This document shows, piece after piece, positions 1 through 64,000 of a stretch of DNA of 64,000 nucleotides. The position numbers and the translations under genes are program-made. The DNA is taken from assembly GCF_041206865.1 (NCBI RefSeq), contig NZ_JBGEDP010000001.1, positions 1,054,001-1,118,000 of the forward strand, read 5' to 3'. The DNA is from Mycobacterium sp. HUMS_12744610 (lineage in GTDB: Bacteria; Actinomycetota; Actinomycetes; Mycobacteriales; Mycobacteriaceae). Each line of letters opens with the position of its first letter. The first letter of the stretch is position 1. Below the pieces are notes generated by a model, which did not search any database, was not told where the DNA came from, and saw only the letters and a list, made by a program, of their open reading frames with translations.

Positions 1-322
1 CGCCGGGTCCGGCGTGCTCGGCGTTGAACACCGCGTCGACCACCAGCCGGCTCACGTGGTCGTTCTCGAGGCTGTAGAAGATCGTGGTGCCCGCCCGGCG
101 GGTGCGCACCAGCCGGGCCATCCGCAGCTTGGCCAGGTGCTGGGATACCGACGGCGCGGGCTTGCCCACCCGGTCGGCCAGGTCGGTGACCGACAACTCC
201 TCGTCGATCAACGACCACAACAGTCGAATCCGCGTGGCGTCGGCCAACATCCGGAACACCTCGACGATCAGGCCGACCTGATCCTCGTCCAGCGGCGACC
301 GCGAGTTAGTACCTGCATTCAT
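1..322 (-). CDS. kmtR: KmtR-type ArsR/SmtB metal-sensing repressor (3' end beyond window)
   Basis: Reads from an ATG at 322 leftwards off the window, so only about 107 residues are present. It is a winged-helix ArsR/SmtB repressor. The recognition-helix segment PAPSVSQHLAKLRMARLV and the tail NAEHAGPG match what I recall of M. tuberculosis KmtR (Rv0827c), a nickel/cobalt sensor that represses a cation-efflux gene. The KmtR metal ligands His88, Glu101 and His102 have counterparts here at His89, Glu102 and His103. The two later histidines would lie outside the window. The gene precedes a second ArsR regulator and a metal ATPase, which suggests a local metal-efflux locus. Assignment is by recalled similarity only. 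Confidence 0.85.
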   Translation of the reverse strand, partial: MNAGTNSRSPLDEDQVGLIVEVFRMLADATRIRLLWSLIDEELSVTDLADRVGKPAPSVSQHLAKLRMARLVRTRRAGTTIFYSLENDHVSRLVVDAVFNAEHAGPG

Positions 323-387
323 GCGTAGATACTAGGCCAGACGGCAACGATTGTCGCCAGCGCTTTTCGGGCGCGGCAACGAAAAAC

Positions 388-756
388 TCAGTCCCGTGGG
401 GCAGGGACCTCACGGGGCGTGGCGGCGTCGCCGATCGTGTCGGCGCCGAACAGCGCCTGGCTGAGCACGCGCAACACGTCCTGATCCGCCGGGGAGTAGT
501 ACACGAACGTTCCCTCGCGGCGGTTTTTCACCAGGCCGGCAAGACGCAGCTTCGCCAGATGCTGGCTGACCACCGCCGGCGCCACCTGCGCCAACTCTGC
601 CAGACACGCCACCGACGTCTCACCCTGCGACAGCGCCCACAGCACTTTGATCCGGGTCGGGTCGCTCAGCATCCGGAACGCCTCGGCGGCGCGACCCACC
701 TGATCCTCGGTCGGCATGGTGAACCCGGAGATCGACGTGTGCACAGCATGCAGCAT
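388..756 (-). CDS. ArsR-family regulator divergent from metal ATPase
   Basis: A 122-residue winged-helix repressor when started at ATG 756. The frame stays open upstream to 894, but that longer start would overlap the divergent ATPase gene and adds unrelated sequence. The ArsR core runs from about residue 19 to 105, with recognition helix APAVVSQHLAKLRLAGLV. The usual alpha-5 histidines are missing (segment ADQDVLRVLSQALFGAD). Possible ligands are His3 and His6 at the N terminus and Cys51. It is transcribed away from the P1B-4 ATPase, with a 12-bp perfect palindrome between them, so I infer that it represses that pump and itself. Which metal it senses cannot be told from the sequence. Confidence 0.85.
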   Translation of the reverse strand: MLHAVHTSISGFTMPTEDQVGRAAEAFRMLSDPTRIKVLWALSQGETSVACLAELAQVAPAVVSQHLAKLRLAGLVKNRREGTFVYYSPADQDVLRVLSQALFGADTIGDAATPREVPAPRD

Positions 757-798
757 ACCGCTGACCTCGGTGATCGGTCGCCTGGCTGTACTTGCATT

Positions 799-810
799 TG
801 CGTATACGCA
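799..810. promoter_or_regulatory. Perfect 12-bp palindrome, likely ArsR operator
   Basis: TGCGTATACGCA is its own reverse complement. It sits between the divergent ArsR gene (start 756) and the ATPase gene (start 835). A looser TGCAT/ATGCA pair brackets it at 793-797 and 816-820 but is not concentric. Position and symmetry suit an ArsR-family operator; binding is inferred. Confidence 0.55.
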
Positions 811-834
811 CGACCATGCAGATATGGTAGTCGG

Positions 835-2808
835 GTGACTTCGGGCATGCCCACCTCCATCCCTTCGCGTCTGGACCGCGACGAGCGGGCCCACTCGTGG
901 CGATCGCCGCGGTCCAGCGCATGGTCGCTACCCGAGGTGCGCTGGGCGCTCATCGCGACCGGGTTGTTCGGAATCGGCCTGCTGGCACAACTGGTCGGGG
1001 GGCCGACCTGGCTGTACTGGGCGCTCTACCTCGCCTGCTACGTCACCGGGGGATGGGAGCCGGGGCTTGCCGGCCTGCAAGCGTTGCGGGACAAGACCCT
1101 TGACGTCGACTTGCTGATGGTCGCCGCCGCCATCGGCGCCGCGGCGATCGGCCAGGTTTTCGACGGCGCGCTGCTCATCGTCATCTTCGCCACCTCCGGC
1201 GCGCTGGAGGCCGTGGCGACCAAGCGCACCGAGGACTCGGTGCGCGGACTGCTCGACCTGGCACCCGAAACCGCCACCCGCATTACCGCAACCGGCGCCG
1301 AGGAGGTGGTCGACACCGCGACCCTGGACGTCGGCGACGTGCTCCTGATCCGCCCCGGGGAACGCGTCGGCGGCGACGGTGTGGTGGTCGACGGCGCCAG
1401 CGAGGTCGATCAAGCCACCATCACCGGCGAGTCCCTGCCCGTCGACAAGACCGGTGGCGACGAGGTGTTCGCCGGCACGCTCAACGGCACCGGCACCCTG
1501 CGGGTGCGGGTCACATGCCCGGCCGCCGACACCGTCATCGCGCGGATCGTGGCGATGGTCGCCGAGGCCAGCGCCAGCAAGGCCCGCATGCAGTTGTTCA
1601 TCGAGAAGGTCGAACAGCGCTACTCGGTGGGCATGGTGGGCGCGACCATCGCGTTGTTCGCGATCCCGCTGTGGTTCGGCGCCGAGCTGCAGTCGTCGTT
1701 GCTTCGCGCGATGACCTTCATGATCGTGGCCTCCCCCTGCGCCCTGGTCCTTTCCACCATGCCGCCGCTGTTGGCGGCGATCGCCAACGCCGGGCGTCAT
1801 GGTGTTCTCGTCAAATCGGCCGTCGTGCTGGAAAAGCTCGCCACCGTCACCCGGGTCGCGCTGGACAAGACCGGCACACTGACCGAAGGAGCGCCGCAGC
1901 TCACCCACGTTCGGGTGCTGTCCGGGCCGGGCTTGAGTGAGCATGCGCTACTGGCGCTGGCCGCGGCCGCCGAGCACCCGTCGGAACACCCGCTGGCCCG
2001 GGCGATCGTCACGGCCGCGCGGGACGCGCATCTGCCGCTGGCACCCGCAACCGACTTCGCCTCGACACCCGGACGCGGGATTCGCGCCCGCGTCGGGGCC
2101 GACACCGTCGAGGTCGGCAGTCCCACCCTCCTCGACGAACGCGACGACGCCGCCCGGGCCGCCGTCACCGATCTCGAACACGCGGGCCAGACGGCGGTCG
2201 TCGTGCGCGTCAACGGCGATGTCGCCGGGCTGCTCGGGCTCGCCGACCGACCCCGCGGCGAGGCCGCCCCCGCCGCGGCCCGCGTCGCCGCGCTCACCGG
2301 CACCGAGCCCGTGCTGCTGACCGGGGACAACCCCCGCGCCGCCGCCCGCCTCGCGGCCGATCTGGGTATCTCTCAGGTCCGGGCTGGGCTGCTTCCCGAA
2401 GACAAGGTCACCGCGGTCCGGGACCTGGAAGCCGGCGGCGCCAAGGTGATGCTCGTCGGCGACGGGGTCAACGACGCCCCGGCCATGGCCGCCGCCCATG
2501 TCGGCGTCGCGATGGGACGTTCCGGCTCCGACCTCACGCTGGAAACCGCCGACGCCGTCATCACCCGCGACGACCTTGCCACCGTTCCCGCCGTGATCGC
2601 CCTCGCGCGCCGCGCCCGCCGGGTGGTCGCCGCCAACCTCGTCATCGCCGCGACGTTCATCGCCGTGCTCGTCACCTGGGACCTCGTGGGCCACCTGCCG
2701 CTGCCGCTGGGCGTGGCCGGCCACGAGGGCTCCACCGTTCTGGTCGGCCTGAACGGTCTGCGATTGTTGCGCAACGGCGCCTGGCCCGGTTCCAGGGCCG
2801 GCGCATAG
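835..2808 (+). CDS. P1B-4-type metal-transporting P-type ATPase (CtpD/CtpJ-like)
   Basis: 657 residues from GTG 835; ATG 847 is an alternative. No clear Shine-Dalgarno is present, so a leaderless mRNA is possible. It is a polytopic inner-membrane pump. Motifs in order are TGES near residue 196 (actuator), SPC near 299 in place of CPC, DKTGT near 343 (phosphorylated Asp), GDGVNDAP near 541, and HEGST near 630. SPC plus a C-terminal HEGS/GT is the signature of the P1B-4 group, which in mycobacteria includes CtpD and CtpJ (Co, Fe or Ni efflux). There is no N-terminal metal-binding domain, as is usual for the group. It diverges from an ArsR repressor over a palindrome, so metal-induced expression is likely. 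I cannot choose between the CtpD and CtpJ names. Confidence 0.92.
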   Translation: MTSGMPTSIPSRLDRDERAHSWRSPRSSAWSLPEVRWALIATGLFGIGLLAQLVGGPTWLYWALYLACYVTGGWEPGLAGLQALRDKTLDVDLLMVAAAIGAAAIGQVFDGALLIVIFATSGALEAVATKRTEDSVRGLLDLAPETATRITATGAEEVVDTATLDVGDVLLIRPGERVGGDGVVVDGASEVDQATITGESLPVDKTGGDEVFAGTLNGTGTLRVRVTCPAADTVIARIVAMVAEASASKARMQLFIEKVEQRYSVGMVGATIALFAIPLWFGAELQSSLLRAMTFMIVASPCALVLSTMPPLLAAIANAGRHGVLVKSAVVLEKLATVTRVALDKTGTLTEGAPQLTHVRVLSGPGLSEHALLALAAAAEHPSEHPLARAIVTAARDAHLPLAPATDFASTPGRGIRARVGADTVEVGSPTLLDERDDAARAAVTDLEHAGQTAVVVRVNGDVAGLLGLADRPRGEAAPAAARVAALTGTEPVLLTGDNPRAAARLAADLGISQVRAGLLPEDKVTAVRDLEAGGAKVMLVGDGVNDAPAMAAAHVGVAMGRSGSDLTLETADAVITRDDLATVPAVIALARRARRVVAANLVIAATFIAVLVTWDLVGHLPLPLGVAGHEGSTVLVGLNGLRLLRNGAWPGSRAGA

Positions 2809-3035
2809 GGGTTGGGCCCGCGAATGGCCTCCGGGGGAAGGACAGCCAGGACAGACTCACCCGCGGGGCAGCTGTTAATGTCCGGATAGACCCGAAGTTC
2901 CCGCCTGGCGAGTAACGGGATCAACGACGCCGCCCGATCGGTGTCGTAGTGAGTGTCCGAGCAGGGGAGGGAAACGTTGAGCTGGCGCCTGAGCGTTTCG
3001 GCTGGGCCCGTGGCCGGCGAGGCGGTGTAGCTGCC

Positions 3036-4340
3036 GTGTCCGTGCAGGTCAACAAGCCTCATAAGCCGCCCTACAGGTTGACCGCCGTGGCCATGGTGGT
3101 CGTGGCCGTGGTGGCCGCCGCGTTGGTGTACGGGCAGTTCCGGGGTGATTTCACGCCGAAGACGAAGTTGACGATGCTGGCCTCGCGGGCGGGGCTCGTG
3201 ATGGATCCGGGGTCGAAGGTCACCTACAACGGGGTGCAGATCGGGCTGGTGGCCGACATCGCCGAGACGCAGCGCGACGGCAAACCGGCGGCGAAGTTCA
3301 CCTTGGACGTCTATCCGCGGTATCTGCATCTGATCCCGGCCAACGTGACCGCCAACATCGAGGCGACCACGGTGTTCGGCGGCAAGTACGTGTCGTTGAC
3401 GACGCCGAAAAACCCTTCGCCGCAACGGATCACGCCGTCGACGGTGATCGACGCGCGCGGTGTGACGACCGAGATCAACACGTTGTTCCAGACGATCACC
3501 TCGCTGGCCGAGCGGGTGGATCCGGTGAAGGTGAACCTGACGCTGAGTGCGGCCGCGCAGGCGCTCTCGGGGCTGGGCGAGAAGTTCGGGCAGTCGATCG
3601 TCAACGCCAACGCGGTGCTCGACGACGTCAACCCACAGATGCCGCAGATCCGTTCCGATGTGCGCCAGTTGGCGAACCTGGGGGACACCTACGCCAACGC
3701 CTCGCCGGATCTGTTCGATTTCCTGAGCAACGCGGTGGTCACCTCGCGCACGCTCAACGCCCAGCAGAAGGATCTGGATCAGGCGTTGCTGTCGGCGGCG
3801 GGGCTGGGCAACACCGGCGCGGAGTTGTTCGACAAGGGTGGGCCGTATCTGGCGCGCGGGGCCAAAGACCTGGTGCCCACCGCCCAACTGCTGGACACCT
3901 ACAGCCCGGCCATCTACTGCACCCTGAAGAACTATCACGACATCGTGCCGGCCACCGGGGCGTCCGAGGGCGGTTTCAACGGCTACTCCCTGAACATGAA
4001 CACCGAGGCGCTGTCGGGCCTGGGCCTGGTGGCCAACCCGCTGTCCCTGGCCACCACGGCCGTGCTGACGATGGGGCTGGGCGGCATCGCCGGCGTGGTC
4101 GGCGGCGCCCCCAACCCCTACATGTACCCGGAGAACCTGCCGCGGGTGAACGCCCGCGGCGGCCCGGGCGGCGCGCCGGGCTGCTGGCAGAAGATCACGC
4201 GTGACCTGTGGCCGGCGCCCGAGCTGGTCATGGACACCGGCAACAGCATCGCGCCCTACAACCACCTCGACACCGGTTCCCCGTACGCGATCGAGTACGT
4301 CTGGGGCCGTCAGGTCGGCGACAACACGATCAACCCCTGA
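3036..4340 (+). CDS. Solitary MceA-family protein
   Basis: About 434 residues from GTG 3036 (GTG 3042 is equally possible); the frame is open to 2949 but that part lacks Mce similarity. One N-terminal membrane anchor (about residues 15-33) is followed by the MlaD/Mce domain, including LVMDPGSKVTYNGV and the TVFGGKYVSLTTPKNP segment. The C-terminal part ends GRQVGDNTINP, as in Mce1A-type proteins. MceA is normally the third gene of a yrbEAB-mceABCDEF lipid-import operon. Here no yrbE or other mce gene lies on either side, so it is an orphan paralogue. It may act as a spare subunit for an Mce transporter encoded elsewhere, or be a relic. The reading frame is intact. Confidence 0.9.
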   Translation: MSVQVNKPHKPPYRLTAVAMVVVAVVAAALVYGQFRGDFTPKTKLTMLASRAGLVMDPGSKVTYNGVQIGLVADIAETQRDGKPAAKFTLDVYPRYLHLIPANVTANIEATTVFGGKYVSLTTPKNPSPQRITPSTVIDARGVTTEINTLFQTITSLAERVDPVKVNLTLSAAAQALSGLGEKFGQSIVNANAVLDDVNPQMPQIRSDVRQLANLGDTYANASPDLFDFLSNAVVTSRTLNAQQKDLDQALLSAAGLGNTGAELFDKGGPYLARGAKDLVPTAQLLDTYSPAIYCTLKNYHDIVPATGASEGGFNGYSLNMNTEALSGLGLVANPLSLATTAVLTMGLGGIAGVVGGAPNPYMYPENLPRVNARGGPGGAPGCWQKITRDLWPAPELVMDTGNSIAPYNHLDTGSPYAIEYVWGRQVGDNTINP

Positions 4341-4352
4341 GTGCGCCCGGCG

Positions 4353-4964
4353 CTAATGGCGGCAGACGCTTTCGTGCGCCTTGGTCAGCCAGTAGACGGC
4401 GCGCTCGATTGCGGGCACGATGTCGCTGATCGCGATGGCGCCCGCGGCGAACTGGCCTAGCGTCCCGTAGACGACGCCGGTCAGGATGCGGCCCAGGTCC
4501 TCGGCGAAGCGGTCGTCGCAGTTGCGCAACACGGTTGTTGCTGCGGGTACGACGACGTCGAAGCCGTGCTGGGTGAGTTCCGCACCGCCCGGGCCGGTTT
4601 GGGCGCGAACGTACGCATGCAGCATCCGTGGATGCTGCTCCCAGGGTTCGAAGATCGCCCGGAAGATCCACATGAGCCCGTCGTACAGCGATTCCTCGGA
4701 CAGCGAGCTGCGCGAGGTGACGGCGGCGTAGCGATGGGTGTCCATCCACCAGCGCAGCGCAGCGACGATGAGCTCGTCCCGGGTGCGATAGCGCTTGTAG
4801 ATCGTGGTGAGCGACACGCGGGCCCGGCGGGCCACCTCACGCAGCTGGACGGCGTCATAACCCTGCGAGTCGATCAGCTCGACGACGATGTCGATCACGG
4901 GATCGGGCGCCGGGGCCGCCGCCGATTCGTCGCCGCAGTATTGGGATGCCGCTTTACCGACCAC
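4353..4964 (-). CDS. TetR-family repressor of the adjacent SDR/ALDH operon
   Basis: 203 residues from GTG 4964. The N-terminal TetR helix-turn-helix covers about residues 22-68 (QLREVARRARVSLTTIYKRY). The C-terminal half is the usual variable all-helical ligand domain. It is divergent from the SDR-SDR-CMD-ALDH operon beginning at 5060. Two related operator-like sites lie directly in front of its start codon, so self-repression and control of that operon are likely. The ligand is unknown; the neighbouring mycofactocin-type dehydrogenases hint at an alcohol, ketone or acyl-CoA metabolite. It converges tail to tail with mceA, 12 bp apart. Confidence 0.88.
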   Translation of the reverse strand: MVGKAASQYCGDESAAAPAPDPVIDIVVELIDSQGYDAVQLREVARRARVSLTTIYKRYRTRDELIVAALRWWMDTHRYAAVTSRSSLSEESLYDGLMWIFRAIFEPWEQHPRMLHAYVRAQTGPGGAELTQHGFDVVVPAATTVLRNCDDRFAEDLGRILTGVVYGTLGQFAAGAIAISDIVPAIERAVYWLTKAHESVCRH

Positions 4965-4965
4965 G

Positions 4966-5006
4966 ATAACAATGTTACTGTCCGCTGCAGAGTAACGCAG
5001 TTACTC
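4966..5006. promoter_or_regulatory. Two related TetR operator candidates
   Basis: Site 1, at 4990-5006, is the perfect inverted repeat GAGTAAC-GCA-GTTACTC. Site 2, at 4966-4979, read on the minus strand is AGTAAC-ATT-GTTAT. Both fit AGTAAC-N3-GTTA(C/T). They lie between the divergent TetR gene (start 4964) and the SDR operon (start 5060). The repeated architecture supports one protein binding both. Confidence 0.65.
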
Positions 5007-5059
5007 ACCGTCGAAGCGGTGGGCGAAGAGCGGGTCGTCGTAGCGAAGCGAGGGGCGTT

Positions 5060-5890
5060 GTGGGTGATCTCGAGGGCAGGGTGGCGTTCATCACCGGGGT
5101 GGCGCGGGGGCAGGGTCGCAGCCACGCGGTGCGACTGGCGCGGGAGGGCGCCGACATCATCGGTATCGACATTTGCGCCGACATCCCGGCCAATCACTAT
5201 GCGATGGCCGGCCGCGATGAGCTGGACGAAGTGATCGGGCTCGTGGAGGCAGAAGGTGCGAAGATGTTCGGCACGGTCGCCGACGTGCGTGACTTCGACC
5301 AGGTCAAGGCCGCGGTGGACGCCGGCGTCGACCACTTCGGCCGACTCGACATCGTTTGCGCCAACGCTGGAATCGCGCCCGTGGCGTTTCGTGAGTTGAG
5401 CATCGTCGAGGAGCTGGCGCAGTGGAAGGCGGCAATCGGCGTCAACCTCGACGGCGCCTATCACACTGCCTGGGCTGCGATCCCGCATCTGCTTGCCGGG
5501 CAGCGCGGCGGGGCGATCGTGTTCACGAGCTCGACGGCCGGCCTGCGCGGCTTCGGCGGTCTGCAGGGCGGCGGGCTGGGGTACGCCGCGTCCAAACACG
5601 GGATAGTGGGGTTGATGCGTACTCTGGCAAACTCGTTGGCGCCAAGTAATATTCGTGTCAACACGGTACATCCCACGGCGGTGCGGACGATGATGGCAGT
5701 CAACCCGGCGATGACCGAATTCTTGGAGAGCTTTCCCGAAGGTGGTATGCATCTGCAGAACCCGATGCCGGTCGAACTGCTCGAGCCCGAGGACATCAGC
5801 GCGGCGATCGCCTACCTGGTTTCCGATGACGCCAGATATGTCACGGGCGTGACGTTCCCCGTGGACGCCGGCTTCTGCAACAAGCTATGA
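5060..5890 (+). CDS. Mycofactocin-coupled SDR oxidoreductase
   Basis: 276 residues from GTG 5060, with GAGG a few bases upstream. It is a classical SDR with a Rossmann nucleotide site TGVARGQGRSHA (about residues 12-23), NAG near 108 and YAASKHG carrying the Tyr-Lys pair. The ARGQGRSHA element and the extended loop after the second beta strand (ICADIPANHY) are typical of the mycofactocin-coupled SDR subfamily. Members of that subfamily hold a non-exchangeable NAD cofactor and pass electrons to the peptide cofactor mycofactocin when oxidising alcohols. It is first in an operon and overlaps the next SDR by 4 bp (ATGA). The substrate is unknown. Confidence 0.9.
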   Translation: MGDLEGRVAFITGVARGQGRSHAVRLAREGADIIGIDICADIPANHYAMAGRDELDEVIGLVEAEGAKMFGTVADVRDFDQVKAAVDAGVDHFGRLDIVCANAGIAPVAFRELSIVEELAQWKAAIGVNLDGAYHTAWAAIPHLLAGQRGGAIVFTSSTAGLRGFGGLQGGGLGYAASKHGIVGLMRTLANSLAPSNIRVNTVHPTAVRTMMAVNPAMTEFLESFPEGGMHLQNPMPVELLEPEDISAAIAYLVSDDARYVTGVTFPVDAGFCNKL

Positions 5891-6717
5891 CCGCCATGAC
5901 GCAGACTCGAGTACCGGGTCGGGTAGCCGGCAAGCGCGTGCTGGTCACCGGCGCGGCCCGCGGCATGGGCCGCAGCCACTCCGCGCGCCTGGCGGAGGAG
6001 GGCGCGGACTGTCTGCTGGTCGACATCTGCGATACCCCCGGAGGGCTGGAGTACGAGCTGGCCACCGAGGACGACCTGCGCCAGACCGCTGAACTCGTTG
6101 CCCAGCATGGCCGAACGGCCGTCGCGAAGGTCGCCGACGTGCGGGACGCCCAAGCGCTCAGGTCCGCCGTGGACGAGGGGGCTGCCGAACTCGGCGGCCT
6201 GGACGCCGCGGTGGCCAACGCCGGAGTGTTGACGGTCGGCACCTGGGACACCACCACGCCCGAGCAGTGGCGCCTGGTGGTGGACACCAATCTGATCGGC
6301 GCCTGGAACACGTGCGCGGCCGCGCTACCCCACCTGATCGCCGCCGGCGGTGGAAGTTTGGTCAACATCAGCTCGTCGGCCGGCATCAAGGGCACGCCGC
6401 TGCACACGCCGTACACGGCCGCCAAGCACGGTGTCGTCGGGATGAGCTTGGCCCTGGCCAACGAGCTCGCCGCACGGAGCATTCGCGTCAACACAGTGCA
6501 CCCCACCGGCGTGGCCACCGGAATGGCGCCGCCGTCGATGCATCAGCTCATTGCCGAACAGCGACCCGATCTGGCTCCGATATTCATGAACGCGCTACCG
6601 GTGTTGATGACCGAGGCGATCGACGTGAGCAATGCGGTTTTGTTCCTGGTTTCCGACGAGGCCCGCCACGTGACCGGGCTTCAGTTCACCGTCGATGCCG
6701 GCGTGACGATCAGGTAG
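5887..6717 (+). CDS. Mycofactocin-coupled SDR oxidoreductase (second copy)
   Basis: 276 residues; the ATGA overlap with the preceding SDR indicates translational coupling. Rossmann site TGAARGMGRSHSARLAEEGAD, NAG, a catalytic Ser in NISSSAG and YTAAKHG show a complete SDR active site. The ARGMGRSH form and the inserted loop (DTPGGLEYELAT) place it in the same mycofactocin-associated group as its neighbour. The two are clearly different proteins rather than a recent duplication, so they may catalyse successive or parallel oxidations in one pathway. Confidence 0.9.
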   Translation: MTAMTQTRVPGRVAGKRVLVTGAARGMGRSHSARLAEEGADCLLVDICDTPGGLEYELATEDDLRQTAELVAQHGRTAVAKVADVRDAQALRSAVDEGAAELGGLDAAVANAGVLTVGTWDTTTPEQWRLVVDTNLIGAWNTCAAALPHLIAAGGGSLVNISSSAGIKGTPLHTPYTAAKHGVVGMSLALANELAARSIRVNTVHPTGVATGMAPPSMHQLIAEQRPDLAPIFMNALPVLMTEAIDVSNAVLFLVSDEARHVTGLQFTVDAGVTIR

Positions 6718-6727
6718 CGGGGCGAAG

Positions 6728-7519
6728 ATGAGCAACCAGAGCCAACGGCGTGAGCGAGGCATTCGGGAGTTCGTCGAGGTGATGACGGTCGCCGCGCCGG
6801 AAGACATCAGTCCGGTTGTCGCCAATGGGCTGCTGGACTTCGTGTTCGCCGAGGTGTGGGCCCGACCGGGGCTTGGTCGACGCGACCGCCGCTTCGTCAC
6901 GCTGGCCTGCGTGGCCGGCGCGGACGCCACGCCGGCCCTCGAGCTGCATGTCTATGCCGCGCTGAACAGTGGCGACCTCACGATCACCGAAATGCGCGAG
7001 GCGGTGCTGCATTTCGCGGTGTACGCGGGATGGCCGAAAGCCTCCCAATTCAACATGGTCGTCGACGCGCAATGGGATCGCATTCTACGGGAGCGCGGCG
7101 AGCAAGCTCCGCCGGTAGTACCGTCGTTGCCGCCGGCCACCCCGGGCGATCCCGAGGAGCGGATGGCCTGTGGGGAAAGGGCCTTCCGTGAGATCAATTG
7201 CCTGCCGTTCGCGCCAACGCGGGACAACCCGTATTCGGGTGCGGGCATCCTCAACTTCGTTTTCGGTGAGATGTGGTTGCGTCCCGGGCTGGGTATGAAG
7301 GAACGGCGCCTGATCACGCTGGCGTGTGTGGGCTTCCAGGACGCCCAGTATCCGATCATGTCGCATGTCTATGCCGCTTTGAAGAGTGGCGACGTTTCCT
7401 TTGACGAGATGGACGAATTAGCGCTGCATTTCGCCGCATACTACGGATGGCCAAAAGGTTCCTACCTCAATCAGGTCATCGCCGAGCAGAAGCAGCGTGT
7501 TCTCGAGGAAGCCCGATGA
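6728..7519 (+). CDS. Tandem carboxymuconolactone decarboxylase-like protein
   Basis: 263 residues made of two similar halves. Each has the CMD/AhpD-like pattern RPGLG-x-(K/R)-(D/E)-RR-(F/L)-(V/I)-TLACV, then HVYAAL, then LHFA-x-Y-x-GWPK. The repeats centre at about residues 45-105 and 185-245. The CxxC pair of AhpD-type peroxidase partners is absent, so it resembles gamma-carboxymuconolactone decarboxylase-type members rather than antioxidant enzymes. It lies 10 bp after the second SDR and overlaps the aldehyde dehydrogenase start by 4 bp, so it belongs to this oxidation operon. The reaction cannot be specified. Confidence 0.82.
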   Translation: MSNQSQRRERGIREFVEVMTVAAPEDISPVVANGLLDFVFAEVWARPGLGRRDRRFVTLACVAGADATPALELHVYAALNSGDLTITEMREAVLHFAVYAGWPKASQFNMVVDAQWDRILRERGEQAPPVVPSLPPATPGDPEERMACGERAFREINCLPFAPTRDNPYSGAGILNFVFGEMWLRPGLGMKERRLITLACVGFQDAQYPIMSHVYAALKSGDVSFDEMDELALHFAAYYGWPKGSYLNQVIAEQKQRVLEEAR

Positions 7520-9000
7520 GTGACGCCCCACCATCCTCGGTCGACGCCGTTGCGCTGCCGTCCGGTGCGCTGCTGATCGCGGACCAGTGGGTAACCGGCG
7601 CCTCCGGCGGCACCCACCGGCACATCTATCCGGGAAACGGGCAACCGAACGCCTCCATCGAACTGGCGGGTCCTCCCGAGATCGATCGCGCGGTCGCGGC
7701 CGCCTGCGCCGCCCAGCGGCAATGGATTGGCTATCCGGTCGATCGGCGCCGCGACCTGCTGATCAATCTGGCGGATCTGGTGGCCGAGCATGCTTCCGAG
7801 CTGGCCGCTCTCAACGCCTGTGATTACGGGGTTCCTTTGGCGATGGGCGGCAACTCGCTACTCACCGAGCGCTTTCTGCGCTACTACGCAGGTTATGTCG
7901 ACAAAGCCCACGGTCTGAGCACTCCGGTCAGCGGCAGCTTCGACGTGAACATCGTCGAACGCGAACCCTACGGTGTGGTCGCCGTCATCGCGCCCTGGAA
8001 CGGCCCCTTGGTGGTCGTCGGGTCGGCCGTCGCGCCCGCATTGGCTGCTGGAAACGCCGTCATCCTGAAGCCTTCCGAACTCGCACCGTTAACGTCGTTG
8101 CGGTTCGGCGAATTATGCCTTGCGGCGGGACTGCCGCCGGGACTGGTCAATGTGCTGCCGGCCAAAGCCGAGGGCGGGCGAGCATTGGTCGCGCATCCCG
8201 GGATCGGCAAGATCCATTTCACCGGCGGCCACGAAACCGCGCGCCACGTACTGCGCGCCGCCGCGGACAACCTGACCCCGGTGGTCGCCGAACTCGGCGG
8301 GAAGTCGGCCAACATCGTCTTCGCCGACGCCGACCTCGACGCTGCCGCCACCCTCGCTGCGTTCCAGGGGCCGCTGACCCAATCGGGACAAAGCTGCGCC
8401 TGCGCGAGCCGAATCCTCGTCCAGGACGCTGTCTACGATGAGTTCCTGAGCAAGTTCCTGGCCGCCGTCCAGTCGGCGCCGGTCGGCGACCCGCTGCGTC
8501 CTGACGTGGTGTTCGGACCAGTCGTCAGCGAAGACGCGGCCCTGCGGATCTTGTCCGTTATCGACGACGCGATCACCACGGAGAGCGGAGCCCTCGCTCT
8601 GGGCGGCAAACGAATAGGCGGTGAACTCGCCGCCGGCTATTACATCGAGCCAACCGTATTCACCGAGGTCGACAACACCGCAGCGCTGGCCCAGGAGGAG
8701 ACTTTCGGGCCGGTGGTCTCGGTGATGCGGTTCCGCGACGAAGACGAGGCGGTTGCCTTGGCCAACGCCACGCGCTATGGCCTCAACGCTTTCGTGCAGA
8801 CGACCGATCTGCACCGCGCCCACCGCGTCGCACGACGACTCGAGTCCGGCTCGGTGTGGATCAACACCCACAGCGACATCGAGCCGCAGGGCCCCTATGG
8901 CGGATACAAACACAGCGGGTTCGGCCGCAACGGAGGGCCCGATGGTCTCTATGAGTTTCTGCAAGCCAAAAACATCCGCATCGGGATGCCCGCCACGTAA
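7516..9000 (+). CDS. Aldehyde dehydrogenase
   Basis: 494 residues from ATG 7516, overlapping the CMD gene stop by 4 bp. It is a NAD(P)-dependent aldehyde dehydrogenase. The cofactor region APWNGPL is near residue 157, the general base Glu259 is in VAELGGKSAN and the catalytic Cys294 is in GQSCACAS, with a further Cys at 296. The C-terminal motifs EETFGPVV and GGYKHSGFGR are present. As the last gene of the SDR-SDR-CMD-ALDH operon, it plausibly oxidises to an acid the aldehyde made by the mycofactocin-coupled dehydrogenases. Substrate not predictable. Confidence 0.93.
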   Translation: MSDAPPSSVDAVALPSGALLIADQWVTGASGGTHRHIYPGNGQPNASIELAGPPEIDRAVAAACAAQRQWIGYPVDRRRDLLINLADLVAEHASELAALNACDYGVPLAMGGNSLLTERFLRYYAGYVDKAHGLSTPVSGSFDVNIVEREPYGVVAVIAPWNGPLVVVGSAVAPALAAGNAVILKPSELAPLTSLRFGELCLAAGLPPGLVNVLPAKAEGGRALVAHPGIGKIHFTGGHETARHVLRAAADNLTPVVAELGGKSANIVFADADLDAAATLAAFQGPLTQSGQSCACASRILVQDAVYDEFLSKFLAAVQSAPVGDPLRPDVVFGPVVSEDAALRILSVIDDAITTESGALALGGKRIGGELAAGYYIEPTVFTEVDNTAALAQEETFGPVVSVMRFRDEDEAVALANATRYGLNAFVQTTDLHRAHRVARRLESGSVWINTHSDIEPQGPYGGYKHSGFGRNGGPDGLYEFLQAKNIRIGMPAT

Positions 9001-9030
9001 GAAGCTGCGATGGGCGGTGGGGGTATGGGC

Positions 9031-9870
9031 CTACTTGAGCATACTCCCCGCGTCGACCGTAAGAGGAAGCCCTGTGACGTAACGGGATTCGTCGGAAGCC
9101 AGGAACAGCACCGCGTTGCTGATGTCCACCGGCTCGACCCAGCCGATCGGTAGGACGTGCATGAATTCCGCGGCGACCTTCAAATCGTCCGGGCCGGGGT
9201 TTTCCAGATCGGGTCGGAACAGCTTCATCGTTCCCTCGTTCATGAACAGCGGTGTGTTCACGTTGGTGGGGTGAACCGAGTTGACCCGGATGAAGTGCTG
9301 GCCGAGTTCGACGGCGAAGGTGCGCATCAGACCCACGACACCGTGCTTGGCCGCGATGTAGTGACCGGTGTGAGGGTAGGCCTTGAGTCCACCGACCGAG
9401 CTGGTCAGGATGATCGAACCGCCCTGACCCTGGGAAATCAGGTGGGGAACACCGGCCTTGACGGTCTTCCAGACTCCCGCCAGGTTGACGTCGATCATGT
9501 CTTCCCAGTCGTCTTCGCTTGTCTTGTCGAGGGTTTGGCCCCCGTTGCCGATTCCGGCGTTGGCGCAGATGATGTCCAAGCGGCCCAGCTGCTCGACGCC
9601 GTTGTCGACCGCCGCCTTCAGGGCGCCGTAGTCACGCACGTCGACTTCGGCGGTCACGATCCGGCGGTCGAGTGCCTTGACGAGGTCTGCCGTCTCGGCC
9701 AGGTCATCTGGTGTCGGGGCCGGGATTTCGCGGTTGCTGCTGATCCGTTTGCAGACGTCGATCGCAATTATGTCGGCGCCTTCCTGGGCCAGGCGCACCG
9801 CATGGCTGCGTCCCTGGCCGCGGGCCGCGCCGGTGATGAATGCGACCTTGCCCTCAACTCGTCCACCCAT
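9031..9870 (-). CDS. Mycofactocin-coupled SDR oxidoreductase (third copy)
   Basis: 279 residues. Motifs are TGAARGQGRSHAVRLAQEGAD, CANAGIG, LTSSVGG and YIAAKHG, with a long inserted loop (CKRISSNREIPAPTPDD) typical of mycofactocin-associated SDRs. It converges with the aldehyde dehydrogenase, 30 bp apart. It has its own promoter region, in which an operator-like sequence at 9896-9911 matches one in front of the TetR gene at 10579. I infer that the TetR at 9956-10579 regulates it. Confidence 0.9.
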   Translation of the reverse strand: MGGRVEGKVAFITGAARGQGRSHAVRLAQEGADIIAIDVCKRISSNREIPAPTPDDLAETADLVKALDRRIVTAEVDVRDYGALKAAVDNGVEQLGRLDIICANAGIGNGGQTLDKTSEDDWEDMIDVNLAGVWKTVKAGVPHLISQGQGGSIILTSSVGGLKAYPHTGHYIAAKHGVVGLMRTFAVELGQHFIRVNSVHPTNVNTPLFMNEGTMKLFRPDLENPGPDDLKVAAEFMHVLPIGWVEPVDISNAVLFLASDESRYVTGLPLTVDAGSMLK

Positions 9871-9895
9871 GACTGCACCTCACTGCTCGAAGACA

Positions 9896-9911
9896 TTTGT
9901 CGATCGATCAG
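9896..9911. promoter_or_regulatory. TetR operator candidate upstream of SDR
   Basis: TTTGTCGATCGATCAG lies 25 bp upstream of the SDR start at 9870. It closely resembles the sequence at 10595-10611 upstream of the nearby TetR gene (shared core TCGRTCGATCAG). The pair suggests one regulator acting on both promoters. Confidence 0.5.
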
Positions 9912-9955
9912 GAAGAGTGGCACCGATCCGCGGCGGTGTCAACAGTTGGCCATTT

Positions 9956-10579
9956 CTAGCTGCGTTGTGCCGTAGGGGCCGGAGTTGGCTTGAGTAGCGC
10001 CACCTGCCGTTGGACGAAGGCGCGCAATTCGTCGTGCCCCTGCGTGACGCCGACGGCGCTCTCGTTGCACAGGCTGCGCGCGGTCTGGGCGATCAGCATC
10101 GAGATCGCCACCGGGGGAAACTCCCCAAGATCGATGCCGTTGGCGCGCAGCACCATCGTGGCCGCCGCCGTCTCGATGTCGCGTACGCGTTCGGCATACG
10201 CCTTGAGCTCCGCGCCGATCGCCTTGCGATGGTTCGCCAGCGCCATGAACTCGGCATTGAGGGCGGTCGTCGCCGAATCGCTATTCAGTAGCCACAACGC
10301 CTGCAGCGGATCGTCATCCGTCAGCAGGGCGCGCATGCGCGTCAATGCCGCCTCCGCGCCGGCGCGCAGCACCTCCACGAACAGGTCGTCCATTGTCGGG
10401 AAGTAGTAATAGACCAGGGCCTGTTTGACGCCGGCCTCCGCGGCGACGCGGCGGGACGTGGCCGCGGCATAGCCTTCTTCGCGCATGATGCGCGCGGTCG
10501 CCTCGATCAGCCTGGTGCGTGCCCCGGCATTCGGCAGGTCGGATTTTCTTGACCGCCCGGCGCGGTCCGTGGTAGGCAT
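9956..10579 (-). CDS. TetR-family regulator
   Basis: 207 residues from ATG 10579. The open frame runs on to 10888, but the upstream part overlaps the divergent ferredoxin gene and is not TetR-like. The helix-turn-helix is at about residues 18-65 (TSRRVAAEAGVKQALVYYYF). It lies between the third mycofactocin-type SDR and the ferredoxin/P450 operon, and both flanks carry the same operator-like element. It is therefore a candidate regulator of both. Ligand unknown. Confidence 0.87.
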   Translation of the reverse strand: MPTTDRAGRSRKSDLPNAGARTRLIEATARIMREEGYAAATSRRVAAEAGVKQALVYYYFPTMDDLFVEVLRAGAEAALTRMRALLTDDDPLQALWLLNSDSATTALNAEFMALANHRKAIGAELKAYAERVRDIETAAATMVLRANGIDLGEFPPVAISMLIAQTARSLCNESAVGVTQGHDELRAFVQRQVALLKPTPAPTAQRS

Positions 10580-10594
10580 ACCGCATCCTAGCAA

Positions 10595-10611
10595 TTTGGT
10601 CGGTCGATCAG
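10595..10611. promoter_or_regulatory. TetR operator candidate between TetR and ferredoxin/P450
   Basis: TTTGGTCGGTCGATCAG contains the imperfect dyad TGGTCG-GT-CGATCA and matches the element at 9896-9911. It lies in the divergent promoter between the TetR gene (start 10579) and the ferredoxin gene (start 10704), positioned for control in both directions. Confidence 0.55.
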
Positions 10612-10703
10612 TGCACGACGGCACGAACGCGAGTGAGCCGGAAATGGAGGGCCGTGCGGAGCACGTCGAAGGACACCACCGCAGATCGTTCGGACGGGCG
10701 GCG

Positions 10704-10910
10704 ATGACCGCGCACATGCGCGTCCGGGTGGATCCCCGCCTGTGTGAGGCGCACGCCCTGTGTGTCGAGATTGTCCCAGAGGTCTTCGAGCTTGGCGATG
10801 ACATCGCGTCGTGCGAGGAGACGCCCGATGAGTCCTTGTGGCGCAGCGTAGAAGCCGCCGAGGCCGCGTGTCCGCGCCAAGCCATCACCGTGATCAGGGA
10901 AGAACACTGA
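10704..10910 (+). CDS. Small 3Fe-4S-type ferredoxin, P450 partner
   Basis: 68 residues from ATG 10704. The cluster motif is Cys14-x2-His17-x2-Cys20 with Cys56-Pro57. This is the mycobacterial pattern in which one cluster position is not cysteine. Such ferredoxins sit beside cytochromes P450 and deliver electrons to them. The P450 gene follows 43 bp downstream. Because that P450 is split by an insertion sequence, this ferredoxin has lost its adjacent partner but could serve other P450s. Confidence 0.88.
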   Translation: MTAHMRVRVDPRLCEAHALCVEIVPEVFELGDDIASCEETPDESLWRSVEAAEAACPRQAITVIREEH

Positions 10911-11273
10911 GCTTCATGCGACGGATTTTCACAGTCCCGGAAAGGATTTGCCCATGAAGAGCCTCGCGGACGTCGACTACTTCACCGACGCCGACATCGC
11001 GCAGAACCCCTACGCCTACTGGGATTACCTGCGCAGCCAGGGCCCGGTTCTCCGGGAGCCGCATTACGGGGTCGTGGCCGTCACCGGTTACCAGGAGGTC
11101 CAGGCCGCTTTCAAGGACTTCGACTCGTTCTCGGCGGTCAACGCGATCGGCGGCCCTTTCCCCCCGTTGCCGTTCACCCCGCAGGGCGACGACATCAGCG
11201 CGCAGATCGCCGCGCATCGCCACGAGTTCCCGATCTTCGAGCACATGGTCGTCATGGATCCCCCCGAACACGA

Positions 11274-12665
11274 GGATCTACTGACGTTGTAGTGGGTCAT
11301 TTCCGTCCGGGTAGTGCTGGGCAGAGGCCGCCTCGGGTGAGCATGGCCATGGCGATGAGTGCGTCTGGGCTGTGGAATCCGTAGGCGCGTTTGGTTAATG
11401 CCCGCAGGTGGGTGTTGGTGGCTTCGGATCGGGCGTTGGACAGGCCGTGATCGAGCGTGTTCCAGATGAGGTCGCGGTAGCGGCGGATGCTGCGGGCCAG
11501 CGCGGCGAACTCGGGGATGCGTGAGTGCGACGCCCACGACAGCCAGCCGGCCAGCAGCTGCCGCCCGTGGGTGCCCTTGACCCGAAACACCTCGCGGAGT
11601 TGCTCTTTGAGCAGATACGCCCGGTAGAGGGTGCGGTTGGTGTCGGCGATCTTAGCGAGGCTGGTGCGCTGCTCGCAGGACAGGTCAGCCGGGTTCTTGC
11701 GGGTCGCCCACATGGCGTGCCGATCGGTGATCCCGGCGCGGGTCATGGTGCGTACCCGCACCTTGTCCAGTGCCTTCATGGCCCAGGCCACGACATGAAA
11801 CCCATCCAGGCAAATCAGCGCCTGCGGCGCGCGGGCACGCACCAGGGCGTGGATCCATTCCGCCCCGTCGCAGCTGACGTGGGTGAGCAGCTTGGCCCGC
11901 TCGGCGCCGAGCTGATCGAAGAACCGGCCCAGCGTGTCCTGGTTGCGGCCCTCGCCGGCCCACACCAGCCGGCCTGTCGTGTGGTCAACCACGCACGTCA
12001 AGTAGCGATGTCCCTTGCGGTAGGCGATCTCGTCGATGCCGATCCGCGACAGTCCGGCGAGCAGGTCGTTGGTGTCGCGGCCATCGGCCACCACCCTGGT
12101 CACGATCGCCGCCACGGTGCGCCAGGCGATCTGCAGCAGCACCGTGAGCACACTCAATGCGGTGTGCGCGGCCAGCCACGCGCAGGTGTCCTCGAACGCC
12201 CAGGTGTGTTTGGCGCCCGGCCGCGCCCACGGCACATGCGCAACCACCACCCCATGCTCGCCGCATGCCACCCGCGGGGCCGCGGCCTGCAGATACGCCT
12301 TTGTGGTCCCCACATCCAGGGTCCGCCAGCGCCTGATCCCGTTCCCGTCCCGGCCCCCCGCGTCATAGCCCGGGCACCGCTTCCGGCACCGCGAGCACCG
12401 GCCCGCCTGCGACGCCTTGGGCCGCACCGAGAACACCAGAACTTCGGAGGTCTTCGGCTGCTTCCGACCCGTGGTCTCGGTCTCGATCGTCACGTCCTCG
12501 ATCACCATGTTTTGGTCACCCAGACCGCTCGCCAATACCCTGGACATGCGCAACGCCGTAGCTCCTTCTCGCGGATTGAACCCTAGACAGTCCAAAACGT
12601 AAGCAGGACACGGCGTTGCGCCCAAATTCCCAGGTCAGCGAACCCACGACAACGTCACAAGAGCC
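11274..12665 (-). mobile_element. ISL3-family insertion sequence
   Basis: 1,392 bp with about 24-bp imperfect terminal inverted repeats (left GGATCTACTGACGTTGT, right GGCTCTTGTGACGTTGT; about 20 of 24 match). It is flanked by the 8-bp direct repeat GAACACGA (11266-11273 and 12666-12673). GGCTCTT-type ends and 8-bp duplications are typical of the ISL3 family. It carries one transposase gene on the minus strand and lies inside a P450 gene. Confidence 0.92.
11297..12547 (-). CDS. ISL3-family transposase
   Basis: 416 residues from ATG 12547, preceded by GAAGGAG about 12 bases upstream. An open frame to 12625 exists, but this start has the ribosome-binding site. An N-terminal zinc-finger-like CSRCRKRC is followed by a DDE core: Asp in GIDEIAYRKG, Asp in SCDGAEWIH and Glu in NARSEATN. 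The frame is intact, so the element may still be active. Confidence 0.93.
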   Translation of the reverse strand: MSRVLASGLGDQNMVIEDVTIETETTGRKQPKTSEVLVFSVRPKASQAGRCSRCRKRCPGYDAGGRDGNGIRRWRTLDVGTTKAYLQAAAPRVACGEHGVVVAHVPWARPGAKHTWAFEDTCAWLAAHTALSVLTVLLQIAWRTVAAIVTRVVADGRDTNDLLAGLSRIGIDEIAYRKGHRYLTCVVDHTTGRLVWAGEGRNQDTLGRFFDQLGAERAKLLTHVSCDGAEWIHALVRARAPQALICLDGFHVVAWAMKALDKVRVRTMTRAGITDRHAMWATRKNPADLSCEQRTSLAKIADTNRTLYRAYLLKEQLREVFRVKGTHGRQLLAGWLSWASHSRIPEFAALARSIRRYRDLIWNTLDHGLSNARSEATNTHLRALTKRAYGFHSPDALIAMAMLTRGGLCPALPGRK

Positions 12666-13641
12666 GAACACGACAAGGCGCGCTCCCTGCTCGGGCGGCT
12701 GCTGACCCCGCGCCGGCTGCAGGAAAACCGGGACTACATCTGGCAATTGGCGGACCGCCAGTTCGACGAGTTCGTCGCCAACGGCCGTTGCGAGTTTCTC
12801 GGCGAGTACGGCAAACCGTTCGCGACGCTGGCGATCGCTGACCTGCTCGGGGTGCCGGACGAGGACCGAGCCGAGATCCGCCGCAACCTCGGGGCGGGTA
12901 ACGCCCCGGGCGCCAGGGTGGGCGCCCTCGACCACGAGCCGGTGGGCAGCAACCCGCTGCAGTACCTCGACGACCTGTTCAGCGGCTACATCGCCGAGCG
13001 GCGAGAACGGCCCCGCGGCGACGTGCTCACCGGCCTGGCCACCGCGACCTATCCGGACGGCTCGACCCCGCCGCTTCTGGAGGTGGTCCGCCCGGCCACC
13101 TTCCTGTTCGCGGCCGGCCAGGAGACCGTGACCAAGCTGCTGAGCTCGGCGGTGCAGGTGCTCGGCGACCGGCCCGACCTGCAGGCGCGGCTGCGTGCCG
13201 ACCGAGACCTCGTCGGCCCGTTCATCGAAGAGTCGCTGCGCATGCAGAGCCCGACCAAGGTCGACTTCCGGCTGGCGCGCAAGACCACCACGCTGGGCGG
13301 GGTGCCCATCAAGGCGGGCACGGTGCTCATGCTGTGCCTGGGAGCGGCCAACCGCGATCCCCGCAAGTTCGAGAACCCCAACGAGTTCCAGATTGACCGC
13401 ACGAACGTGCGCGAGCACATCGCGTTCGGCCGCGGAATCCACACCTGCGCGGGCGCGCCACTGGCCCGCGTGGAGGGGCAGGTCACGGTCAACCGGCTGC
13501 TCGACCGCACCCGCGAGATCGTGGTCAGTGCGGCCAAACACGGCCCGCCTACCGACCGTCAGTACCGCTACGAGCCCACCTTCCTGCTGCGCGGGCTCAC
13601 CGAGCTGCACATCGAGTTCACCCCGGCGGACTGACCCGCGC

Positions 13642-14718
13642 TCAGGCGTCGATCACCACGCGATGGCCTTTGGCCCGCGACACGCAGACCAGCATCTCGT
13701 CATCGCCCTCCGCGGCGCGGCCCCGGCGGTCGACCTCCCCGGCCAGCACTTTGACCTTGCAGGTCCCGCAGAACCCCTGCCGACAGGAGTATGCGGCGCC
13801 CGGGTCACCGTCGAGCATGACGCCCAGCGCCGAACGGTTCGCCGGCACGGCCAGCACCCGACCTGAGCGCGCGAGCTCGAGCTCGAACGGGGCGCCGTCG
13901 ACAACAGGTGGGGGACTGAACCGTTCGTAGTGCAGCGGCGCGTCGGCGTGTTCGTCGCGCGCGGCGCGCACCGATTCCAGCAGCGGGGTGGGCCCGCACA
14001 CGTAGACCGCTGTCGCGGGCCCGGCCCCGGCGAGCAGGTCGGCTGCCGTGGGGATTCGGGTGCGCTCGTCGTCGGCCCACACGGTGACACGCTCGGGGGC
14101 CACCGCCATCACCTCGTCCAGCAGCGGCATGTGGCCGCGGCTGCGTCCGGCGTAGACGGCGCGCCAGTCGATGCCACGCCGCTGCGCCGCCCGGATCATG
14201 GGCAGGATGGGTGTCACGCCGATGCCGCCGATCACGAACAGCACGTCACGCTCGTCGGTGACGAGATGGAACGCGTTGCGGGGACCCTCGAAGACCAGGG
14301 TGTCGCCGACGCCGTAGGCGTCGTGCATCTCGATCGAACCGCCGCCGCCGTCGGCGATCCGACGCACGGCGATGCGATAGTCGGTGCGCCGCCCGGGCGG
14401 CCCGCACAACGAGTACTGGCGCCGGCGGCCCGACGGTAACCGGACGTCGATGTGCGCTCCCGGGGTCCAGGACGGCAGCAACCCACCTTGGGTGTCGGCG
14501 AGCGTCAACCCGACCACGTCGGATGTGAGCTGCTCGCGCCGGGTGACCACGGCGGTGTTGGTCCGCTGCGCCGGCACGACACGCGACGGTGTCCAGCGCG
14601 ACGCCGACGCGAAGCCACCGAAGAGAACGCCGGCGCCCCAGAGCGCGGTGTACATGCGGTCGTGCCTGCGGCGGCCGTACAGGTCCGCCGGCCTGCTGTG
14701 CCAGAGGCCCAGTGTCAC
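13642..14718 (-). CDS. PDR/VanB-type flavin and 2Fe-2S oxidoreductase
   Basis: 358 residues from GTG 14718, which overlaps the upstream hydrolase stop by 4 bp (GTGA). A longer open frame to 15147 is spurious. After a hydrophobic N-terminal stretch come a flavin domain (RQYSLCG), a nucleotide-binding domain (FVIGGIGVTPILPM) and a C-terminal plant-type 2Fe-2S domain with SCRQGFCGTC plus a distal Cys in MLVCVSRA. Such proteins pass electrons from NAD(P)H to oxygenases or desaturases. It is last in a three-gene operon with an EphD-like hydrolase and a PF10118 protein. Its electron acceptor is not evident; the neighbouring P450 is a candidate but uses a different ferredoxin type. Confidence 0.9.
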   Translation of the reverse strand: MTLGLWHSRPADLYGRRRHDRMYTALWGAGVLFGGFASASRWTPSRVVPAQRTNTAVVTRREQLTSDVVGLTLADTQGGLLPSWTPGAHIDVRLPSGRRRQYSLCGPPGRRTDYRIAVRRIADGGGGSIEMHDAYGVGDTLVFEGPRNAFHLVTDERDVLFVIGGIGVTPILPMIRAAQRRGIDWRAVYAGRSRGHMPLLDEVMAVAPERVTVWADDERTRIPTAADLLAGAGPATAVYVCGPTPLLESVRAARDEHADAPLHYERFSPPPVVDGAPFELELARSGRVLAVPANRSALGVMLDGDPGAAYSCRQGFCGTCKVKVLAGEVDRRGRAAEGDDEMLVCVSRAKGHRVVIDA

Positions 14719-15641
14719 AACGAATGTCCTATTCCGGTGGTATGTCCGTTGGTGCGCGCGGCGATGCGGTCGACCCACTCGCCGGTCAGGCGCGCGACGA
14801 CGTCGGGGTGCGAGGTCACCACCCAGTGGCCGCCCTCGATCGGAACGACGCGGCTCCCGGCCGGGATCGAGGCGGCGAACCGCTGCAGGGCCGGCGACAC
14901 GAAATAGTCCTGACGCGCCACCAGCACCTGCACGGGGACGCTCGTTTGCGGCAACTGCGGCGGTGGCGCCAGGACCGGCCCGGGCATGTTGGCCCGATAA
15001 AGGTTGAGCCCGTTGAGGTAGTCGGCGATCGACCGGTACCGCGCGCCGCGCCCAACCGCGGTGCGTGGGCGACCGATCCGTTCGACGGCCTCGAAGACCT
15101 TCACGGTCGCGCGGGTCCGGATCGCCAGCTCTGGTATCGCCGGGCACAGGAAGAACCAGATGTACGTGGACGCCAGAACCTGTTTGGCGACGTCGGCAAC
15201 AGCGCGGGGCGTGCGTGCCGACCGCAGAAACTTGCCCGCGTAGCTCAGGTGCGGCCCGGAGATCGACGTGAAGGAGGCGACCTTGCCCGTCACCGTCTCG
15301 TCGGTGACGGCCGCCCAGCTCTGGATGGAGCCCCAGTCGTGGGCCAGCAGGTGCACCTCGCCGACGCCGAGACGGTCGATCACCGCGCCGATATCCGAAA
15401 CCAGCTGCGGTAGAGCGTATCCCGGCCTACCAGCCGGGCGCCCCGATTCCCCGGACCCGCGCACGTCGTAGGCCGCGACGTTGTAACGCAGACCGAGGTG
15501 TTCGGCGACCCCGTCCCACACGTGGTGGTTGTCCGGATAGCCGTGGATGGCCAGGATTGTCGGGCGTCGCGTGTCGATCTCGGTGTAGGCGTGGACCGCC
15601 AGCGGCACGCCATCCGCTGCCGTCACGGTGAGCTGGGTCAT
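14715..15641 (-). CDS. Alpha/beta hydrolase similar to the N-terminal half of EphD
   Basis: 308 residues. Alpha/beta-hydrolase features are the oxyanion-region HGYPDNHHVWD, nucleophile Asp in HDWGS near residue 100, and His in GGHWVV near the C terminus. An Asp nucleophile in HDWG suits epoxide hydrolase or dehalogenase chemistry. The sequence (ASFTSISGPHLSY and flanks) resembles the hydrolase half of mycobacterial EphD but lacks the fused SDR half. It is the middle gene of a minus-strand operon: 15 bp after the PF10118 gene and overlapping the reductase by 4 bp. Confidence 0.85.
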   Translation of the reverse strand: MTQLTVTAADGVPLAVHAYTEIDTRRPTILAIHGYPDNHHVWDGVAEHLGLRYNVAAYDVRGSGESGRPAGRPGYALPQLVSDIGAVIDRLGVGEVHLLAHDWGSIQSWAAVTDETVTGKVASFTSISGPHLSYAGKFLRSARTPRAVADVAKQVLASTYIWFFLCPAIPELAIRTRATVKVFEAVERIGRPRTAVGRGARYRSIADYLNGLNLYRANMPGPVLAPPPQLPQTSVPVQVLVARQDYFVSPALQRFAASIPAGSRVVPIEGGHWVVTSHPDVVARLTGEWVDRIAARTNGHTTGIGHSL

Positions 15642-15656
15642 CGGTCCTCCGGAAAG

Positions 15657-16565
15657 TCAGTGCGCCGCGCGGGCCGCGGGCGATCTGGCCAGGTAGTCGA
15701 CCGCGCGGCCGACGCCGCCCAGCTGCGACGGATGGAAGCTGGGCTTGTAGTAGGCGAGGATGACCCGCAGGAATTGGAAGGGCCCGGGCACCAGCGCACG
15801 GCGCGAGGCGCCGAAGTAATCGCGCCAGCGCGGCCTGGTCCCCGGCGGCAGGTGCGGGTCGACCGAGTACATGAACCGCACGCCGCGGATGAACAACCAC
15901 AGCAGCGTCGGCGTCACCAGCAGCTGGGTGCGCACCTGTCGCCAATATCCGGCGCGCAGATGCTTCATGGTGTCGAAGGCGACCGCCTTGTGTTCGACTT
16001 CTTCCGCGCCGTGCCAGCGCAGCAGGTCCAGCATCACCGGGTCGGTGCCGAGGGCGTCGTGTTGGGGGGTGTCGAGGACCCATTCGCCCAGGATTGCGGT
16101 GTAGTGCTCGAGGGCCGCGATCATCGACACCCGCTCGACCAGCCAGCTCTGCCGGCGCCGCGGGCTCCACCCCGGCCGGTCGCCGACCAGCTTCTGGAAC
16201 AGCCATGCCATCTGGTTTGTGAATGGCTCCACATCAACGCCTTTGGCGGCGAAGTGCTCGATCACCCCCGAATGCGCCTGGGAATGCATCGCCTCCTGGC
16301 TGATGAATCCCTGTACGTCGTGGCGCAGTTGGTCGTCTCGGATCAACGGTAACGCGTCTTTGAACGCCCCGACGATGAACTCCTCGCCGGCCGGCAGCAG
16401 GAGGTGTAGGACGTTGCAGAAGTGGGTCGCGAAGGGCTCGCCGGGCACGTAGTAGAACGGCAATGTCGCCCAGTCGAATTCGACGTCGCGCGCTTGCAGG
16501 ACCAGCCGCTCGTGATCGGGCGACGCGTCGCGTGGACCCGTCGCCCGGTCATCGACAGTGAACAT
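15657..16565 (-). CDS. PF10118-family predicted metal-dependent protein
   Basis: 302 residues, all-helical in appearance, with possible metal-ligand pairs QEAMHSQAH, LEHYTA and GAEEVEHKAV. These have the ExxH and EExEH spacing of ferritin-like diiron proteins. The family is annotated as predicted metal-dependent hydrolase, but no activity is established to my knowledge. It begins the operon with the EphD-like hydrolase and the flavin/2Fe-2S reductase. The reductase makes an oxygen-activating diiron role plausible. It lies 19 bp downstream of the FAAL-ACP-reductase gene on the same strand, so the four genes may be co-transcribed. Confidence 0.8.
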   Translation of the reverse strand: MFTVDDRATGPRDASPDHERLVLQARDVEFDWATLPFYYVPGEPFATHFCNVLHLLLPAGEEFIVGAFKDALPLIRDDQLRHDVQGFISQEAMHSQAHSGVIEHFAAKGVDVEPFTNQMAWLFQKLVGDRPGWSPRRRQSWLVERVSMIAALEHYTAILGEWVLDTPQHDALGTDPVMLDLLRWHGAEEVEHKAVAFDTMKHLRAGYWRQVRTQLLVTPTLLWLFIRGVRFMYSVDPHLPPGTRPRWRDYFGASRRALVPGPFQFLRVILAYYKPSFHPSQLGGVGRAVDYLARSPAARAAH

Positions 16566-16584
16566 CGTGAACTCCCCGGATTCG

Positions 16585-19500
16585 TCAGGCGATTCGTCGC
16601 TTCTCGGCCTCGTCCTGCCCGATCAGGCCTTCTCCGCGCAGGAACCGGACGAGGTTGTCGACCGTTTCGGCCAGCGCGGGTTCGCGCAGGCGGAAGTCGG
16701 CCCGATCGCGCGCCTGCCGGTAGCGGGCGTTGTCGTAGCGCTTGTCGCGCATCGCCGCGATCTTGCCGGACGAGCGGATCAGGAAGTCGGCCAGCGGATA
16801 CAGCGGGTCACGCTGACCGCATCGGCGGTCGATCTCCTCGACGAACGAGGGGATGTCGTGGTAGTCGAAGCGATACCCGTGGCGTTCGGACAGGATCCGC
16901 GTGACGTCCATGAGGTTGTAGTAGTCGTCCGCGGTCATGTTGAACACGGTGCCCGCCTCGGCGGGGAGGCCCATCAGTTCCACGATGTGCTCGGCGATCA
17001 GATCCGCCGGCAGCAGGCTGATCTGGTTGAGGGCGTTGACGGCCACGCCGTGCTCGATCATGAACGCCGTGAGGCGCACGAGGATGTCCTCCTGGCTGCC
17101 GAAGCCCGCGCTGGTCGGCGAGATGAGGGAGGGTCGGTAGATGCGGACATCCAGGCCTTGCCGCTGCGCGGCCAGCACCAACTGCTCGGCGACCCACTTC
17201 GTCTGGGAGTAGCCGAAGTCCAGACCGCTCATCTGCTCGTTGGCGTCCCATTCCCCGACCACCGGCAGGGTGCTCCAGCCGTAGATGAAGGTGCTCGACA
17301 CGAGGTGGAACGCCTTGCGGTGCGTGGTCATGGCCAGGCGCAACAACTCCCACGTCCCGGAGACGTTGGCGGGCCGCAGGGCGTCGTAGGTCCGGACGTA
17401 GTTGACCAGGGCGCCGTTGTGGACGATGGCGTGGATGTTCTCCGCGAGCCAACGGAATTCCGCCTCGCCGATCCCCAGGTGCGGTTCGGACAGGTCTCCG
17501 CACACCACCCGCGCCCTCGCCCTGGCCTCCGCCTCCAGTTCCGGAGACCACAGCCGGGCGCGGTGCAGGGAGGCGACGATGCGGTCCAGGCCGTGCTCGG
17601 GATCCGTCGCGCGGATCAGCGCGTGGATGGTTTGAGAACCGCGTTCGAGCAAGCTGGACAACAGGAACGGCCCGAGGAAGCCGGTGGCGCCGGTCAGCAG
17701 GATGTCGGTCACCTCGCCCGGCCGCGCCGGCGGGAGGGCCGGCAGCGGCAGTTGCGCGTCGGCGCGCATCTTGCCGGTCTCGTAGGCCTCGTATTCCTCG
17801 GCGATCTGCGCCAGCGCCCGCCGCAGGGCATCCAGCGGTTGCCCTGATGCGTCGCCGAATTGCCTTACCAGGCCGAAGAATTCGGCCACCGTCAGCCGTT
17901 GGAGCAGGCGCGTGTTCACCTCTCTTGCCAGTTCCCCGGCACCGTGCTCTTCGAGCAGGGCCTGCAGGTCCCCGCGCAGCTCGGCCAACGCCAGCGAGTC
18001 GATGCCGAGGTCGGCGAAGGAGCAGTCCTCCTGCCCGGTGAGGTCGTAACTCTCGATCAGATCGCGGAAGCGCTCCCGCGGGCCGGCCCCGGTGTCCAGG
18101 CCCTCGCGGGTCCGCCGGTGGGTGTAGCTCGTCACCGTGGGCAGCTCGTCTTCCAGCCAGAGTTTGCGGGTGTGCGCGCGCCGGATCTTTCCCGAGGTGG
18201 TCTTGGGGATGCTGCGCGGGGGTGCGAACACGATCGTGTGCGGATCGATGTGGCCGTGCCTGCGGATGGCGCGTGCCAGCATCCTGCCGTCCGGCAGGTT
18301 GCGCTCGTCGCGCACCTCGGCCACCACCACCAGGGCTTCGGCGTCGTCCCGCTCGACGGAGAAGGCGGCGACGCAACCGTTGCGGATCTGCTCGGCCGAC
18401 CGCTCCACGATCGCCTCGATGTCGGAGGGGTAACAGTTGACGCCGCGGACGATGATCAGGTCCTTGCTGCGCCCGCAGACGAAAAGCTCTCCCTCGTAAA
18501 GGAAGCCGAGGTCACCGGTGCGCAGGTAGCCCCGCGGATCGTCGCCGGCGATGCGGGCTTCGAAGGCCTCCGCGGTCAGCTCGGGGCGATTCCAGTACCC
18601 GTCGCCCTTGGACGCACCGTCCACCCAGATCTCGCCGACGCGGCCGTCGCTCAGCGCCTGCCCGGTGTCCGGGTCCACGATGCGGACCAGGTTACCGGTG
18701 GTGGGCTTGCCGCAGCTGACCACCTGGGCCTGATTGTTGTTCTCGGGCAAGGCTTTTTCGACCCGAGCGACATTCTTCTCCAGCGCCCGTTTGTTCAGCG
18801 CCAGGGTCTGGCGGCCGCGGATGGACACGATCAGGGTATTTTCGGCCATGCCGAATGCGCCGGTCAGCGCCCCGGGCCGTAGGCCATAGGGCGCAAAGCG
18901 CTCCCGGAAGCGGGCGAAAGTCTTGGCGCGCAGCGGTTCAGCTCCGACGACCACGCAGTCCAGAAAACTGAGGTCGATTCCGTCCAGCTCGGACGACGGC
19001 AGCTTGTCCTCGCGCAGGCAGTACTCGAGGGCGAAGTTCGGCGCCGGGGAGTGGGTCGCGCGCACCTCGCTCATGAGCCGCAACCAGGCCGACGGCCGCG
19101 CGAGGAAGTCGATGGGGGACATCGCGTGCGTGGTCCCGCCGAGCATCATCACGAACAGGTAAGCGGAGATCAGCCCCATGTCGTGGTGCTGCGGGAGCCA
19201 GCTGACCGCCGTCAACTCCTCGTCGGCGAAGGCCGAGGCGTTGGCGATGACATTGGCGTGGCTGACGATCACACCCTTGGGGTCACTGGTGGAGCCGGAG
19301 GTGTACTGCAGGAAGAGCACCCGTCCGGGCGTGTCCGGAACGGGCGCGCCGCCGAAGTCTTGCGTGCAATCCGTCGCGAACCACGGCAGCTCGGGCAGCC
19401 GCTCGGTGTCCGGCCAGGGCAGGCCGCCCTCCCGCTGGCCGAGCATCATCCGGTAGTCGTACTCGAACTGCTTGGTCGACAGCACCGCCGTGGCCCGGCA

Positions 19501-19842
19501 GTCACGGGCGATGAAGCCGAGCTTGGCCAGCCCGGCCTCGAATGCCATGGGCAGGGGAGGGCTGACGGGCACCGCGATGACCCCGATGCGCGCGCACGCG
19601 TAGAACGCGGCCACCATCTCCAGACCCGGCGGATAGACGAGCAGAGCCCGCTCTCCCGGTCGCAGCCCCGCCTCGGTCGCCAGATAGGCGGCCAGCTCCC
19701 GGGTGCGCTCAGCGAAGCCCTGGTAGGTGTAGTGCTCGAGTTCGCGGCCTTCGACGTCGACGAACCGGAAGAGTGTCTGATCGGGCTTCCTGGCTTCCCA
19801 CATCGCCAGGTAATCGATAAGCGTCTCCATCGTGGGAGTCAT
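16585..19842 (-). CDS. FAAL-ACP-thioester reductase three-domain enzyme
   Basis: 1,085 residues. An N-terminal AMP-forming domain (about 1-560) has QYTSGSTSDPKG and the sequence style of fatty-acyl-AMP ligases. A carrier domain follows, with the phosphopantetheine Ser in DLGIDSLALAEL near residue 612. The C-terminal Rossmann reductase has TGATGFLG near 717 and a YSQTK active-site motif near 876. The expected chemistry is activation of a fatty acid, loading on the carrier, then NADPH-dependent release as an aldehyde or alcohol, as in carboxylic acid reductases. Those, such as FadD9, use an acyl-CoA-ligase-type domain instead. No polyketide synthase is nearby. The downstream diiron-like protein, hydrolase and reductase may act on the released product. 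Confidence 0.88.
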   Translation of the reverse strand: MTPTMETLIDYLAMWEARKPDQTLFRFVDVEGRELEHYTYQGFAERTRELAAYLATEAGLRPGERALLVYPPGLEMVAAFYACARIGVIAVPVSPPLPMAFEAGLAKLGFIARDCRATAVLSTKQFEYDYRMMLGQREGGLPWPDTERLPELPWFATDCTQDFGGAPVPDTPGRVLFLQYTSGSTSDPKGVIVSHANVIANASAFADEELTAVSWLPQHHDMGLISAYLFVMMLGGTTHAMSPIDFLARPSAWLRLMSEVRATHSPAPNFALEYCLREDKLPSSELDGIDLSFLDCVVVGAEPLRAKTFARFRERFAPYGLRPGALTGAFGMAENTLIVSIRGRQTLALNKRALEKNVARVEKALPENNNQAQVVSCGKPTTGNLVRIVDPDTGQALSDGRVGEIWVDGASKGDGYWNRPELTAEAFEARIAGDDPRGYLRTGDLGFLYEGELFVCGRSKDLIIVRGVNCYPSDIEAIVERSAEQIRNGCVAAFSVERDDAEALVVVAEVRDERNLPDGRMLARAIRRHGHIDPHTIVFAPPRSIPKTTSGKIRRAHTRKLWLEDELPTVTSYTHRRTREGLDTGAGPRERFRDLIESYDLTGQEDCSFADLGIDSLALAELRGDLQALLEEHGAGELAREVNTRLLQRLTVAEFFGLVRQFGDASGQPLDALRRALAQIAEEYEAYETGKMRADAQLPLPALPPARPGEVTDILLTGATGFLGPFLLSSLLERGSQTIHALIRATDPEHGLDRIVASLHRARLWSPELEAEARARARVVCGDLSEPHLGIGEAEFRWLAENIHAIVHNGALVNYVRTYDALRPANVSGTWELLRLAMTTHRKAFHLVSSTFIYGWSTLPVVGEWDANEQMSGLDFGYSQTKWVAEQLVLAAQRQGLDVRIYRPSLISPTSAGFGSQEDILVRLTAFMIEHGVAVNALNQISLLPADLIAEHIVELMGLPAEAGTVFNMTADDYYNLMDVTRILSERHGYRFDYHDIPSFVEEIDRRCGQRDPLYPLADFLIRSSGKIAAMRDKRYDNARYRQARDRADFRLREPALAETVDNLVRFLRGEGLIGQDEAEKRRIA

Positions 19843-20261
19843 CCCCTTCCGGGTTCGTGGTACCGAAATCGACAGCGGGCCGGATAAATCGGTAAGAACC
19901 CAATGTAGCGCCGAATATCGGCTTCAGGCAAATGTCGAGGAAGCTTTATTTGGCATCGCATATCGAATTCACAGGCCGCGCCTAACCTGTGCGGAGAACT
20001 CGGGCAGCGGCGTCACGATATGGATGCGTGAATACGAGAATCAGTAGATCATCACGCCTATTAAATGGACTGATGCGGCAACCCTCTGCGAATGTACCGA
20101 TACTGACGCGTGCATTTCCGCCTCTCCGTGTTTATGTATGTCGGGCCTCCGTAATATTCGATTATGCCGGTACTAGCGGCACATTGTGTGTGCGCTGGGC
20201 AAATCGAATTGGTGCCCCATATGAATCGCTAGGCAGATGTGAGCGGCATCGGCCGGGGGCC
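19843..20261. other. Intergenic region, lower GC, no supported gene
   Basis: About 420 bp between the FAAL-ACP-reductase start and the DMT pseudogene. Base composition is noticeably more AT-rich than the rest of the window. Frames are open on the plus strand but the translation shows no recognisable domain. It must hold the promoter of the minus-strand gene at 19842. The missing 5' part of the transporter pseudogene may have been replaced by this DNA. Confidence 0.5.
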
Positions 20262-21027
20262 GTGGCGCGGCTGGGTGACATCGCGAGCTACTGCCTGATC
20301 GCGGCGGCCCTAGACAAGGGTTCGGTGATATTGGTCACCGCGCTGCAGGTGACGGCGCTGCTGTTCGCGCTGCCCATCTATGCGAGGTTGTCCCGTCATC
20401 GGATCACCAGCCGGGAATGGATGTGGGCGGTGTTGCTGGCCGGGGCGCTGGCGGTGATCGTCGCGGTCGGCAACCCGGCGGCCGGGCAGCAGCGGGCGTC
20501 GATGCAGGCCTGGCTGATCGTGGCCGCCGTGCTGGGTCCGGTGGTGGTCCTGTGCCTGATGGGCGCCCGGGCCTGGTCGGACCGCCCGGTCGCGGCGGTG
20601 CTGCTGGCGGCGGTGGCCGGCTCGTTGTTGGGGCTGTTCGCGGTGCTGACCAAGAGCGTCGTCGACGTGATCGAGCACGACGCCGGTCACCTGCTGCGCA
20701 CACCGGAGCTCTACGCGTGGATTTTCGCCGGGGTGGGCGGGATGATCTATCACCAGTCGGCGTATCGCGCCGGCGCTCTGACGGCGTCCTTCCCGACGAT
20801 CATCGTCGCAACCGCTGGTGGGCGGGATGCTCGGCGTCACCGTGCTCGGCGAGACGCTGCACGCGGACGGCACCGGCTGGCTGGTGCTGGCCACGGGCGC
20901 GGCGTTGGTGTTGGTCGCGACCGTCGCCCTCGCGCGCGGGGAGGCCGCGACCGTCGGTGCCGGCGCGGGGCGCGACGTGCGGATCGCCGAGCGGCCCACG
21001 GTTCCATCCCCCGGCTTCAGTGGCTGA
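20262..21027 (+). pseudogene. DMT-family transporter remnant, 5'-truncated and frameshifted
   Basis: Hydrophobic segments such as VILVTALQVTALLFALPIY and MWAVLLAGALAVIVAVGN resemble EamA/DMT-type drug/metabolite transporters. The similarity starts well inside the expected protein, so roughly the first two membrane helices are missing. Near 20813 the frame breaks: ...SFPTIIVAT is continued by ...LVGGMLGVTVLGETL only in another frame. This is consistent with loss of two bases or gain of one. The second frame ends at 21027. Two lesions make it a decayed gene rather than a sequencing slip. Confidence 0.75.
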
Positions 21028-21050
21028 CGGCCCCGCCGTTCACGCCACGG

Positions 21051-21749
21051 TCAGCACGGTGGCGGATCGGCATCCCACTCGGTCAGATCCCATCCCGCGG
21101 AAGGGTTTCCGGTGAGCACCACGCGGCCCAGGTTCGGCAGCGGATTGCCGGCCAGCAGCGAGCGGTCGGGATTGTGCACGTTCATCAGCACCCAGAGCAT
21201 GATCGCGGCGGCGTGCGAGAACGCGACCGGGTTCACATCGCCGCTGTCATAGATGCGTTGGACGGCCTCGCCGAAGCGGGCGTTGAATTCGTTGCCGTCG
21301 ATCGAGCCCGGGATCCGCGCGCTGCGGTCACCGTGCAGCCAGCGCAACGGGACGGCCAGGTACGTCTGCGCCACGCCGGCCTCGGGTTGTCCCTCGTACT
21401 GACCGGCCTCGATTTCGCGGAGGCCGGGCAGCACGTCGATCGGTTCGCCCAGCGACTGCGCCGTCGGTGTGGCGGTCTCCTGGGTGCGGATCATGGTGGA
21501 GGCGTAGACGCCGTCGTAGCGGTGGGCGCTCAACGGCCCCGCGTCCAGCGTCGCCTGGCACCAGCCCCGCGGCGTGAGTTCCGGGCCGGGAACCGAGGTG
21601 TCGATCAGGCCCGAGGCGTTGCCCTCCGACTGGGCGTGCCGCACCAACGTCAGCGTGATGAGGTGCGGACCGGCCGCGCGTGCGGACCCGCAGCCCGCCA
21701 CCGACGCCGCCAACACCGCGATGGTGGCGACGAAACGCCTTGGTATCAC
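21051..21749 (-). CDS. Histidine phosphatase-family lipoprotein
   Basis: 232 residues if started at GTG 21749. That start gives a good lipoprotein signal peptide with lipobox VAGC near residue 19; the frame is open further to 21890. The mature part has the phosphatase signature LVRHAQSEGN, a second-helix IRTQET and a C-terminal FSHAAAI with the second catalytic His. Proteins of this branch remove phosphate from small molecules or proteins. The lipid anchor would place it on the outer face of the membrane. The substrate is unknown. Confidence 0.85.
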   Translation of the reverse strand: MIPRRFVATIAVLAASVAGCGSARAAGPHLITLTLVRHAQSEGNASGLIDTSVPGPELTPRGWCQATLDAGPLSAHRYDGVYASTMIRTQETATPTAQSLGEPIDVLPGLREIEAGQYEGQPEAGVAQTYLAVPLRWLHGDRSARIPGSIDGNEFNARFGEAVQRIYDSGDVNPVAFSHAAAIMLWVLMNVHNPDRSLLAGNPLPNLGRVVLTGNPSAGWDLTEWDADPPPC

Positions 21750-22449
21750 CGGATTGTCACCAGTGGCCGCGCCGACCCCGGCGCGGGACCCTGCGCCGGG
21801 CAGCCCGCGCGGCCCGGCGTTGACCAACCGTGTTTCATGCGCGGAGTCTACGGCTTGGCCGAACCGCGGTGCCGCATAAGCCGGCGGCATTGGGGACTTA
21901 CGGCCCTTTACACGCCGCGGGATGACGGGGCAGCATCAAACGAGTGGGAATGCAGACCCACGGCAGTAAGGGCGAAAGGCACCCATCATGAGACGTGATG
22001 GCGACGAAGTTGAGTTGGCACGTAAGAAGGCAACGGACGGCCGTCCCGGTGATCGCCCGGCGGTCGGCGCCTATGTCGTCTGGCCTGTCCCGGACGTCGG
22101 AAGGCTTGCGGCGCAGCCGTCTTTGATCCAGGCAATTGCGGCGCGGAACACGGGGTTCCGCCCCGGGTGGTGACAGTGCCGCGCTCCGTCATGACCGGCG
22201 CGCAAGCCGGCTAACTGGGCGGAGCGTGCTCTCCGGGTCGCGGGCATTCGGCGGCCAGGTAAATGCATACGGCGCCGTCTGCCGAGCCATTCCGGTTCGA
22301 TCGGCCGTTTACAGCGGCCGCACTCTGGGTCGGCGGCCATGGGTTTCTCGCTTCCGTCTGCCGACTACCCCGGTCATCATTGTGCGCATCTTCGCGCGGA
22401 GAGATGCCGTTATCGGGAACATCGTCGTGAGACCTCCCCGTCGGCCACC
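21750..22449. other. 700-bp region with no convincingly supported gene
   Basis: Holds only short open frames. The best is 21988-22173 (+, 61 residues, starting MRRDGDEVEL), preceded by GGGCGAAAGG. I recognise no family, and the composition does not settle whether it is coding. The right part grades into the degraded 3' end of the CocE-type pseudogene. No hairpin or repeat stood out. Confidence 0.4.
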
Positions 22450-23918
22450 CTCGCACCGGGATCAGCGGCCGCGACGACGACCGGACCGTGTTGAGGCTGC
22501 TGGTGCCGACGCTGGCGTGGCGGAAGTTCGTGATCGTCGGTATTGACGGGTCCTGGTCGTCGCCGGCGAGCACCAGCCAGACGCGGTGACCCGACTTGAA
22601 GCGTCGGCCCTGGGCGCCAACGGAATTCGATAGACGACGTCCTCACCCAACGGGATCGCCGGTGGGGTGCGGCACGGCAGCACCGGGGCGCCCGGGGGGC
22701 TGGCCGCCTGGTCGACTTCGCGCATGCTGCCGCGCAGCCAGCCCGCGGTCACCTCCAACACCTCGCCGTCGGGGCCCGCGTCCTGCAGGGTGGCCATACA
22801 GGCGACGTCGATCGCCGTCGCGGAGGCGATGAGGAGCAGTTCGATGTCGCCGGCCACGTCGAGGTCCGCGTCCAGCGGTGCGCTGTCCCACGCGAGGATC
22901 GGCGGCGGGTCGGTCTCGCTGGCCCTGACGCGGCCCAGGCCCGCGCCCAGCACCAGGAATTCGCGCCCGCCCGGTGGCCAGGTCAGCCCGAACCTGCCCA
23001 GCATTCCCATCCGCCCCCGATCGTTGCCCGACAGCGCGTTCCACGCGGCGAAGGTGGACGGCAGGTGCAGTGGCACGTTCTCCCAGTCGCATCCCAGGTA
23101 GGCCGGGATATCGATGTTCTTCAGGTGCGGCAACAGGTTTCGCTCCTCTCGCCAGTCGTCGCGGGCGGGGTGCCGGACCGCGGCCTCGTGCCACAGCTCG
23201 TCCCAGTGGTGGGGATTGTGCGGCAGCCTGAGCGGTTGGCGCAGCATGGTGACCGCCGCCTCGCCGTTCATGGTTTCGAATTTCTTGTGGATCCGTGAGC
23301 TTTTCAGTACCCGCCGGGCCAGGCCGACCGGCATGCTGCGCCAAAGCTTCTCGCTGCGCTCGGAGGTCAGGCCCGTCATCGCTCAGGAACGGGGTGATGA
23401 ACGACGAGCTCAACAGGCCGTGGTGGTGGCGCCCTCATAGAGGTCCGCCGTCACGGCCAGCGGGAAGATCGCCTTCAGATGGGGCTGCCGCTCGACGGCC
23501 GCCTCGAGTTGGGTCATCGCGAAGTAACTGATGCCGATCATGGCGACGTTGCCGTCTCACCACGGTTGCGCGGCAACCCACTCCACGCGGGCGTGGACGT
23601 CGCGGCGTTCCTGGGCGTCGAAGAAGGCGAACGTGTCGCCCGTGCCGCGCAGGTTTGCGATGACGTGCACGTAGCCGCGTGGCACCCAGAAGTCCGTCAC
23701 CCCGGCCTCGATGAATCCGGCCGGGGTGGCCCAGGTCCTGCATCTGGCGCGGATAGGGACAAGCGGCCGTCGGCGTCGGGCCGGTGGACGTCGGCGAGCA
23801 GCGTGGTGCCGTCGCGCACGGCGATCTCGGTGTTCAGGTCGCTGCGGGAGCCGTATCGCGGTTCGCTGAGGTTGCGGTAATCGCGCCCGGTGGTTTGCGG
23901 GCCGTTCAGCTTCGTCAT
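22450..23918 (-). pseudogene. CocE/NonD-family serine hydrolase, multiply frameshifted
   Basis: Starts at 23918 with an N-terminal block (NTEIAVRDGTTLLADVHRPDADGR). Similarity then continues in other frames. The nucleophile block MIGISYFAMTQ is preceded by an in-frame stop (TGG-TGA-GAC, near 23560). Shifts occur near 23755 and twice between about 23390 and 23430. The main C-terminal block runs 23379-22600, and the tail GDDQDPSIPTITNFRHAS is in yet another frame after a break near 22590. An intact homologue would be an S15/CocE esterase-like hydrolase of about 500-550 residues. At least five lesions show long-standing decay. It is divergent from an intact TetR regulator over a strong palindrome. 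Confidence 0.85.
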
Positions 23919-23920
23919 AG

Positions 23921-23960
23921 TTTCACGCTACGTTGAGACTAGTCTCAACGCAAGATGAAA
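23921..23960. promoter_or_regulatory. Extended perfect palindrome, TetR operator
   Basis: The core CGTTGAGACT/AGTCTCAACG (23931-23950) is a perfect 20-bp palindrome. Outer arms TTTCA (23921-23925) and TGAAA (23956-23960) are symmetric about the same centre. It lies between the CocE-type pseudogene (start 23918) and the TetR gene (start 23981), where a TetR autoregulatory operator is expected. Confidence 0.8.
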
Positions 23961-23980
23961 CTTCGCGATATGGTGGGGCG

Positions 23981-24580
23981 ATGGCCAAGCGAGCGATCCC
24001 CCCGGGCCCGCGCGACGAACGCGGCGTGTTGGCCGCGCGCATCCTGGCGGCGGCGCGCGACGAATTCGCCGAGCACGGCTGGGCCGGCACCGCGATCCGC
24101 GCCGTCGCCCGCGCCGCGGACGTGGACCCGGCGCTGATCTACCACTACTTCGGCTCCAAGGAGGGCCTGCTCGACGCCGCGACCGACCCGCCGCGGAAGT
24201 GGCTCGAGTCGGTCGTCGCGACGTGGGCGGCGCCGACGTCGGACCTGGGGCGTCAGCTCGTCCGCAACATGCTGGCCAGCTGGGCCGACGAGGAGATCGG
24301 CCCGATCCTGCGCGCGGTGATGATGACCGCCGCGCACGACAGCAAGACCCGCGACAAGCTGCGGGCGATCGTCGAGCGCGGCCTGATCGGCCAGTCCACG
24401 CTGGGGGCCGACGAGGACGAGCGGCTGCGGCGCAGTGGTCTGATCGCCACCCAGCTGATCGGGCTGGGGATGGTGCGGTACGTCTGGCAGATCGAACCGA
24501 TCGCGTCGATGTCCGACGACGAGGTGGTGGCGGCGCTGGCGCCCAACCTGCAGCGCTACGTGGAGGGCGACATCGGGTGA
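23981..24580 (+). CDS. TetR-family regulator divergent from dead hydrolase gene
   Basis: 199 residues from ATG 23981, with GGTGGGG just upstream. The N-terminal helix-turn-helix spans about residues 17-65 (TAIRAVARAADVDPALIYHYFGSKEGLL). The C-terminal domain resembles the tetracyclin repressor-like C-terminal family seen in many actinobacterial regulators. The adjacent divergent gene, its likely target, is a pseudogene, while the regulator and operator remain intact. It may still control other genes, or it has lost its purpose only recently. Confidence 0.9.
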   Translation: MAKRAIPPGPRDERGVLAARILAAARDEFAEHGWAGTAIRAVARAADVDPALIYHYFGSKEGLLDAATDPPRKWLESVVATWAAPTSDLGRQLVRNMLASWADEEIGPILRAVMMTAAHDSKTRDKLRAIVERGLIGQSTLGADEDERLRRSGLIATQLIGLGMVRYVWQIEPIASMSDDEVVAALAPNLQRYVEGDIG

Positions 24581-24613
24581 CGGCCCGGCGCGGTGACCCG
24601 TAACAATGGTCGG

Positions 24614-25318
24614 ATGTCATCGGTGCGGCGGTTCCACGGGCCGGTGATCGCCGTGGCGCTCGCGGTCGGCGCTTGCCAGGCTCCGCGGGCCACCGCCGGG
24701 CCGGACGTGCCGCCCGTCAGCGCGGCGGCGCGCGCGGCGGGGTTCGTCGACGTCCGCAGCGTCGTGCCGGACGCCGTCGTCGACCTGCGCTATGCGACGA
24801 CGAACAACTTCACCCACACGCAGTTGTATCCATCCGACGCCCGGTGCCTGGTGCACCAGTCGATGGCGCCCGGCCTCGGCGCGGCCGCGGCGGCGCTGCG
24901 CCCCCAGGGACACGTGCTGGTCTTCTGGGACTGCTACCGGCCCCACGACGTGCAGGTCAAGATGTTCAACGTCGTGCCCAATCCGGCGTGGGTCGCGCGG
25001 CCGGGGTCCTACGCGCACAGCCACGAGTCCGGGCGCTCGGTCGACGTGACGTTCACCAGCGCGGGGCAGCCATGTCCGCCCGACCGTCATGCCGGCGGGG
25101 TGTGCCTGGCCGACATGGGCACCGACTTCGACGACTTCACCCCCCGGGCAACCGCATTCGCCACGCAGGGCGTCAGCCCGGAGGCCCAGGCGAACCGCGC
25201 CCAGCTGCGGAACGCGATGACCTACGGCGGGCTGAGCGTGTACTCCGGTGAATGGTGGCACTTCAACGGACCGGGCGCCGCCGTCGACCGGCCGATCCTC
25301 GACGTCCCGGTCGACTAG
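24614..25318 (+). CDS. lpqR: LpqR-type VanX-family D-Ala-D-Ala dipeptidase lipoprotein
   Basis: 234 residues from ATG 24614 (GTG 24593 is in frame too). The signal peptide ends at a lipobox-like VGAC. The zinc site of VanX-type dipeptidases is present: SHESGRSVDVTF supplies His and Asp, and GEWWHF supplies the catalytic Glu and a His. The expected reaction is hydrolysis of D-Ala-D-Ala at the cell surface. The pairing of this gene with the following methyltransferase matches lpqR-Rv0839 in M. tuberculosis. Its TAG stop (25316-25318) lies in the CTAG target of an IS5-type element but is preserved. The protein is therefore full length, though separated from its downstream neighbour. Confidence 0.85.
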   Translation: MSSVRRFHGPVIAVALAVGACQAPRATAGPDVPPVSAAARAAGFVDVRSVVPDAVVDLRYATTNNFTHTQLYPSDARCLVHQSMAPGLGAAAAALRPQGHVLVFWDCYRPHDVQVKMFNVVPNPAWVARPGSYAHSHESGRSVDVTFTSAGQPCPPDRHAGGVCLADMGTDFDDFTPRATAFATQGVSPEAQANRAQLRNAMTYGGLSVYSGEWWHFNGPGAAVDRPILDVPVD

Positions 25319-26242
25319 GGCGTGTCTCCCAATTGGTTGTTTCCGACGCGGGAATGGATTACGGCGCAGGCCAATAGGACACCGCCGAGGTAGGTCAGGG
25401 CGTATTTGTCGTAGCGGGTCGCGATACCGCGCCATTGCTTGAGCCGGTTGTAGCCTCGTTCGACGGTGTTGCGCAGACCGTAGAGCTCGGCGTCGAACGC
25501 CGGTGGGCGACCCCCGGCCGATCCCTTGGCCTTGCGCCGGGCGATCTGGTCTTTGCGTTCGGGAATCGTGTGCTTGATTCTTCGGGAACGTAATTCGGTG
25601 CGCGTGCTCGGGTGTGAATACGCCTTGTCGGCGAGCAATCGGAAGTCGCCACCGGTCACACCGTGCTCAGCGCAGGCGTGGTCGTAGTCGTCGAGCAAAG
25701 GCAGCAACTGCGGATTGTCGCCGGCCTGGCCAGCGGTCAACCGGACCGCGACAACAGCTTCGCGCTGATCGGTCAGGGTGTGGATCTTGGTGGTCAGCCC
25801 GCCTCGCGAACGCCCAATTGCATGGTCGTCGGGTTCATCGGCGGATTTCTTGTAATTCGACAGGGCCCCCTTTTGCCAGCGTGTCCGACCGGGCACCCGC
25901 CGAATGTTGATGCGCCCGTACGTTCGTCGAATCCACCGACAACAGCTTCTCGATATCGCCGGCCATCTCGGCGTCGAACCCGAAGGCGTGCGCCACCTGA
26001 GCAAACATCACGTCATAGGTGCCATCCAGCGACCATCGGTGATGACGCTTCCACACCGTTTTCCATGGCCCGAAATCAGCGGGCAGGTCCCGCCACGGGC
26101 ATCCCGTGCGAAACCGCCAGGCAATCCCCTCCAAAATCAACCGGTGATCACCAAACCTCCGGCCCCGCTTGCCCTCATGCGAAGGCATCAACGGCTCAAC
26201 CACCGCCCAGAACTCGTCAGAAATCACACCAATCCGCGTCAC
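25315..26242 (-). CDS. IS5-family transposase, two overlapping frames
   Basis: The first frame starts at GTG 26242 (TRIGVISDEFWAVVEPLMP) and stays open to 25835. The second runs from 26004 to the stop at 25315. They overlap, and the second frame lies at +1 relative to the first. A run AAAAGGGGG at 25866-25874 (minus strand) is the likely frameshift or slippage site, giving a fusion of about 309 residues. The DDE residues are Asp in VDSTNVRAH, Asp in LADKAYSH and Glu in NTVERGYNRLK. The TAG stop is built from the element's last base pairs plus the duplicated TA and the flanking base, so the element carries no complete stop codon of its own. Confidence 0.9.
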
Positions 26243-26289
26243 CAGCCAATCCTGGCTGGTCAACAGTCGAAAAATTGGGAGACACGCCC
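25318..26289 (-). mobile_element. IS5-family (IS427-type) insertion sequence
   Basis: 972 bp with perfect terminal inverted repeats GGGCGTGTCTCCCAATT. It is flanked by a 2-bp TA duplication (25316-25317 and 26290-26291) inside an original CTAG. It carries a two-frame transposase on the minus strand. It lies between lpqR and the methyltransferase gene, exactly at the lpqR stop codon. Confidence 0.92.
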
Positions 26290-26302
26290 TAGGGGGCGCA
26301 CG

Positions 26303-27115
26303 GTGAGCGACGAGCCTCGGGCCAACTACACCCACGGACACCACGAGTCGGTGCTGCACGGCCACCAGCGGCGCACGGCCGACGACTCCGCGGCCTACCT
26401 GCTGCCGCACCTGAAGCCGGGGCTTTCCCTACTCGACGTCGGGTGCGGGCCCGGGACCATCACCGGCGACCTGGCCGCCCGGGTCGACCCCGGACGGGTC
26501 ACGGCCGTCGACCAGTTCGGCGAGGTCCTCGAGGTGGCCCGCGCGGAGGTGCAGCGGCGCAACCTGTCCAACGTCTCGTTCGCCACCGCCGACGTCCACC
26601 GGCTCGAGTTTCCCGACGACAGCTTCGACGTCGTCCACGCCCATCAGGTGCTGCAGCACGTCGCCGACCCGGTGGGCGCGCTGCGCGAGATGCGCCGCGT
26701 CTGCCGGCCGGGCGGTATCGTGGCGGCCCGCGACGCCGACTACGCCGGATTCGTCTGGTATCCAAGGCTTCCCGCGCTCGACCTGTGGCTGGATCTCTAC
26801 GAGAAGGCGGCCCGCGCCAACCGCGGCGAACCCGATGCGGGCCGACGGCTGCTGTCCTGGGCGCTCGAGGCCGGGTTTACCGACATCGCGCCCACGGGCA
26901 GCCTCTGGTGCTACGCCACGCCCGCGACCCGCCAGTGGTGGGGCGGGATGTGGGCCGAGCGGATCCTGCATTCGGGGGTGGCGCGCGAGTTGCTGCGGCT
27001 GGGCCTGGCCACGCCGGCGCAGCTCGAGGAGATCTCCGCGGCGTGGCGCGCCTGGGCCGCGGCCCCGGACGGCTGGCTGGCGATCCCGCACGGCGAGATC
27101 GTCTGTCACCCCTGA
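26303..27115 (+). CDS. SAM-dependent methyltransferase (Rv0839-like)
   Basis: 270 residues from GTG 26303, with AGGGGGC upstream. Class I methyltransferase fold: SAM motif LDVGCGPGTIT near residue 48, acidic VTAVDQ, then FDVVHAHQVLQH. The sequence NYTHGHHESVL near the N terminus recalls M. tuberculosis Rv0839, which also follows lpqR. The insertion sequence upstream has moved its former promoter or operon partner almost 1 kb away. Expression may now depend on read-through or an IS-borne promoter. It converges with the amidase and their ends overlap by 10 bp. Substrate unknown. Confidence 0.88.
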   Translation: MSDEPRANYTHGHHESVLHGHQRRTADDSAAYLLPHLKPGLSLLDVGCGPGTITGDLAARVDPGRVTAVDQFGEVLEVARAEVQRRNLSNVSFATADVHRLEFPDDSFDVVHAHQVLQHVADPVGALREMRRVCRPGGIVAARDADYAGFVWYPRLPALDLWLDLYEKAARANRGEPDAGRRLLSWALEAGFTDIAPTGSLWCYATPATRQWWGGMWAERILHSGVARELLRLGLATPAQLEEISAAWRAWAAAPDGWLAIPHGEIVCHP

Positions 27116-28650
27116 GCGCTCGCGCTACCCGGGGAGGAGAAGCCGCCGCACAGGGACTCGAAGGCGGCGCCGGCCCGCAGCACCGTGGCGTCGTCGAATC
27201 GCCTGCCCACGATCATCATCCCGACCGGCAGACCGTCGAGGAGCCCGGCGGGCACCGAGAGGGCGGGATGACCGGTGATGTCCATGGGCGCGGTGTTGGT
27301 CGCCTTGCCCAGCGCGCGCCCGAGCAGCCCGACATCACCGGGACCCCCCGCCGGCAGCGGGTCCGCCGTCCCCGGAACGGTCGGCATCACCAGCACGTCG
27401 TACTCGGTCAGCGCCGCGTCGTAGGCGGCCCGCACCTGCGGTAAGAGGTTGCGCGCCTTGGCATACGAGGTGGCGCCCAGCGCCGTGAGGCCGTAGTGCC
27501 CGCACAGCGCGGTGGCCTTGACGGTGCTGGCCAATTCGTCGGCGTGGGCGACTCGCTGCCGGGCGAAGTGCGCGACGAGTTCCGGGTCGTACCACCCGTC
27601 GACGCCGAGCCCGTAGCCGTTGCCGTCGACCATCTGGTAGGTGGCGCCGTCGGTGAAGATGACAGTGAACACGTGTAGCGCCGTCCGGTGCCAGGGCACG
27701 CTGACTTCTCCTACGCGGCAACCATATTCGGTGAACCGCCGCGCCCCCGCGCGGACGAGTTCGTCGGCCTCCGGTGACGAGCCGGGCTGGCCGAAGCCCT
27801 CGTCGAGGATGCCGACCCGCAACCCGGTGACGTCGCCGGTGAGAGTGGCCCGGTAGTCGAACGCGGCTGTGCGCTGGCGCTGGCGCGGGTCGTGGCCGTC
27901 GGGCCCGGCGAGCACCGTGAGCAACAGCGCGGCGTCGGCGACGGTGCGCGTCATGGGTCCGAGATGGTCGATCGTCCGCTCGATCGGGAACGCGCCGGTG
28001 TAGGGCACCAGGCCGTGGGTCGGCTTGTGCCCGACGATGCCGCACAGCGCGGCCGGGATGCGGATCGAGCCGCCCTGGTCGCCGCCGAGGGCCAGGTCGA
28101 CTTCCCCGGCGGAGACCAGGGCGCCGCTCCCGCTCGAGGATCCGCCCGTCTCGCGCGCGGTGTCCCAGGGATTGCGCACCGGCCCCGAGGCGGAGGTGAA
28201 ACTCGACCCCGAGCAGCACAGGTCCTCGCACACGCTCTTGCCGGCGATGGTCGCCCCGGCGGCGAGCAGGCGTTCGACGACGGTCGCGTCGCGGCCGGGG
28301 ACGAAGCCCTCGACCGCGCGGGACCCGTTCATCATCGGAACGCCGGCGACGGCGATGTTGTCCTTGACCGCGACCGTCCGGCCCGACAGCGGTCCCTCCG
28401 CACCGGAGCGGATCTCGGTGGTGACGTACCAGGCGCCGAGCGGGTTTTCCTCCGGCGTCGGGAACCGGTACGCGCGTTCGGGGGTCTGCGGCCGCGCCAG
28501 CTCGTCGTAGAGCGCATCGACGACGTCATAGGACGCCAGGGTGCGGTGCACGGCCGCCAGGTAGTCGCGCCGGGCGGCGGCGTCGAGGTGGAACCCGAAA
28601 TGGTGTGCCGCGGCGTCGAGGTCGCCGGCCGTTGGCCGCGAAACCGTCAT
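27106..28650 (-). CDS. Amidase-signature-family amidohydrolase
   Basis: 514 residues. Amidase-signature catalytic elements are Lys in VAVKDNIAV near residue 95, the Gly/Ser-rich GGSSSGSGA near 170 with the cis-Ser, and the nucleophile Ser in GGDQGGSIRIPA near 193. The enzyme should hydrolyse an amide to an acid plus ammonia or amine. Cys and Asp near the active site (SVCEDLCCSG) are seen in some actinobacterial members. It is followed (upstream in DNA) by an SDR on the same strand, 5 bp apart, so the two are probably co-transcribed. It marks the left end of the island absent between the Rv0839-like gene and pip in M. tuberculosis. Confidence 0.9.
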   Translation of the reverse strand: MTVSRPTAGDLDAAAHHFGFHLDAAARRDYLAAVHRTLASYDVVDALYDELARPQTPERAYRFPTPEENPLGAWYVTTEIRSGAEGPLSGRTVAVKDNIAVAGVPMMNGSRAVEGFVPGRDATVVERLLAAGATIAGKSVCEDLCCSGSSFTSASGPVRNPWDTARETGGSSSGSGALVSAGEVDLALGGDQGGSIRIPAALCGIVGHKPTHGLVPYTGAFPIERTIDHLGPMTRTVADAALLLTVLAGPDGHDPRQRQRTAAFDYRATLTGDVTGLRVGILDEGFGQPGSSPEADELVRAGARRFTEYGCRVGEVSVPWHRTALHVFTVIFTDGATYQMVDGNGYGLGVDGWYDPELVAHFARQRVAHADELASTVKATALCGHYGLTALGATSYAKARNLLPQVRAAYDAALTEYDVLVMPTVPGTADPLPAGGPGDVGLLGRALGKATNTAPMDITGHPALSVPAGLLDGLPVGMMIVGRRFDDATVLRAGAAFESLCGGFSSPGSASAQG

Positions 28651-28655
28651 GGCCG

Positions 28656-29492
28656 TCAGTCTAGGAACAGGTCCGGGATCGGGTGGTCACCGCCGCCGTA
28701 ACGCGACAGGTCGGTGACCCCGGCCGACCGCAGCACCTCGGCGTCGATGTGGCAGTGCCCGGTGGCCTCCCGGGCCGGGCGCGAGACGATCTCGACGGCG
28801 GCGTCGGCCATGATCTCCGGGCTGCGCGATCCCGCGGCCAGTTGGTCACCGTCGGGCAGGTTCGCCACGGCCGAGGTGGCGATATAGGTCTGCGGCCACA
28901 GGCAATTCACCGCGATCCCCGCTCTCCCGGGTTTGAAGGCGAACTCGGCCGCCCAGCCCAGCGACAGCAGCGTCATGCCGTATTTGGACAGCGTGTAGGA
29001 CGGGTGCGCGCCCAGCCAGTGCGGGTTCATGTTGACCGGCGGTGAGATGGTGAGCACGTGCGGGTTGGCCGACTTCCGCAGGTACGGCACGCACGCCTTG
29101 GTCAGCAGGAACGTGCCGCGGAGGTTGACCTCCTGCATCAGGTCGAACTTCTTGGCCGGCAGCTCGGCGGTCGGTTGGGTGGCGATGGCGCTGGCGTTGT
29201 TCACGCAGACGTCGATGCCGCCGAAGCGCTGCACCGCGGCCTCGACGGCGCGGGCCACGTCCTCTTCGCGGCGCACGTCGCCGACGACGGCCAGCGCCTT
29301 GCCGCTGGTCGCCTCGACGTCGGCGGCCGCGGTGTGCACTGTTCCAGGGAGGCGGGGGTGCGGGGTGTCGGTCTTGGCCAACAGCACCACGTTGGCGCCC
29401 CGCCTGGCCGCGGCGATCCCGATCGCCAGGCCGATGCCGCGGCTGGCGCCGGAGATCACGACGGTACGGTCGGCGAGCATGTCGCTGGGCAT
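28656..29492 (-). CDS. SDR oxidoreductase, HSDL2-like
   Basis: 278 residues. Rossmann site ISGASRGIGLAIG, NNASA, and an active-site region with SYTLSKYGM. The inserted KTDTPHPRLPGTVHTAAADVE segment and the style ISPPVNMNPHW match hydroxysteroid-dehydrogenase-like protein 2 relatives, which are linked to fatty-acid or sterol metabolism. The terminal SCP2 domain of animal HSDL2 is absent. It is the first gene of a minus-strand pair with the amidase and is divergent from the acyl-CoA mutase operon over a 69-bp promoter region. The substrate cannot be named. Confidence 0.85.
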   Translation of the reverse strand: MPSDMLADRTVVISGASRGIGLAIGIAAARRGANVVLLAKTDTPHPRLPGTVHTAAADVEATSGKALAVVGDVRREEDVARAVEAAVQRFGGIDVCVNNASAIATQPTAELPAKKFDLMQEVNLRGTFLLTKACVPYLRKSANPHVLTISPPVNMNPHWLGAHPSYTLSKYGMTLLSLGWAAEFAFKPGRAGIAVNCLWPQTYIATSAVANLPDGDQLAAGSRSPEIMADAAVEIVSRPAREATGHCHIDAEVLRSAGVTDLSRYGGGDHPIPDLFLD

Positions 29493-29561
29493 GGGTCTCC
29501 TTTGGCCTGGTCAACAGGGCGGTATTGGCATTCTCTTTTTTTGCAAGTACGTTATCAGTCG

Positions 29562-31139
29562 ATGGACAACGAGACTCAGACCCCATCGGGCATACCGCTG
29601 CGGCCCGTGTACGGGCCGGAGGACAGGACCGCGGAACCTGCGCCGCCCGGACAGTTTCCGTTCACGCGGGGCAATTTCGCGTCGGGCTATCGGGGCAAGC
29701 TGTGGACGTTTCGCCAGTACTCGGGCTTCGGCACCGCCGAGGAGTCCAACCGCCGCTACCGATACCTGCTCGAGCAGGGCGGGACCGGGCTGTCGGTGGC
29801 TCTCGATCTGCCCACCCAGTGCGGATACGACTCCGATGATCCCGAGTTCGGGGAGGAGGTGGGCCGGGTCGGCGTCGCGGTGGACACCCTGGCCGACTTC
29901 GAGATCCTCTTCGACGGCATCCCGCTGGACAAGCTCAGCACGAGCATGACGATCAACGGCACCGCCGCCATCCTGCTGGCCTTCTACGTCGCCGCGGCCG
30001 AGAAGAAGGGCATCCCGCGGGCCAAGTTGACCGGGACCATCCAGAACGACATCCTCAAGGAGTACGCCTCGCGCGGCACCTGGATCTGGCCGCCGGAGCC
30101 CTCGCTGCGGCTGATCGCCGACACGATCGAGTTCTGCGCGGCCGAAGTGCCGCGTTTCAACGCGATTTCGGTGGCCGGGGCGCATTTCCGCGACGCCGGC
30201 GCCAACGCGGTGCAGGAGATGGCGTTCACCCTGGCCGACGGTGTGACCTATTGCGACACCGTGGTGGCCCGCGGCCGGATGAGTATCGACCAGTTCGCGC
30301 CGCAGATCTCGTTCTTCTTCTACACCCACGGCGACTTCTTCGAGGAGGTCGCCAAATACCGTGCGGGACGGCGCCGTTGGGCCACGATCGTGCGGGAGCG
30401 TTACGGGGCGGCCACCGACAAGGCGTCGATGTTCCGGTTCGGCTGCGTGTGCGGCGGCGCGTCGCTGTATGGCCCGCAGGCGCGCAACAACGTCGTGCGC
30501 GTGGCCTACGAGGCGATGGCGGCGGTGCTCGGCGGGGTGCAGTCGATGTTCACCGCGGCCTGGGACGAGCCGTTCGCGCTGCCCACCGAGGAGTCCACCA
30601 CGCTGGCGTTGCGCACCCAGCAGATCCTGGCCTACGAGACCGGGGTGGCCAGCGTGGCCGACCCGCTGGGCGGCTCCTACTTCGTCGAGGCGCTCACCGA
30701 TGCGACCGAGGCGCGCATCGTGGAGATCATGGACGACCTGGAACGCCACGGCGGCATGGTGGCCGCGATCGAGGACGGCTACCTTCAGGGCCTGATCGCC
30801 GACGAGGCCTTCCGGACCCATCAGGACATCGAGGCCGGCACCCGCCCCGTCGTCGGGGTCAACCGCTTCGTCTCCGAGGAGCCCGAACCCGACGTCATCA
30901 CCTACGAACTCGACGCCGAGGGCCGCGACCTGCAGCTCAAGCGGCTCTCCAAGGTGAAGGCCGAAAGGGACTCCGCCGCAGCGCAATCGGCGCTGGCGGA
31001 ACTGTCACGCGCCGCGGAGGGCACCGACAACCTGATGCACAAGCTGATCGACTGCGCCAACGCCTACTGCACCGTCGGCGAGATGGTCTCCGCGCTCAAA
31101 GCGGTGTGGGGCGAGTTCGCACAGCCGGTGGTGTTCTAG
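29562..31139 (+). CDS. B12-dependent acyl-CoA mutase, large (substrate-binding) subunit, divergent
   Basis: 525 residues from ATG 29562. A longer open frame to 29058 runs through the divergent SDR and is rejected. It is a methylmalonyl-CoA mutase-type TIM barrel of the two-subunit kind (as in isobutyryl- and 2-hydroxyisobutyryl-CoA mutases), with [11 protein letters not shown] and [11 protein letters not shown]. Tyr53 (RQY) and Arg183 (PSLR) occupy positions that hold the carboxylate-recognising Tyr89 and Arg207 in methylmalonyl-CoA mutase. The usual GYH has become GAH (Ala207-His208). The usual HTQT/HSQT-SG block has become GCVCGG (294-299), and the QSLHTN block has become QSMFTAAW (Phe330-Trp334). 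These changes argue for an unusual substrate. The small subunit gene begins at the very next base. Confidence 0.92.
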
Positions 31140-31565
31140 ATGGCGGTTCGGATTCTGGTGGCCAAGCCCGGCCTGGACGGACACGATCGCGGTGCCAAGA
31201 TCGTCGCGCGCACCCTGCGCGACGCAGGCTTCGAGGTCATCTACACCGGCATCCGGCAACGCATCGAGGACATCGCCTCCATCGCCGTCCAAGAAGACGT
31301 CGCCGTCGTGGGTCTGAGCATCCTCTCGGGTGCACACCTGGCGCTGACCACCCGCACCATCGAGGCCCTGCGCGCCGCCGATGCCGCCGACATCGCCGTC
31401 GTCGTCGGCGGCACCATCCCCCACGCCGACGTCGACAAACTACTGGCCGCCGGCGCCGCCGCGGTCTTCCCCACCGGCACACCGCTGGACGTACTGGTCC
31501 GCGACATCCGCGCCCTGACTGGAACCCCCCAACCCGCATCGGAGGAATCGTGCGCGTCGGAGTGA
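31140..31565 (+). CDS. B12-binding small subunit of the acyl-CoA mutase
   Basis: 141 residues. Cobalamin-binding motif DGHDRG (Asp13, His15, Gly18) near the N terminus, then LSILSGAH and VVGGTIP, the standard B12-binding Rossmann-like domain of acyl-CoA mutases. The His supplies the lower cobalt ligand. It starts immediately after the large-subunit stop and overlaps the LLM oxidoreductase start by 16 bp, so the three are translationally coupled. A MeaB-type GTPase that would load and protect the cofactor is encoded at 49447-50337. Confidence 0.95.
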   Translation: MAVRILVAKPGLDGHDRGAKIVARTLRDAGFEVIYTGIRQRIEDIASIAVQEDVAVVGLSILSGAHLALTTRTIEALRAADAADIAVVVGGTIPHADVDKLLAAGAAAVFPTGTPLDVLVRDIRALTGTPQPASEESCASE

Positions 31566-32506
31566 TGATCGGTGCCGAGCGCGGCGACATGGCCCGCAAG
31601 GTGCACAAGCTGGTCTCCGATATCGAATGGGCCGAGTCCGCGGGCCTGGACACGGCGTGGATGCCGCAGGTGCCCGACGACTTCGACTGCCTGACCATGG
31701 TGTCGCTGATGGCCGCGCACAGCTCGCGCATCGAACTGGGGACCGCGGTGGTGCCGCTGCAGGCCCAGCATCCGATCGCCCTTGCCCGCCAGGCGCTCTC
31801 GACGCACGCGGTCGCCGGCGGACGGCTGGCGCTGGGTGTCGGACCGTCGCATCACTGGATCGTCCGCGACATGCTCGGCCTGCCGTATGAGAAGCCGGCC
31901 GCCTACACCCGCGACTACCTACAGGTGCTGGCCGCCGCCACCGCCGGGCCGGGACCGGTTGACGTGGAGAACGATTCGTTCACGGTGCACAATCCGACGG
32001 TGCTTGCGGCCGATACCCCGATGCCGGTGCTGGTCGCCGCGCTGGGTCCGGTGATGCTGCAGATCGCGGGCGAACTGGCCGACGGCACCGTCTTGTGGAT
32101 GGCCGACGAACGCGCGATCGGCGAGCACATCGCGCCGAAGATCACCAAGGCCGCCGCGGACGCCGGGCGTCCCGCGCCGCGGATCGTCGCGGGAATACCG
32201 GTAACCCTTTGCGCACCTTCGCAAGTCGACGAGGCCAAGGAGCGGGCCAACCGCATCCTCGGCGAGGCCGAGGTGTCGCCCAACTACCAGCGCCTGCTCG
32301 ACCGCGGCGACGCCCGCGATGTCGGCGACCTGTGCGCGGCCGGCGACTCCGAACAGATCCTGGCTCGCATGCGCCGCTTCGCCGACGCCGGTGTGACCGA
32401 CCTGTCGGTGCGCCTGTTGCCGATCGGCGCCGACCGCGACGAACTGGTCGCCTCCAAACGGCGCACCCGCGAGATGATCGCCGCTCTCGCAACGGAGCTG
32501 CGGTGA
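31550..32506 (+). CDS. LLM-class F420-dependent oxidoreductase
   Basis: 318 residues from GTG 31550, with GGAGGA directly upstream. It has the luciferase-like TIM-barrel pattern of F420-dependent enzymes: AESAGLDTAWMPQV, SSRIELGTAVVPLQ, HPIALARQALS, GGRLALGVGPSHH and AGELADGTVLWM. The operon position, sandwiched between the mutase and a CoA-transferase-like gene, suggests redox chemistry on the same substrate, for example double-bond reduction or alcohol oxidation with F420. It overlaps the mutase small subunit and, by 4 bp, the next gene. Substrate unknown. Confidence 0.9.
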   Translation: MRVGVMIGAERGDMARKVHKLVSDIEWAESAGLDTAWMPQVPDDFDCLTMVSLMAAHSSRIELGTAVVPLQAQHPIALARQALSTHAVAGGRLALGVGPSHHWIVRDMLGLPYEKPAAYTRDYLQVLAAATAGPGPVDVENDSFTVHNPTVLAADTPMPVLVAALGPVMLQIAGELADGTVLWMADERAIGEHIAPKITKAAADAGRPAPRIVAGIPVTLCAPSQVDEAKERANRILGEAEVSPNYQRLLDRGDARDVGDLCAAGDSEQILARMRRFADAGVTDLSVRLLPIGADRDELVASKRRTREMIAALATELR

Positions 32507-33546
32507 CGCGGGACGGTTCCCAGGGCCCGCTTATGGGGGTTCGCATCCTCGAGGTCGGCACCATGCTGGCCGGCCCGTACGCCACCATGCTGCTCGCCGA
32601 CCTCGGGGCCGAGGTCACCAAGATCGAACCCCGCGGCGGCGAGATCTCCCGCGGCGTGGGCCCCAGCTACTTCGCCAGCCTCAACCGCAACAAGTCCAGC
32701 ATCTGCCTGGACCTGAATTCCGATGCGGGCCAACAACGGCTGGGCGAGCTGGTGGCCGACGCCCACGCGCTGCTGGTGAACCTCAAGCCGTCGGCCATTC
32801 GCCGGCTGGGGCTCACCTACGAGGCGTTGCGGCGCCACAACGAGCGGATCGTGTGCGTGGCGATCACCGGCTTCGGGCTGCACGGCGGCGACGACCCGGC
32901 GTTCGATTACGTGGTCCAGGCCTCCACCGGTATCGCCGCCCTGACGGGCGACCCCGACGGGCCTCCCACGCTGCCCGGCTACTCCTCGGCGGACAACTCC
33001 ACCGGCATGTGCGCGGCGCTGGGCCTGCTGGCCAAGATCGTCTCCGGCACCGGCGGGCAGGTGGACGTGTCGCTGCGCGACGTGATGTTCTCGCAGCTGA
33101 ACTACCACGCCGCGGCCTACCTCAACGACGGCGTGGAGCCGCGGCGGCGGCCGTACGGCGCGCACTCGTATTACGTGCCCGCCCAGCTCTTCCCGACCGC
33201 CGAGGGATATCTGGCGCTGTTCGTCACGCACGACGGCTTCTGGAAGTCCTTCGCCGCCGAGGCGGGTATCGGGGGCTTCGAGACGATGGCCGAACGGGTC
33301 GAGCGGCGCGACGAGGTGCTCGCCGTCGTCACCGCGATGCTGGCGACCGACACCGCCGTCGGGTGGGAGCGGCGCCTGCGGCCCCTCGGGGTGCCGGCGG
33401 CGGCCGTCCGGACGTTGCCCGAGGCGCTCGATGCGACCCCGGAAGTGGTTGTGGCCGCGGGCGATTTCCGCCTCGTCGCCGGCCCGATCCACGTGTCCGG
33501 TTACGAGCCGCAGTATCGCCCGCCGCCTGTGTTGCCCGAGGGCTGA
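32503..33546 (+). CDS. CaiB/BaiF (class III) CoA transferase-like protein
   Basis: 347 residues from GTG 32503, overlapping the upstream stop as GTGA. Family features are AGPYATMLLADLGAEVTKIEP, SRGVGPSYFASLNRNKSSICLDL, and an Asp-containing SSADNSTGM segment near the expected catalytic Asp. Class III transferases move CoA between acids, and some act as racemases (the Amacr type). In this operon it may supply the acyl-CoA substrate to the mutase or epimerise an alpha-methyl centre. At about 350 residues it is in the shorter racemase-like range, so epimerase function is a real alternative. Confidence 0.88.
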   Translation: MTRDGSQGPLMGVRILEVGTMLAGPYATMLLADLGAEVTKIEPRGGEISRGVGPSYFASLNRNKSSICLDLNSDAGQQRLGELVADAHALLVNLKPSAIRRLGLTYEALRRHNERIVCVAITGFGLHGGDDPAFDYVVQASTGIAALTGDPDGPPTLPGYSSADNSTGMCAALGLLAKIVSGTGGQVDVSLRDVMFSQLNYHAAAYLNDGVEPRRRPYGAHSYYVPAQLFPTAEGYLALFVTHDGFWKSFAAEAGIGGFETMAERVERRDEVLAVVTAMLATDTAVGWERRLRPLGVPAAAVRTLPEALDATPEVVVAAGDFRLVAGPIHVSGYEPQYRPPPVLPEG

Positions 33547-34326
33547 ATCGGCGCCGCCCTCCGTACGGCCCGCCCGGGCTCAGAACGGCGAGCCCGTGAG
33601 GTGCGCCTCGGCGAGCTTGCGGAACGCCGCCACCAACCGGCTCCGGTCCCCGGCGCGCGTGGCGAGCACCACGTGGCAGGGCTCGACGCCCCGCAACGGG
33701 ACGGTGATGATGTCGGGCCGCAGGGTGTTGACGCGTAAATCGGGCACAACGGCGACCGCCTGCCCGGAGGCGATCAGCTCGAATTTGTCCTCGAGCGCGT
33801 CGATGAACGGTCCATCGGGCGCCCGGCGTCCGTCGGGCCGGGGATCGATGCGCCAGAAGGCACTCCACAGCGTGTCGGAGTCGCGAACCCGGGGCATCGG
33901 TTCGTCGGCGATGTCGTCGAGGGTGACGAATTCCCTCCCCGCGAGCCGGTGATCGACCGACATGGCCAGCACCCGGGGCTCGTCGTAGAGGATGATCACG
34001 TGCAGCCCGTCGGTAGGGAACGGGAGCCGGGTCACCACCGCGTCCACCCGATGCCCGAGCAACGCGTCCAGGGCCTGGTCCCAATCCAGATGGGACACTT
34101 GCACATCGGCGTCGGGGTGTTCGCGGCGCATCTCGCGCACCGCGCGGGTGACGATCATCCCGGTCGTGTAGCCGATCGCGATACGGCTCGGCTGGGCGGC
34201 GGCCCGGGCCTGGGCGGCGGCCTGCGTGGCCGAGCGCAGCAAGGCCTTGGCCCGCGGCAGGAACACCTCCCCGGCCTCCGTCAGCCGGGTGCCTTGCGGC
34301 GTGCGATCCAGCAGTCGAACGCCCAG

Positions 34327-36023
34327 CCTGGATTTTTCATCGAATGTGGAGCTCAGGGGTGTCGTTAACGTGAAAGGTGCACTGCCGCAAGGATAATCGG
34401 AGTATTCGAGGCTCGGTTATCCAGGATGGGAGTGCACCTGTCAGATGCAGGCTACTACGGATTGGTCGAAGAATGTCCGAGTTGAGGTCCGTGGCGACGA
34501 CGTGGTCGGGCACGCCGGTAACGTGATACCCCGGTTGCTGGCCGACAATCTGGGTTTGACCAGCGGTTTGTCGTCGGTGCTGTCGCGCCCAGAAGTCACC
34601 CACGACCGAGGCGCGGTGTTGCGCGATGTGGCGGTATCGATCGCCGGCGGCGCGCAGAACCTGGCCGGCACCGCGGTGCTGCGCGATCAGCACCGGTTGT
34701 TTCAGGCGGTGGCGTCGGTTCCGACGATGTGGCGGTCCCTGGGCGAGATCGACGAGCAGAGCATCACCGAGGTCACGGCCGTGCGCAACAAGGTCCGCTC
34801 TCGGGTGTGGGAGGCGATCGAGGCCCGCCACGGTGCGATCCCGGCTTCGCAGACCTGCTATGGGGACCTCGGGGACACGATCGTGATCCGCATCGACGCG
34901 TCGCTGATTCAGTCGCACAGCGATAAGCAGCACGCCGCAGGCAATTTCAAAGGCGGGTTTGGCTTCCACCCGCTGTTGGCGTGGTGTGACAACACCGGCG
35001 AACTGCTGGCGGTGATCGCCCGTGCAGGCAACGCCGGCTCGAACACCGCGGCCGATCATATCGCGATCATCGACGCCGCGATCGCGGCGATCCCGGCCAA
35101 GTGGCGCCGCAAGTTGCTGGTCACCATCGACGGCGCGGGTTCAAGCCACGCCGTCGTCGAACACCTGGAGAAACTCAATGCCCGGCCGGGGATGTCAGTG
35201 GGCTACTCGGTCGGATTCGACCTCGATGAGCGGGTCCGGGTCGCGATCGGCCAGATGCCCGATGCGGGATGGCAAGCCGCACTGGATGCCACCGGAGCGG
35301 CCCGTGACGACGCCCAGGTCGCCGAGTTGACCGGGCTGCTGCGCCACAGCACCGGAGGGGATCGGCTGGTCGGCTGGCCGGCCGGCATGCGCATCCTGGT
35401 GCGGCGCGAAGAAATCGAACACGGCACCCAGTTGTCATTGTTCGAGCAGCTGGCCGGCTACCGCTACCAGGTCCTCGCCACCTCGACTGCCGGTGGACAA
35501 CCCCAGCGACTGGAAGCCCGCCACCGCGTCCACGCCCGGGTGGAGGGCTTCATCCGCACCGGCAAAGACACCGGCCTGGCCCGCTGGCCCTCACACTCGT
35601 TCGCCATCAACACCGCTTGGGTCACCGCCGTCGCGATCGCCATCGACCTGCTGTGCTGGATGCGACTGCTACTCCTGGACGGCCCACTGGCCAAAGCCGA
35701 ACCCGCCACCCTGCGCTACCGGCTGCTGCACGCCGCGGCCCGGCTGATCAAACGATCCCGCTACCTGATCCTGCGGATCCCCCAAACCTGGCCCTGGGCA
35801 CAAGAATTCGCCGACGCCCTCAACAGGGTCCGCGCCATACCCTGACCCACAGGCCCCTATGCCCTCTCGACCCCAAGAAAGGAGTAACCACCCCCGGGAT
35901 AAAGGACCCGGCGTCACCGCACGACACGCGGCGCCGCCGCCTACCCCCAGCCTCAAAACCTCGACAAAGCTGCCGCCCCGCAGACCGCCACAGCAGAACC
36001 CGGGCCACCGTGAAATTCTGAGG
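34327..36023 (+). mobile_element. IS1380-family insertion sequence
   Basis: 1,697 bp flanked by the 4-bp direct repeat CCAG (34323-34326 and 36024-36027) inside a lysR gene. Terminal repeats are weak, beginning CCT with a shared TTTCA further in (left CCTGGATTTTTCA, right CCTCAGAATTTCA). A 4-bp duplication and about 1.7 kb fit the IS1380 family. Confidence 0.88.
34445..35845 (+). CDS. IS1380-family transposase
   Basis: 466 residues and a single intact frame, beginning within MQATTDWSKNVRVEVRGDD. Characteristic blocks are GDTIVIRIDASLIQ (first catalytic Asp), LLVTIDGAGSSH (second), and SFAINTAWVTAVAIAIDLLCWM near the C terminus. It appears functional. About 180 bp of non-coding IS DNA follow it before the right end. 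Confidence 0.92.
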   Translation: MQATTDWSKNVRVEVRGDDVVGHAGNVIPRLLADNLGLTSGLSSVLSRPEVTHDRGAVLRDVAVSIAGGAQNLAGTAVLRDQHRLFQAVASVPTMWRSLGEIDEQSITEVTAVRNKVRSRVWEAIEARHGAIPASQTCYGDLGDTIVIRIDASLIQSHSDKQHAAGNFKGGFGFHPLLAWCDNTGELLAVIARAGNAGSNTAADHIAIIDAAIAAIPAKWRRKLLVTIDGAGSSHAVVEHLEKLNARPGMSVGYSVGFDLDERVRVAIGQMPDAGWQAALDATGAARDDAQVAELTGLLRHSTGGDRLVGWPAGMRILVRREEIEHGTQLSLFEQLAGYRYQVLATSTAGGQPQRLEARHRVHARVEGFIRTGKDTGLARWPSHSFAINTAWVTAVAIAIDLLCWMRLLLLDGPLAKAEPATLRYRLLHAAARLIKRSRYLILRIPQTWPWAQEFADALNRVRAIP

Positions 36024-36348
36024 CCAGTTGTTGCTCCAGCCGGCGGATCTGCCGGCTCAACGACGGTTGCGCGACGCGCAACGCGGTCGCGGCGCGGCCG
36101 AAGTGCCGGTGTTCGGCGACCACCACGAAGTACCCGACCAGCCGCAGATCGAGGTCGATGACGGGCGATACCGATTCGGTCATGCGGGCAGTGTAACGGC
36201 GCCGGCTGTCCTTGTCCGCCTCGAAGTGCGCGCGGACGTGCGGTCATGTCGATTCGGTATCGCGTCATAGGAATCGGGTCTTGGACAGTCGGGCCGCCGG
36301 GTCCGTTGACTGGAAGTCGCGAATACGCACACGACGAAAGGGAATGCC

Positions 36349-37242
36349 ATGCATGTCTTTGTGACGGGCGCGAGCGGACACATCGGTTCGGCCGTCGTCG
36401 ACGAACTCGTGCACGCGGGGCATCAGGTCACCGGGCTTGCCCGCTCCGACGAGTCGGCCGCCGCGCTGGCGGCGAAGGGTGTCCGGGTCCACCGCGGCGA
36501 CCTCGACGACATCGACGGCCTGCGGTCCGCCGCCGCGGCGTCCGACGGCGTCATCCACCTCGCGTTCAAGCACGACTTCGACGACTTCGTGGGCGCCGCC
36601 GAGACCGACCTGCGCGCCGTGCAGGCGATGGGTGAGGCGCTCGTCGGGTCCGACCGCCCGCTCGTCAGCACCTCGGGAACCCTGCTTCTCTCGCTGATCG
36701 GGGACGGCGGTCTCGGCACGGAACAGGTCACGCTGCCGGGTGGGCCGCGCGTCGACTCCGAGAACGCCGTGATCGCACTGGCCGAGCGCGGGGTGCGCTC
36801 GTCGGTCATCCGGCTTTCGCCGCTGGTGCACAGCAACCTCGACCACCACGGCTTCGCCCACCATCTGATCGGCGTCGCCCGTGAGACCGGCAAGTCCGCC
36901 TACATCGGCGACGGCTCCAATCGCTGGCCCGCCGTCCACACGCTCGACGCCGCGCGCCTGTACCGGTTGGCAGTCGAAAATGCGCCTGCGGGAACGCGTT
37001 TGCACGGTGTAGCCGACGAAGGGGTGCCGTTTCGCGACATCGCAGCCGTCATCGGCCGCCACCTGGACGTGCCGACGGTCGGTATCCCCGCCGAAGAAGC
37101 CGGTCACTTCGGCTTTCTGGCGCTCTTCGCGGCGCTGGACAACCCGGCGTCGAACGCGCTGACGCAGAAGGTCCTCGAGTGGCGGCCTGAGGGTCCGGGG
37201 CTGCTCGAGGATCTGGACGCCGGCCACTACTTCGGCGAGTGA
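36349..37242 (+). CDS. NAD(P)-dependent epimerase/dehydratase-like SDR
   Basis: 297 residues, an atypical (extended) SDR: VTGASGHIGSAVVDEL at the N terminus, then IHLAFKHDFDDF, and RWPAVHTLDAARLYRLA near residue 200. This branch lacks the classical YxxxK and acts on varied substrates. It lies next to and divergent from the disrupted LysR gene, the usual arrangement of a LysR-controlled oxidoreductase, so its control may now be lost. It overlaps the following LLM oxidoreductase by 4 bp. Confidence 0.87.
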   Translation: MHVFVTGASGHIGSAVVDELVHAGHQVTGLARSDESAAALAAKGVRVHRGDLDDIDGLRSAAAASDGVIHLAFKHDFDDFVGAAETDLRAVQAMGEALVGSDRPLVSTSGTLLLSLIGDGGLGTEQVTLPGGPRVDSENAVIALAERGVRSSVIRLSPLVHSNLDHHGFAHHLIGVARETGKSAYIGDGSNRWPAVHTLDAARLYRLAVENAPAGTRLHGVADEGVPFRDIAAVIGRHLDVPTVGIPAEEAGHFGFLALFAALDNPASNALTQKVLEWRPEGPGLLEDLDAGHYFGE

Positions 37243-38159
37243 GCGGACCCGTGGCCGACGCGGTCGTCGACGCGTCCCGAAAAGCGCTGGGGCCGGTGGG
37301 TGTTTGCCTGCCGGTCTCCTTCACCGACCCACTGTCGATCGAGCGCCAGCGGGCGGCGGTGGGCAGCCTGGAGCGGGCCGGATACCGCGCGGTGTGGACC
37401 AACGAGGTGATCGGCAAGGACGCCCTCGTGCAACTCGCCATGCTGGCGAGCGCCACCGAGCGCATGGTGTTCGGCACCTGCATCGCCAACGTCTGGGCCC
37501 GGTCGCCGCAGACCATGCATGCCGCGGCGGCCCAACTCGCGCAGGCGTTTCCGGGCCGTTTCGTGCTGGGCCTGGGAATCGGGTATCCGGAGCAGGCGGC
37601 CAGCGTCGGCCGGGAATTCGGGCGCCCGCTGGCCACCATGCGTGACTACCTCGACGGAATGGATGCCCCCACCTGGCCGCCGGCGCCCGACGCCGCCTAC
37701 GTGCGCATCGTCGCCGCCAACGGCCCGAAGATGATGGCGCTGGCCGGGCAGCGAGCCGACGGGGCGGTGCCGGCGTTGTTCCCCGCGGAGTTCACCGCGC
37801 ACGCCCGCCGGGTGCTCGGCCCGGACAAGCTCCTCGTTGTCGGCGTGTCCGTGGTGGGCGGCGGCTCCGGGGATCCGAAAGCGGCCGCGCGCGAGTTGCT
37901 GTCGGCGAGGTTGTCGATGCCCTCCTACGCGGCCAGGCTGTCGGAGCTGGGCTACTCCGCCGGCGACATCGACGGGGTCACCGGCCGCCTGGTGGATGCC
38001 ATCGTGGCCTACGGCGACCCGCCGGCGGTCGCGGCCAAGGTGCGCGAGCACCTGGACGCCGGCGCCGACCACGTGACGCTGCTGCCGGAGATCGGCGGCG
38101 ACTTCGCCACCGCCGTGACGCAACTCGAATCGCTGGCCCCGGCCCTGGCCACCCTGTAG
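37239..38159 (+). CDS. LLM-class F420-dependent oxidoreductase (second)
   Basis: 306 residues from GTG 37239 (GTGA overlap with the SDR stop). LLM blocks present are ERAGYRAVWTNEVIGKD, TERMVFGTCIANVWAR and FPGRFVLGLGIGYPEQA. It is clearly distinct in sequence from the LLM protein at 31550. Coupling to the SDR suggests two consecutive redox steps. Substrate unknown. Confidence 0.88.
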   Translation: MSGPVADAVVDASRKALGPVGVCLPVSFTDPLSIERQRAAVGSLERAGYRAVWTNEVIGKDALVQLAMLASATERMVFGTCIANVWARSPQTMHAAAAQLAQAFPGRFVLGLGIGYPEQAASVGREFGRPLATMRDYLDGMDAPTWPPAPDAAYVRIVAANGPKMMALAGQRADGAVPALFPAEFTAHARRVLGPDKLLVVGVSVVGGGSGDPKAAARELLSARLSMPSYAARLSELGYSAGDIDGVTGRLVDAIVAYGDPPAVAAKVREHLDAGADHVTLLPEIGGDFATAVTQLESLAPALATL

Positions 38160-38194
38160 CCGCCCCGCCCCCGGGCGAATAGGATTGCCCGGTG

Positions 38195-38617
38195 ATGAAC
38201 CCCCAGCGAGTCGCCGACGAAATCGAAATCGCCGCCCTGCTCCATAGATACGCCCGGGCCGTCGATTCCAAGGACTGGGCTTTGTATCAGTCGGTGTTCA
38301 CCGACGATGCGCACATCGACTACTCGTCGGCGGGCGCCGCCGCGGGCCCCCGCGACGAGGTGGCCGAGTGGCTGGCGGAGGGCTTCGGCGCGATTCCGAT
38401 GTCTATGCACTACATCACCAACGTGGAAGTCCTTGCACTCGAGGGTGATACGGCGACAGTGCGGGCGATGTTCTACAACCCGATGCAGTTGCCGGGCATG
38501 GCGGAGCTCAGCTATTGCGGCGGCTACTACCACCACGAGTTGGTCCGCACGGCCGACGGATGGCGCAGTCGAAACCTGCGCGAGGAGAACGTGTGGTTCG
38601 TCAACGCGCCGGGCTAG
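38195..38617 (+). CDS. SnoaL-like / NTF2-fold protein
   Basis: 140 residues from ATG 38195 (GTG 38192 also possible). It has the NTF2-like pattern of small cone-shaped proteins: IAALLHRYARAVDSKDWALYQSVFTDDA with conserved Tyr/Arg/Asp positions, a central MHYITNVEV, and a C-terminal GWRSRNLREENVWF. Members include ketosteroid isomerase- and scytalone dehydratase-like enzymes, so isomerisation or dehydration is possible. Its end overlaps the convergent amidohydrolase end by 4 bp. Confidence 0.85.
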   Translation: MNPQRVADEIEIAALLHRYARAVDSKDWALYQSVFTDDAHIDYSSAGAAAGPRDEVAEWLAEGFGAIPMSMHYITNVEVLALEGDTATVRAMFYNPMQLPGMAELSYCGGYYHHELVRTADGWRSRNLREENVWFVNAPG

Positions 38618-39875
38618 GTCAGGCCGGCGACCCGCTTCTGCTCGTAGCGCCGAGCCCACTCGGCGCGTGAGCGGATCGACACGTCGACGTCTACCGCCTT
38701 GGCGCGCAAAGCCTTCACCGTCGCCCGCTCGCGGGCCGTGCGGGCGAACGGGTCCCAGCCGAAGAACCGGCAGGCGTTGGCCCAGGTGATCTTGTCGATG
38801 TCGGTGTCGTCGGCGCCGGCGGCGGTCAGCTCGGCCAGCACCTGTTCGGGCGCATCGGGCCAGAAGCAATCCGAGTGCGGGTAGTCGCACTCCCAGGCGA
38901 TGATGTCGATGCCGATCTCGTGGCGCAGCCGCAACGAGGTCTTGTCGGTGACGTAGCACGCCAGCGAATGCTCGCGGAACACCTCGCTGGGCAGCTTGTC
39001 GCCGAAGTCGCGGCGCAGCCATTTCTGGTTGGTGTAGTGACGGTCGCTGCGGTCCAGGTAGAACGGGATCCAGCCGATGCCGCCCTCGGAGAACGCGAAC
39101 TTCAGGTCGGGATACTTGCGCATCGCCGGGCCCCACAGCAGGTCCTGGGCGCACATCGCCGAAACCTGGGTGGCCAGGATGATCAGATTGTCGATCGGCG
39201 CGTCGGGCGCCATGCTGATCGCGCCGAAGCCGGTGCCGATGTGCAGGCACATCACCACGTTCTGCTCGGACAGGGCCGAGAAGACCGAGCCCCAGTAGTC
39301 GTCGTCGTGGTAGCTCGGAAGCCCTTCCAGGTGCGGCAGTTCGGGCATGGTGACCGCGCGGCAGCCCTTGGCCGCCACCCGGCGGATCTCGGCGCACATG
39401 GCCTGCGGGCTCCATGTCGGCAGGATGGCGATCGGGATGAACCGGTCCGGATACGAGCCGGCCCATTCGTCGATGTGCCAGTCGTTGTAGGCCGACACCA
39501 TCGCCAGGGTGGCCTCCTCGCGGTGCATGTTGAGGTGGCGCGCGGAGAACCCGGTGAACGTCGGGAAGCACATCGAGGCCAGGATGCCGTTGCGGTTCAT
39601 GTCGCGCACGCGCTCGTGGACGTCGTAGACCCCGGGGCGCATCTCGGCGAAACCGGCCGGGTCACGGCCCCATTCCTCGGCGGGCCACGACACCACGGCG
39701 TTCAGGCCGCTGACGCCCTGGGGCCGGCCCTGGTACACCCACTGGTCGACGCCCTTGTCGTCGGTCACGACGACCGGGGCCTCGGCACGGTACTTGCCGG
39801 GCACGTGAGGAACATGTCCGGCGGCTCGACGACGTGGTCATCGATGCTCACCAGGATCAGGTCATCGGCGTTCAT
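38614..39875 (-). pseudogene. Metal-dependent amidohydrolase with a frameshift near its N terminus
   Basis: The main frame (39804-38614, up to 396 residues) has the TIM-barrel amidohydrolase/ACMSD-type pattern, including VVMCLHIGTGFG, KFAFSEGGIGWIP and WECDYPHSDCFWP. The natural start is ATG 39875, 19 bp behind the ferredoxin gene. The first 23 or so codons include the metal-binding DDH and VVEPPDMF, but they are in a different frame. The shift is near 39803-39808, where about four bases seem to be missing between DMFL and VPGKYRA. Initiation at the internal GTG 39804 would give a protein lacking the N-terminal metal ligands. Either the gene is dead or there is a sequence error. Confidence 0.75.
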
Positions 39876-39894
39876 GAACTGCCGCCTCTCCGGA

Positions 39895-40230
39895 TTATTC
39901 GTAGTGGACCGTGACCGACGGTGTGTCGGGCACGCCCTGGCAGGTCAGGATGTACCCCTCGGCCACCTCGTCGTCCTCGAGCGCGTCGTTGACCCGCATG
40001 GTCGCGTGGCCCTCGACGAGCCTGGCCATGCAGGTGCCGCAGTTGCCGGCCTCGCAACTGAACGGCGGCTCGAGGCCGGCTCGCCGCGCGCTTTCCAGCA
40101 GCGTCTCGCCGGGGACCCGCGGCACCGAAACCTTCTTGCGGTCGAGGTGGATCGTCACCGTGCCCGGCTCGGCACCGTTGGATGCTGGATTCGTCACTGT
40201 GTCCTCGATGATCGCGGTGACCGTCGCCAT
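39895..40230 (-). CDS. Plant-type 2Fe-2S ferredoxin
   Basis: 111 residues from ATG 40230. An N-terminal extension of about 30 residues precedes a 2Fe-2S domain with SCEAGNCGTCMARL (three cluster Cys) and ILTCQG (the fourth). It resembles the C-terminal domain of KshB/PaaE-type reductases but stands alone, so it needs a separate reductase. It heads a minus-strand pair with the amidohydrolase and shares a palindromic promoter with the divergent acyl-CoA ligase operon. A ferredoxin here implies an oxygenase step, though none is encoded in the island. Confidence 0.9.
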   Translation of the reverse strand: MATVTAIIEDTVTNPASNGAEPGTVTIHLDRKKVSVPRVPGETLLESARRAGLEPPFSCEAGNCGTCMARLVEGHATMRVNDALEDDEVAEGYILTCQGVPDTPSVTVHYE

Positions 40231-40264
40231 GACCGCCCCTCCCGTACTTGCGTTCTTCAGTATA

Positions 40265-40279
40265 GAGAATACTATTCTC
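40265..40279. promoter_or_regulatory. Shared palindromic operator, site A
   Basis: GAGAATACTATTCTC (6-3-6 inverted repeat) lies between the divergent ferredoxin (start 40230) and acyl-CoA ligase (start 40332) genes. On the minus strand it abuts a TATACT hexamer well placed as a -10 box for the ferredoxin. Nearly the same sequence recurs at 47271-47285 and 48259-48273, consensus GAGAATA-NN-RTTCTC. Confidence 0.75.
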
Positions 40280-40331
40280 GTCAGCCGATAGGATCCTCTC
40301 TCCGACGGTCGGACTGCTGGAAGGAACGGAC

Positions 40332-41747
40332 GTGACCGAGCCGGCAGCGCTCGTGTTCGAGGAGCGGCGCTTCAGCGCGCCGCAACTCGACGCGCTGGCC
40401 GCCGGGCTGGCCGCCACACTCGAGAAAAGGGGTGTCGCCGCTGGCCAGCGGGTCGCGGTGATGTCATCCAATCGGCCGGAATTCGTCGCCGCGCTGTTGG
40501 CGATCTGGCGGCTGGGTGCTACCGCGGTGCTCGTGAGTCCCGCGTGGAAACGCGACGAGGTCGACCACGCACTCGCGCTGGCCGGCCCGGCGCACGCCGT
40601 CGGTGACCATCCCGTGCTGGCCGGCCTGATGCCGATGCTGCATCTGGACGAACCGATCACCCCGACCGAGCCGGTCGCCCGGGCGCTGCCGCCCCCCGCC
40701 GACGCGGTCCTGGTCTTCAGCTCGGGCACCACCGGCCTGCCGAAGGCCGTCCGGCACACCCACGCCGCGCTGGACGAGGCCGTCGGGCATTGGCGCCGGG
40801 CGCTGCGGCTGACCGGCCGCGACCGCATCCAGGTCGTCACGCCGCCGTCCCACATCCTCGGCCTGCTCAACATCGTCACCGCGCTGCGGGCCGGTACCCA
40901 GATCCGGTTGCATCCGCGATTCGACGTCGACACCATGCTGTACCACATCGAAAACGACCGCATCACAGTGGAAATGGCGGTCGCTCCCATCGCGCTGGCG
41001 ATCGCCTCGCACCCCCGGCTCGAGTCCTACGACCTGTCGTCGCTGCGCTTCATCATGTGGGGCGCCACGCCGGTGACCGTCAGCGTCGCCGAAACGGTGA
41101 CCCGACGCACCGGCGTGGGCTGGGTGCCGGCCTACGGCACGACCGAACTGCCCGTCATCGCCTGCAATCCGGTCGACGGGGCCCGCCTCGACACCGTCGG
41201 GCGGCCGGTGCCCGGGGTGGAAGTTCGGGTGGTCTCGATGGACACCGGCGAGCCGGTCTGCCCGGGGGAGGTCGGCGAAATCCAGGCCCGCTCCGCCTCG
41301 TTGATGGCCGGGTACCTGCCGCCGGAGGCGACCGCCGAGGCGTTTCACGACGGCTGGTACCGGACGGGTGACGTCGGCTGGCTTGACACCGGCGGTTGGC
41401 TGCGGATCACCGACCGTCTCAAGGAGATGATCAAGGTGCGCGGCTTCCAGGTCGCCCCCGCCGAGGTCGAGACGGTGCTGCACGGTCATCCGGCCGTCAA
41501 GGACTGCGCGGTGTTCGGTGTTCCGGACGGGATCAACGGCGAAGCCATCGTCGCCGCCGTCGCGGCGTGCGCCCCCATAGATACGGCGGCGGTCGCCGCC
41601 GAACTCACCGACCGGGTCGAGCAGCGGCTAGCGTCCTACAAACGCGTGAGCCGCGTCGTGTTCGTGCCCGATATCCCGCGCCTGCCCTCGGGCAAGGTAC
41701 TGCGCCGAGTTCTCAAGGAGCGCCATGGATGTACGTCTGACAGCTGA
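40332..41747 (+). CDS. Acyl-CoA synthetase (FadD-type)
   Basis: 471 residues from GTG 40332, with GGAAGGA upstream. AMP-binding enzyme with P-loop VFSSGTTGLPKAV, A5 region AYGTTELPV, YRTGDVGW, and C-terminal Lys in PRLPSGKVLRRVL. It is at the short end for FadD proteins (missing some N-terminal sequence), and nothing indicates the FAAL-specific insertion, so CoA ligation is expected. It starts the fadD-ACAD-ACAD-hydratase operon and overlaps the first dehydrogenase by 23 bp. Confidence 0.92.
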   Translation: MTEPAALVFEERRFSAPQLDALAAGLAATLEKRGVAAGQRVAVMSSNRPEFVAALLAIWRLGATAVLVSPAWKRDEVDHALALAGPAHAVGDHPVLAGLMPMLHLDEPITPTEPVARALPPPADAVLVFSSGTTGLPKAVRHTHAALDEAVGHWRRALRLTGRDRIQVVTPPSHILGLLNIVTALRAGTQIRLHPRFDVDTMLYHIENDRITVEMAVAPIALAIASHPRLESYDLSSLRFIMWGATPVTVSVAETVTRRTGVGWVPAYGTTELPVIACNPVDGARLDTVGRPVPGVEVRVVSMDTGEPVCPGEVGEIQARSASLMAGYLPPEATAEAFHDGWYRTGDVGWLDTGGWLRITDRLKEMIKVRGFQVAPAEVETVLHGHPAVKDCAVFGVPDGINGEAIVAAVAACAPIDTAAVAAELTDRVEQRLASYKRVSRVVFVPDIPRLPSGKVLRRVLKERHGCTSDS

Positions 41748-42630
41748 ACAGCAGCAACTGCGCGACGCCGCCGCCAAGCTGGCCGACGACCTCGGGCCGG
41801 GGTCGGTCCAGGATCTCGACGACGATGGGCGAATCTCCCGCCTGGACAGGCAGGTTGCGGCGACCGGATGGCGCGCGCTGCGCTCCGACGGCGCGTCCGG
41901 TGTCGAGGTGGCCATCGTCGCCGAGGAATTCGGGCGCCGCCTGCTCGACGCGCCCTTCCTCGGGCCGGTGCTGGCCGACGATCTGGCCCGCCACGTCGGT
42001 GCCGACAGTGGGGGAGCCACGGTAGGTGGCGACGGATGGGCCGTCGACGCGCGGGGATGTGAACGCGCCCTTATGCTCTCGAGCGGCACCGTATTGGTGG
42101 CGGAGGCCGGCGAGTCCCGCACCGGTGCGGATCTGACCCGGGCCGAAGCGAGTCTGACGGGGGAGCCGACTGTGCTCGGCGAGATCTCCGACGACGATGC
42201 CGCACGATGGCTGGCGCTCGCGCTGGCCACCACGTCGGCCGATCTGGTCGGAATCGCCCGGGGCGCGCACGGCGTCTCCTGCGACTACGCGAAAATCCGC
42301 GAACAATACGGCAAGGCGATCGGGTCCTATCAGGCCGTCGCGCACCTGCTGGCCGAAAGCCTCGCCCTGATCGAAGGTTCGGTCAGCATCTCCCGACATG
42401 CCGCGTGGGGGGTCGACGAACTGCCGCCGACCGAAGCCATCCGGGCCGCCCGGATCGCCAAGGTCTACTGCGCCCGAGCCGCCCGCACCGTCTGCGAGAC
42501 CGCGATCCAGGTGCACGGCGGCATCGGCAATACCTGGGACTGCCTGGTGCACGTCTACCTGCGCCGGGCGCTGACCTCCACCGAACTGTGGCCCGTCGCG
42601 CTGAAGGAGATCGACTTTGGACTTTCGTGA
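41725..42630 (+). CDS. Acyl-CoA dehydrogenase, first subunit of a pair
   Basis: 301 residues, shorter than a complete acyl-CoA dehydrogenase (about 380). It retains C-terminal elements REQYGKAIGSYQAVAHLLAE and VHGGIGNTWD but has a weak middle domain. It overlaps the ligase gene upstream and the second dehydrogenase gene downstream (14 bp). Mycobacteria often make alpha2beta2 dehydrogenases from two unlike half-active chains (as in ChsE-type enzymes of sterol side-chain breakdown). This gene pair has that look. Confidence 0.88.
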   Translation: MDVRLTAEQQQLRDAAAKLADDLGPGSVQDLDDDGRISRLDRQVAATGWRALRSDGASGVEVAIVAEEFGRRLLDAPFLGPVLADDLARHVGADSGGATVGGDGWAVDARGCERALMLSSGTVLVAEAGESRTGADLTRAEASLTGEPTVLGEISDDDAARWLALALATTSADLVGIARGAHGVSCDYAKIREQYGKAIGSYQAVAHLLAESLALIEGSVSISRHAAWGVDELPPTEAIRAARIAKVYCARAARTVCETAIQVHGGIGNTWDCLVHVYLRRALTSTELWPVALKEIDFGLS

Positions 42631-43699
42631 CTCACCCGACGAGGCGGTCTTCCGCGAACGGCTGCGAAGCTGGCTCTCGTTGCACGCCAGAGATTTTCCG
42701 AGCTCCGGTGACGAGTACTGGGCCCGCCAGGCCCAGTGGCACCAGGCCCTCTACCACGAGGGCTTCTTCGGGCTGTCGTTTCCCCGCGAGTACGGCGGTC
42801 AGGATCTGCCGCCGGTCTACGACGTCATCGTGGACGAAGAGCTGGCCCGGGCCGGCGCCCCGCCGCGCCCCAGCGTGGGCTATCTCATCTACGGCATCGG
42901 CAGGCACGCGAACGACGAGCTGCGTCGGCGATTCCTGCCGGGCATCATCGACGGGACCGAGCGGTGGTGCCAGGGGTTCAGTGAGCCCGGCGCCGGCTCG
43001 GACCTGGCCTCGCTCACGACCACCGCACGCCGCGAAGGCGACAACTACGTCATCGACGGGCACAAGATCTGGACCAGCTACTCCGACGTCGCCGACTGGT
43101 GCCTGCTGCTGGCTCGCACCGACCCCGAGGCCAAACGCCACCGGGGCCTGTCGGCGTTCATCCTCGAGATGAAACAGCCCGGGGTGCAACAGCGTCCGCT
43201 GCGCATGATCAGTGGGGTCACCAACGAGTTCGGGCAGGTCTTCTTCGACGGTGCGACGGTGCCGGTGGACCGGATGGTCGGCGCGCCCGGCGACGGCTGG
43301 GCGGTCGCCATGACCGTCGTGGGTCACGAGCGCGAACCGTCCACGCTCGGCTACGCCGCCAGGTACGGCAAGCTGGTGCGAAACCTTTTGGCGCGCAGCG
43401 GTGATTCGGTGTCCGAAGAGGTCGCGTGGGCGGCCGTTCAGTCGGAGATGCTGACCCATCACGTCCGGCGGCGGCTGTCCGAACAGCTGGACGGGGTCTC
43501 GCACGGGCCGGAGGGGTCGCTCGACAAGTTGCTGATGACCTGGGTCGAGCAGTCGGTCGGCCATGCCGCGCTGGCGGTCGCCGGCACCCGCGACCCCGAC
43601 CTGCTCGGCGCCTACCTGTACAGCCGCGCGCAGAGCGTGATGGGCGGGACGTCGCAGATACAGAAGAACATCATCGCTTCACGAATCCTGGGATTGTAG
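42617..43699 (+). CDS. Acyl-CoA dehydrogenase, second subunit of a pair
   Basis: 360 residues from a TTG start at 42617. The TTG is supported by GAAGGAG eight bases upstream and by the sequence MDFRDSPDEAVFRERL, which fits the family N terminus. The FAD/substrate region QGFSEPGAGSDLASL and the C-terminal GGTSQIQKNIIASRILGL are present. It should form a heteromer with the preceding, translationally coupled chain and introduce an alpha,beta double bond into the acyl-CoA made by the ligase. Confidence 0.9.
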   Translation: MDFRDSPDEAVFRERLRSWLSLHARDFPSSGDEYWARQAQWHQALYHEGFFGLSFPREYGGQDLPPVYDVIVDEELARAGAPPRPSVGYLIYGIGRHANDELRRRFLPGIIDGTERWCQGFSEPGAGSDLASLTTTARREGDNYVIDGHKIWTSYSDVADWCLLLARTDPEAKRHRGLSAFILEMKQPGVQQRPLRMISGVTNEFGQVFFDGATVPVDRMVGAPGDGWAVAMTVVGHEREPSTLGYAARYGKLVRNLLARSGDSVSEEVAWAAVQSEMLTHHVRRRLSEQLDGVSHGPEGSLDKLLMTWVEQSVGHAALAVAGTRDPDLLGAYLYSRAQSVMGGTSQIQKNIIASRILGL

Positions 43700-43762
43700 G
43701 AGTGATCGCGAACGCGGGCGAAGCCCGGGTGAAGCGGGTCACGACCATAGAAGGGGTCTGAC

Positions 43763-44530
43763 GTGTACGACATGCCCGACGAGATCGAGGTCCGTGCCGA
43801 AGGCGCGTTGCGGATCATCACGCTGAACCGGCCGGAGTCTCTCAACTCGGTCAACGACAACCTGCACGTCGGCCTCGCGCGGCTGTGGCAGCGGTTGACC
43901 GACGACGCCTCGGCCCGCGCGGCGGTGCTCACCGGGGCGGGCCGGGCGTTCTCGGCCGGCGGCGACTTCGCGTATCTCAAGGAGCTCTCGGAGGACGCCG
44001 CCCTGCGCGCCAAGACCATCCGCGACGGGCGCGAGATCGTGCTGGGGATGGCGCGGTGCCGAATCCCGGTGGTGGCGGCGGTCAACGGGCCCGCCGTTGG
44101 CCTGGGCTGCAGCCTGGTCGCGTTGAGCGACATCGTCTACATGGCCGAGGACGCCTACCTTGCTGACCCCCATGTGCAGGTGGGCCTGGTGGCCGCGGAC
44201 GGCGGGCCGCTCACCTGGCCGCTGCACATCAGCCTGCTGCTCGCCAAGGAATACGCGTTGACGGGCACCAGGATTCGCGCCGCGCGGGCAGTGGAACTCG
44301 GCCTGGCCAATCACGTGGTGGCCGATCCCGTCGGCGAGGCGGTGACCGCCGCCAAGAAGATCCTGGAGCTGCCCCAGCAGGCGGTCGAGAGCACCAAGCG
44401 GGTGCTCAACATCCACTTGGAGCGCGCTGTGCTGGCGAGCCTGGACTATGCGCTCTCCGCCGAGCACCAGTCGTTCACGACCGACGACTTCCGCTCGATC
44501 GTCACCAAGCTGGCGGCGGGCAAGAACTAG
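43763..44530 (+). CDS. Enoyl-CoA hydratase/isomerase family protein
   Basis: 255 residues from GTG 43763 (GAAGGGG upstream). Crotonase fold: NRPESLNSVN, oxyanion-hole segments GAGRAFSAGGDF and NGPAVGLGCSLVAL. The region expected to hold the two catalytic Glu residues reads DAYLADPHVQVGLVAADGG; the first position appears to be Asp and the second Ala/Asp. Standard hydratase activity is therefore not certain and an isomerase or hydrolase role is possible. It is the last gene of the ligase operon. Its TAG stop is part of the CTAG target of the following IS1182-family element and is preserved. Confidence 0.87.
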   Translation: MYDMPDEIEVRAEGALRIITLNRPESLNSVNDNLHVGLARLWQRLTDDASARAAVLTGAGRAFSAGGDFAYLKELSEDAALRAKTIRDGREIVLGMARCRIPVVAAVNGPAVGLGCSLVALSDIVYMAEDAYLADPHVQVGLVAADGGPLTWPLHISLLLAKEYALTGTRIRAARAVELGLANHVVADPVGEAVTAAKKILELPQQAVESTKRVLNIHLERAVLASLDYALSAEHQSFTTDDFRSIVTKLAAGKN

Positions 44531-44632
44531 GACGGCGCTGATGTAGTGACCTCCAGCAGGGCGGGGATTTCGCGGTATCGGGGTCTCGACGGCTGGGAGG
44601 GGCTTGCGCTGGCTGATATTAATGGGATCGTA

Positions 44633-44677
44633 GGTGGCCTGGTGGCCTGGTGGCCTGGTGGCCTGGTGGCCTGGTGG
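44633..44677 (+). repeat. 8-bp tandem repeat inside the IS left arm
   Basis: Five perfect copies of GGTGGCCT plus a five-base partial copy, in the non-coding DNA just downstream of the transposase stop. This type of short array is prone to length change between strains. Confidence 0.95.
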
Positions 44678-44683
44678 TCCCGA

Positions 44684-46426
44684 TCAGGCGATGGCCCAGC
44701 CCCCGGCCGCTGAATGCAGGCCCAGGCTGGCCAATCGGGCGAGGTTGATCGCGCCGGCTCGGGCGAGGATGTCGGTCAGGATGCGTTGTTGTCCGCGGCA
44801 GCGAGCCTTGCGACCACCCCAGGGGCGCCGGGTGAAGTGACTGATCTTGCGTTCCACAACCGGCCGATACGTTCGGTAATCGGTCTGCCAGGCCGGGTCG
44901 CGTTGGCGGGCCTTGGCCAGCTGTAGGGCGGCCTCATGGGCATGGATGGTGATCACCCGTCCACGGCGGGCTTTGGTGCATTGCGCCCGCAGCGGACACG
45001 ACCCACACAATGCCCCGAAGCGAGCGACCTGCTGACGCCGCCCGGTGCTGATGGCCACAGTGTGCTCGGCCGGGCAGGTGACGGTGCCCGCAGTCAGGTC
45101 GATACCGAACTGGTCTTTGGAATAGCCGTTGGCGTTGCGCACCGGGGGCACTTTGGCGCGCATGTCATGGCCACGTTGGGTCTGCTCATCGAGGGTGGCC
45201 CCATCAGCGTAAGCCGAATCGCCATACACCTCAAAGACATTGGGCTCCGACTCGTTTCGCACATGCTCACCGTGATCGGTGATCGTTTCATCGGCATCGG
45301 CATCGGCATCGGCATCGGCATCGGCATCGGCATCGGTGGCGGCATCGGTGGCGGCGGAATCGGGTGCAGCACTCGTGGTGTCGGTGACCGGGTTGCCCAG
45401 CAGCTCGTCGATGACCTCACGGTCGGCGGCGTTGGCCGCGGTGACGGCCACCGCGGTGATCAGCTCGTCATCGGGATCGATACCCAAATGGGACTTGTAG
45501 CCATCGAAGGTCCGCGCCCGCGACTTATGCCCATGGCGGGCCTCGGTATCAACGGTGGAGATCAGCCGATCCCGGGCCACCCGCCTCGCGATGCGAAACA
45601 CCCCGTCGTCGCCGGCCTCGACGTCCTGGCCGGCCACCAGCGCCAGCAACTCGACCGCCTCACCGAGTGCCCCGTCAAGCTGGCGGCCATCGCAGGCCTC
45701 CAGTGCTGCCTTGGCGTCGCGCACCAGCGCATCGACCAAGGCTTCACGCGCCGTGGGATCGTCCCAGTCACACGGTGGTTTTCCCAGGCTGGCGTAGTCA
45801 TCGTCGCGGGTCAGCACGGTGCGCACCGCACCGGCCACCTCCGGATCGGCCCGATCGGCCACCGCCAGTAGTTTGCGGATCGCGGCCCGCAGCTGGATCA
45901 CCGTGTCCTGGGTGGCCACCGCATCCAACAGCGGAGTGGAATCGAGCACCCGGCGCCGTCCCCGCAACAACCCCGCCGCCCGCGCCGTGGTGTTGACGTC
46001 CTCGAACAACCGCCGTGGCCGATCCGATGCGCGTAGCCGGTTGCGCATCCCGACCAGCACCGTGGGATGAAACGCCTCCGCATCCACGGTCAACCCGGCG
46101 GCCGCTTTCCAGCGCAGGTCAAAGGCCAGCCGGTCGCAGGCCTCCCGATCCGAAAGCCCCTCGTAGGCCTGCAGCAGCATCACCGCGGCCATCACCCGCG
46201 CCGGCACCGTTGGCCGACCCAACGCCGAACGCTTGAACACATCAGCGAAATAATCGTCGTCGAACAGTGCACCGCCGTGGTCGGCCAGCAGCCGATAGAT
46301 GCTGCCCGCCGGCAGCTGATCGCCGACAAGCAGCATCACGTCATCGAACCGGCCCTGCCGATTTTCCCGTCCCAAAGCCACGCATCTGATCCTCGCCGCC
46401 CATCCATGCGAAACCCGCTCAGCCAC
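44684..46426 (-). CDS. IS1182-family transposase
   Basis: Up to 580 residues from ATG 46426; ATG 46336 (MLLVGDQLPAG) is an alternative start. DDE residues are in RVLDSTPLLDA, VYGDSAYADG and VVERKISHFTRR. A Cys-rich CGSCPLRAQC and the C-terminal RRPWGGRKARCRGQQR match IS1182/IS1182-like elements. An Ala-Asp repeat tract (about eight DA units) interrupts the middle of the protein, encoded by a 6-bp tandem repeat. The frame is intact despite the repeat. Confidence 0.92.
   Translation of the reverse strand: MAERVSHGWAARIRCVALGRENRQGRFDDVMLLVGDQLPAGSIYRLLADHGGALFDDDYFADVFKRSALGRPTVPARVMAAVMLLQAYEGLSDREACDRLAFDLRWKAAAGLTVDAEAFHPTVLVGMRNRLRASDRPRRLFEDVNTTARAAGLLRGRRRVLDSTPLLDAVATQDTVIQLRAAIRKLLAVADRADPEVAGAVRTVLTRDDDYASLGKPPCDWDDPTAREALVDALVRDAKAALEACDGRQLDGALGEAVELLALVAGQDVEAGDDGVFRIARRVARDRLISTVDTEARHGHKSRARTFDGYKSHLGIDPDDELITAVAVTAANAADREVIDELLGNPVTDTTSAAPDSAATDAATDADADADADADADADETITDHGEHVRNESEPNVFEVYGDSAYADGATLDEQTQRGHDMRAKVPPVRNANGYSKDQFGIDLTAGTVTCPAEHTVAISTGRRQQVARFGALCGSCPLRAQCTKARRGRVITIHAHEAALQLAKARQRDPAWQTDYRTYRPVVERKISHFTRRPWGGRKARCRGQQRILTDILARAGAINLARLASLGLHSAAGGWAIA
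45289..45354 (+). repeat. 6-bp tandem repeat in transposase coding sequence
   Basis: Eight contiguous CATCGG units (45289-45336) followed by TGGCGG-CATCGG-TGGCGG. On the coding (minus) strand they give an alternating Ala-Asp tract. Unit length is a multiple of three, so copy-number changes keep the frame. Confidence 0.93.
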
Positions 46427-46471
46427 GCCGAAAGTCAGCGACTAAAACAGCACCGTCCTAGAGCCGGGCCG

Positions 46472-47233
46472 TCACTTGGGCGGGAATCTCAGCGCGCCGT
46501 CCAACCGGATGACTTCGCCGTTGAGGTAATCGTTTTCGCAGATGCTGTGCACCAGCGTGGCGTACTCGGCGGGCCGGCCCATCCGTTTGGGGAAGGGCAC
46601 CTGCGGGCCCCAGTACGCCTCCAGCTGATCGCCGTTCTTGCCGTAGGCGGGTGTCAGGAACGTGCCGGGGGCGATGGTGACCACCCGGATGCCCAGCGGC
46701 GACAGGTCGCGCGCGGCGACCAGGGTCATGCCCAGCACGCCGCCCTTGGCCGCCGCGTACGGCAGTTGGCCGATCTGGCCCTCGTAACCGGCGATCGACG
46801 CCGTGTTGACGATGACGCCGCGCGTGCCGTCGACCGGCTCCTGTCGCGCCATCGCGGCCGCGGACAGGCGCATGACGTTGAACACCGCGGTCAGGTAGAA
46901 CTCGATCGTCGTCTTGAAGCCGTCCAGGTCCAGCGGCGAGCCGTCCTTGCCGACGAGACGGCCCCCGCTCGCCGGGCCGCCGTGGGTGTCGACCGAGATG
47001 CGCAGCGGGCCCAGCGATTCCGCCTCGGCGATCGCCGCCTGGAGGTCGTCGGTGCTGGTGGCGTCGGTGCGCGCGTAGCGCACCCCGAGCTCGCCGGCCA
47101 GCTCCTTGCCCTTCTTGTCGGCCAGATCGGCGACGACGACCCGCGCGCCCGCGGCGTGCAGCCGGCGGACGGTGGCCTCCCCGAGGCCGCCGGCGCCGCC
47201 GACGACGATCGCGGAGCTACCTTCGAGTTGCAT
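46472..47233 (-). CDS. SDR, 3-hydroxyacyl-CoA dehydrogenase type-2-like
   Basis: 253 residues from ATG 47233, with GGAAAGGAAAAGG upstream. Rossmann site VVGGAGGLGEATVRRL (with VGG in place of TGG), NTASIAGYEGQIGQLPYAAAK holding Ser, Tyr and Lys, and IAPGTFLTPAY. The sequence style matches short-chain 3-hydroxyacyl-CoA dehydrogenases of the HSD17B10 type. It therefore fits the step after the hydratase in beta-oxidation. It carries the shared palindrome at 47271-47285 in its promoter, linking it to the ligase operon and the thiolase. Confidence 0.88.
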   Translation of the reverse strand: MQLEGSSAIVVGGAGGLGEATVRRLHAAGARVVVADLADKKGKELAGELGVRYARTDATSTDDLQAAIAEAESLGPLRISVDTHGGPASGGRLVGKDGSPLDLDGFKTTIEFYLTAVFNVMRLSAAAMARQEPVDGTRGVIVNTASIAGYEGQIGQLPYAAAKGGVLGMTLVAARDLSPLGIRVVTIAPGTFLTPAYGKNGDQLEAYWGPQVPFPKRMGRPAEYATLVHSICENDYLNGEVIRLDGALRFPPK

Positions 47234-47270
47234 GCCTTTTCCTTTCCTGCAACCAATCCTCTCCGTTGAC

Positions 47271-47285
47271 GAGAATAGCGTTCTC
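47271..47285. promoter_or_regulatory. Shared palindromic operator, site B
   Basis: GAGAATAGCGTTCTC, 38-52 bp upstream of the SDR start at 47233. Counting one more base each side, the arms CGAGAA and TTCTCG are exact complements. Same consensus as the sites at 40265 and 48259. Confidence 0.75.
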
Positions 47286-47305
47286 GCGCGGTCGGCGCCG
47301 GAAAC

Positions 47306-48175
47306 TCAGCCGTCGTGGCGGCGCAGGAATTCGCGCATCACCCGGTCGAACCGGTCGGGCTCCTCGATGAACGGCATGTGGGAGCTGGATTCGAACAGCT
47401 CGAACTGCGAGCCGGCGATGCGCCGGTGCACCTCCCGCATGTGGTCCGGTGCGCACTCGTCGAACCTGCCCGCCAGGACCAGGGTCGGCAGGGCGATCGC
47501 GGAGAGGCGGTCCAGCACGTCCCAGTCGCGGATGGTCCCGACGATGTGGAAGTCGCTGGCGCCGAACATCGTCTCGAAAATCTCGGCGCCCATGCCCGCG
47601 AAGGCGTCCAGCAGCTCGGTGGGCCAGGGCCGGACGCGACACAAATAGGTTTCGTTCCAGGTGCGGATCGCCGCCTGGTATTCGGCCGAAGACGTGGTGC
47701 CGGCGGCCTCGTGGCGTGCGATGGCGGATTGGGTGTCCCGGTCCAGCTCGGACTTCAACCGGGCCACCATCTCCGAAAACCGCGGTATGGAGGCGATGCT
47801 GTTCGAGATGGTGAGGCTGACCGCCCCGGAGCTCACGTCGAGCACGTACTGCTGCGCCAGCATCCCGCCCCAGGAGTTGCCGAAAATGTGGAAGCCGTTC
47901 AGGCCGAGCGCCCGCACCACCGAATCCATCTCGGCCACCGAGCGTTCCATCGTCCACAGGGCGGTGTTCGACGGGCGCCCGGAGCGCCCGCACCCGAGTT
48001 GGTCCCAGAAGACGATCTCCCGCTCGTCGGCCAGGCGTTCCAGCGACCTCAGGTAGTCGTGCGGCAGCCCGGGGCCGCCGTGGACCACCAGCACGGGACG
48101 GCCCGCACCGCCCCCGGTCCGTTTGAACCACACGTTGCCGCCCGGGACCGCGATCAGGCCTTCGTGCGCCGTCAT
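47306..48175 (-). CDS. pip: Proline iminopeptidase-type alpha/beta hydrolase (Rv0840c-like)
   Basis: 289 residues. The peptidase S33 pattern is complete: HGGPGLPHDYL (oxyanion), FWDQLGCGRSGRPS, nucleophile Ser in GNSWGGMLAQQYVLD, Asp in GRFDECAPDH and His in SSSHMPFIEEP. The sequence is close to what I recall of M. tuberculosis Pip (Rv0840c), including AIRTWNETYLCR and ETMFGASDF. Family members release N-terminal proline or other residues from peptides. It belongs to the ancestral backbone rather than the catabolic island, yet its promoter is shared with the thiolase operon and contains the island palindrome. Confidence 0.9.
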   Translation of the reverse strand: MTAHEGLIAVPGGNVWFKRTGGGAGRPVLVVHGGPGLPHDYLRSLERLADEREIVFWDQLGCGRSGRPSNTALWTMERSVAEMDSVVRALGLNGFHIFGNSWGGMLAQQYVLDVSSGAVSLTISNSIASIPRFSEMVARLKSELDRDTQSAIARHEAAGTTSSAEYQAAIRTWNETYLCRVRPWPTELLDAFAGMGAEIFETMFGASDFHIVGTIRDWDVLDRLSAIALPTLVLAGRFDECAPDHMREVHRRIAGSQFELFESSSHMPFIEEPDRFDRVMREFLRRHDG

Positions 48176-48258
48176 GTCCCCTTCCTATCTCAAGCCCCAG
48201 CAGGGCGGCGAGCCGAGCGCGACGGCGGCCCACCCCGCAACTGCTACTCTCGCAGAGA

Positions 48259-48273
48259 GAGAATACCGTTCTC
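48259..48273. promoter_or_regulatory. Shared palindromic operator, site C
   Basis: GAGAATACCGTTCTC in the divergent promoter between pip (start 48175) and the thiolase gene (start 48300), 26 bp upstream of the latter. Matches the consensus of sites at 40265 and 47271. Confidence 0.75.
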
Positions 48274-48299
48274 ACGTCTGCCGACCTGGAGAAGACCCC

Positions 48300-49439
48300 G
48301 TGCCCGAAGCCGTCATCGTGTCCGCCCTGCGCACTCCCATCGGCACCGCCCGCAAGGGCACGCTGCGCGACACCAGCGCGTTCGACCTCGCCCATCACGT
48401 GGTGTGCGAGGCGGCCAAGGACCTGGATCCCGCACGGGTGGACGACGTGATCCTCGGCGAGGGCCTCTACGGCGGCGGCGTCATCGCCCGCCACGCGGCG
48501 ATCACGGCGGGTCTGTCCCACGTACCGGGCCTGGCCAACAACCGGCACTGCGCGGCCGGACAGGCCGCGGTGCAGAGCGCGGCGGCAAGCGTGCGCGCCG
48601 GCATGGACCAACTCGTCATCGCCGGTGGGGTGAATTCGGCCTCCACCTCCCCGCGGTCGCGGATCCCGGTCGACGGAGAGTGGGTCGACTGGTTCCCGCC
48701 GACCCACCCGGACCGCCCCGACGCCCCGAACATGGACATGTCCATCACCGTCGGCTGGAACGCCGCGGTCAAGGCCGGCGTGAGCCGCGAGGAGATGGAC
48801 GCCTGGGCGCTGCGCTCGCACCGCAACGCGATCGCCGCGATCGACGAGGGCCGGTTCACCGAGGAGATCGTCCCGATCGAGACGCCGCACGGGTTGTTCT
48901 CCGTCGACGAACACCCCCGCCGCGACACCACGATGGAGAAGCTGGCCGCGCTCAAACCGCTGCATCCCGAGATCGAGGGTTTCTCGATCACCGCCGGCAA
49001 CGCCTGCGGCGCCAACGACGGGGCCGCGGTGCTGACGATCGCCAGCCACGAGCTCGGGCTGCCCGCGCTGGCCACCGTGCGCTCGTGGGCGTCGGTCGGC
49101 GTCGATCCCGCGATCACCGGCTTGGCGCCGGTCGATGCGATCCCGAAAGCACTTGCCCGGGCAGGGCTTTCGATAACGGATGTGGACCTGTTCGAAATCA
49201 ACGAGGCCTTCGCGGCGATGTGCGTGGCCACCGTCAAGTTGCTCGAGCTGGACCCGGGCACCGTCAACGTCAGCGGCAGCGGCTGCTCGCTGGGGCATCC
49301 GGTGGCGGCGACCGGCGCCAGGATGCTGGTCACCCTCGTGCACGAATTGCGGCGCCGCGGCGGCGGAATCGGTGTGGCGGCGATGTGCGCGGGCGGCGGC
49401 ATGGGTTCGGCGACGGTGATCGAGGTCCCGGCGCCATAA
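48300..49439 (+). CDS. Thiolase (acetyl-CoA acyltransferase)
   Basis: 379 residues from GTG 48300, with GGAG upstream. Complete thiolase catalytic set: Cys84 in RHCAAGQ, His333 in GHPVAATGAR and Cys363 in MCAGGGMG, plus NEAFAAM. It would cleave the 3-ketoacyl-CoA formed by the preceding enzymes. It is co-directional with the MeaB-type GTPase, 7 bp apart, so beta-oxidation and cobalamin-enzyme maintenance share one transcript. Confidence 0.93.
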   Translation: MPEAVIVSALRTPIGTARKGTLRDTSAFDLAHHVVCEAAKDLDPARVDDVILGEGLYGGGVIARHAAITAGLSHVPGLANNRHCAAGQAAVQSAAASVRAGMDQLVIAGGVNSASTSPRSRIPVDGEWVDWFPPTHPDRPDAPNMDMSITVGWNAAVKAGVSREEMDAWALRSHRNAIAAIDEGRFTEEIVPIETPHGLFSVDEHPRRDTTMEKLAALKPLHPEIEGFSITAGNACGANDGAAVLTIASHELGLPALATVRSWASVGVDPAITGLAPVDAIPKALARAGLSITDVDLFEINEAFAAMCVATVKLLELDPGTVNVSGSGCSLGHPVAATGARMLVTLVHELRRRGGGIGVAAMCAGGGMGSATVIEVPAP

Positions 49440-49446
49440 TGCACAA

Positions 49447-50337
49447 GTGAGCATCACCGAGCTGATCGCGAGCGCGCGCAACGGATCTCCGCGCGCCGCG
49501 GGTCGTCTGCTCAGCCTCGTCGAGAGCGAGCAGCGCGACGAGGTGATGGCGAGCATCGGCCCCCCGTCGGCCGCGCACCCGGTCCCCGTCATAGGCGTCA
49601 CCGGGCCGCCGGGTGCGGGCAAGTCGACGACGATCGCCGCCCTGGTCGGCGCCTACCGGGAACGCGGCTCCCGAGTCGCCGTGCTGGCCGTGGACCCGTC
49701 CTCGCCGTTCAGCGGTGGTGCGCTGCTGGGCGACCGCATCCGGATGGCCGCGCACATCAACGACTCCGGCGTGTTGATCCGCTCGGTGGCCACCCGCGGC
49801 CACCTCGGGGGGCTGGCCGCCGCCATCCCGGCTGCGCTGCGGTTGCTCGCCGCCATCGGTTACGACGTAGTGCTGCTGGAGACCGTCGGGGTGGGGCAGT
49901 CCGAGATCGAGATCGCCGCCGTCGCCGACCCTGCCGTCGTCATCCTCAATCCCGGTGCGGGCGACGCCGTGCAGGCCGCCAAGGCCGGCGTGCTGGAAGT
50001 CGCCGACATCGTGGTCGTCAACAAGGCCGACCGCGAGGGTGCCGACCAGACGGTGCGGGACCTGCGCGCCGAGACCGACGCCCCGATCGTGAGCCTGGTC
50101 GCCGCCCGCGGCGAGGGAATCGCGAATCTGCTGGCCGCCGTCGACGACCATCGCCGCAGCGACAACCGCGCCCGCCGGCTGGCCCGGGCGAGGGCGCAGA
50201 TCCTGTCGCTGGCGCAGTCGCGCCTGCGGGCCCGGCCGGAACTCGAGCGGCTGGCGGAATCGGTGGTCGACGGGCACGACGATCCCTACACCGCCGCCGA
50301 GAAACTGCTGTCATCGTCCACTGGACGCGACGACTGA
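49447..50337 (+). CDS. MeaB/ArgK-type G3E GTPase, acyl-CoA mutase chaperone
   Basis: 296 residues from GTG 49447. Walker A GVTGPPGAGKST (residues 50-61), DPSSPFSGGALLGDRIRM, Walker B/switch ETVGVGQSEIEIA, and VVNKAD for guanine recognition. MeaB proteins gate adenosylcobalamin loading into, and protect, B12-dependent acyl-CoA mutases. Mycobacteria normally have a MeaB beside mutAB elsewhere; this copy is in the catabolic island that contains the divergent mutase at 29562-31565. I infer that it serves that mutase. It follows the thiolase by 7 bp. A strong palindrome lies just downstream. Confidence 0.92.
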   Translation: MSITELIASARNGSPRAAGRLLSLVESEQRDEVMASIGPPSAAHPVPVIGVTGPPGAGKSTTIAALVGAYRERGSRVAVLAVDPSSPFSGGALLGDRIRMAAHINDSGVLIRSVATRGHLGGLAAAIPAALRLLAAIGYDVVLLETVGVGQSEIEIAAVADPAVVILNPGAGDAVQAAKAGVLEVADIVVVNKADREGADQTVRDLRAETDAPIVSLVAARGEGIANLLAAVDDHRRSDNRARRLARARAQILSLAQSRLRARPELERLAESVVDGHDDPYTAAEKLLSSSTGRDD

Positions 50338-50342
50338 GGGCG

Positions 50343-50368
50343 CGGTGTCCCCCGATCGGGGGACACCG
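50343..50368. terminator. Perfect 26-bp palindrome downstream of the GTPase gene
   Basis: An 11-bp GC-rich stem (arms CGGTGTCCCCC and GGGGGACACCG) around GATC, starting 6 bp after the GTPase stop. It can fold into a hairpin typical of mycobacterial intrinsic terminators, which often lack a clear U tract; a short CCCCCTTTT follows. Because the symmetry is exact and it lies about 105 bp upstream of the Rv0843-like gene, a dimeric-regulator operator is the alternative. Confidence 0.6.
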
Positions 50369-50472
50369 GTAGTCACCCCCTTTTCGGGCCGATCGACGGA
50401 GTTGGGGCGGGGTCGAACTTTCTACCGTGAGTTCGTGTTCAAGACACGGACGCAGGGTTAGGAGATCCGCAC

Positions 50473-51447
50473 ATGACTCGCGCACCGACGCCGGCGCTCG
50501 TGCAGGACCAGTTGGAGCTCTACCGGCGGATGTGGGTATTGCGGCTGCTGGACATGGCACTCGAGGAGTCGCGGATCGACGGTCTTCTCGACGGTCCCCG
50601 AGAAACCGCATTCGGGCAGGAGGCCGTGGCCGTAGGCATCACCGCGGCACTGCGGCCCCGCGACGTCATGACCACCACCATCCCCCATCTTCGGCACGCC
50701 CTGCGGGCCGGCCTCGCCCTTCCGCTGGGCCCCGCGATCGCCCAACTGATCGATCCGTCCCTCTGCGACTCGCAGGAAAGGACCCCTGTGGGCGAGTGGA
50801 AGCTCGGTCTGCACTCCGCATCGACCCCGTTGGCGCGGTCGGTGCTGTCCGCCCTCGGTGACGCCGACGCGCAGCGGCGGGCCGGCGCGGGCGAGGTAAC
50901 ACTGCTGGCCATCGCGGATCGGGACGCGAGCACCGTCGAGTTCACCGTGGCCGCGACCATCGCTTCGTCGTGGCGGCTCCCGGTGGTGTTCGTCGTCGAG
51001 GACATCCGCGCTGTATCGGGTCCACGCGCGGACCGCTGCCCGCGCGGTCGTCATGGCATGCCGGTGCTGTCGAACAACGGCAAAGATGTTGGCGCGGTTC
51101 GCGATTCGGTCGCCGAGGCAGTGCGGCGGACGGGTGTGGGCGAAGGCCCGGTGCTGGTCAACGCCGTTACCTACCGCAGCAACCACCCCGTCGGTCTGGA
51201 TCCCCTGGTGTCCGAGAGGCGACGGCTGATCGACGGCGGCGTCAGCTGCGCCCACCTGTACGAGGTGGAACGCCGAGCCCGCCATTTGGTGGCCGAAGCC
51301 GAGTCGTTCGACGACGGCCATGGTGCGGGCGGAGGAGGCGGCGCCGGTCCGCGAGCCGGAGCGCTGGCCGGCGATCAGCTGAGTAGGCCTTGCCGCATCC
51401 CCTCGGCGACGGCCGCCGCTCGATCGCTGACGCCGAGCTTCTCGTAG
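50473..51447 (+). CDS. E1-alpha-dehydrogenase-like protein lacking the TPP motif (Rv0843-like)
   Basis: 324 residues from ATG 50473 with AGGAG upstream. It resembles pyruvate/acetoin dehydrogenase E1 alpha chains (YRRMWVLRLLDMALEE, FGQEAVAVGITAALRPRD). The thiamine-diphosphate motif GDG...N is not intact. The matching place reads AIADRDASTVEF and the closing Asn pair is replaced by VVED. No E1 beta gene is next to it. Catalysis by the standard mechanism is therefore unlikely. Its position beside narL matches Rv0843 in M. tuberculosis. The last 73 bp overlap the convergent narL gene, and the low-complexity C-terminal tail comes from that overlap. Confidence 0.8.
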   Translation: MTRAPTPALVQDQLELYRRMWVLRLLDMALEESRIDGLLDGPRETAFGQEAVAVGITAALRPRDVMTTTIPHLRHALRAGLALPLGPAIAQLIDPSLCDSQERTPVGEWKLGLHSASTPLARSVLSALGDADAQRRAGAGEVTLLAIADRDASTVEFTVAATIASSWRLPVVFVVEDIRAVSGPRADRCPRGRHGMPVLSNNGKDVGAVRDSVAEAVRRTGVGEGPVLVNAVTYRSNHPVGLDPLVSERRRLIDGGVSCAHLYEVERRARHLVAEAESFDDGHGAGGGGGAGPRAGALAGDQLSRPCRIPSATAAARSLTPSFS

Positions 51448-52028
51448 AGGCGCTGGACATGGGTTTTGACGGTCGACGGGGCCACATACAGTTCCCGCGC
51501 TATCGCGGGGACGCTTTGGCCGTGGGCAATCCGGTTGAGCACCTCGCGCTCTCGTGCGCTCAGCGCGGGCGCCGCCGGCGCCGCGCGCTGGCGGATCTCG
51601 GCGGCAAGGCCCCCGACGAGCCCCGGTGCCACCACGTCACGACCTTGCGCGCAATCCAGCACGGCGCTGACGATCTCGCTGCGGGTCGAGTCTTTCAGCA
51701 CGAACCCTGCGGCGCCCTGCTGCAGTGCCTGGTAGACGATCGCCGACTCGTCGTGCGCGGAGAGCAACAACGCGCGGGAGGGCAACTCCAGGTTTCGCAT
51801 CTCCGCCGCCACCTGAGCGCCGTCCATGCCGGGCATCCGGTAGTCGAGCAATGCGACGTCGGGCAGGTGAGCCTTGATCAACTCCAGCGCCGCGGTGCCG
51901 TCGTCCGCCTCGCCGACGACGTCGACCGACCCGCTCGACGCGAGCGCCCGCACCACGCCCTCGCGGAAGAGCGGATGATCGTCGGCGACGACCACCGTCA
52001 CCTTGTGCGGGGCCGCTGCGCCGACCAT
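51375..52028 (-). CDS. narL: NarL-type response regulator
   Basis: 217 residues from ATG 52028 (a longer frame to 52055 is possible). The receiver domain has VVVADDHPLFREGVVRAL, phospho-acceptor Asp in VALLDYRMPGMDG, and conserved Ser/Lys (LSAHDE, FVLKDS). The C-terminal LuxR-type helix-turn-helix is LSAREREVLNRIAHGQSVP...PSTVKTHVQRLYEKLG. It is nearly identical in pattern to M. tuberculosis NarL (Rv0844c). It is divergent from narS. Since narS is disrupted and lacks its ATPase domain, phosphorylation must come from another kinase or a small phosphodonor, or NarL works unphosphorylated. Confidence 0.93.
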   Translation of the reverse strand: MVGAAAPHKVTVVVADDHPLFREGVVRALASSGSVDVVGEADDGTAALELIKAHLPDVALLDYRMPGMDGAQVAAEMRNLELPSRALLLSAHDESAIVYQALQQGAAGFVLKDSTRSEIVSAVLDCAQGRDVVAPGLVGGLAAEIRQRAAPAAPALSAREREVLNRIAHGQSVPAIARELYVAPSTVKTHVQRLYEKLGVSDRAAAVAEGMRQGLLS

Positions 52029-52515
52029 GGCGATGAGTGTAGCGGCCGGCCGCAACAGAATTGCTGCTGTGGACTTGCGGCGGCCCGATCCCTTCCTTCG
52101 TGGTTCGACACGGCCGGGACCCCGCCGATGAGTACGGTGACCGGGTGGTGCGTCCTGAAAGTTGGATTGGACTAGCGGGTGGAAGTCCCGTCCCGGTAGG
52201 TACCGGAGCGCCGGGTAGCAGGCCCCGGTTCGTTGGAGAGATCTGGCGGGCTGAGCGGGGTGTCGAGAGCCTCTTTGGAGGGAGCAAGTGTGCGGGCCGT
52301 AGCGTTAAGCGAACTCTGCAGCCTCGTCACAACCACAATGGGAGAGCCGAGCCGCTCATTTCACGGCGAAGGCCATGTCCGGCGAGCCCTGGTCCGGGGT
52401 CAGCTTGTCGGGTCTTCCCGGGGTATGGGTGGCGGCACGTGCACATAGTCTGGTTCGGAACAGGAGAGACCCGTCTGCCTGGCCTTCGTCGGGCAAAGAC
52501 CAGGGGTATAAGCCG

Positions 52516-54021
52516 ATGGTGAAATCCTTTGGAGGGCAGCGGGAGTCCGATGGGGTCGTAGTACCGCGGATCGGCGTGCAACATAACGCGCCGGGAGGGA
52601 AGGGCCCCGACTTTGATCATGCGCGTGAAGTGGGTAAGCGTGAGGGCATGGCCGGGTCTGCCCGGTCCAACTACCCCGGTGGGCTATCGCCTGTCGTAGC
52701 CGACGAGGAGCCGTTGAGTTGCTCGCCGGTGAAAGTGCGACAACTGCAACGCACGCTATGGGCTGCGGCCAAGCAGTCGAAGGGTCGGCGTTTCCACGTC
52801 CTGTATGACCGTATCTGTCGGGGTGACGTCCTGGTGGAGGCGTGGGAACGAGTGCGCAAGAACAGGGGTGCGGCCGGGGTGGATCGTGTCATTCTGGTCG
52901 CGGTGGAGGATTACGGCGTGGACCGCATGTTGCGTGAGTTGCGCCATGACCTTTGCGAGGGTGTGTATCGTCCCGCGCCAGCCAGGCGTGTGGAGATTCC
53001 GAAACCACGAGGTGGTGTGCGGCCGTTGGGGATTCCCACGGTGCGAGACCGGGTGGCTCAGGCGGCGGCCAAGCTGGTGTTGGAACCGATTTTCGAGGCG
53101 GACTTTCTGTCGTGCTCGTATGGGTTTCGGCCGAAGCGGTCGGCGACGATGGCGATGGAGCGGTTGCGTACCGGGTTCATCGAGGGTCATCGGTTCGTGG
53201 TCGAGTTCGACATCGCCAATTTCTTCGGCGAGATCGACCACGAACGCCTGCTTGAGTTGGTGGGCAGGCGGGTCTCGGATCGCAGAATACTCAAACTGCT
53301 GCGTTTGTGGCTGCAAGCAGGGGTGTTGGTCGACGGGGTGGTGACGCGGACGGTCGCGGGCACCCCGCAGGGCGGGGTCATCTCCCCGCTGCTGGCTAAC
53401 GTCTTCCTGCACGTGCTCGACACTGAACTGTCCGCCCGCGGGGTGGGTGAGTTGGTGCGCTACGCCGATGACGGTGTGGTGCTGTGCCGATCGCAGGCAC
53501 AGGCGAATGTGGCTCTGGAAGCGGTGGGAGAGATCCTGGCGTCGTTGGGGTTGCGGCTGCATCCGGAGAAGACGAAGGTGGTCGATCTGCGTGAGGGTCG
53601 TGAGGGCCTGGATTTTCTGGGTTGTCATTTCCGGGCGCGCATGTCGGGGCGGTTGTGGGAGCAGCAGCGCATTGTGCGCTACTACCTGCACCGTTGGCCC
53701 AGCCAAACGGCGATGGTGCGGCTGCGGACGAAAGTTCGTGAGCGTACCGGTCGTCACCGGGTCGGAGCCGATATTCGCGATGTGATCGCGGATCTCAATC
53801 CGATCTTGCACGGCTGGGGCAACTACTTTCGGACCGGTAACGCCGCCGAGAAGTTCCGTCAGATCGACTGGTATGTGAATAGTCGGCTGTTCCGCTTGAT
53901 GGTTAAGAAGCGGGGCCGCAACCTACGCGCAGGCCAGGCCGATCAGTGGACCGAAGCGTGGTTCAACGGGCACGGCCTGCACCGGCTTCGTGGCACTATC
54001 CGCTACCCGAAGGCTGCGTAA
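52516..54021 (+). CDS. Group II intron reverse transcriptase/maturase
   Basis: 501 residues from ATG 52516 (open frame to 52375). Reverse transcriptase blocks: VRPLGIPTVRDRVAQ, YGFRPKRSA, FDIANFFGEIDHERLL, GTPQGGVISPLLANVFLH near residue 283 and the catalytic YADD at 316-319. The maturase (X) domain follows, with HGWGNYFRTGNAA. No HNH endonuclease domain is seen at the C terminus (ends RGTIRYPKAA), as in endonuclease-lacking bacterial lineages. The frame is intact, so splicing and mobility may still work. Confidence 0.94.
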   Translation: MVKSFGGQRESDGVVVPRIGVQHNAPGGKGPDFDHAREVGKREGMAGSARSNYPGGLSPVVADEEPLSCSPVKVRQLQRTLWAAAKQSKGRRFHVLYDRICRGDVLVEAWERVRKNRGAAGVDRVILVAVEDYGVDRMLRELRHDLCEGVYRPAPARRVEIPKPRGGVRPLGIPTVRDRVAQAAAKLVLEPIFEADFLSCSYGFRPKRSATMAMERLRTGFIEGHRFVVEFDIANFFGEIDHERLLELVGRRVSDRRILKLLRLWLQAGVLVDGVVTRTVAGTPQGGVISPLLANVFLHVLDTELSARGVGELVRYADDGVVLCRSQAQANVALEAVGEILASLGLRLHPEKTKVVDLREGREGLDFLGCHFRARMSGRLWEQQRIVRYYLHRWPSQTAMVRLRTKVRERTGRHRVGADIRDVIADLNPILHGWGNYFRTGNAAEKFRQIDWYVNSRLFRLMVKKRGRNLRAGQADQWTEAWFNGHGLHRLRGTIRYPKAA

Positions 54022-54042
54022 CCATGTCAAGAAGATCATCGG

Positions 54043-54076
54043 TAAGCCGTGTGCGGGAAAACCGCATGCACGGATT
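54043..54076 (+). ncRNA. Group II intron domain V
   Basis: About 34 nt hairpin with the catalytic AGC at 54045-54047, strand AAGCCGTGTGCGG, a GAAA-like loop, and return strand CCGCATGCACGGATT. This matches the highly conserved domain V form and fixes the intron's orientation and 3' end region. Confidence 0.88.
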
Positions 54077-55065
54077 GAAAGGGGGATGGGGAAACGGGTC
54101 TGCTCTGCGGACACCGCGCCCCTGACTACCAATGACGGTGGGCGGCGACGCTGAACTCGATCGGGTCCGCAGCGTGCGTCAGTTGCGCGCGTACCGCCTC
54201 GCGTCGGTGCTGCGCATCGGTGTGGTGGGGCTCATGGTCGCCGCCATGGTCGTCGGCACGCCGAAATCCGAACGGGCGCAGCAGACCACCTTGGTCGTCG
54301 TCTACGCCTTTGTCGCGCTGGGTGCCGCCGTCCTGGCCTTCGCCCGGCCCGGCCTCCGGGTCGGGGTGGGCCGCTCCGCGGACATCGGCCGGTGGAGCAG
54401 TTCGCGTCACCACCGTCGACGTCGTCGCGTTGACGGGCTTTCAGCTGCTGTCCGCCTACGGGATCCATCCCCCTGTTGATCATGGTGCTGCTGCCGGTCT
54501 TGGTCGGGGTCGACGTATCGTCGCGCCGGGCGGCTGTGGTGCTGGCCTCCACCTTCGTCGGATTCGCGGTCGCCGGGGTTCACGACCATGTGCTGATGCG
54601 CCGGGGCAGATTGCCCGACGACGCTTTTCATTTGGGGCTCTACGCGTTTTTGGGCGCCACCGCGTTCGTGGTCGTCCGCACGAATAGCGTCACGTGCGGT
54701 CGGTGGCGAAGCTGGGCGCCCTACGCGAGGAGTTGCTCGCCCAGACGATGACCGCGTCGGACGTCGAGCAGTGCCGCATCTCGGGATCTCTTCACGACGG
54801 GCCGCTGCAGGACATTCTGCCGGTGCGACACGAACTCGTCGAAATGGACGCGGCGCACCCCGGCGACGAGCGCCTCGAGCGCGCGCCGGCACGTCTTGAG
54901 GCTGCCTGGGAGCGGCTGCGCTAGGCGACGTTCGAGTTGCATCCTGGGGAAGGGCACACCGTGTTGGCCTCCCAGCGGGCCCGGCTAGAGGCCGCCGGCG
55001 GGACGCTCGCCTTCCTCGCCACCCACGCGGACTCCCATGCCCGCATGCCGTTACCGCTCGGGGCA

Positions 55066-55290
55066 GAGCGGGGGCAAGCATTAACCGGCAATTGCCAGTT
55101 AATTAACAGGAAGCTAACAAGCTTTTCGCACAATTGTTTCTATACGCACCTAGATAGCTGAGCTATATGGTACCCGGGTGGATTCGTCGGGTGGCCAAAC
55201 ATGTTCGCTCAGTGGACGGCATCGACGTCTTGGTAACCGGTCGTTGCATCGCCAACCTGCCGCTCCCGCGGCAGCGCGGTGGTGCTCTCG
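55066..55290. other. AT-richer intergenic region before the PPE genes
   Basis: Contains an AT-rich stretch (55080-55160, including GGCAATTGCC and TTAATTAA) that probably holds promoter elements for the PPE genes. A minus-strand open frame (55209-55409) overlaps the PPE start and has no recognisable domain. No RNA gene seen. Confidence 0.4.
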
Positions 55291-56496
55291 ATGACGACCG
55301 AGTCGGTCGGCAGCATCTCCGCTGCGGGCATCCTTGCTGAACCGGCATTGCACGGCTTGCTGCCGTTCGACTTCGGCGCGCTCCCCCCCGAAGTGAACTC
55401 GGGGCGCATGTATGCCGGGCCCGGATCGGGCTCGCTGATGGCGGCCGCGGGGGCGTGGGACTCACTGGCGGCGGAACTCGGCGCGGCGGCCGCCGGCTAC
55501 CGGTCGGTGGTCGCCGAACTGATCAGCCTGCGCTGGACGGGGCCGGCGTCGGCGTCGATGCTGGCGGCGGTCATGCCGTTTGCGGACTGGCTGGCCGGCA
55601 CCGCCGTGCTAGCCGAACAGGCCGGCGTGCAGGCCAACGCGGCCGCCGCCGCCTACGAAGCCGCGTTCGCGTTGACGGTGCCGCCGCCGGCGATCGCCGC
55701 CAACCGGGTGCTGCTCGGCACGCTGGTCGCGACGAACTTCTTCGGCCAGAACACGGCGGCGATCGCTGCGACCGAGGCTCAATACGCGGAATTCTGGGCT
55801 CAGGACGCCACGGCCATGTACGGCTATGCGGCGTCGTCGGCGGCGGCGTCGGTGTTGACCGCATTCGCCTCGCCGCCGAACACCACCAACCCCGCCGGGG
55901 TGGCCGGCCAGGAGGCGGCGGTGAGCCACGCCGCGGCGACGGCGGCACCGGGGCTGTCCTCCGAAGTGGTGCAGGTGCTGCAGCAAGCCTCGCCGTCGGC
56001 CGCCGGCGGCATCTGGTCGCAGCTGTCGAGCCTGACCTCGAGCTTGCCGATCATTCCGACGGCGAACCTGAACACGGTGGTGAACAGCTGGGGGCTCAGC
56101 TATTTCGGCTCTGGAGTCGTGCAGCTAGGCTACCTGTTTGCACAGCAGCTCGTGCCCAACTTCGGGAAGGCGGCGGCGCCACTGCCCCCGCTACCGGCGG
56201 TGCCGGCGTCGGTGTCGGCCCCGGCGGTCGGGGGCCCGTCGCTGGTGTCGGCGAGCTGGGGTCAGGCCGGCAGGGTCGGGCTGATGTCGGTTCCACCGAG
56301 TTGGGCAACGTCGCCCGTTGCGCCGACTGCGGCCGAGGCCGGCATCGTGACCTCGGTCGGACACGGCACTCCTGCCGGCGCGACGAACGGATTGCTGCCG
56401 GCCGGGGTCGGGGGACAGCGGCGCGGCCTGAACTTCGGACGGCGTCGCTACGGCCTGCGCCTGACGGTCATGACACGGCCGCCGTACGGCGGTTGA
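55291..56496 (+). CDS. PPE-family protein, SVP subfamily
   Basis: 401 residues from ATG 55291. The PPE domain proper begins at about residue 30 ([23 protein letters not shown]), so translation might instead start at a TTG near 55359, which would put the PPE motif at the usual N-terminal place. Conserved [12 protein letters not shown] and the [18 protein letters not shown] helix region are followed by the subfamily signature GLMSVPPSW near residue 335. PPE proteins are surface or secreted ESX-system substrates and usually pair with PE partners; none is adjacent. A second PPE gene follows 82 bp downstream. Confidence 0.92.
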
Positions 56497-56578
56497 GACG
56501 TTTCGAGCCACGGCACGACATAGCCACGACAGTAGGGAGAAGGGACATGTCACACGCACACTCCGATAGGTGCCGGAA

Positions 56579-57760
56579 ATGATGGATTTCGGCTCATTCC
56601 CGCCCGAAATTCACTCGATGAGAATCTATTCTGGGCCCGGATCGTCGTCTCTGCTTGCCGCAGCATCGGCGTGGAGCGGTTTGGCCGGCGAATTGTCCTC
56701 CACCGCAACCGGATACGAGACCGTGGTAACGCGGCTGAGCAGTGAAGGCTGGACGGGACCCGCATCGGCGGCGATGGCCGAATCCGCGGCGCCCTACATT
56801 GCATGGTTGCGTACCACCGCTGCGCAGGCCGAACAGTCGGCTGACAAGGCGCGTCTGGCGGCCAGCGCATACGAAACGGCGCTCGCCTCGGTGGTACCGC
56901 CGCCGCAGATCGCGGCGAACCGCGCTCAGCTGGAGGCGTTGGTGGCCACCAACCTGCTCGGGCAGAACGCATCGGCGATCGCGGCCAACGAGGCCCAGTA
57001 CGGCGAGATGTGGGCGCAGGACACCGCCGCCATGTATCAGTATGCTGGTACCTCCGCGGTCGCGGCAGCGGTCAAACAGTATGTGTCACCGCCGCAGACT
57101 TCCAACCCGGCGGCCGCGGCCACGCAGGGCGTTGCGGCGACCCAAGCCGCCGCTACTTCGGCCGGCGCGGCGCAGAACTCGCTGTCCCAGTTGGTGTCGG
57201 CGATGCCCAATGCGTTGCAGAGCCTGGCGTCGCCCCTGACGTCGGCGGCATCGTCTCCGGCGAACAGCTTGCAGCAGTTTTTGAACTGGTATGGGCCATT
57301 CGGCAACTTCTTCTACGACACCTCGGGGTTGCCGTTCTTCGGCGCCGGCATCACCACCTTCTTCACCGGCACGGCGGCCAGCCTTGGGCTGGTAGGCCCG
57401 GGCGCCGCAGCCGCTTCTTTAGCACCGGCCGAGGGGGCGGCGGGCGCGGCCGCGGGTGCGGCCGGCGCAGTGGGCCCGGCGCTGGCGGGCAGCACCGGGG
57501 TGTCGGCGACGCTGGCCGGCGCGAACTCGGTCGGTAGCCTGTCCGTGCCTCCCGCCTGGGCCGGGTCGAGCCCGGCGGCGAGCCCGGCCATCCCGTCGCG
57601 GTTCGTCAGCGAGGTGATCGAGCCCGAGAGCGCCAGCCACGCGGGCAATCTCGTGGGCGGCATGCCGTTGGCGGGTGTGGGTAAGGGCTCGGCGGCGGCC
57701 GCCGGTCCCCGGTACGGGGCTCGCCTCACCGTGATGGCCCAGCCGCCGTCGGCAGGCTGA
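56579..57760 (+). CDS. PPE-family protein, SVP subfamily (second)
   Basis: 393 residues from ATG 56579 (MMDFGSFPPEIHSMRIYSGPGS); GTG 56570 is less typical. A complete PPE domain (about 1-180) with WTGPASAAMAESAAPY is followed by SLSVPPAW near residue 325 and a Gly/Ala-rich middle. The sequence differs enough from the upstream PPE gene that this is an old duplication. An ESX-exported role is assumed from the family. Confidence 0.94.
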   Translation: MMDFGSFPPEIHSMRIYSGPGSSSLLAAASAWSGLAGELSSTATGYETVVTRLSSEGWTGPASAAMAESAAPYIAWLRTTAAQAEQSADKARLAASAYETALASVVPPPQIAANRAQLEALVATNLLGQNASAIAANEAQYGEMWAQDTAAMYQYAGTSAVAAAVKQYVSPPQTSNPAAAATQGVAATQAAATSAGAAQNSLSQLVSAMPNALQSLASPLTSAASSPANSLQQFLNWYGPFGNFFYDTSGLPFFGAGITTFFTGTAASLGLVGPGAAAASLAPAEGAAGAAAGAAGAVGPALAGSTGVSATLAGANSVGSLSVPPAWAGSSPAASPAIPSRFVSEVIEPESASHAGNLVGGMPLAGVGKGSAAAAGPRYGARLTVMAQPPSAG

Positions 57761-57799
57761 GCGCGAAAAAAGGGGGGGCGGACAGACAAAGGACATGAC

Positions 57800-59470
57800 A
57801 TGACAAAGGGCACCGAGACGAACGTCGCCGATTCCTCCGTCGCCGGCGTCGAGCACGACACGCTGACCGCCACCAGGGAGACGCTCGAGGACTACACGCT
57901 GCGCTTCGCGCCGCGCGGGTACCGGCGGTGGTCCACGGCCGTGGTCGGGGTGTCGGCCCTGGGCGGCATCGCCTATCTGGCCGACTTCGCGATCGGCGCC
58001 AACGTGGGTATCTCCTACGGCACCACCAATGCGCTGTGGGGTATCGGGATCTTCGCGGTGGTGATCTTCGCGACCGGGTTTCCCCTGGCCTACTACGCCG
58101 CGCGGTACAACATCGACCTCGACCTGATCACCCGCGGCAGTGGCTTCGGCTACTACGGTTCGGTGGTCACCAACGTCATCTTCGCGACGTTCACCTTCAT
58201 CTTCTTCGCGCTCGAGGGTTCCATCATGGCCCAGGGGCTGAAACTGGGGCTGCACATCCCGCTCTGGGCCGGCTATGCCTGCTCGACGCTGATCATCTTC
58301 CCGCTGGTTATCTACGGCATGAAAGTCCTTTCCCAGCTGCAGGTCTGGACCACGCCGCTGTGGCTGGTCCTGATGGTCGCCCCGTTCGTGTACCTGGTGA
58401 TCAGCCATCCCGAGTCGGTCGGCGAATTCTTCGGCTACACCGGCAAGTACGGCCGCAGCGGCTTCGACCTCGGTTCCTCCCTGCTGGCCGCGGGCGTGTG
58501 CCTGTCGCTGATCGCGCAGATCGCCGAACAGATCGACTACCTGCGTTTCATGCCCCCGCGCACCCCGCAGAACTCCCGCAGCTGGTGGACCTGGATGTTG
58601 CTCGCCGGTCCCGGCTGGGTGGTGTTCGGGGCGGTCAAGCAGATCGTCGGGCTGTTCCTGGCCGTATACCTGATCTTCCACCTCGTGGGCTCCACGTCGA
58701 TCGCCAACCAGCCGGTGCACCAGTTCAACGAGATCTACCAGAACTTCATGCCGGACTGGCTGGCGCTGACCCTGGCCGTGATCCTCGTGGTCCTCAGCCA
58801 GATCAAGATCAACGTGACCAACGCGTACTCGGGATCGCTGGCGTGGACCAACTCCTTCACCCGCGTCACCAAGCACTACCCGGGCCGTGTGGTGTTCCTC
58901 GGTGTCAACCTGACGATCGCTCTGATCCTGATGGAAGCCAACATGTTCGACTTCCTCAACACCATTCTCGGGTTCTACTCGAACTGCGGTATGGCGTGGG
59001 TGGTGGCGGTGGCCTCCGACATCGTCTTCAACAAGTATCTGCTCGGCCTGTCGCCGAAGAAGCCCGAGTTCCGGCGCGGCATGTTGTACGCGGTCAACCC
59101 GGTGGGATTCGGCTCGATGGTGCTGGCGGCGGGGCTGTCGATCGTCGCGTTCTTCGGTGGCCTCGGTGAGGAATTGCGGCCCTACTCACCGCTGGTGGCG
59201 ATCGTGATCGCGTTGGTGATGCCGCCGGTCCTGGCGGTCGCCACCAAAGGCAGGTACTACCTTCGGCGCACCGATGACGGCATCGCGTTGCCCATGTACG
59301 ACGAGCTGGGCAACCCCTCGGGTGAGCACCTGAGGTGTCATGTCTGCAAGCACGAGTTCGAACGACCGGACATGATGGCCTGCCAAACCCACCAGGCTTA
59401 CGTCTGCTCGCTGTGCCTTTCCACCGACAAGGTGGGCGACCACGTGCTGCCGGCCGCGGTCCAGGCTTGA
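57800..59470 (+). CDS. NCS1-type permease with C-terminal zinc-binding tail
   Basis: 556 residues. The body has about twelve membrane segments in the style of purine-cytosine/NCS1 permeases (YYAARYNIDLDLITRGSGFGYYGS, DQI-like EQIDYLRFMPPRTP, INVTNAYSGSLAW). It is therefore probably a sodium- or proton-linked nucleobase or related uptake protein. The last 60 or so residues are cytosolic and carry C-x2-C-x11-C-x2-H-x4-C-x2-C, a probable zinc-binding module not found in ordinary permeases. It may sense metal, redox state or a partner. It is 39 bp downstream of a PPE gene and is followed by a hairpin terminator. Confidence 0.85.
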   Translation: MTKGTETNVADSSVAGVEHDTLTATRETLEDYTLRFAPRGYRRWSTAVVGVSALGGIAYLADFAIGANVGISYGTTNALWGIGIFAVVIFATGFPLAYYAARYNIDLDLITRGSGFGYYGSVVTNVIFATFTFIFFALEGSIMAQGLKLGLHIPLWAGYACSTLIIFPLVIYGMKVLSQLQVWTTPLWLVLMVAPFVYLVISHPESVGEFFGYTGKYGRSGFDLGSSLLAAGVCLSLIAQIAEQIDYLRFMPPRTPQNSRSWWTWMLLAGPGWVVFGAVKQIVGLFLAVYLIFHLVGSTSIANQPVHQFNEIYQNFMPDWLALTLAVILVVLSQIKINVTNAYSGSLAWTNSFTRVTKHYPGRVVFLGVNLTIALILMEANMFDFLNTILGFYSNCGMAWVVAVASDIVFNKYLLGLSPKKPEFRRGMLYAVNPVGFGSMVLAAGLSIVAFFGGLGEELRPYSPLVAIVIALVMPPVLAVATKGRYYLRRTDDGIALPMYDELGNPSGEHLRCHVCKHEFERPDMMACQTHQAYVCSLCLSTDKVGDHVLPAAVQA

Positions 59471-59526
59471 CATCTGGAACACGAATTCCCAGAGGCGATC
59501 TCCCGCCGCGTCCTGGCTCCGCGAGT

Positions 59527-59565
59527 GCCACACTTGGCGGCGGCCCAGCCGCTGTCAAGTGTGGC
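59527..59565 (+). terminator. Hairpin terminator after the permease
   Basis: Ten-base arms GCCACACTTG and CAAGTGTGGC enclose a smaller GC-rich stem (GCGGC/GCCGC). It is placed 57 bp downstream of the permease stop. No poly-T follows, as is common in mycobacteria. Confidence 0.65.
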
Positions 59566-59636
59566 GTCGATGACAAGGCGCATCCAAGTGTGATGGGTTT
59601 CATGCCTCGCTGATACATGCGTCTAGTTAGCCCATC

Positions 59637-59642
59637 TATTAT
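59637..59642 (+). promoter_or_regulatory. Likely -10 box of the FAAL gene
   Basis: TATTAT in an otherwise GC-rich setting, giving a predicted transcript start near 59649. It rules out the TTG at 59642 as start codon and suggests a leaderless or nearly leaderless mRNA beginning at GTG 59654. Confidence 0.5.
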
Positions 59643-59653
59643 TGTTGCTCGTC

Positions 59654-61513
59654 GTGGTCGAGAGTCGGTTGTCGCAAAGTCATGTACCTGTGGTTGGCGA
59701 TAGTGCGGGCTATGTTGACGCCGACGGCACGATCGTCGTGCCCGACGCGGTGACCCTGACGTCGCTTCTCGACCGCAACCGCCTGGCTTTCGGTGACCGC
59801 CGGTCCTATCGCTTCATCGACTACGCCAAGGATCACCACGGGCAGGCCGTTGATCTGAGCTGGAACGCGTTGTGGTCACAGGTGCGCGCGATCGGCGCCC
59901 GCTTACAACAAGTCACCTCGCCCGGGGACCGGGTGGCGATCGTAGCCCCACAGGGTTTGCATTACGTCGCAGGCTTTTTCGCCGCGCTCCATGCCGGCAA
60001 CGTCGCAGTCCCGCTGTTTGCGCCGACGCTGTCCGGGCATGCCGAGCGTCTGGCGGCGGTGCTGGCAGATGCCCGGCCCGCCGCTGTGTTGACCACCACC
60101 GGCGCCGCCGAGCCGGTCCGCACGTTCATGAAAGCGGTGCCGCCGCAGCGGCGTCCGCGATTGATCGCGGTAGATGCGGTGCCAGAAGAGCTCGGCTCGA
60201 GCTTTGTCGACATGGCACGGGATGCCGATGATGTCGCCTATTTGCAATACACGTCCGGTTCGACACGCACGCCGGCCGGTGTGGAGATCACCCACCGCTC
60301 CGTGTGCACGAACGTCATGCAAATGGTCCTGGCGGGCGGACTTGACCTGAGAGTCCGCAGCGTGAGCTGGTTACCCCTGTACCACGACATGGGCCTGATC
60401 ATGATCATGTTCCCCGCGCTGTTCGGGGAATCCATCACGTTGATGGATCCCATGGCGTTTCTTCGGAGGCCATACCGATGGATCAAGCACCTGGGCGCCG
60501 AGGGCCGATACGGGCGCACGTTTGCCGCCGCGCCGAACTTCGCTTTCGAACTGACCGCCGAACGCGGCCTGCCGCCACTGGGCGAAGCCTTGGACCTGAG
60601 CAATCTTGTCTGCCTGCTCAACGGGTCTGAACCGGTGACGATGTCGGCCATCGACAAATTCACCACCGCGTTCGCCCCCTACGGCCTGCCCGCCACAGCG
60701 GTCAAGCCGTCCTACGGAATGGCCGAAGCGACGCTCTCGGTGGCCAGCATCGCCCAAGATGCCAAGGCCAGTGCGATCTACCTTGATCGTGACCAGCTCG
60801 GTGCGGGCCGCGCGGTGCCCGTAGCCGCGACGAGTCCAGGCGCGGTTCCGCACGTCTCGTGTGGTCAACCGATTCCCAACCAGTGGGCAGTGATCACCGA
60901 TTCCGACGGCGCCGAGGTCTCCGACTGTACGATCGGCGAAATTTGGTTGCACGGCAACAACGTTGGTCGCGGATATTTCGGCCGCGACGATGAAACCGAG
61001 CGCGTATTCGCCAACAAGCTGCAATCGCGGCTGATGCAGGGCAGCCACGCCGAGGGTGCGGAAGACAACTGCTCCTGGCTGGCAACCGGGGACCTCGGCG
61101 TGTATGTCGCCGGCGATCTGTATCTGATAGGGCGGATCAAAGACCTCATCATCATCGACGGCCGCAATCACTATCCCCACGACATCGAGGCCACGGTCGG
61201 CCACGCTTCAACGGCCATCCGCCACGGATATGTTGCCGCGTTTTCGGTACCCCGCGACATGCTGGATTCGCCGGCCGGCAACACTGCGGAGCAACTCGTC
61301 ATCGTGGCCGAACGCGCGGCCGGCGCGGGCCGGGAAGATCCGCGCCCGATCCTCGATGCGGTGAGCGCTGCGGTCGCGCGCCAGCACCACATCCGCATTG
61401 CTGACATCAGACTTGTGGCCGCAGGCGTCATCCCCCGTACCACCAGCGGCAAACTTGCCCGCAACGCGTGCCGGGCCGACTACCTCGCCGGACGGTTCAA
61501 CCGCGGCCGGTAG
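59654..61513 (+). CDS. Fatty-acyl-AMP ligase, FadD32-like
   Basis: 619 residues from GTG 59654 (GTG 59690 is the main alternative). It is close to mycobacterial FadD32 in layout: IGARLQQV, YLQYTSGSTRTPAGVEITH, SWLPLYHDMGLI, NGSEPV, KPSYGMAEATL, GEIWLHGNNVGRGY, IKDLIIIDGRNHYPHDIE and C-terminal IPRTTSGKLARNACR. These enzymes make acyl-adenylates and load them on a polyketide synthase or carrier rather than on CoA. No carrier or PKS gene is adjacent, so its acceptor must be encoded elsewhere. This is a second FAAL-type gene in the window; the first is fused to a carrier and a reductase. Confidence 0.9.
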   Translation: MVESRLSQSHVPVVGDSAGYVDADGTIVVPDAVTLTSLLDRNRLAFGDRRSYRFIDYAKDHHGQAVDLSWNALWSQVRAIGARLQQVTSPGDRVAIVAPQGLHYVAGFFAALHAGNVAVPLFAPTLSGHAERLAAVLADARPAAVLTTTGAAEPVRTFMKAVPPQRRPRLIAVDAVPEELGSSFVDMARDADDVAYLQYTSGSTRTPAGVEITHRSVCTNVMQMVLAGGLDLRVRSVSWLPLYHDMGLIMIMFPALFGESITLMDPMAFLRRPYRWIKHLGAEGRYGRTFAAAPNFAFELTAERGLPPLGEALDLSNLVCLLNGSEPVTMSAIDKFTTAFAPYGLPATAVKPSYGMAEATLSVASIAQDAKASAIYLDRDQLGAGRAVPVAATSPGAVPHVSCGQPIPNQWAVITDSDGAEVSDCTIGEIWLHGNNVGRGYFGRDDETERVFANKLQSRLMQGSHAEGAEDNCSWLATGDLGVYVAGDLYLIGRIKDLIIIDGRNHYPHDIEATVGHASTAIRHGYVAAFSVPRDMLDSPAGNTAEQLVIVAERAAGAGREDPRPILDAVSAAVARQHHIRIADIRLVAAGVIPRTTSGKLARNACRADYLAGRFNRGR

Positions 61514-61722
61514 CGGCTGGGAATGTCGCCCGTTCTCGAATGCGGGATACCAACTTCGTTGCCGCAAGTGCGCACCCGACCCCGCGGCCGGTTCAGCAAT
61601 TCGCCGCAGTGGGGCTTTCCGCTTCACGGCCGGATCATGGAGTAGGTCAACCGATCTGCACGTCATCGGCATCAACGTCTTGTCCGCCGCGACGGCGACC
61701 CGCGTCCGGCGCCGCACAGCTC
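61514..61722. other. 209-bp intergenic region, nothing recognised
   Basis: Between the FAAL stop and the convergent KstD-like flavoprotein stop. Several short frames pass through but none shows a domain. No clear hairpin was seen by eye. Confidence 0.4.
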
Positions 61723-63339
61723 CTATTGCAGGTCGAGGGACTTGCCGGTCGCGGCGGCGTGGCCCGCCCGGTACCCGAAAACCATTGCCGGGCCGATGGT
61801 TCCGCCGGCACCGCCGTAGGCCCGCCCGGTCGCACCGGCCATGGCGTTGCCCGCGGCGAACAGGCCCGGTATCGGTTCCCCGCCGACGTGCAGGACGCGC
61901 CCGTCGTGATCGGTGCGCGGGCCGCCCTTGGTGCCCATCGCGCCGATGCTCACCGGCACCGCGTAGAAGGGGGCCGTGTCGATCGGGCCGAGCGTCTTGC
62001 CGGCGAGCGTGGTCGCGCTGTCGTCGCCCCAGTACCCGTCGTACGCGCTCGAGCCGCGCCCGAAGTCGGGATCGGCGCCGCCGGCGACGTGACGGTTCCA
62101 TCGCTCGACGGTGCGGGTCAGGCCGTCGGCGTCGATGCCGGTCTTGGCGGCCAGCTCGGCGAGGTCGGCCGATTCGCAGAACCAGTCCGGAACCGGTTCG
62201 CCGGGGGCGACGCCGAGGAATCCGTACCGCTGCAGGTGGATCGAGTCGAACACCATCCACGCGCGATCGTTGACGTATCCGTCGCGTGGGTCCAGGTACT
62301 GGAAAGCGCCGGCCATCGAGTTGTAGTCGGCGGCCTCGTTGACGAACCGCCGCCCGGCCGAGTTGACGATGATGCTCCTGGGCCGGGTCCGCTCTAGGCG
62401 CACGCTGCGGCTGCGGGGTTTGCCGTCGATGGTGTCGCCGGGAATCCGGACGATCGGCACCCACCACGCCTCGCCCATGTTGGCCAGGTCCGCGCCGTGC
62501 GCCATCGCCATGCGCAACCCGTCACCGGTGTTGTTCGGCGGCGAGACCGCCCCGTGCATCGGGCCACGCAGAAACGCCTGTGTCAGGGCTGGATCCCATT
62601 CGAAGCCGCCGGTGCCCAGGACGACGCCGTGGCGGGCGCGCACGCTGATAGTGCGGTCCGTTAAGGCTACCCGCACTCCGGTGATCTCCCCGGCGTCGGC
62701 GAGGAGTTCTTGCGCCCGCGCATTCGCGTGCACCGCCACACCGGCGTCGAGCAGACCCCGGAGCAGACCCGCGACGAGTGCGGCGCCGGCGACGCACAGG
62801 TTGCCGGGTTGACCGTCCGCCGCCGCGTGCAGACGGGCCCGGGTCTCGGCGTCGAAGCCGACGTTGGAAAAGTCGTCGGGGAACGCCGTGATCCTGGTTC
62901 CCCACTCGCCCAGGCGGTCCAGATCGTAAGGAGTCGGGATCAGCGATCTGCCACCGGTCGGTCGACCGCCCGGTAGCTCCGGCCGGTAGTCGGGGAAGCC
63001 GGTCGCGACCTCGAAACGCACGTCGCTGTGCGCCTCGACGAAATCGAGCATCGCCGGGCCGGTGCGGACGAAGGTCTCGACCAGCGCATCGTCCATCACG
63101 CCGTGGGACTGCGCCCGCAGGTAGCGCAGCGCGTCGGCGGGCGTCAATTCCCCGTCGGCGCAACGGTTATGGGCGGGGATCCATGCGACACCGCCCGACA
63201 CGGCGGTGGTGCCGCCGACGGTCGGGGCCTTCTCGAAGACCTCCACCGAGGCGCCGGCGACCGCCGCCGCCAGTGCGGCGGTGAGCGCGGCGGCGCCGCT
63301 GCCGAGCACGACAACGTCGACCTCGTGGTCCCAGGACAT
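61723..63339 (-). CDS. FAD-dependent oxidoreductase, 3-ketosteroid-1-dehydrogenase-like
   Basis: 538 residues. N-terminal FAD-binding DVVVLGSGAAALTAALAAA with GGTTAVSGGVAW, and C-terminal GLFAAGNAMAGATGRAYGGAGGTIGPAMVFGYRAG. This is the KstD/fumarate-reductase flavoprotein layout. KstD-type enzymes introduce a double bond into ring A of 3-ketosteroids. Close relatives act on other cyclic ketones, so the steroid role is only a family-level guess. It lies 14 bp from an IclR regulator on the same strand and is probably regulated by it or co-transcribed with it. Confidence 0.88.
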   Translation of the reverse strand: MSWDHEVDVVVLGSGAAALTAALAAAVAGASVEVFEKAPTVGGTTAVSGGVAWIPAHNRCADGELTPADALRYLRAQSHGVMDDALVETFVRTGPAMLDFVEAHSDVRFEVATGFPDYRPELPGGRPTGGRSLIPTPYDLDRLGEWGTRITAFPDDFSNVGFDAETRARLHAAADGQPGNLCVAGAALVAGLLRGLLDAGVAVHANARAQELLADAGEITGVRVALTDRTISVRARHGVVLGTGGFEWDPALTQAFLRGPMHGAVSPPNNTGDGLRMAMAHGADLANMGEAWWVPIVRIPGDTIDGKPRSRSVRLERTRPRSIIVNSAGRRFVNEAADYNSMAGAFQYLDPRDGYVNDRAWMVFDSIHLQRYGFLGVAPGEPVPDWFCESADLAELAAKTGIDADGLTRTVERWNRHVAGGADPDFGRGSSAYDGYWGDDSATTLAGKTLGPIDTAPFYAVPVSIGAMGTKGGPRTDHDGRVLHVGGEPIPGLFAAGNAMAGATGRAYGGAGGTIGPAMVFGYRAGHAAATGKSLDLQ

Positions 63340-63353
63340 GGACGGTCATCCCT

Positions 63354-64000
63354 TCAGCTCAGAACCTCGGACAACTGCTTGGCGGCCGTGATGACCGCTT
63401 CCTTTCCGCGCATCACGACGTCTTCCCGGTGGGAGATGAGGTTGATGCAGGTCGGCGGGGACGGGGCGCGCCGGCGCACCGCCACCGCCAAACCATAGGT
63501 GTTGGGCTCGATTTCGCCGTAGGTGGTCACCCACCCGCATTCCCGGGCGCGCGCGACGAGGTCCCGTTCCCCCGGGCGTGCAGGCATGCTCGCCAGCAGG
63601 GCGATCCCCGCGGCGCCGCGGTCGAGCGGATAGCGGCTGCCCTCGTGGAACGAGAGCTGATAGGCGACATGGCTCGGCACGATCACCGCGACGGCCACCT
63701 GCTGGTCGCCCTCGGCGATCAGCAGCGACACGGTGGTGCCGAGCTCGTCGGCCAGGGCGCGCAGCGTCGGCAGACAGAGCTGGCGCACGTTGCGGTCGAA
63801 CGACGCGCCGAGCACGGCGAGCCCGGCCGCCGGCCGGTACCGCCCGTCTTCCCCCTTTGCCACCAAACGGAATTGGGTCAGCGTCGACAGCAGCCGGTAG
63901 GCGATGGTGCGGTGCACCCCGATCTGGTCGGCGAGCTGTTGCACCGTCAAGCCGCTCGGGGAGTTCGCCACCATCTGCAGCGCGGTCAGGCCCCGGGCCA
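63354..64000 (-). CDS. IclR-family transcriptional regulator (5' end beyond window)
   Basis: Reads from beyond base 64000 to a stop at 63354, so the first residues are missing; at least 215 residues are seen. Winged helix LTVQQLADQIGVHRTIAYRLLSTL, then the IclR effector domain with LPTLRALADELGTTVSLLI, YPLDRGAAGIALLA and AREC-GWVTTYGE. IclR proteins typically bind aromatic or carboxylic acid effectors and control catabolic genes. It directly precedes the KstD-like gene. An internal ATG at 63974 is not the true start. Confidence 0.9.
   Translation of the reverse strand, partial: ARGLTALQMVANSPSGLTVQQLADQIGVHRTIAYRLLSTLTQFRLVAKGEDGRYRPAAGLAVLGASFDRNVRQLCLPTLRALADELGTTVSLLIAEGDQQVAVAVIVPSHVAYQLSFHEGSRYPLDRGAAGIALLASMPARPGERDLVARARECGWVTTYGEIEPNTYGLAVAVRRRAPSPPTCINLISHREDVVMRGKEAVITAAKQLSEVLS

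Follow-up and report, generated by a model that had tools for sequence, protein, structure and literature searches.

A divergent two-subunit B12-dependent acyl-CoA mutase encoded in a Mycobacterium genome

Introduction

To our knowledge, only a few kinds of B12-dependent acyl-CoA mutase have been distinguished, namely methylmalonyl-CoA mutase (MCM), ICM, ECM, 2-hydroxyisobutyryl-CoA mutase (HCM) and pivalyl-CoA mutase, and every newly found kind opened a carbon pathway or provided a biocatalyst. In anaerobic alkylsuccinate degradation a mutase-plus-decarboxylase step has been proposed. YgfD of the E. coli sbm operon is, we assume, the counterpart of MeaB. This operon (sbm-ygfD-ygfG-ygfH) combines a mutase with a CoA-transferase and a decarboxylase of the crotonase type, and succinate is decarboxylated to propionate (PMC3850637). 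In the synthesis of actinonin and matlystatin, the ActD / MatB-MatQ mutase was proposed to form 2-pentylsuccinyl-CoA from hexylmalonyl-CoA (PMC5719088). In M. marinum, McmA2 (MMAR_4797/4798) is a split-domain mutase that is encoded between LpqR and FadD16 and is absent from M. tuberculosis, and its suggested role is to supply methylmalonyl-CoA from which a lipid or secondary metabolite is made (PMC4428469, Young et al. 2015). In two further papers, mcmA2b of M. ulcerans is listed among the genes with low pN-pS (PMC2736377) and MSMEG_4881 is named as a methylmalonyl-CoA mutase gene (PMC10066036).

Here we describe a mutase locus of Mycobacterium sp. HUMS_12744610. It lies in a stretch of 64,000 nucleotides that was analysed as a whole and is referred to as the window.

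Results

A sequence-only reading of this DNA had described two abutting genes that together form a complete mutase. The coordinates were confirmed and both products passed the cut-offs of their domain models:

29562..31139, plus strand: mutL, large TIM-barrel subunit of the GAH/GxVxGG/FTAAW clade, 525 aa (profile match, alignment, tree)
31140..31565, plus strand: mutS, small cobalamin-binding subunit with the KPGLDGHDRG motif, 141 aa (no gap to mutL)

MutL scored 655 bits against the NCBIfam mutase N-terminal domain model (cut-off 304) and mutS 149 bits against the C-terminal domain model (cut-off 57). With a TIM-barrel subunit and a DxHxxG cobalamin subunit both present, the pair encodes a complete B12-dependent mutase of the two-subunit form of the AdoCbl-dependent acyl-CoA mutase superfamily, and the cobalamin motif of mutS is retained across phyla. 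Among solved structures mutL matched best to 4r3u, a 2-hydroxyisobutyryl-CoA mutase (507 bits), followed by human MCM (475 bits); aligned identities were 48% to 4r3u, 45% to human MUT and 44% to 1REQ. The nearest database match is a protein of M. helveticum (97%). A separate MCM pair sits elsewhere in the window's genome.

The active site was compared by alignment with 1REQ, 4R3U and human MUT. In MCM a Tyr/Arg pair presumably holds the substrate carboxylate, the Arg being that of the 'VRN' motif (Arg207), and we take His328, Gln330 and Asn366 to lie close to the adenosyl group or the substrate. The three conserved blocks that had been noted as changed are all truly changed: mutL has GAH at 206-208, GCVCGG at 294-299 and QSMFTAAW from 327, not 328 as first given, where the references have GYH, then HSQTSG, HCQTAA and HCQTSG (1REQ, 4R3U and human MUT, respectively), and QSLHTN. 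A207 takes the place of the Tyr of GYH, G294-C-V296-C stands where MCM has His-x-Gln-Thr, and F330-T-A332-A333-W lies opposite HTNSL of 1REQ. At the positions of MCM His328, Gln330 and Asn366, the clade that shares these blocks with mutL (the GAH clade) has Gly, Val and Ala/Cys. Q327, S328, D335 and E336 are the same in mutL as in the references. Also retained are Q161, Y53, R171 and H208, the last of which presumably corresponds to the catalytic His. Tyr53 and Arg183 had been named as the kept carboxylate pair of MCM. Y53 does align with the MCM Tyr, but Arg183 is the wrong residue, a generic Arg position that is Arg in HCM too; the counterpart is R171, which aligns with the VRN Arg, is kept in mutL and is Gln in HCM. 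Loss of the bulky Tyr would plausibly give a wider substrate pocket; a structure prediction from 33 sequences (mean pLDDT 46.7, pTM 0.35) was too poor for a pocket comparison.

Conservation of these residues was followed in 360 relatives, the best 120 of a capped 8000 scored in each of three database searches. Y53, R171, A207, H208, V296, Q327, A333 and E336 were invariant among them (360/360), G294 and Q161 were each found in 359 and F330 in 358, and the position of MCM Asn366 was Ala or Cys, with Thr once. In a mixed set of 432 rows, repeats included, A207-H208-G294 was present in 391 and not in 41. All 391 clade rows keep Y53 and R171, and 389 carry the six-residue signature A207-H208-G294-V296-F330-A333. 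Within the other 41 rows Ala at 207 occurred only in L182, which has Gln at 208, and Gly at 294 only in L173, an ECM-type reference. As the signature residues are fixed in hundreds of relatives, chance and a decayed or dead gene copy were rejected as sources of the changes. In the comparison set the Y/R pair is carried by MCM and ECM-type rows; the two positions are I/Q in HCM rows and F/Q in IcmF rows. Uncharacterised GYH mutases retain Y/R as well, and the pair is therefore no proof of a dicarboxylate.

Two trees of acyl-CoA mutase large subunits were calculated, with 37 and 46 rows. Rhiz_L174, a broken reading, was left out of both, and nine further rows were left out of the second (the long-branched L168b and L182, the odd L193 and near-duplicates). 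In the first tree the signature rows were united by a branch with support 100/99. In the second, the 15 signature rows stood alone at 97/94 and at 100/99 once L194 joins, and MCM (10 rows), ECM-type (4), IcmF (2) and HCM (2) rows formed groups of their own at 100/100. L194, the sister row of the GAH clade, has the Gly-rich block FKYGGGGSG, and its placement is unsure because of its branch length of 2.04. In both trees mutL belongs to a clade apart from the MCM, HCM, IcmF and ECM-type references. The description as a divergent two-subunit mutase is thereby upheld; the enzyme is no lone oddity, and is one member of a large clade that spans two phyla.

Ordinary MCM membership was rejected, as mutL lies outside the 100/100 MCM group and has the GYH, HxQT and QSLHTN blocks replaced; all MCM rows with readable blocks carry these three, the beta-chain row L003 being unreadable at two. 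Against the full-length MCM equivalog mutL reached 574 of the 876 bits needed, a score that a lone large subunit also loses for its length. Membership of HCM or IcmF was rejected as well, mutL having Y/R instead of Ile/Gln or Phe/Gln and grouping apart from both (the IcmF reference L208 scored 1776 bits, cut-off 1500). Joining ECM-type and GAH rows in one clade was not rejected (p-AU 0.114); the best tree separates them, with a warning of long branches. MutL and mutS are split subunits, unlike ECM with its single chain and fused B12 domain. The ECM-type reference L173 adjoins a crotonyl-CoA carboxylase/reductase gene (ccr; 619 bits, cut-off 379), and its ccr protein had no match anywhere in the window. 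Three of four further ECM-type rows have Gly at 294 and LPAWNE, and the fourth has LPTWNE. The changed blocks are fixed in the GAH clade, but the Gly at the His328 position and the A-W or T-W are common to ECM-type references, and these two 'lost' features are therefore not unique to it. No characterised enzyme with the GAH-clade signature was found among solved structures or in the literature searched, and a search of open-licence PMC yielded no paper on the substrate of the clade.

The GAH clade was found in Actinomycetota and in three classes of Pseudomonadota. In the large genome searches only a few best candidates were scored per genome. A relative of at least 82% identity was detected in 12 of 396 genomes of the window's phylum sample, the next drop being to 54%, and a relative at E 1e-195 or better in 46 of 394 genomes of the class sample (76-100% identity), where 25 of the 26 genomes of the window's genus were positive, its own genome counted. 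The family sample contained 26 genomes with a mutL relative out of 151. The same signature was present on plasmid records of Paraburkholderia, Diaphorobacter, Sulfitobacter and Marinobacter (54-58% identity), and the database names of relatives add Variovorax, Cupriavidus, Hydrogenophaga and Comamonas. The relatives are mostly named methylmalonyl-CoA mutase (family protein).

The gene neighbourhood of mutL and mutS in the window comprises the following features:

24593-25318: D-Ala-D-Ala dipeptidase (PF01427, 231 bits)
31550..32506, plus strand: LLM-class F420-type oxidoreductase (TIGR03564, F420_MSMEG_4879, 354 bits, cut-off 234; 16-base overlap with mutS)
32503..33546, plus strand: family III CoA-transferase (GTGA overlap with the LLM gene; 54% identity with its counterpart in the Diaphorobacter operon)
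38614..39804, minus strand: amidohydrolase-superfamily protein close to DitZ (PDB 8uyr; 412 bits), a candidate for a pathway role
39895..40230, minus strand: [2Fe-2S] ferredoxin of the conserved cluster (PF00111, 65.7 bits)
40332..41747, plus strand: AMP-forming acyl-CoA ligase, also part of the conserved cluster
41725..42630, plus strand: acyl-CoA dehydrogenase, small partner (IpdE2-like, far under the model's cut-off)
42617..43699, plus strand: acyl-CoA dehydrogenase, large partner
43763..44530, plus strand: beta-oxidation protein of the enoyl-CoA hydratase family (differs by alignment from the mutL-associated crotonase)
46472..47233, minus strand: short-chain dehydrogenase (putative 3-hydroxyacyl-CoA dehydrogenase, judged by its place)
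at 47306: proline iminopeptidase-family gene
48123..49439, plus strand: thiolase of the acetyl-CoA C-acyltransferase family (363 bits, cut-off 240.6; true start probably later)
49447..50337, plus strand: MeaB-type GTPase, candidate cofactor-loading chaperone of the mutase (256 bits, cut-off 240.8)

Because they abut or overlap, the mutL, mutS, LLM and CoA-transferase genes are regarded as one tight operon. In 80 mycobacterial loci mutL was followed by mutS (80/80), the LLM gene (76/76) and the CoA-transferase gene (75/75) wherever the locus reached far enough, and in 14 other actinobacterial loci by mutS in 13/13, the LLM gene in 9/11 and the CoA-transferase gene in 7/10. The CoA-transferase has its best scores with dicarboxylate transferase families, yet far under their cut-offs, and retains the region of the Asp that we take to be catalytic. 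The paired acyl-CoA dehydrogenases match the IpdE2 and pimeloyl-CoA dehydrogenase models, again far under cut-off. Of the 80 mycobacterial loci, 28 had a DitZ-like gene, as did 26 of the 69 that extend over the neighbouring ferredoxin gene; in loci of family f92 a longer ferredoxin-reductase-type protein replaces the ferredoxin. An ORF at 39872-40990, considered as a reductase, is very probably spurious, having no family match and overlapping the ligase gene on the opposite strand; the genuine gene at this place is that of the ferredoxin. A Mce-type transport gene lies further away from this neighbourhood.

LpqR is presumably a D-Ala-D-Ala dipeptidase. On account of the window's dipeptidase gene, its proline iminopeptidase-family gene and the M. 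ulcerans protein P0021, which is 88% identical to mutL and has the full signature, mutL/mutS are very probably the McmA2 ortholog. In the available parts of PMC4428469, PMC2736377 and PMC10066036 no mention of the active-site change or of a two-phylum module was found.

At four proteobacterial loci the gene order is ECH-mutL-mutS-CoA-transferase-MeaB-like GTPase. None of the GTPases reaches the MeaB cut-off of 241 bits, their scores being 199, 222, 229 and 230. An IclR/KdgR-type regulator gene is nearby in three of the four. In three loci the operon is directly followed by genes for transport of the TRAP, TAXI or tripartite-tricarboxylate type; at the Marinobacter locus they lie 5-14 kb away, with transposase genes between. 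None of these four operons contains an LLM gene, which is therefore not part of the core, and no beta-oxidation set adjoins the operon at the four loci. In PLSDB the seven records with a mutase at least 60% identical to the Diaphorobacter protein are also the seven best transferase records, with a transferase identity of at least 58%, compared with 42% in the eighth.

Co-occurrence was assayed in the class sample with a crotonase query from L158 and E-value limits chosen by the analyst. Crotonase was detected in 49 and CoA-transferase in 48 of the 394 genomes; of the mutL genomes, 46/46 had the crotonase (Fisher p 6e-57) and 44/46 the CoA-transferase (p 4e-51), p-values that ignore shared ancestry. 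In the window's genome the crotonase (71% identical) is encoded 126 kb away. It lies near an amidohydrolase, a counterpart of which is found within the family f92 cluster. Crotonase and mutL were on one contig in 17 of 25 same-genus genomes, 79-150 kb apart in 16 of them; in the seventeenth they are separated by 4,852 kb of a roughly 5-Mb contig, a distance that may span the origin. All nine aligned crotonase copies retain one of the two hydratase Glu residues and carry Gln in place of the other, and eight have a WGG motif, as ethylmalonyl-CoA decarboxylase presumably does. Among solved structures the crotonase matches best to hydratases and dehydratases, so that assignment as a decarboxylase is only a guess.

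Three genomes of family f92 (G486, G556 and G682) have the crotonase, LLM, transferase, ligase and dehydrogenase genes, but both mutL and mutS are missing from their clusters. The most similar mutases of these genomes share 46, 45 and 44% identity with that of the window, respectively, the last being the sister row L194. For L184 and L185, which have gene calls, the ligase and LLM genes are direct neighbours. In another genome, G484, a transferase relative occurs, but neither mutL nor the crotonase. These f92 genomes with the cluster and without mutL indicate that the partner enzymes can persist without the mutase: either one pathway branch was lost, or most of the cluster serves a mutase-independent purpose.

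Discussion

Because its active site differs from that of every characterised relative compared, the substrate of the GAH clade probably differs from those identified so far. The reading that we prefer, tentatively and at somewhat less than even confidence, is that mutL/mutS form a mutase that interconverts a substituted succinyl-CoA and a substituted malonyl-CoA, as part of a catabolic module like that of sbm. The Y/R pair, present in MCM and ECM-type rows and not in HCM and IcmF rows, suggests a CoA ester that bears a free carboxylate, and the small residues A207, G294 and A332, which are partly ECM-like, point to a substituent on the acyl group. CoA-transferase, mutase, GTPase and crotonase match the E. 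coli sbm operon in kind, which suggests a mutase step followed by decarboxylation. The family III CoA-transferase, with succinyl-CoA or the product acyl-CoA as possible CoA donor, or else the ligase would convert a (di)carboxylic acid to its CoA thioester, and the MeaB-like GTPase would load the adenosylcobalamin cofactor of the mutase. The mutase would then shift the thioester group between neighbouring carbons, presumably from a substituted succinyl-CoA to a substituted malonyl-CoA or in reverse; Y53 and R171 would grip the free carboxylate, and the space at A207, G294 and A332 could take the substituent of a substrate of this putative class. The co-occurring crotonase may act on the mutase product, probably as a decarboxylase like YgfG after Sbm, and in mycobacteria the resulting acyl-CoA would continue through the adjoining beta-oxidation enzymes. 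Counting against this reading are the f92 genomes that have the cluster and not the mutase, the G484 transferase relative, the distance between crotonase and mutL in genomes of the window's genus, the hydratase and dehydratase relatives of the crotonase, and the Y/R pair of uncharacterised GYH mutases.

The leading alternative, although we consider it unlikely, is that the enzyme rearranges a monocarboxylic acyl-CoA, branched or quaternary, of the pivalyl or isovaleryl type, in the breakdown of terpenoid- or steroid-like compounds. A bulky acyl group would fit the loss of bulky residues, and the mycobacterial surroundings lend themselves to such a role, with a close relative of DitZ (412 bits), a name we associate with diterpenoids, a Mce-type transport gene further off, and paired dehydrogenases that match IpdE2 and pimeloyl-CoA dehydrogenase models far under cut-off. 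However, Y53 and R171 are kept in all 360 listed relatives while HCM and IcmF rows replace both, the DitZ-like gene occurs at only 28 of the 80 loci in mycobacteria, and the proteobacterial operons are found close to small-organic-anion transporters, with no adjoining beta-oxidation set. That the pair is a second methylmalonyl-CoA mutase, making methylmalonyl-CoA for lipid synthesis, is what most database names and the retained Y/R pair would suggest and what PMC4428469 proposes for McmA2; it appears improbable for a genome that already has its own MCM pair and for a protein that misses the full-length MCM cut-off (574 of 876 bits, loss of length contributing) and stays outside a 100/100 MCM group whose readable rows all have GYH, HxQT and QSLHTN. 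It is equally improbable that this B12 enzyme handles its radical differently and catalyses another type of reaction, or that it is inactive and regulatory in the manner of the MCM beta subunit. The idea is prompted by the replacement of MCM His328, Gln330 and Asn366 by Gly, Val and Ala/Cys; against it, H208 and E336 occur in 360/360 and Q161 in 359/360 listed relatives, the cobalamin motif of the small subunit is retained across phyla, the mutase is accompanied by a GTPase of MeaB type or MeaB-like, and ECM-type references are without His328 as well.

The preferred reading, a substituted succinyl-CoA/malonyl-CoA mutase, could be extended further. The GAH clade might be a new kind of B12 mutase for bulky 2-substituted succinyl-CoA/malonyl-CoA, with remade adenosyl and substrate contacts, heading an undescribed aerobic pathway of CoA transfer, radical rearrangement and crotonase decarboxylation in many mycobacteria, other actinobacteria and Burkholderiales; we regard this broader proposal as rather doubtful. 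If true, such a pathway would be an aerobic counterpart of the mutase-plus-decarboxylase step of anaerobic alkylsuccinate degradation. The clade is common, is mostly named methylmalonyl-CoA mutase in databases and is counted as a second MCM in mycobacteria, which bears on models of propionate and B12 metabolism. An active site that is fixed and yet different is a natural test of the residues that set substrate and adenosyl handling, and as the conserved module supplies concrete partner enzymes, the substrate can be sought directly.

Compared with the known systems, MCM, including E. coli Sbm, shares with mutL the fold family, the Y/R carboxylate pair and the catalytic His, and the sbm operon likewise contains a crotonase and a CoA-transferase. 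MCM differs in the GYH, HxQT and QSLHTN blocks, in its separate tree group and in sequence (44-45% identity), and the window's system differs from that of Sbm in having two polypeptides and a family III transferase, YgfH presumably belonging to another transferase family. The ECM/MeaA type (L173) resembles mutL in the Y/R pair, the SRGT motif and the Gly at the His328 position, and the A-W before D-E in the GAH clade resembles the A/T-W before N-E of ECM-type references; unlike mutL, it is a fused single chain of about 40% identity with Tyr before the catalytic His and with Gln330. HCM (4r3u; L169) has the two-subunit layout and gives the best PDB score, but it is only 48% identical, has I/Q for Y/R and retains GYH and HCQTAA, and the stretch examined around L169 holds a MeaB and an AMP-binding gene without a family III transferase. 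Judged by its description in PMC5719088, the ActD reaction is of the kind proposed for mutL/mutS, but it is biosynthetic, and its authors assign the enzyme to the HCM subclass. McmA2 was taken as a methylmalonyl-CoA mutase in PMC4428469, whereas mutL, very probably its ortholog, falls into a separate clade with a divergent active site.

Transposases and other genes around the mutase cluster

Three transposase regions were found inside or adjoining the mutase cluster of the window. The LysR-type gene that adjoins the DDE group 1 region (33580-34266) is readable solely as the ligand-binding part.

16585-19842, minus strand: AMP-binding and NAD_binding_4 protein, carboxylic-acid-reductase-like
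25315-26410: transposase region 1, a pair of overlapping reading frames carrying a domain of IS4/5 type
34445-35845: transposase region 2, DDE group 1 transposase
38614-40230, minus strand: amidohydrolase-superfamily protein with adjoining [2Fe-2S] ferredoxin gene
44684-46426: transposase region 3, IS1182
61723-63339, minus strand: FAD_binding_2 protein

As judged by eye, the FAD_binding_2 protein shows likeness to 3-ketosteroid dehydrogenase.

Mutases at other loci

A Diaphorobacter plasmid harbors a second two-subunit mutase of distinct type together with MeaB and an AMP-binding gene (L168:1768-5061); this mutase carries the motifs RQLIG, VGQHMQQ and QSLHTDGYDE and shares only 38% identity with the window mutase. 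On a Sphingobium plasmid, a highly divergent two-subunit mutase is encoded with a GTPase (L182:1357-4474), in which Ala-Gln occupies the expected Tyr-His position and the Tyr/Arg pair is replaced by Val/Val. The split mutase of L194, the long-branched sister row of the GAH clade, has the blocks FKYGGGGSG and VPAYDE; genes for a GTPase of MeaB type (255 bits) and a member of the ECH family adjoin it (L209:5068-10212). Maybe it represents a further, uncharacterised mutase clade.

Amidohydrolases and a candidate oxygenase system

The crotonase neighborhood in the window's own genome (1207435-1212514; L183:9436-14515) contains an amidohydrolase with 67% identity to one from the mutase cluster of family f92, and another gene adjoining the crotonase is 62% identical to the cytochrome P450 located after mutS in L150. 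The amidohydrolase-superfamily protein of the window matched DitZ (8uyr, 412 bits). Since AibH1H2, a relative from this superfamily, is described in PMC7782822 as a diiron methyl hydroxylase supplied by ferredoxin-type partners, the DitZ-like protein and the adjoining [2Fe-2S] ferredoxin may be components of an oxygenase system.
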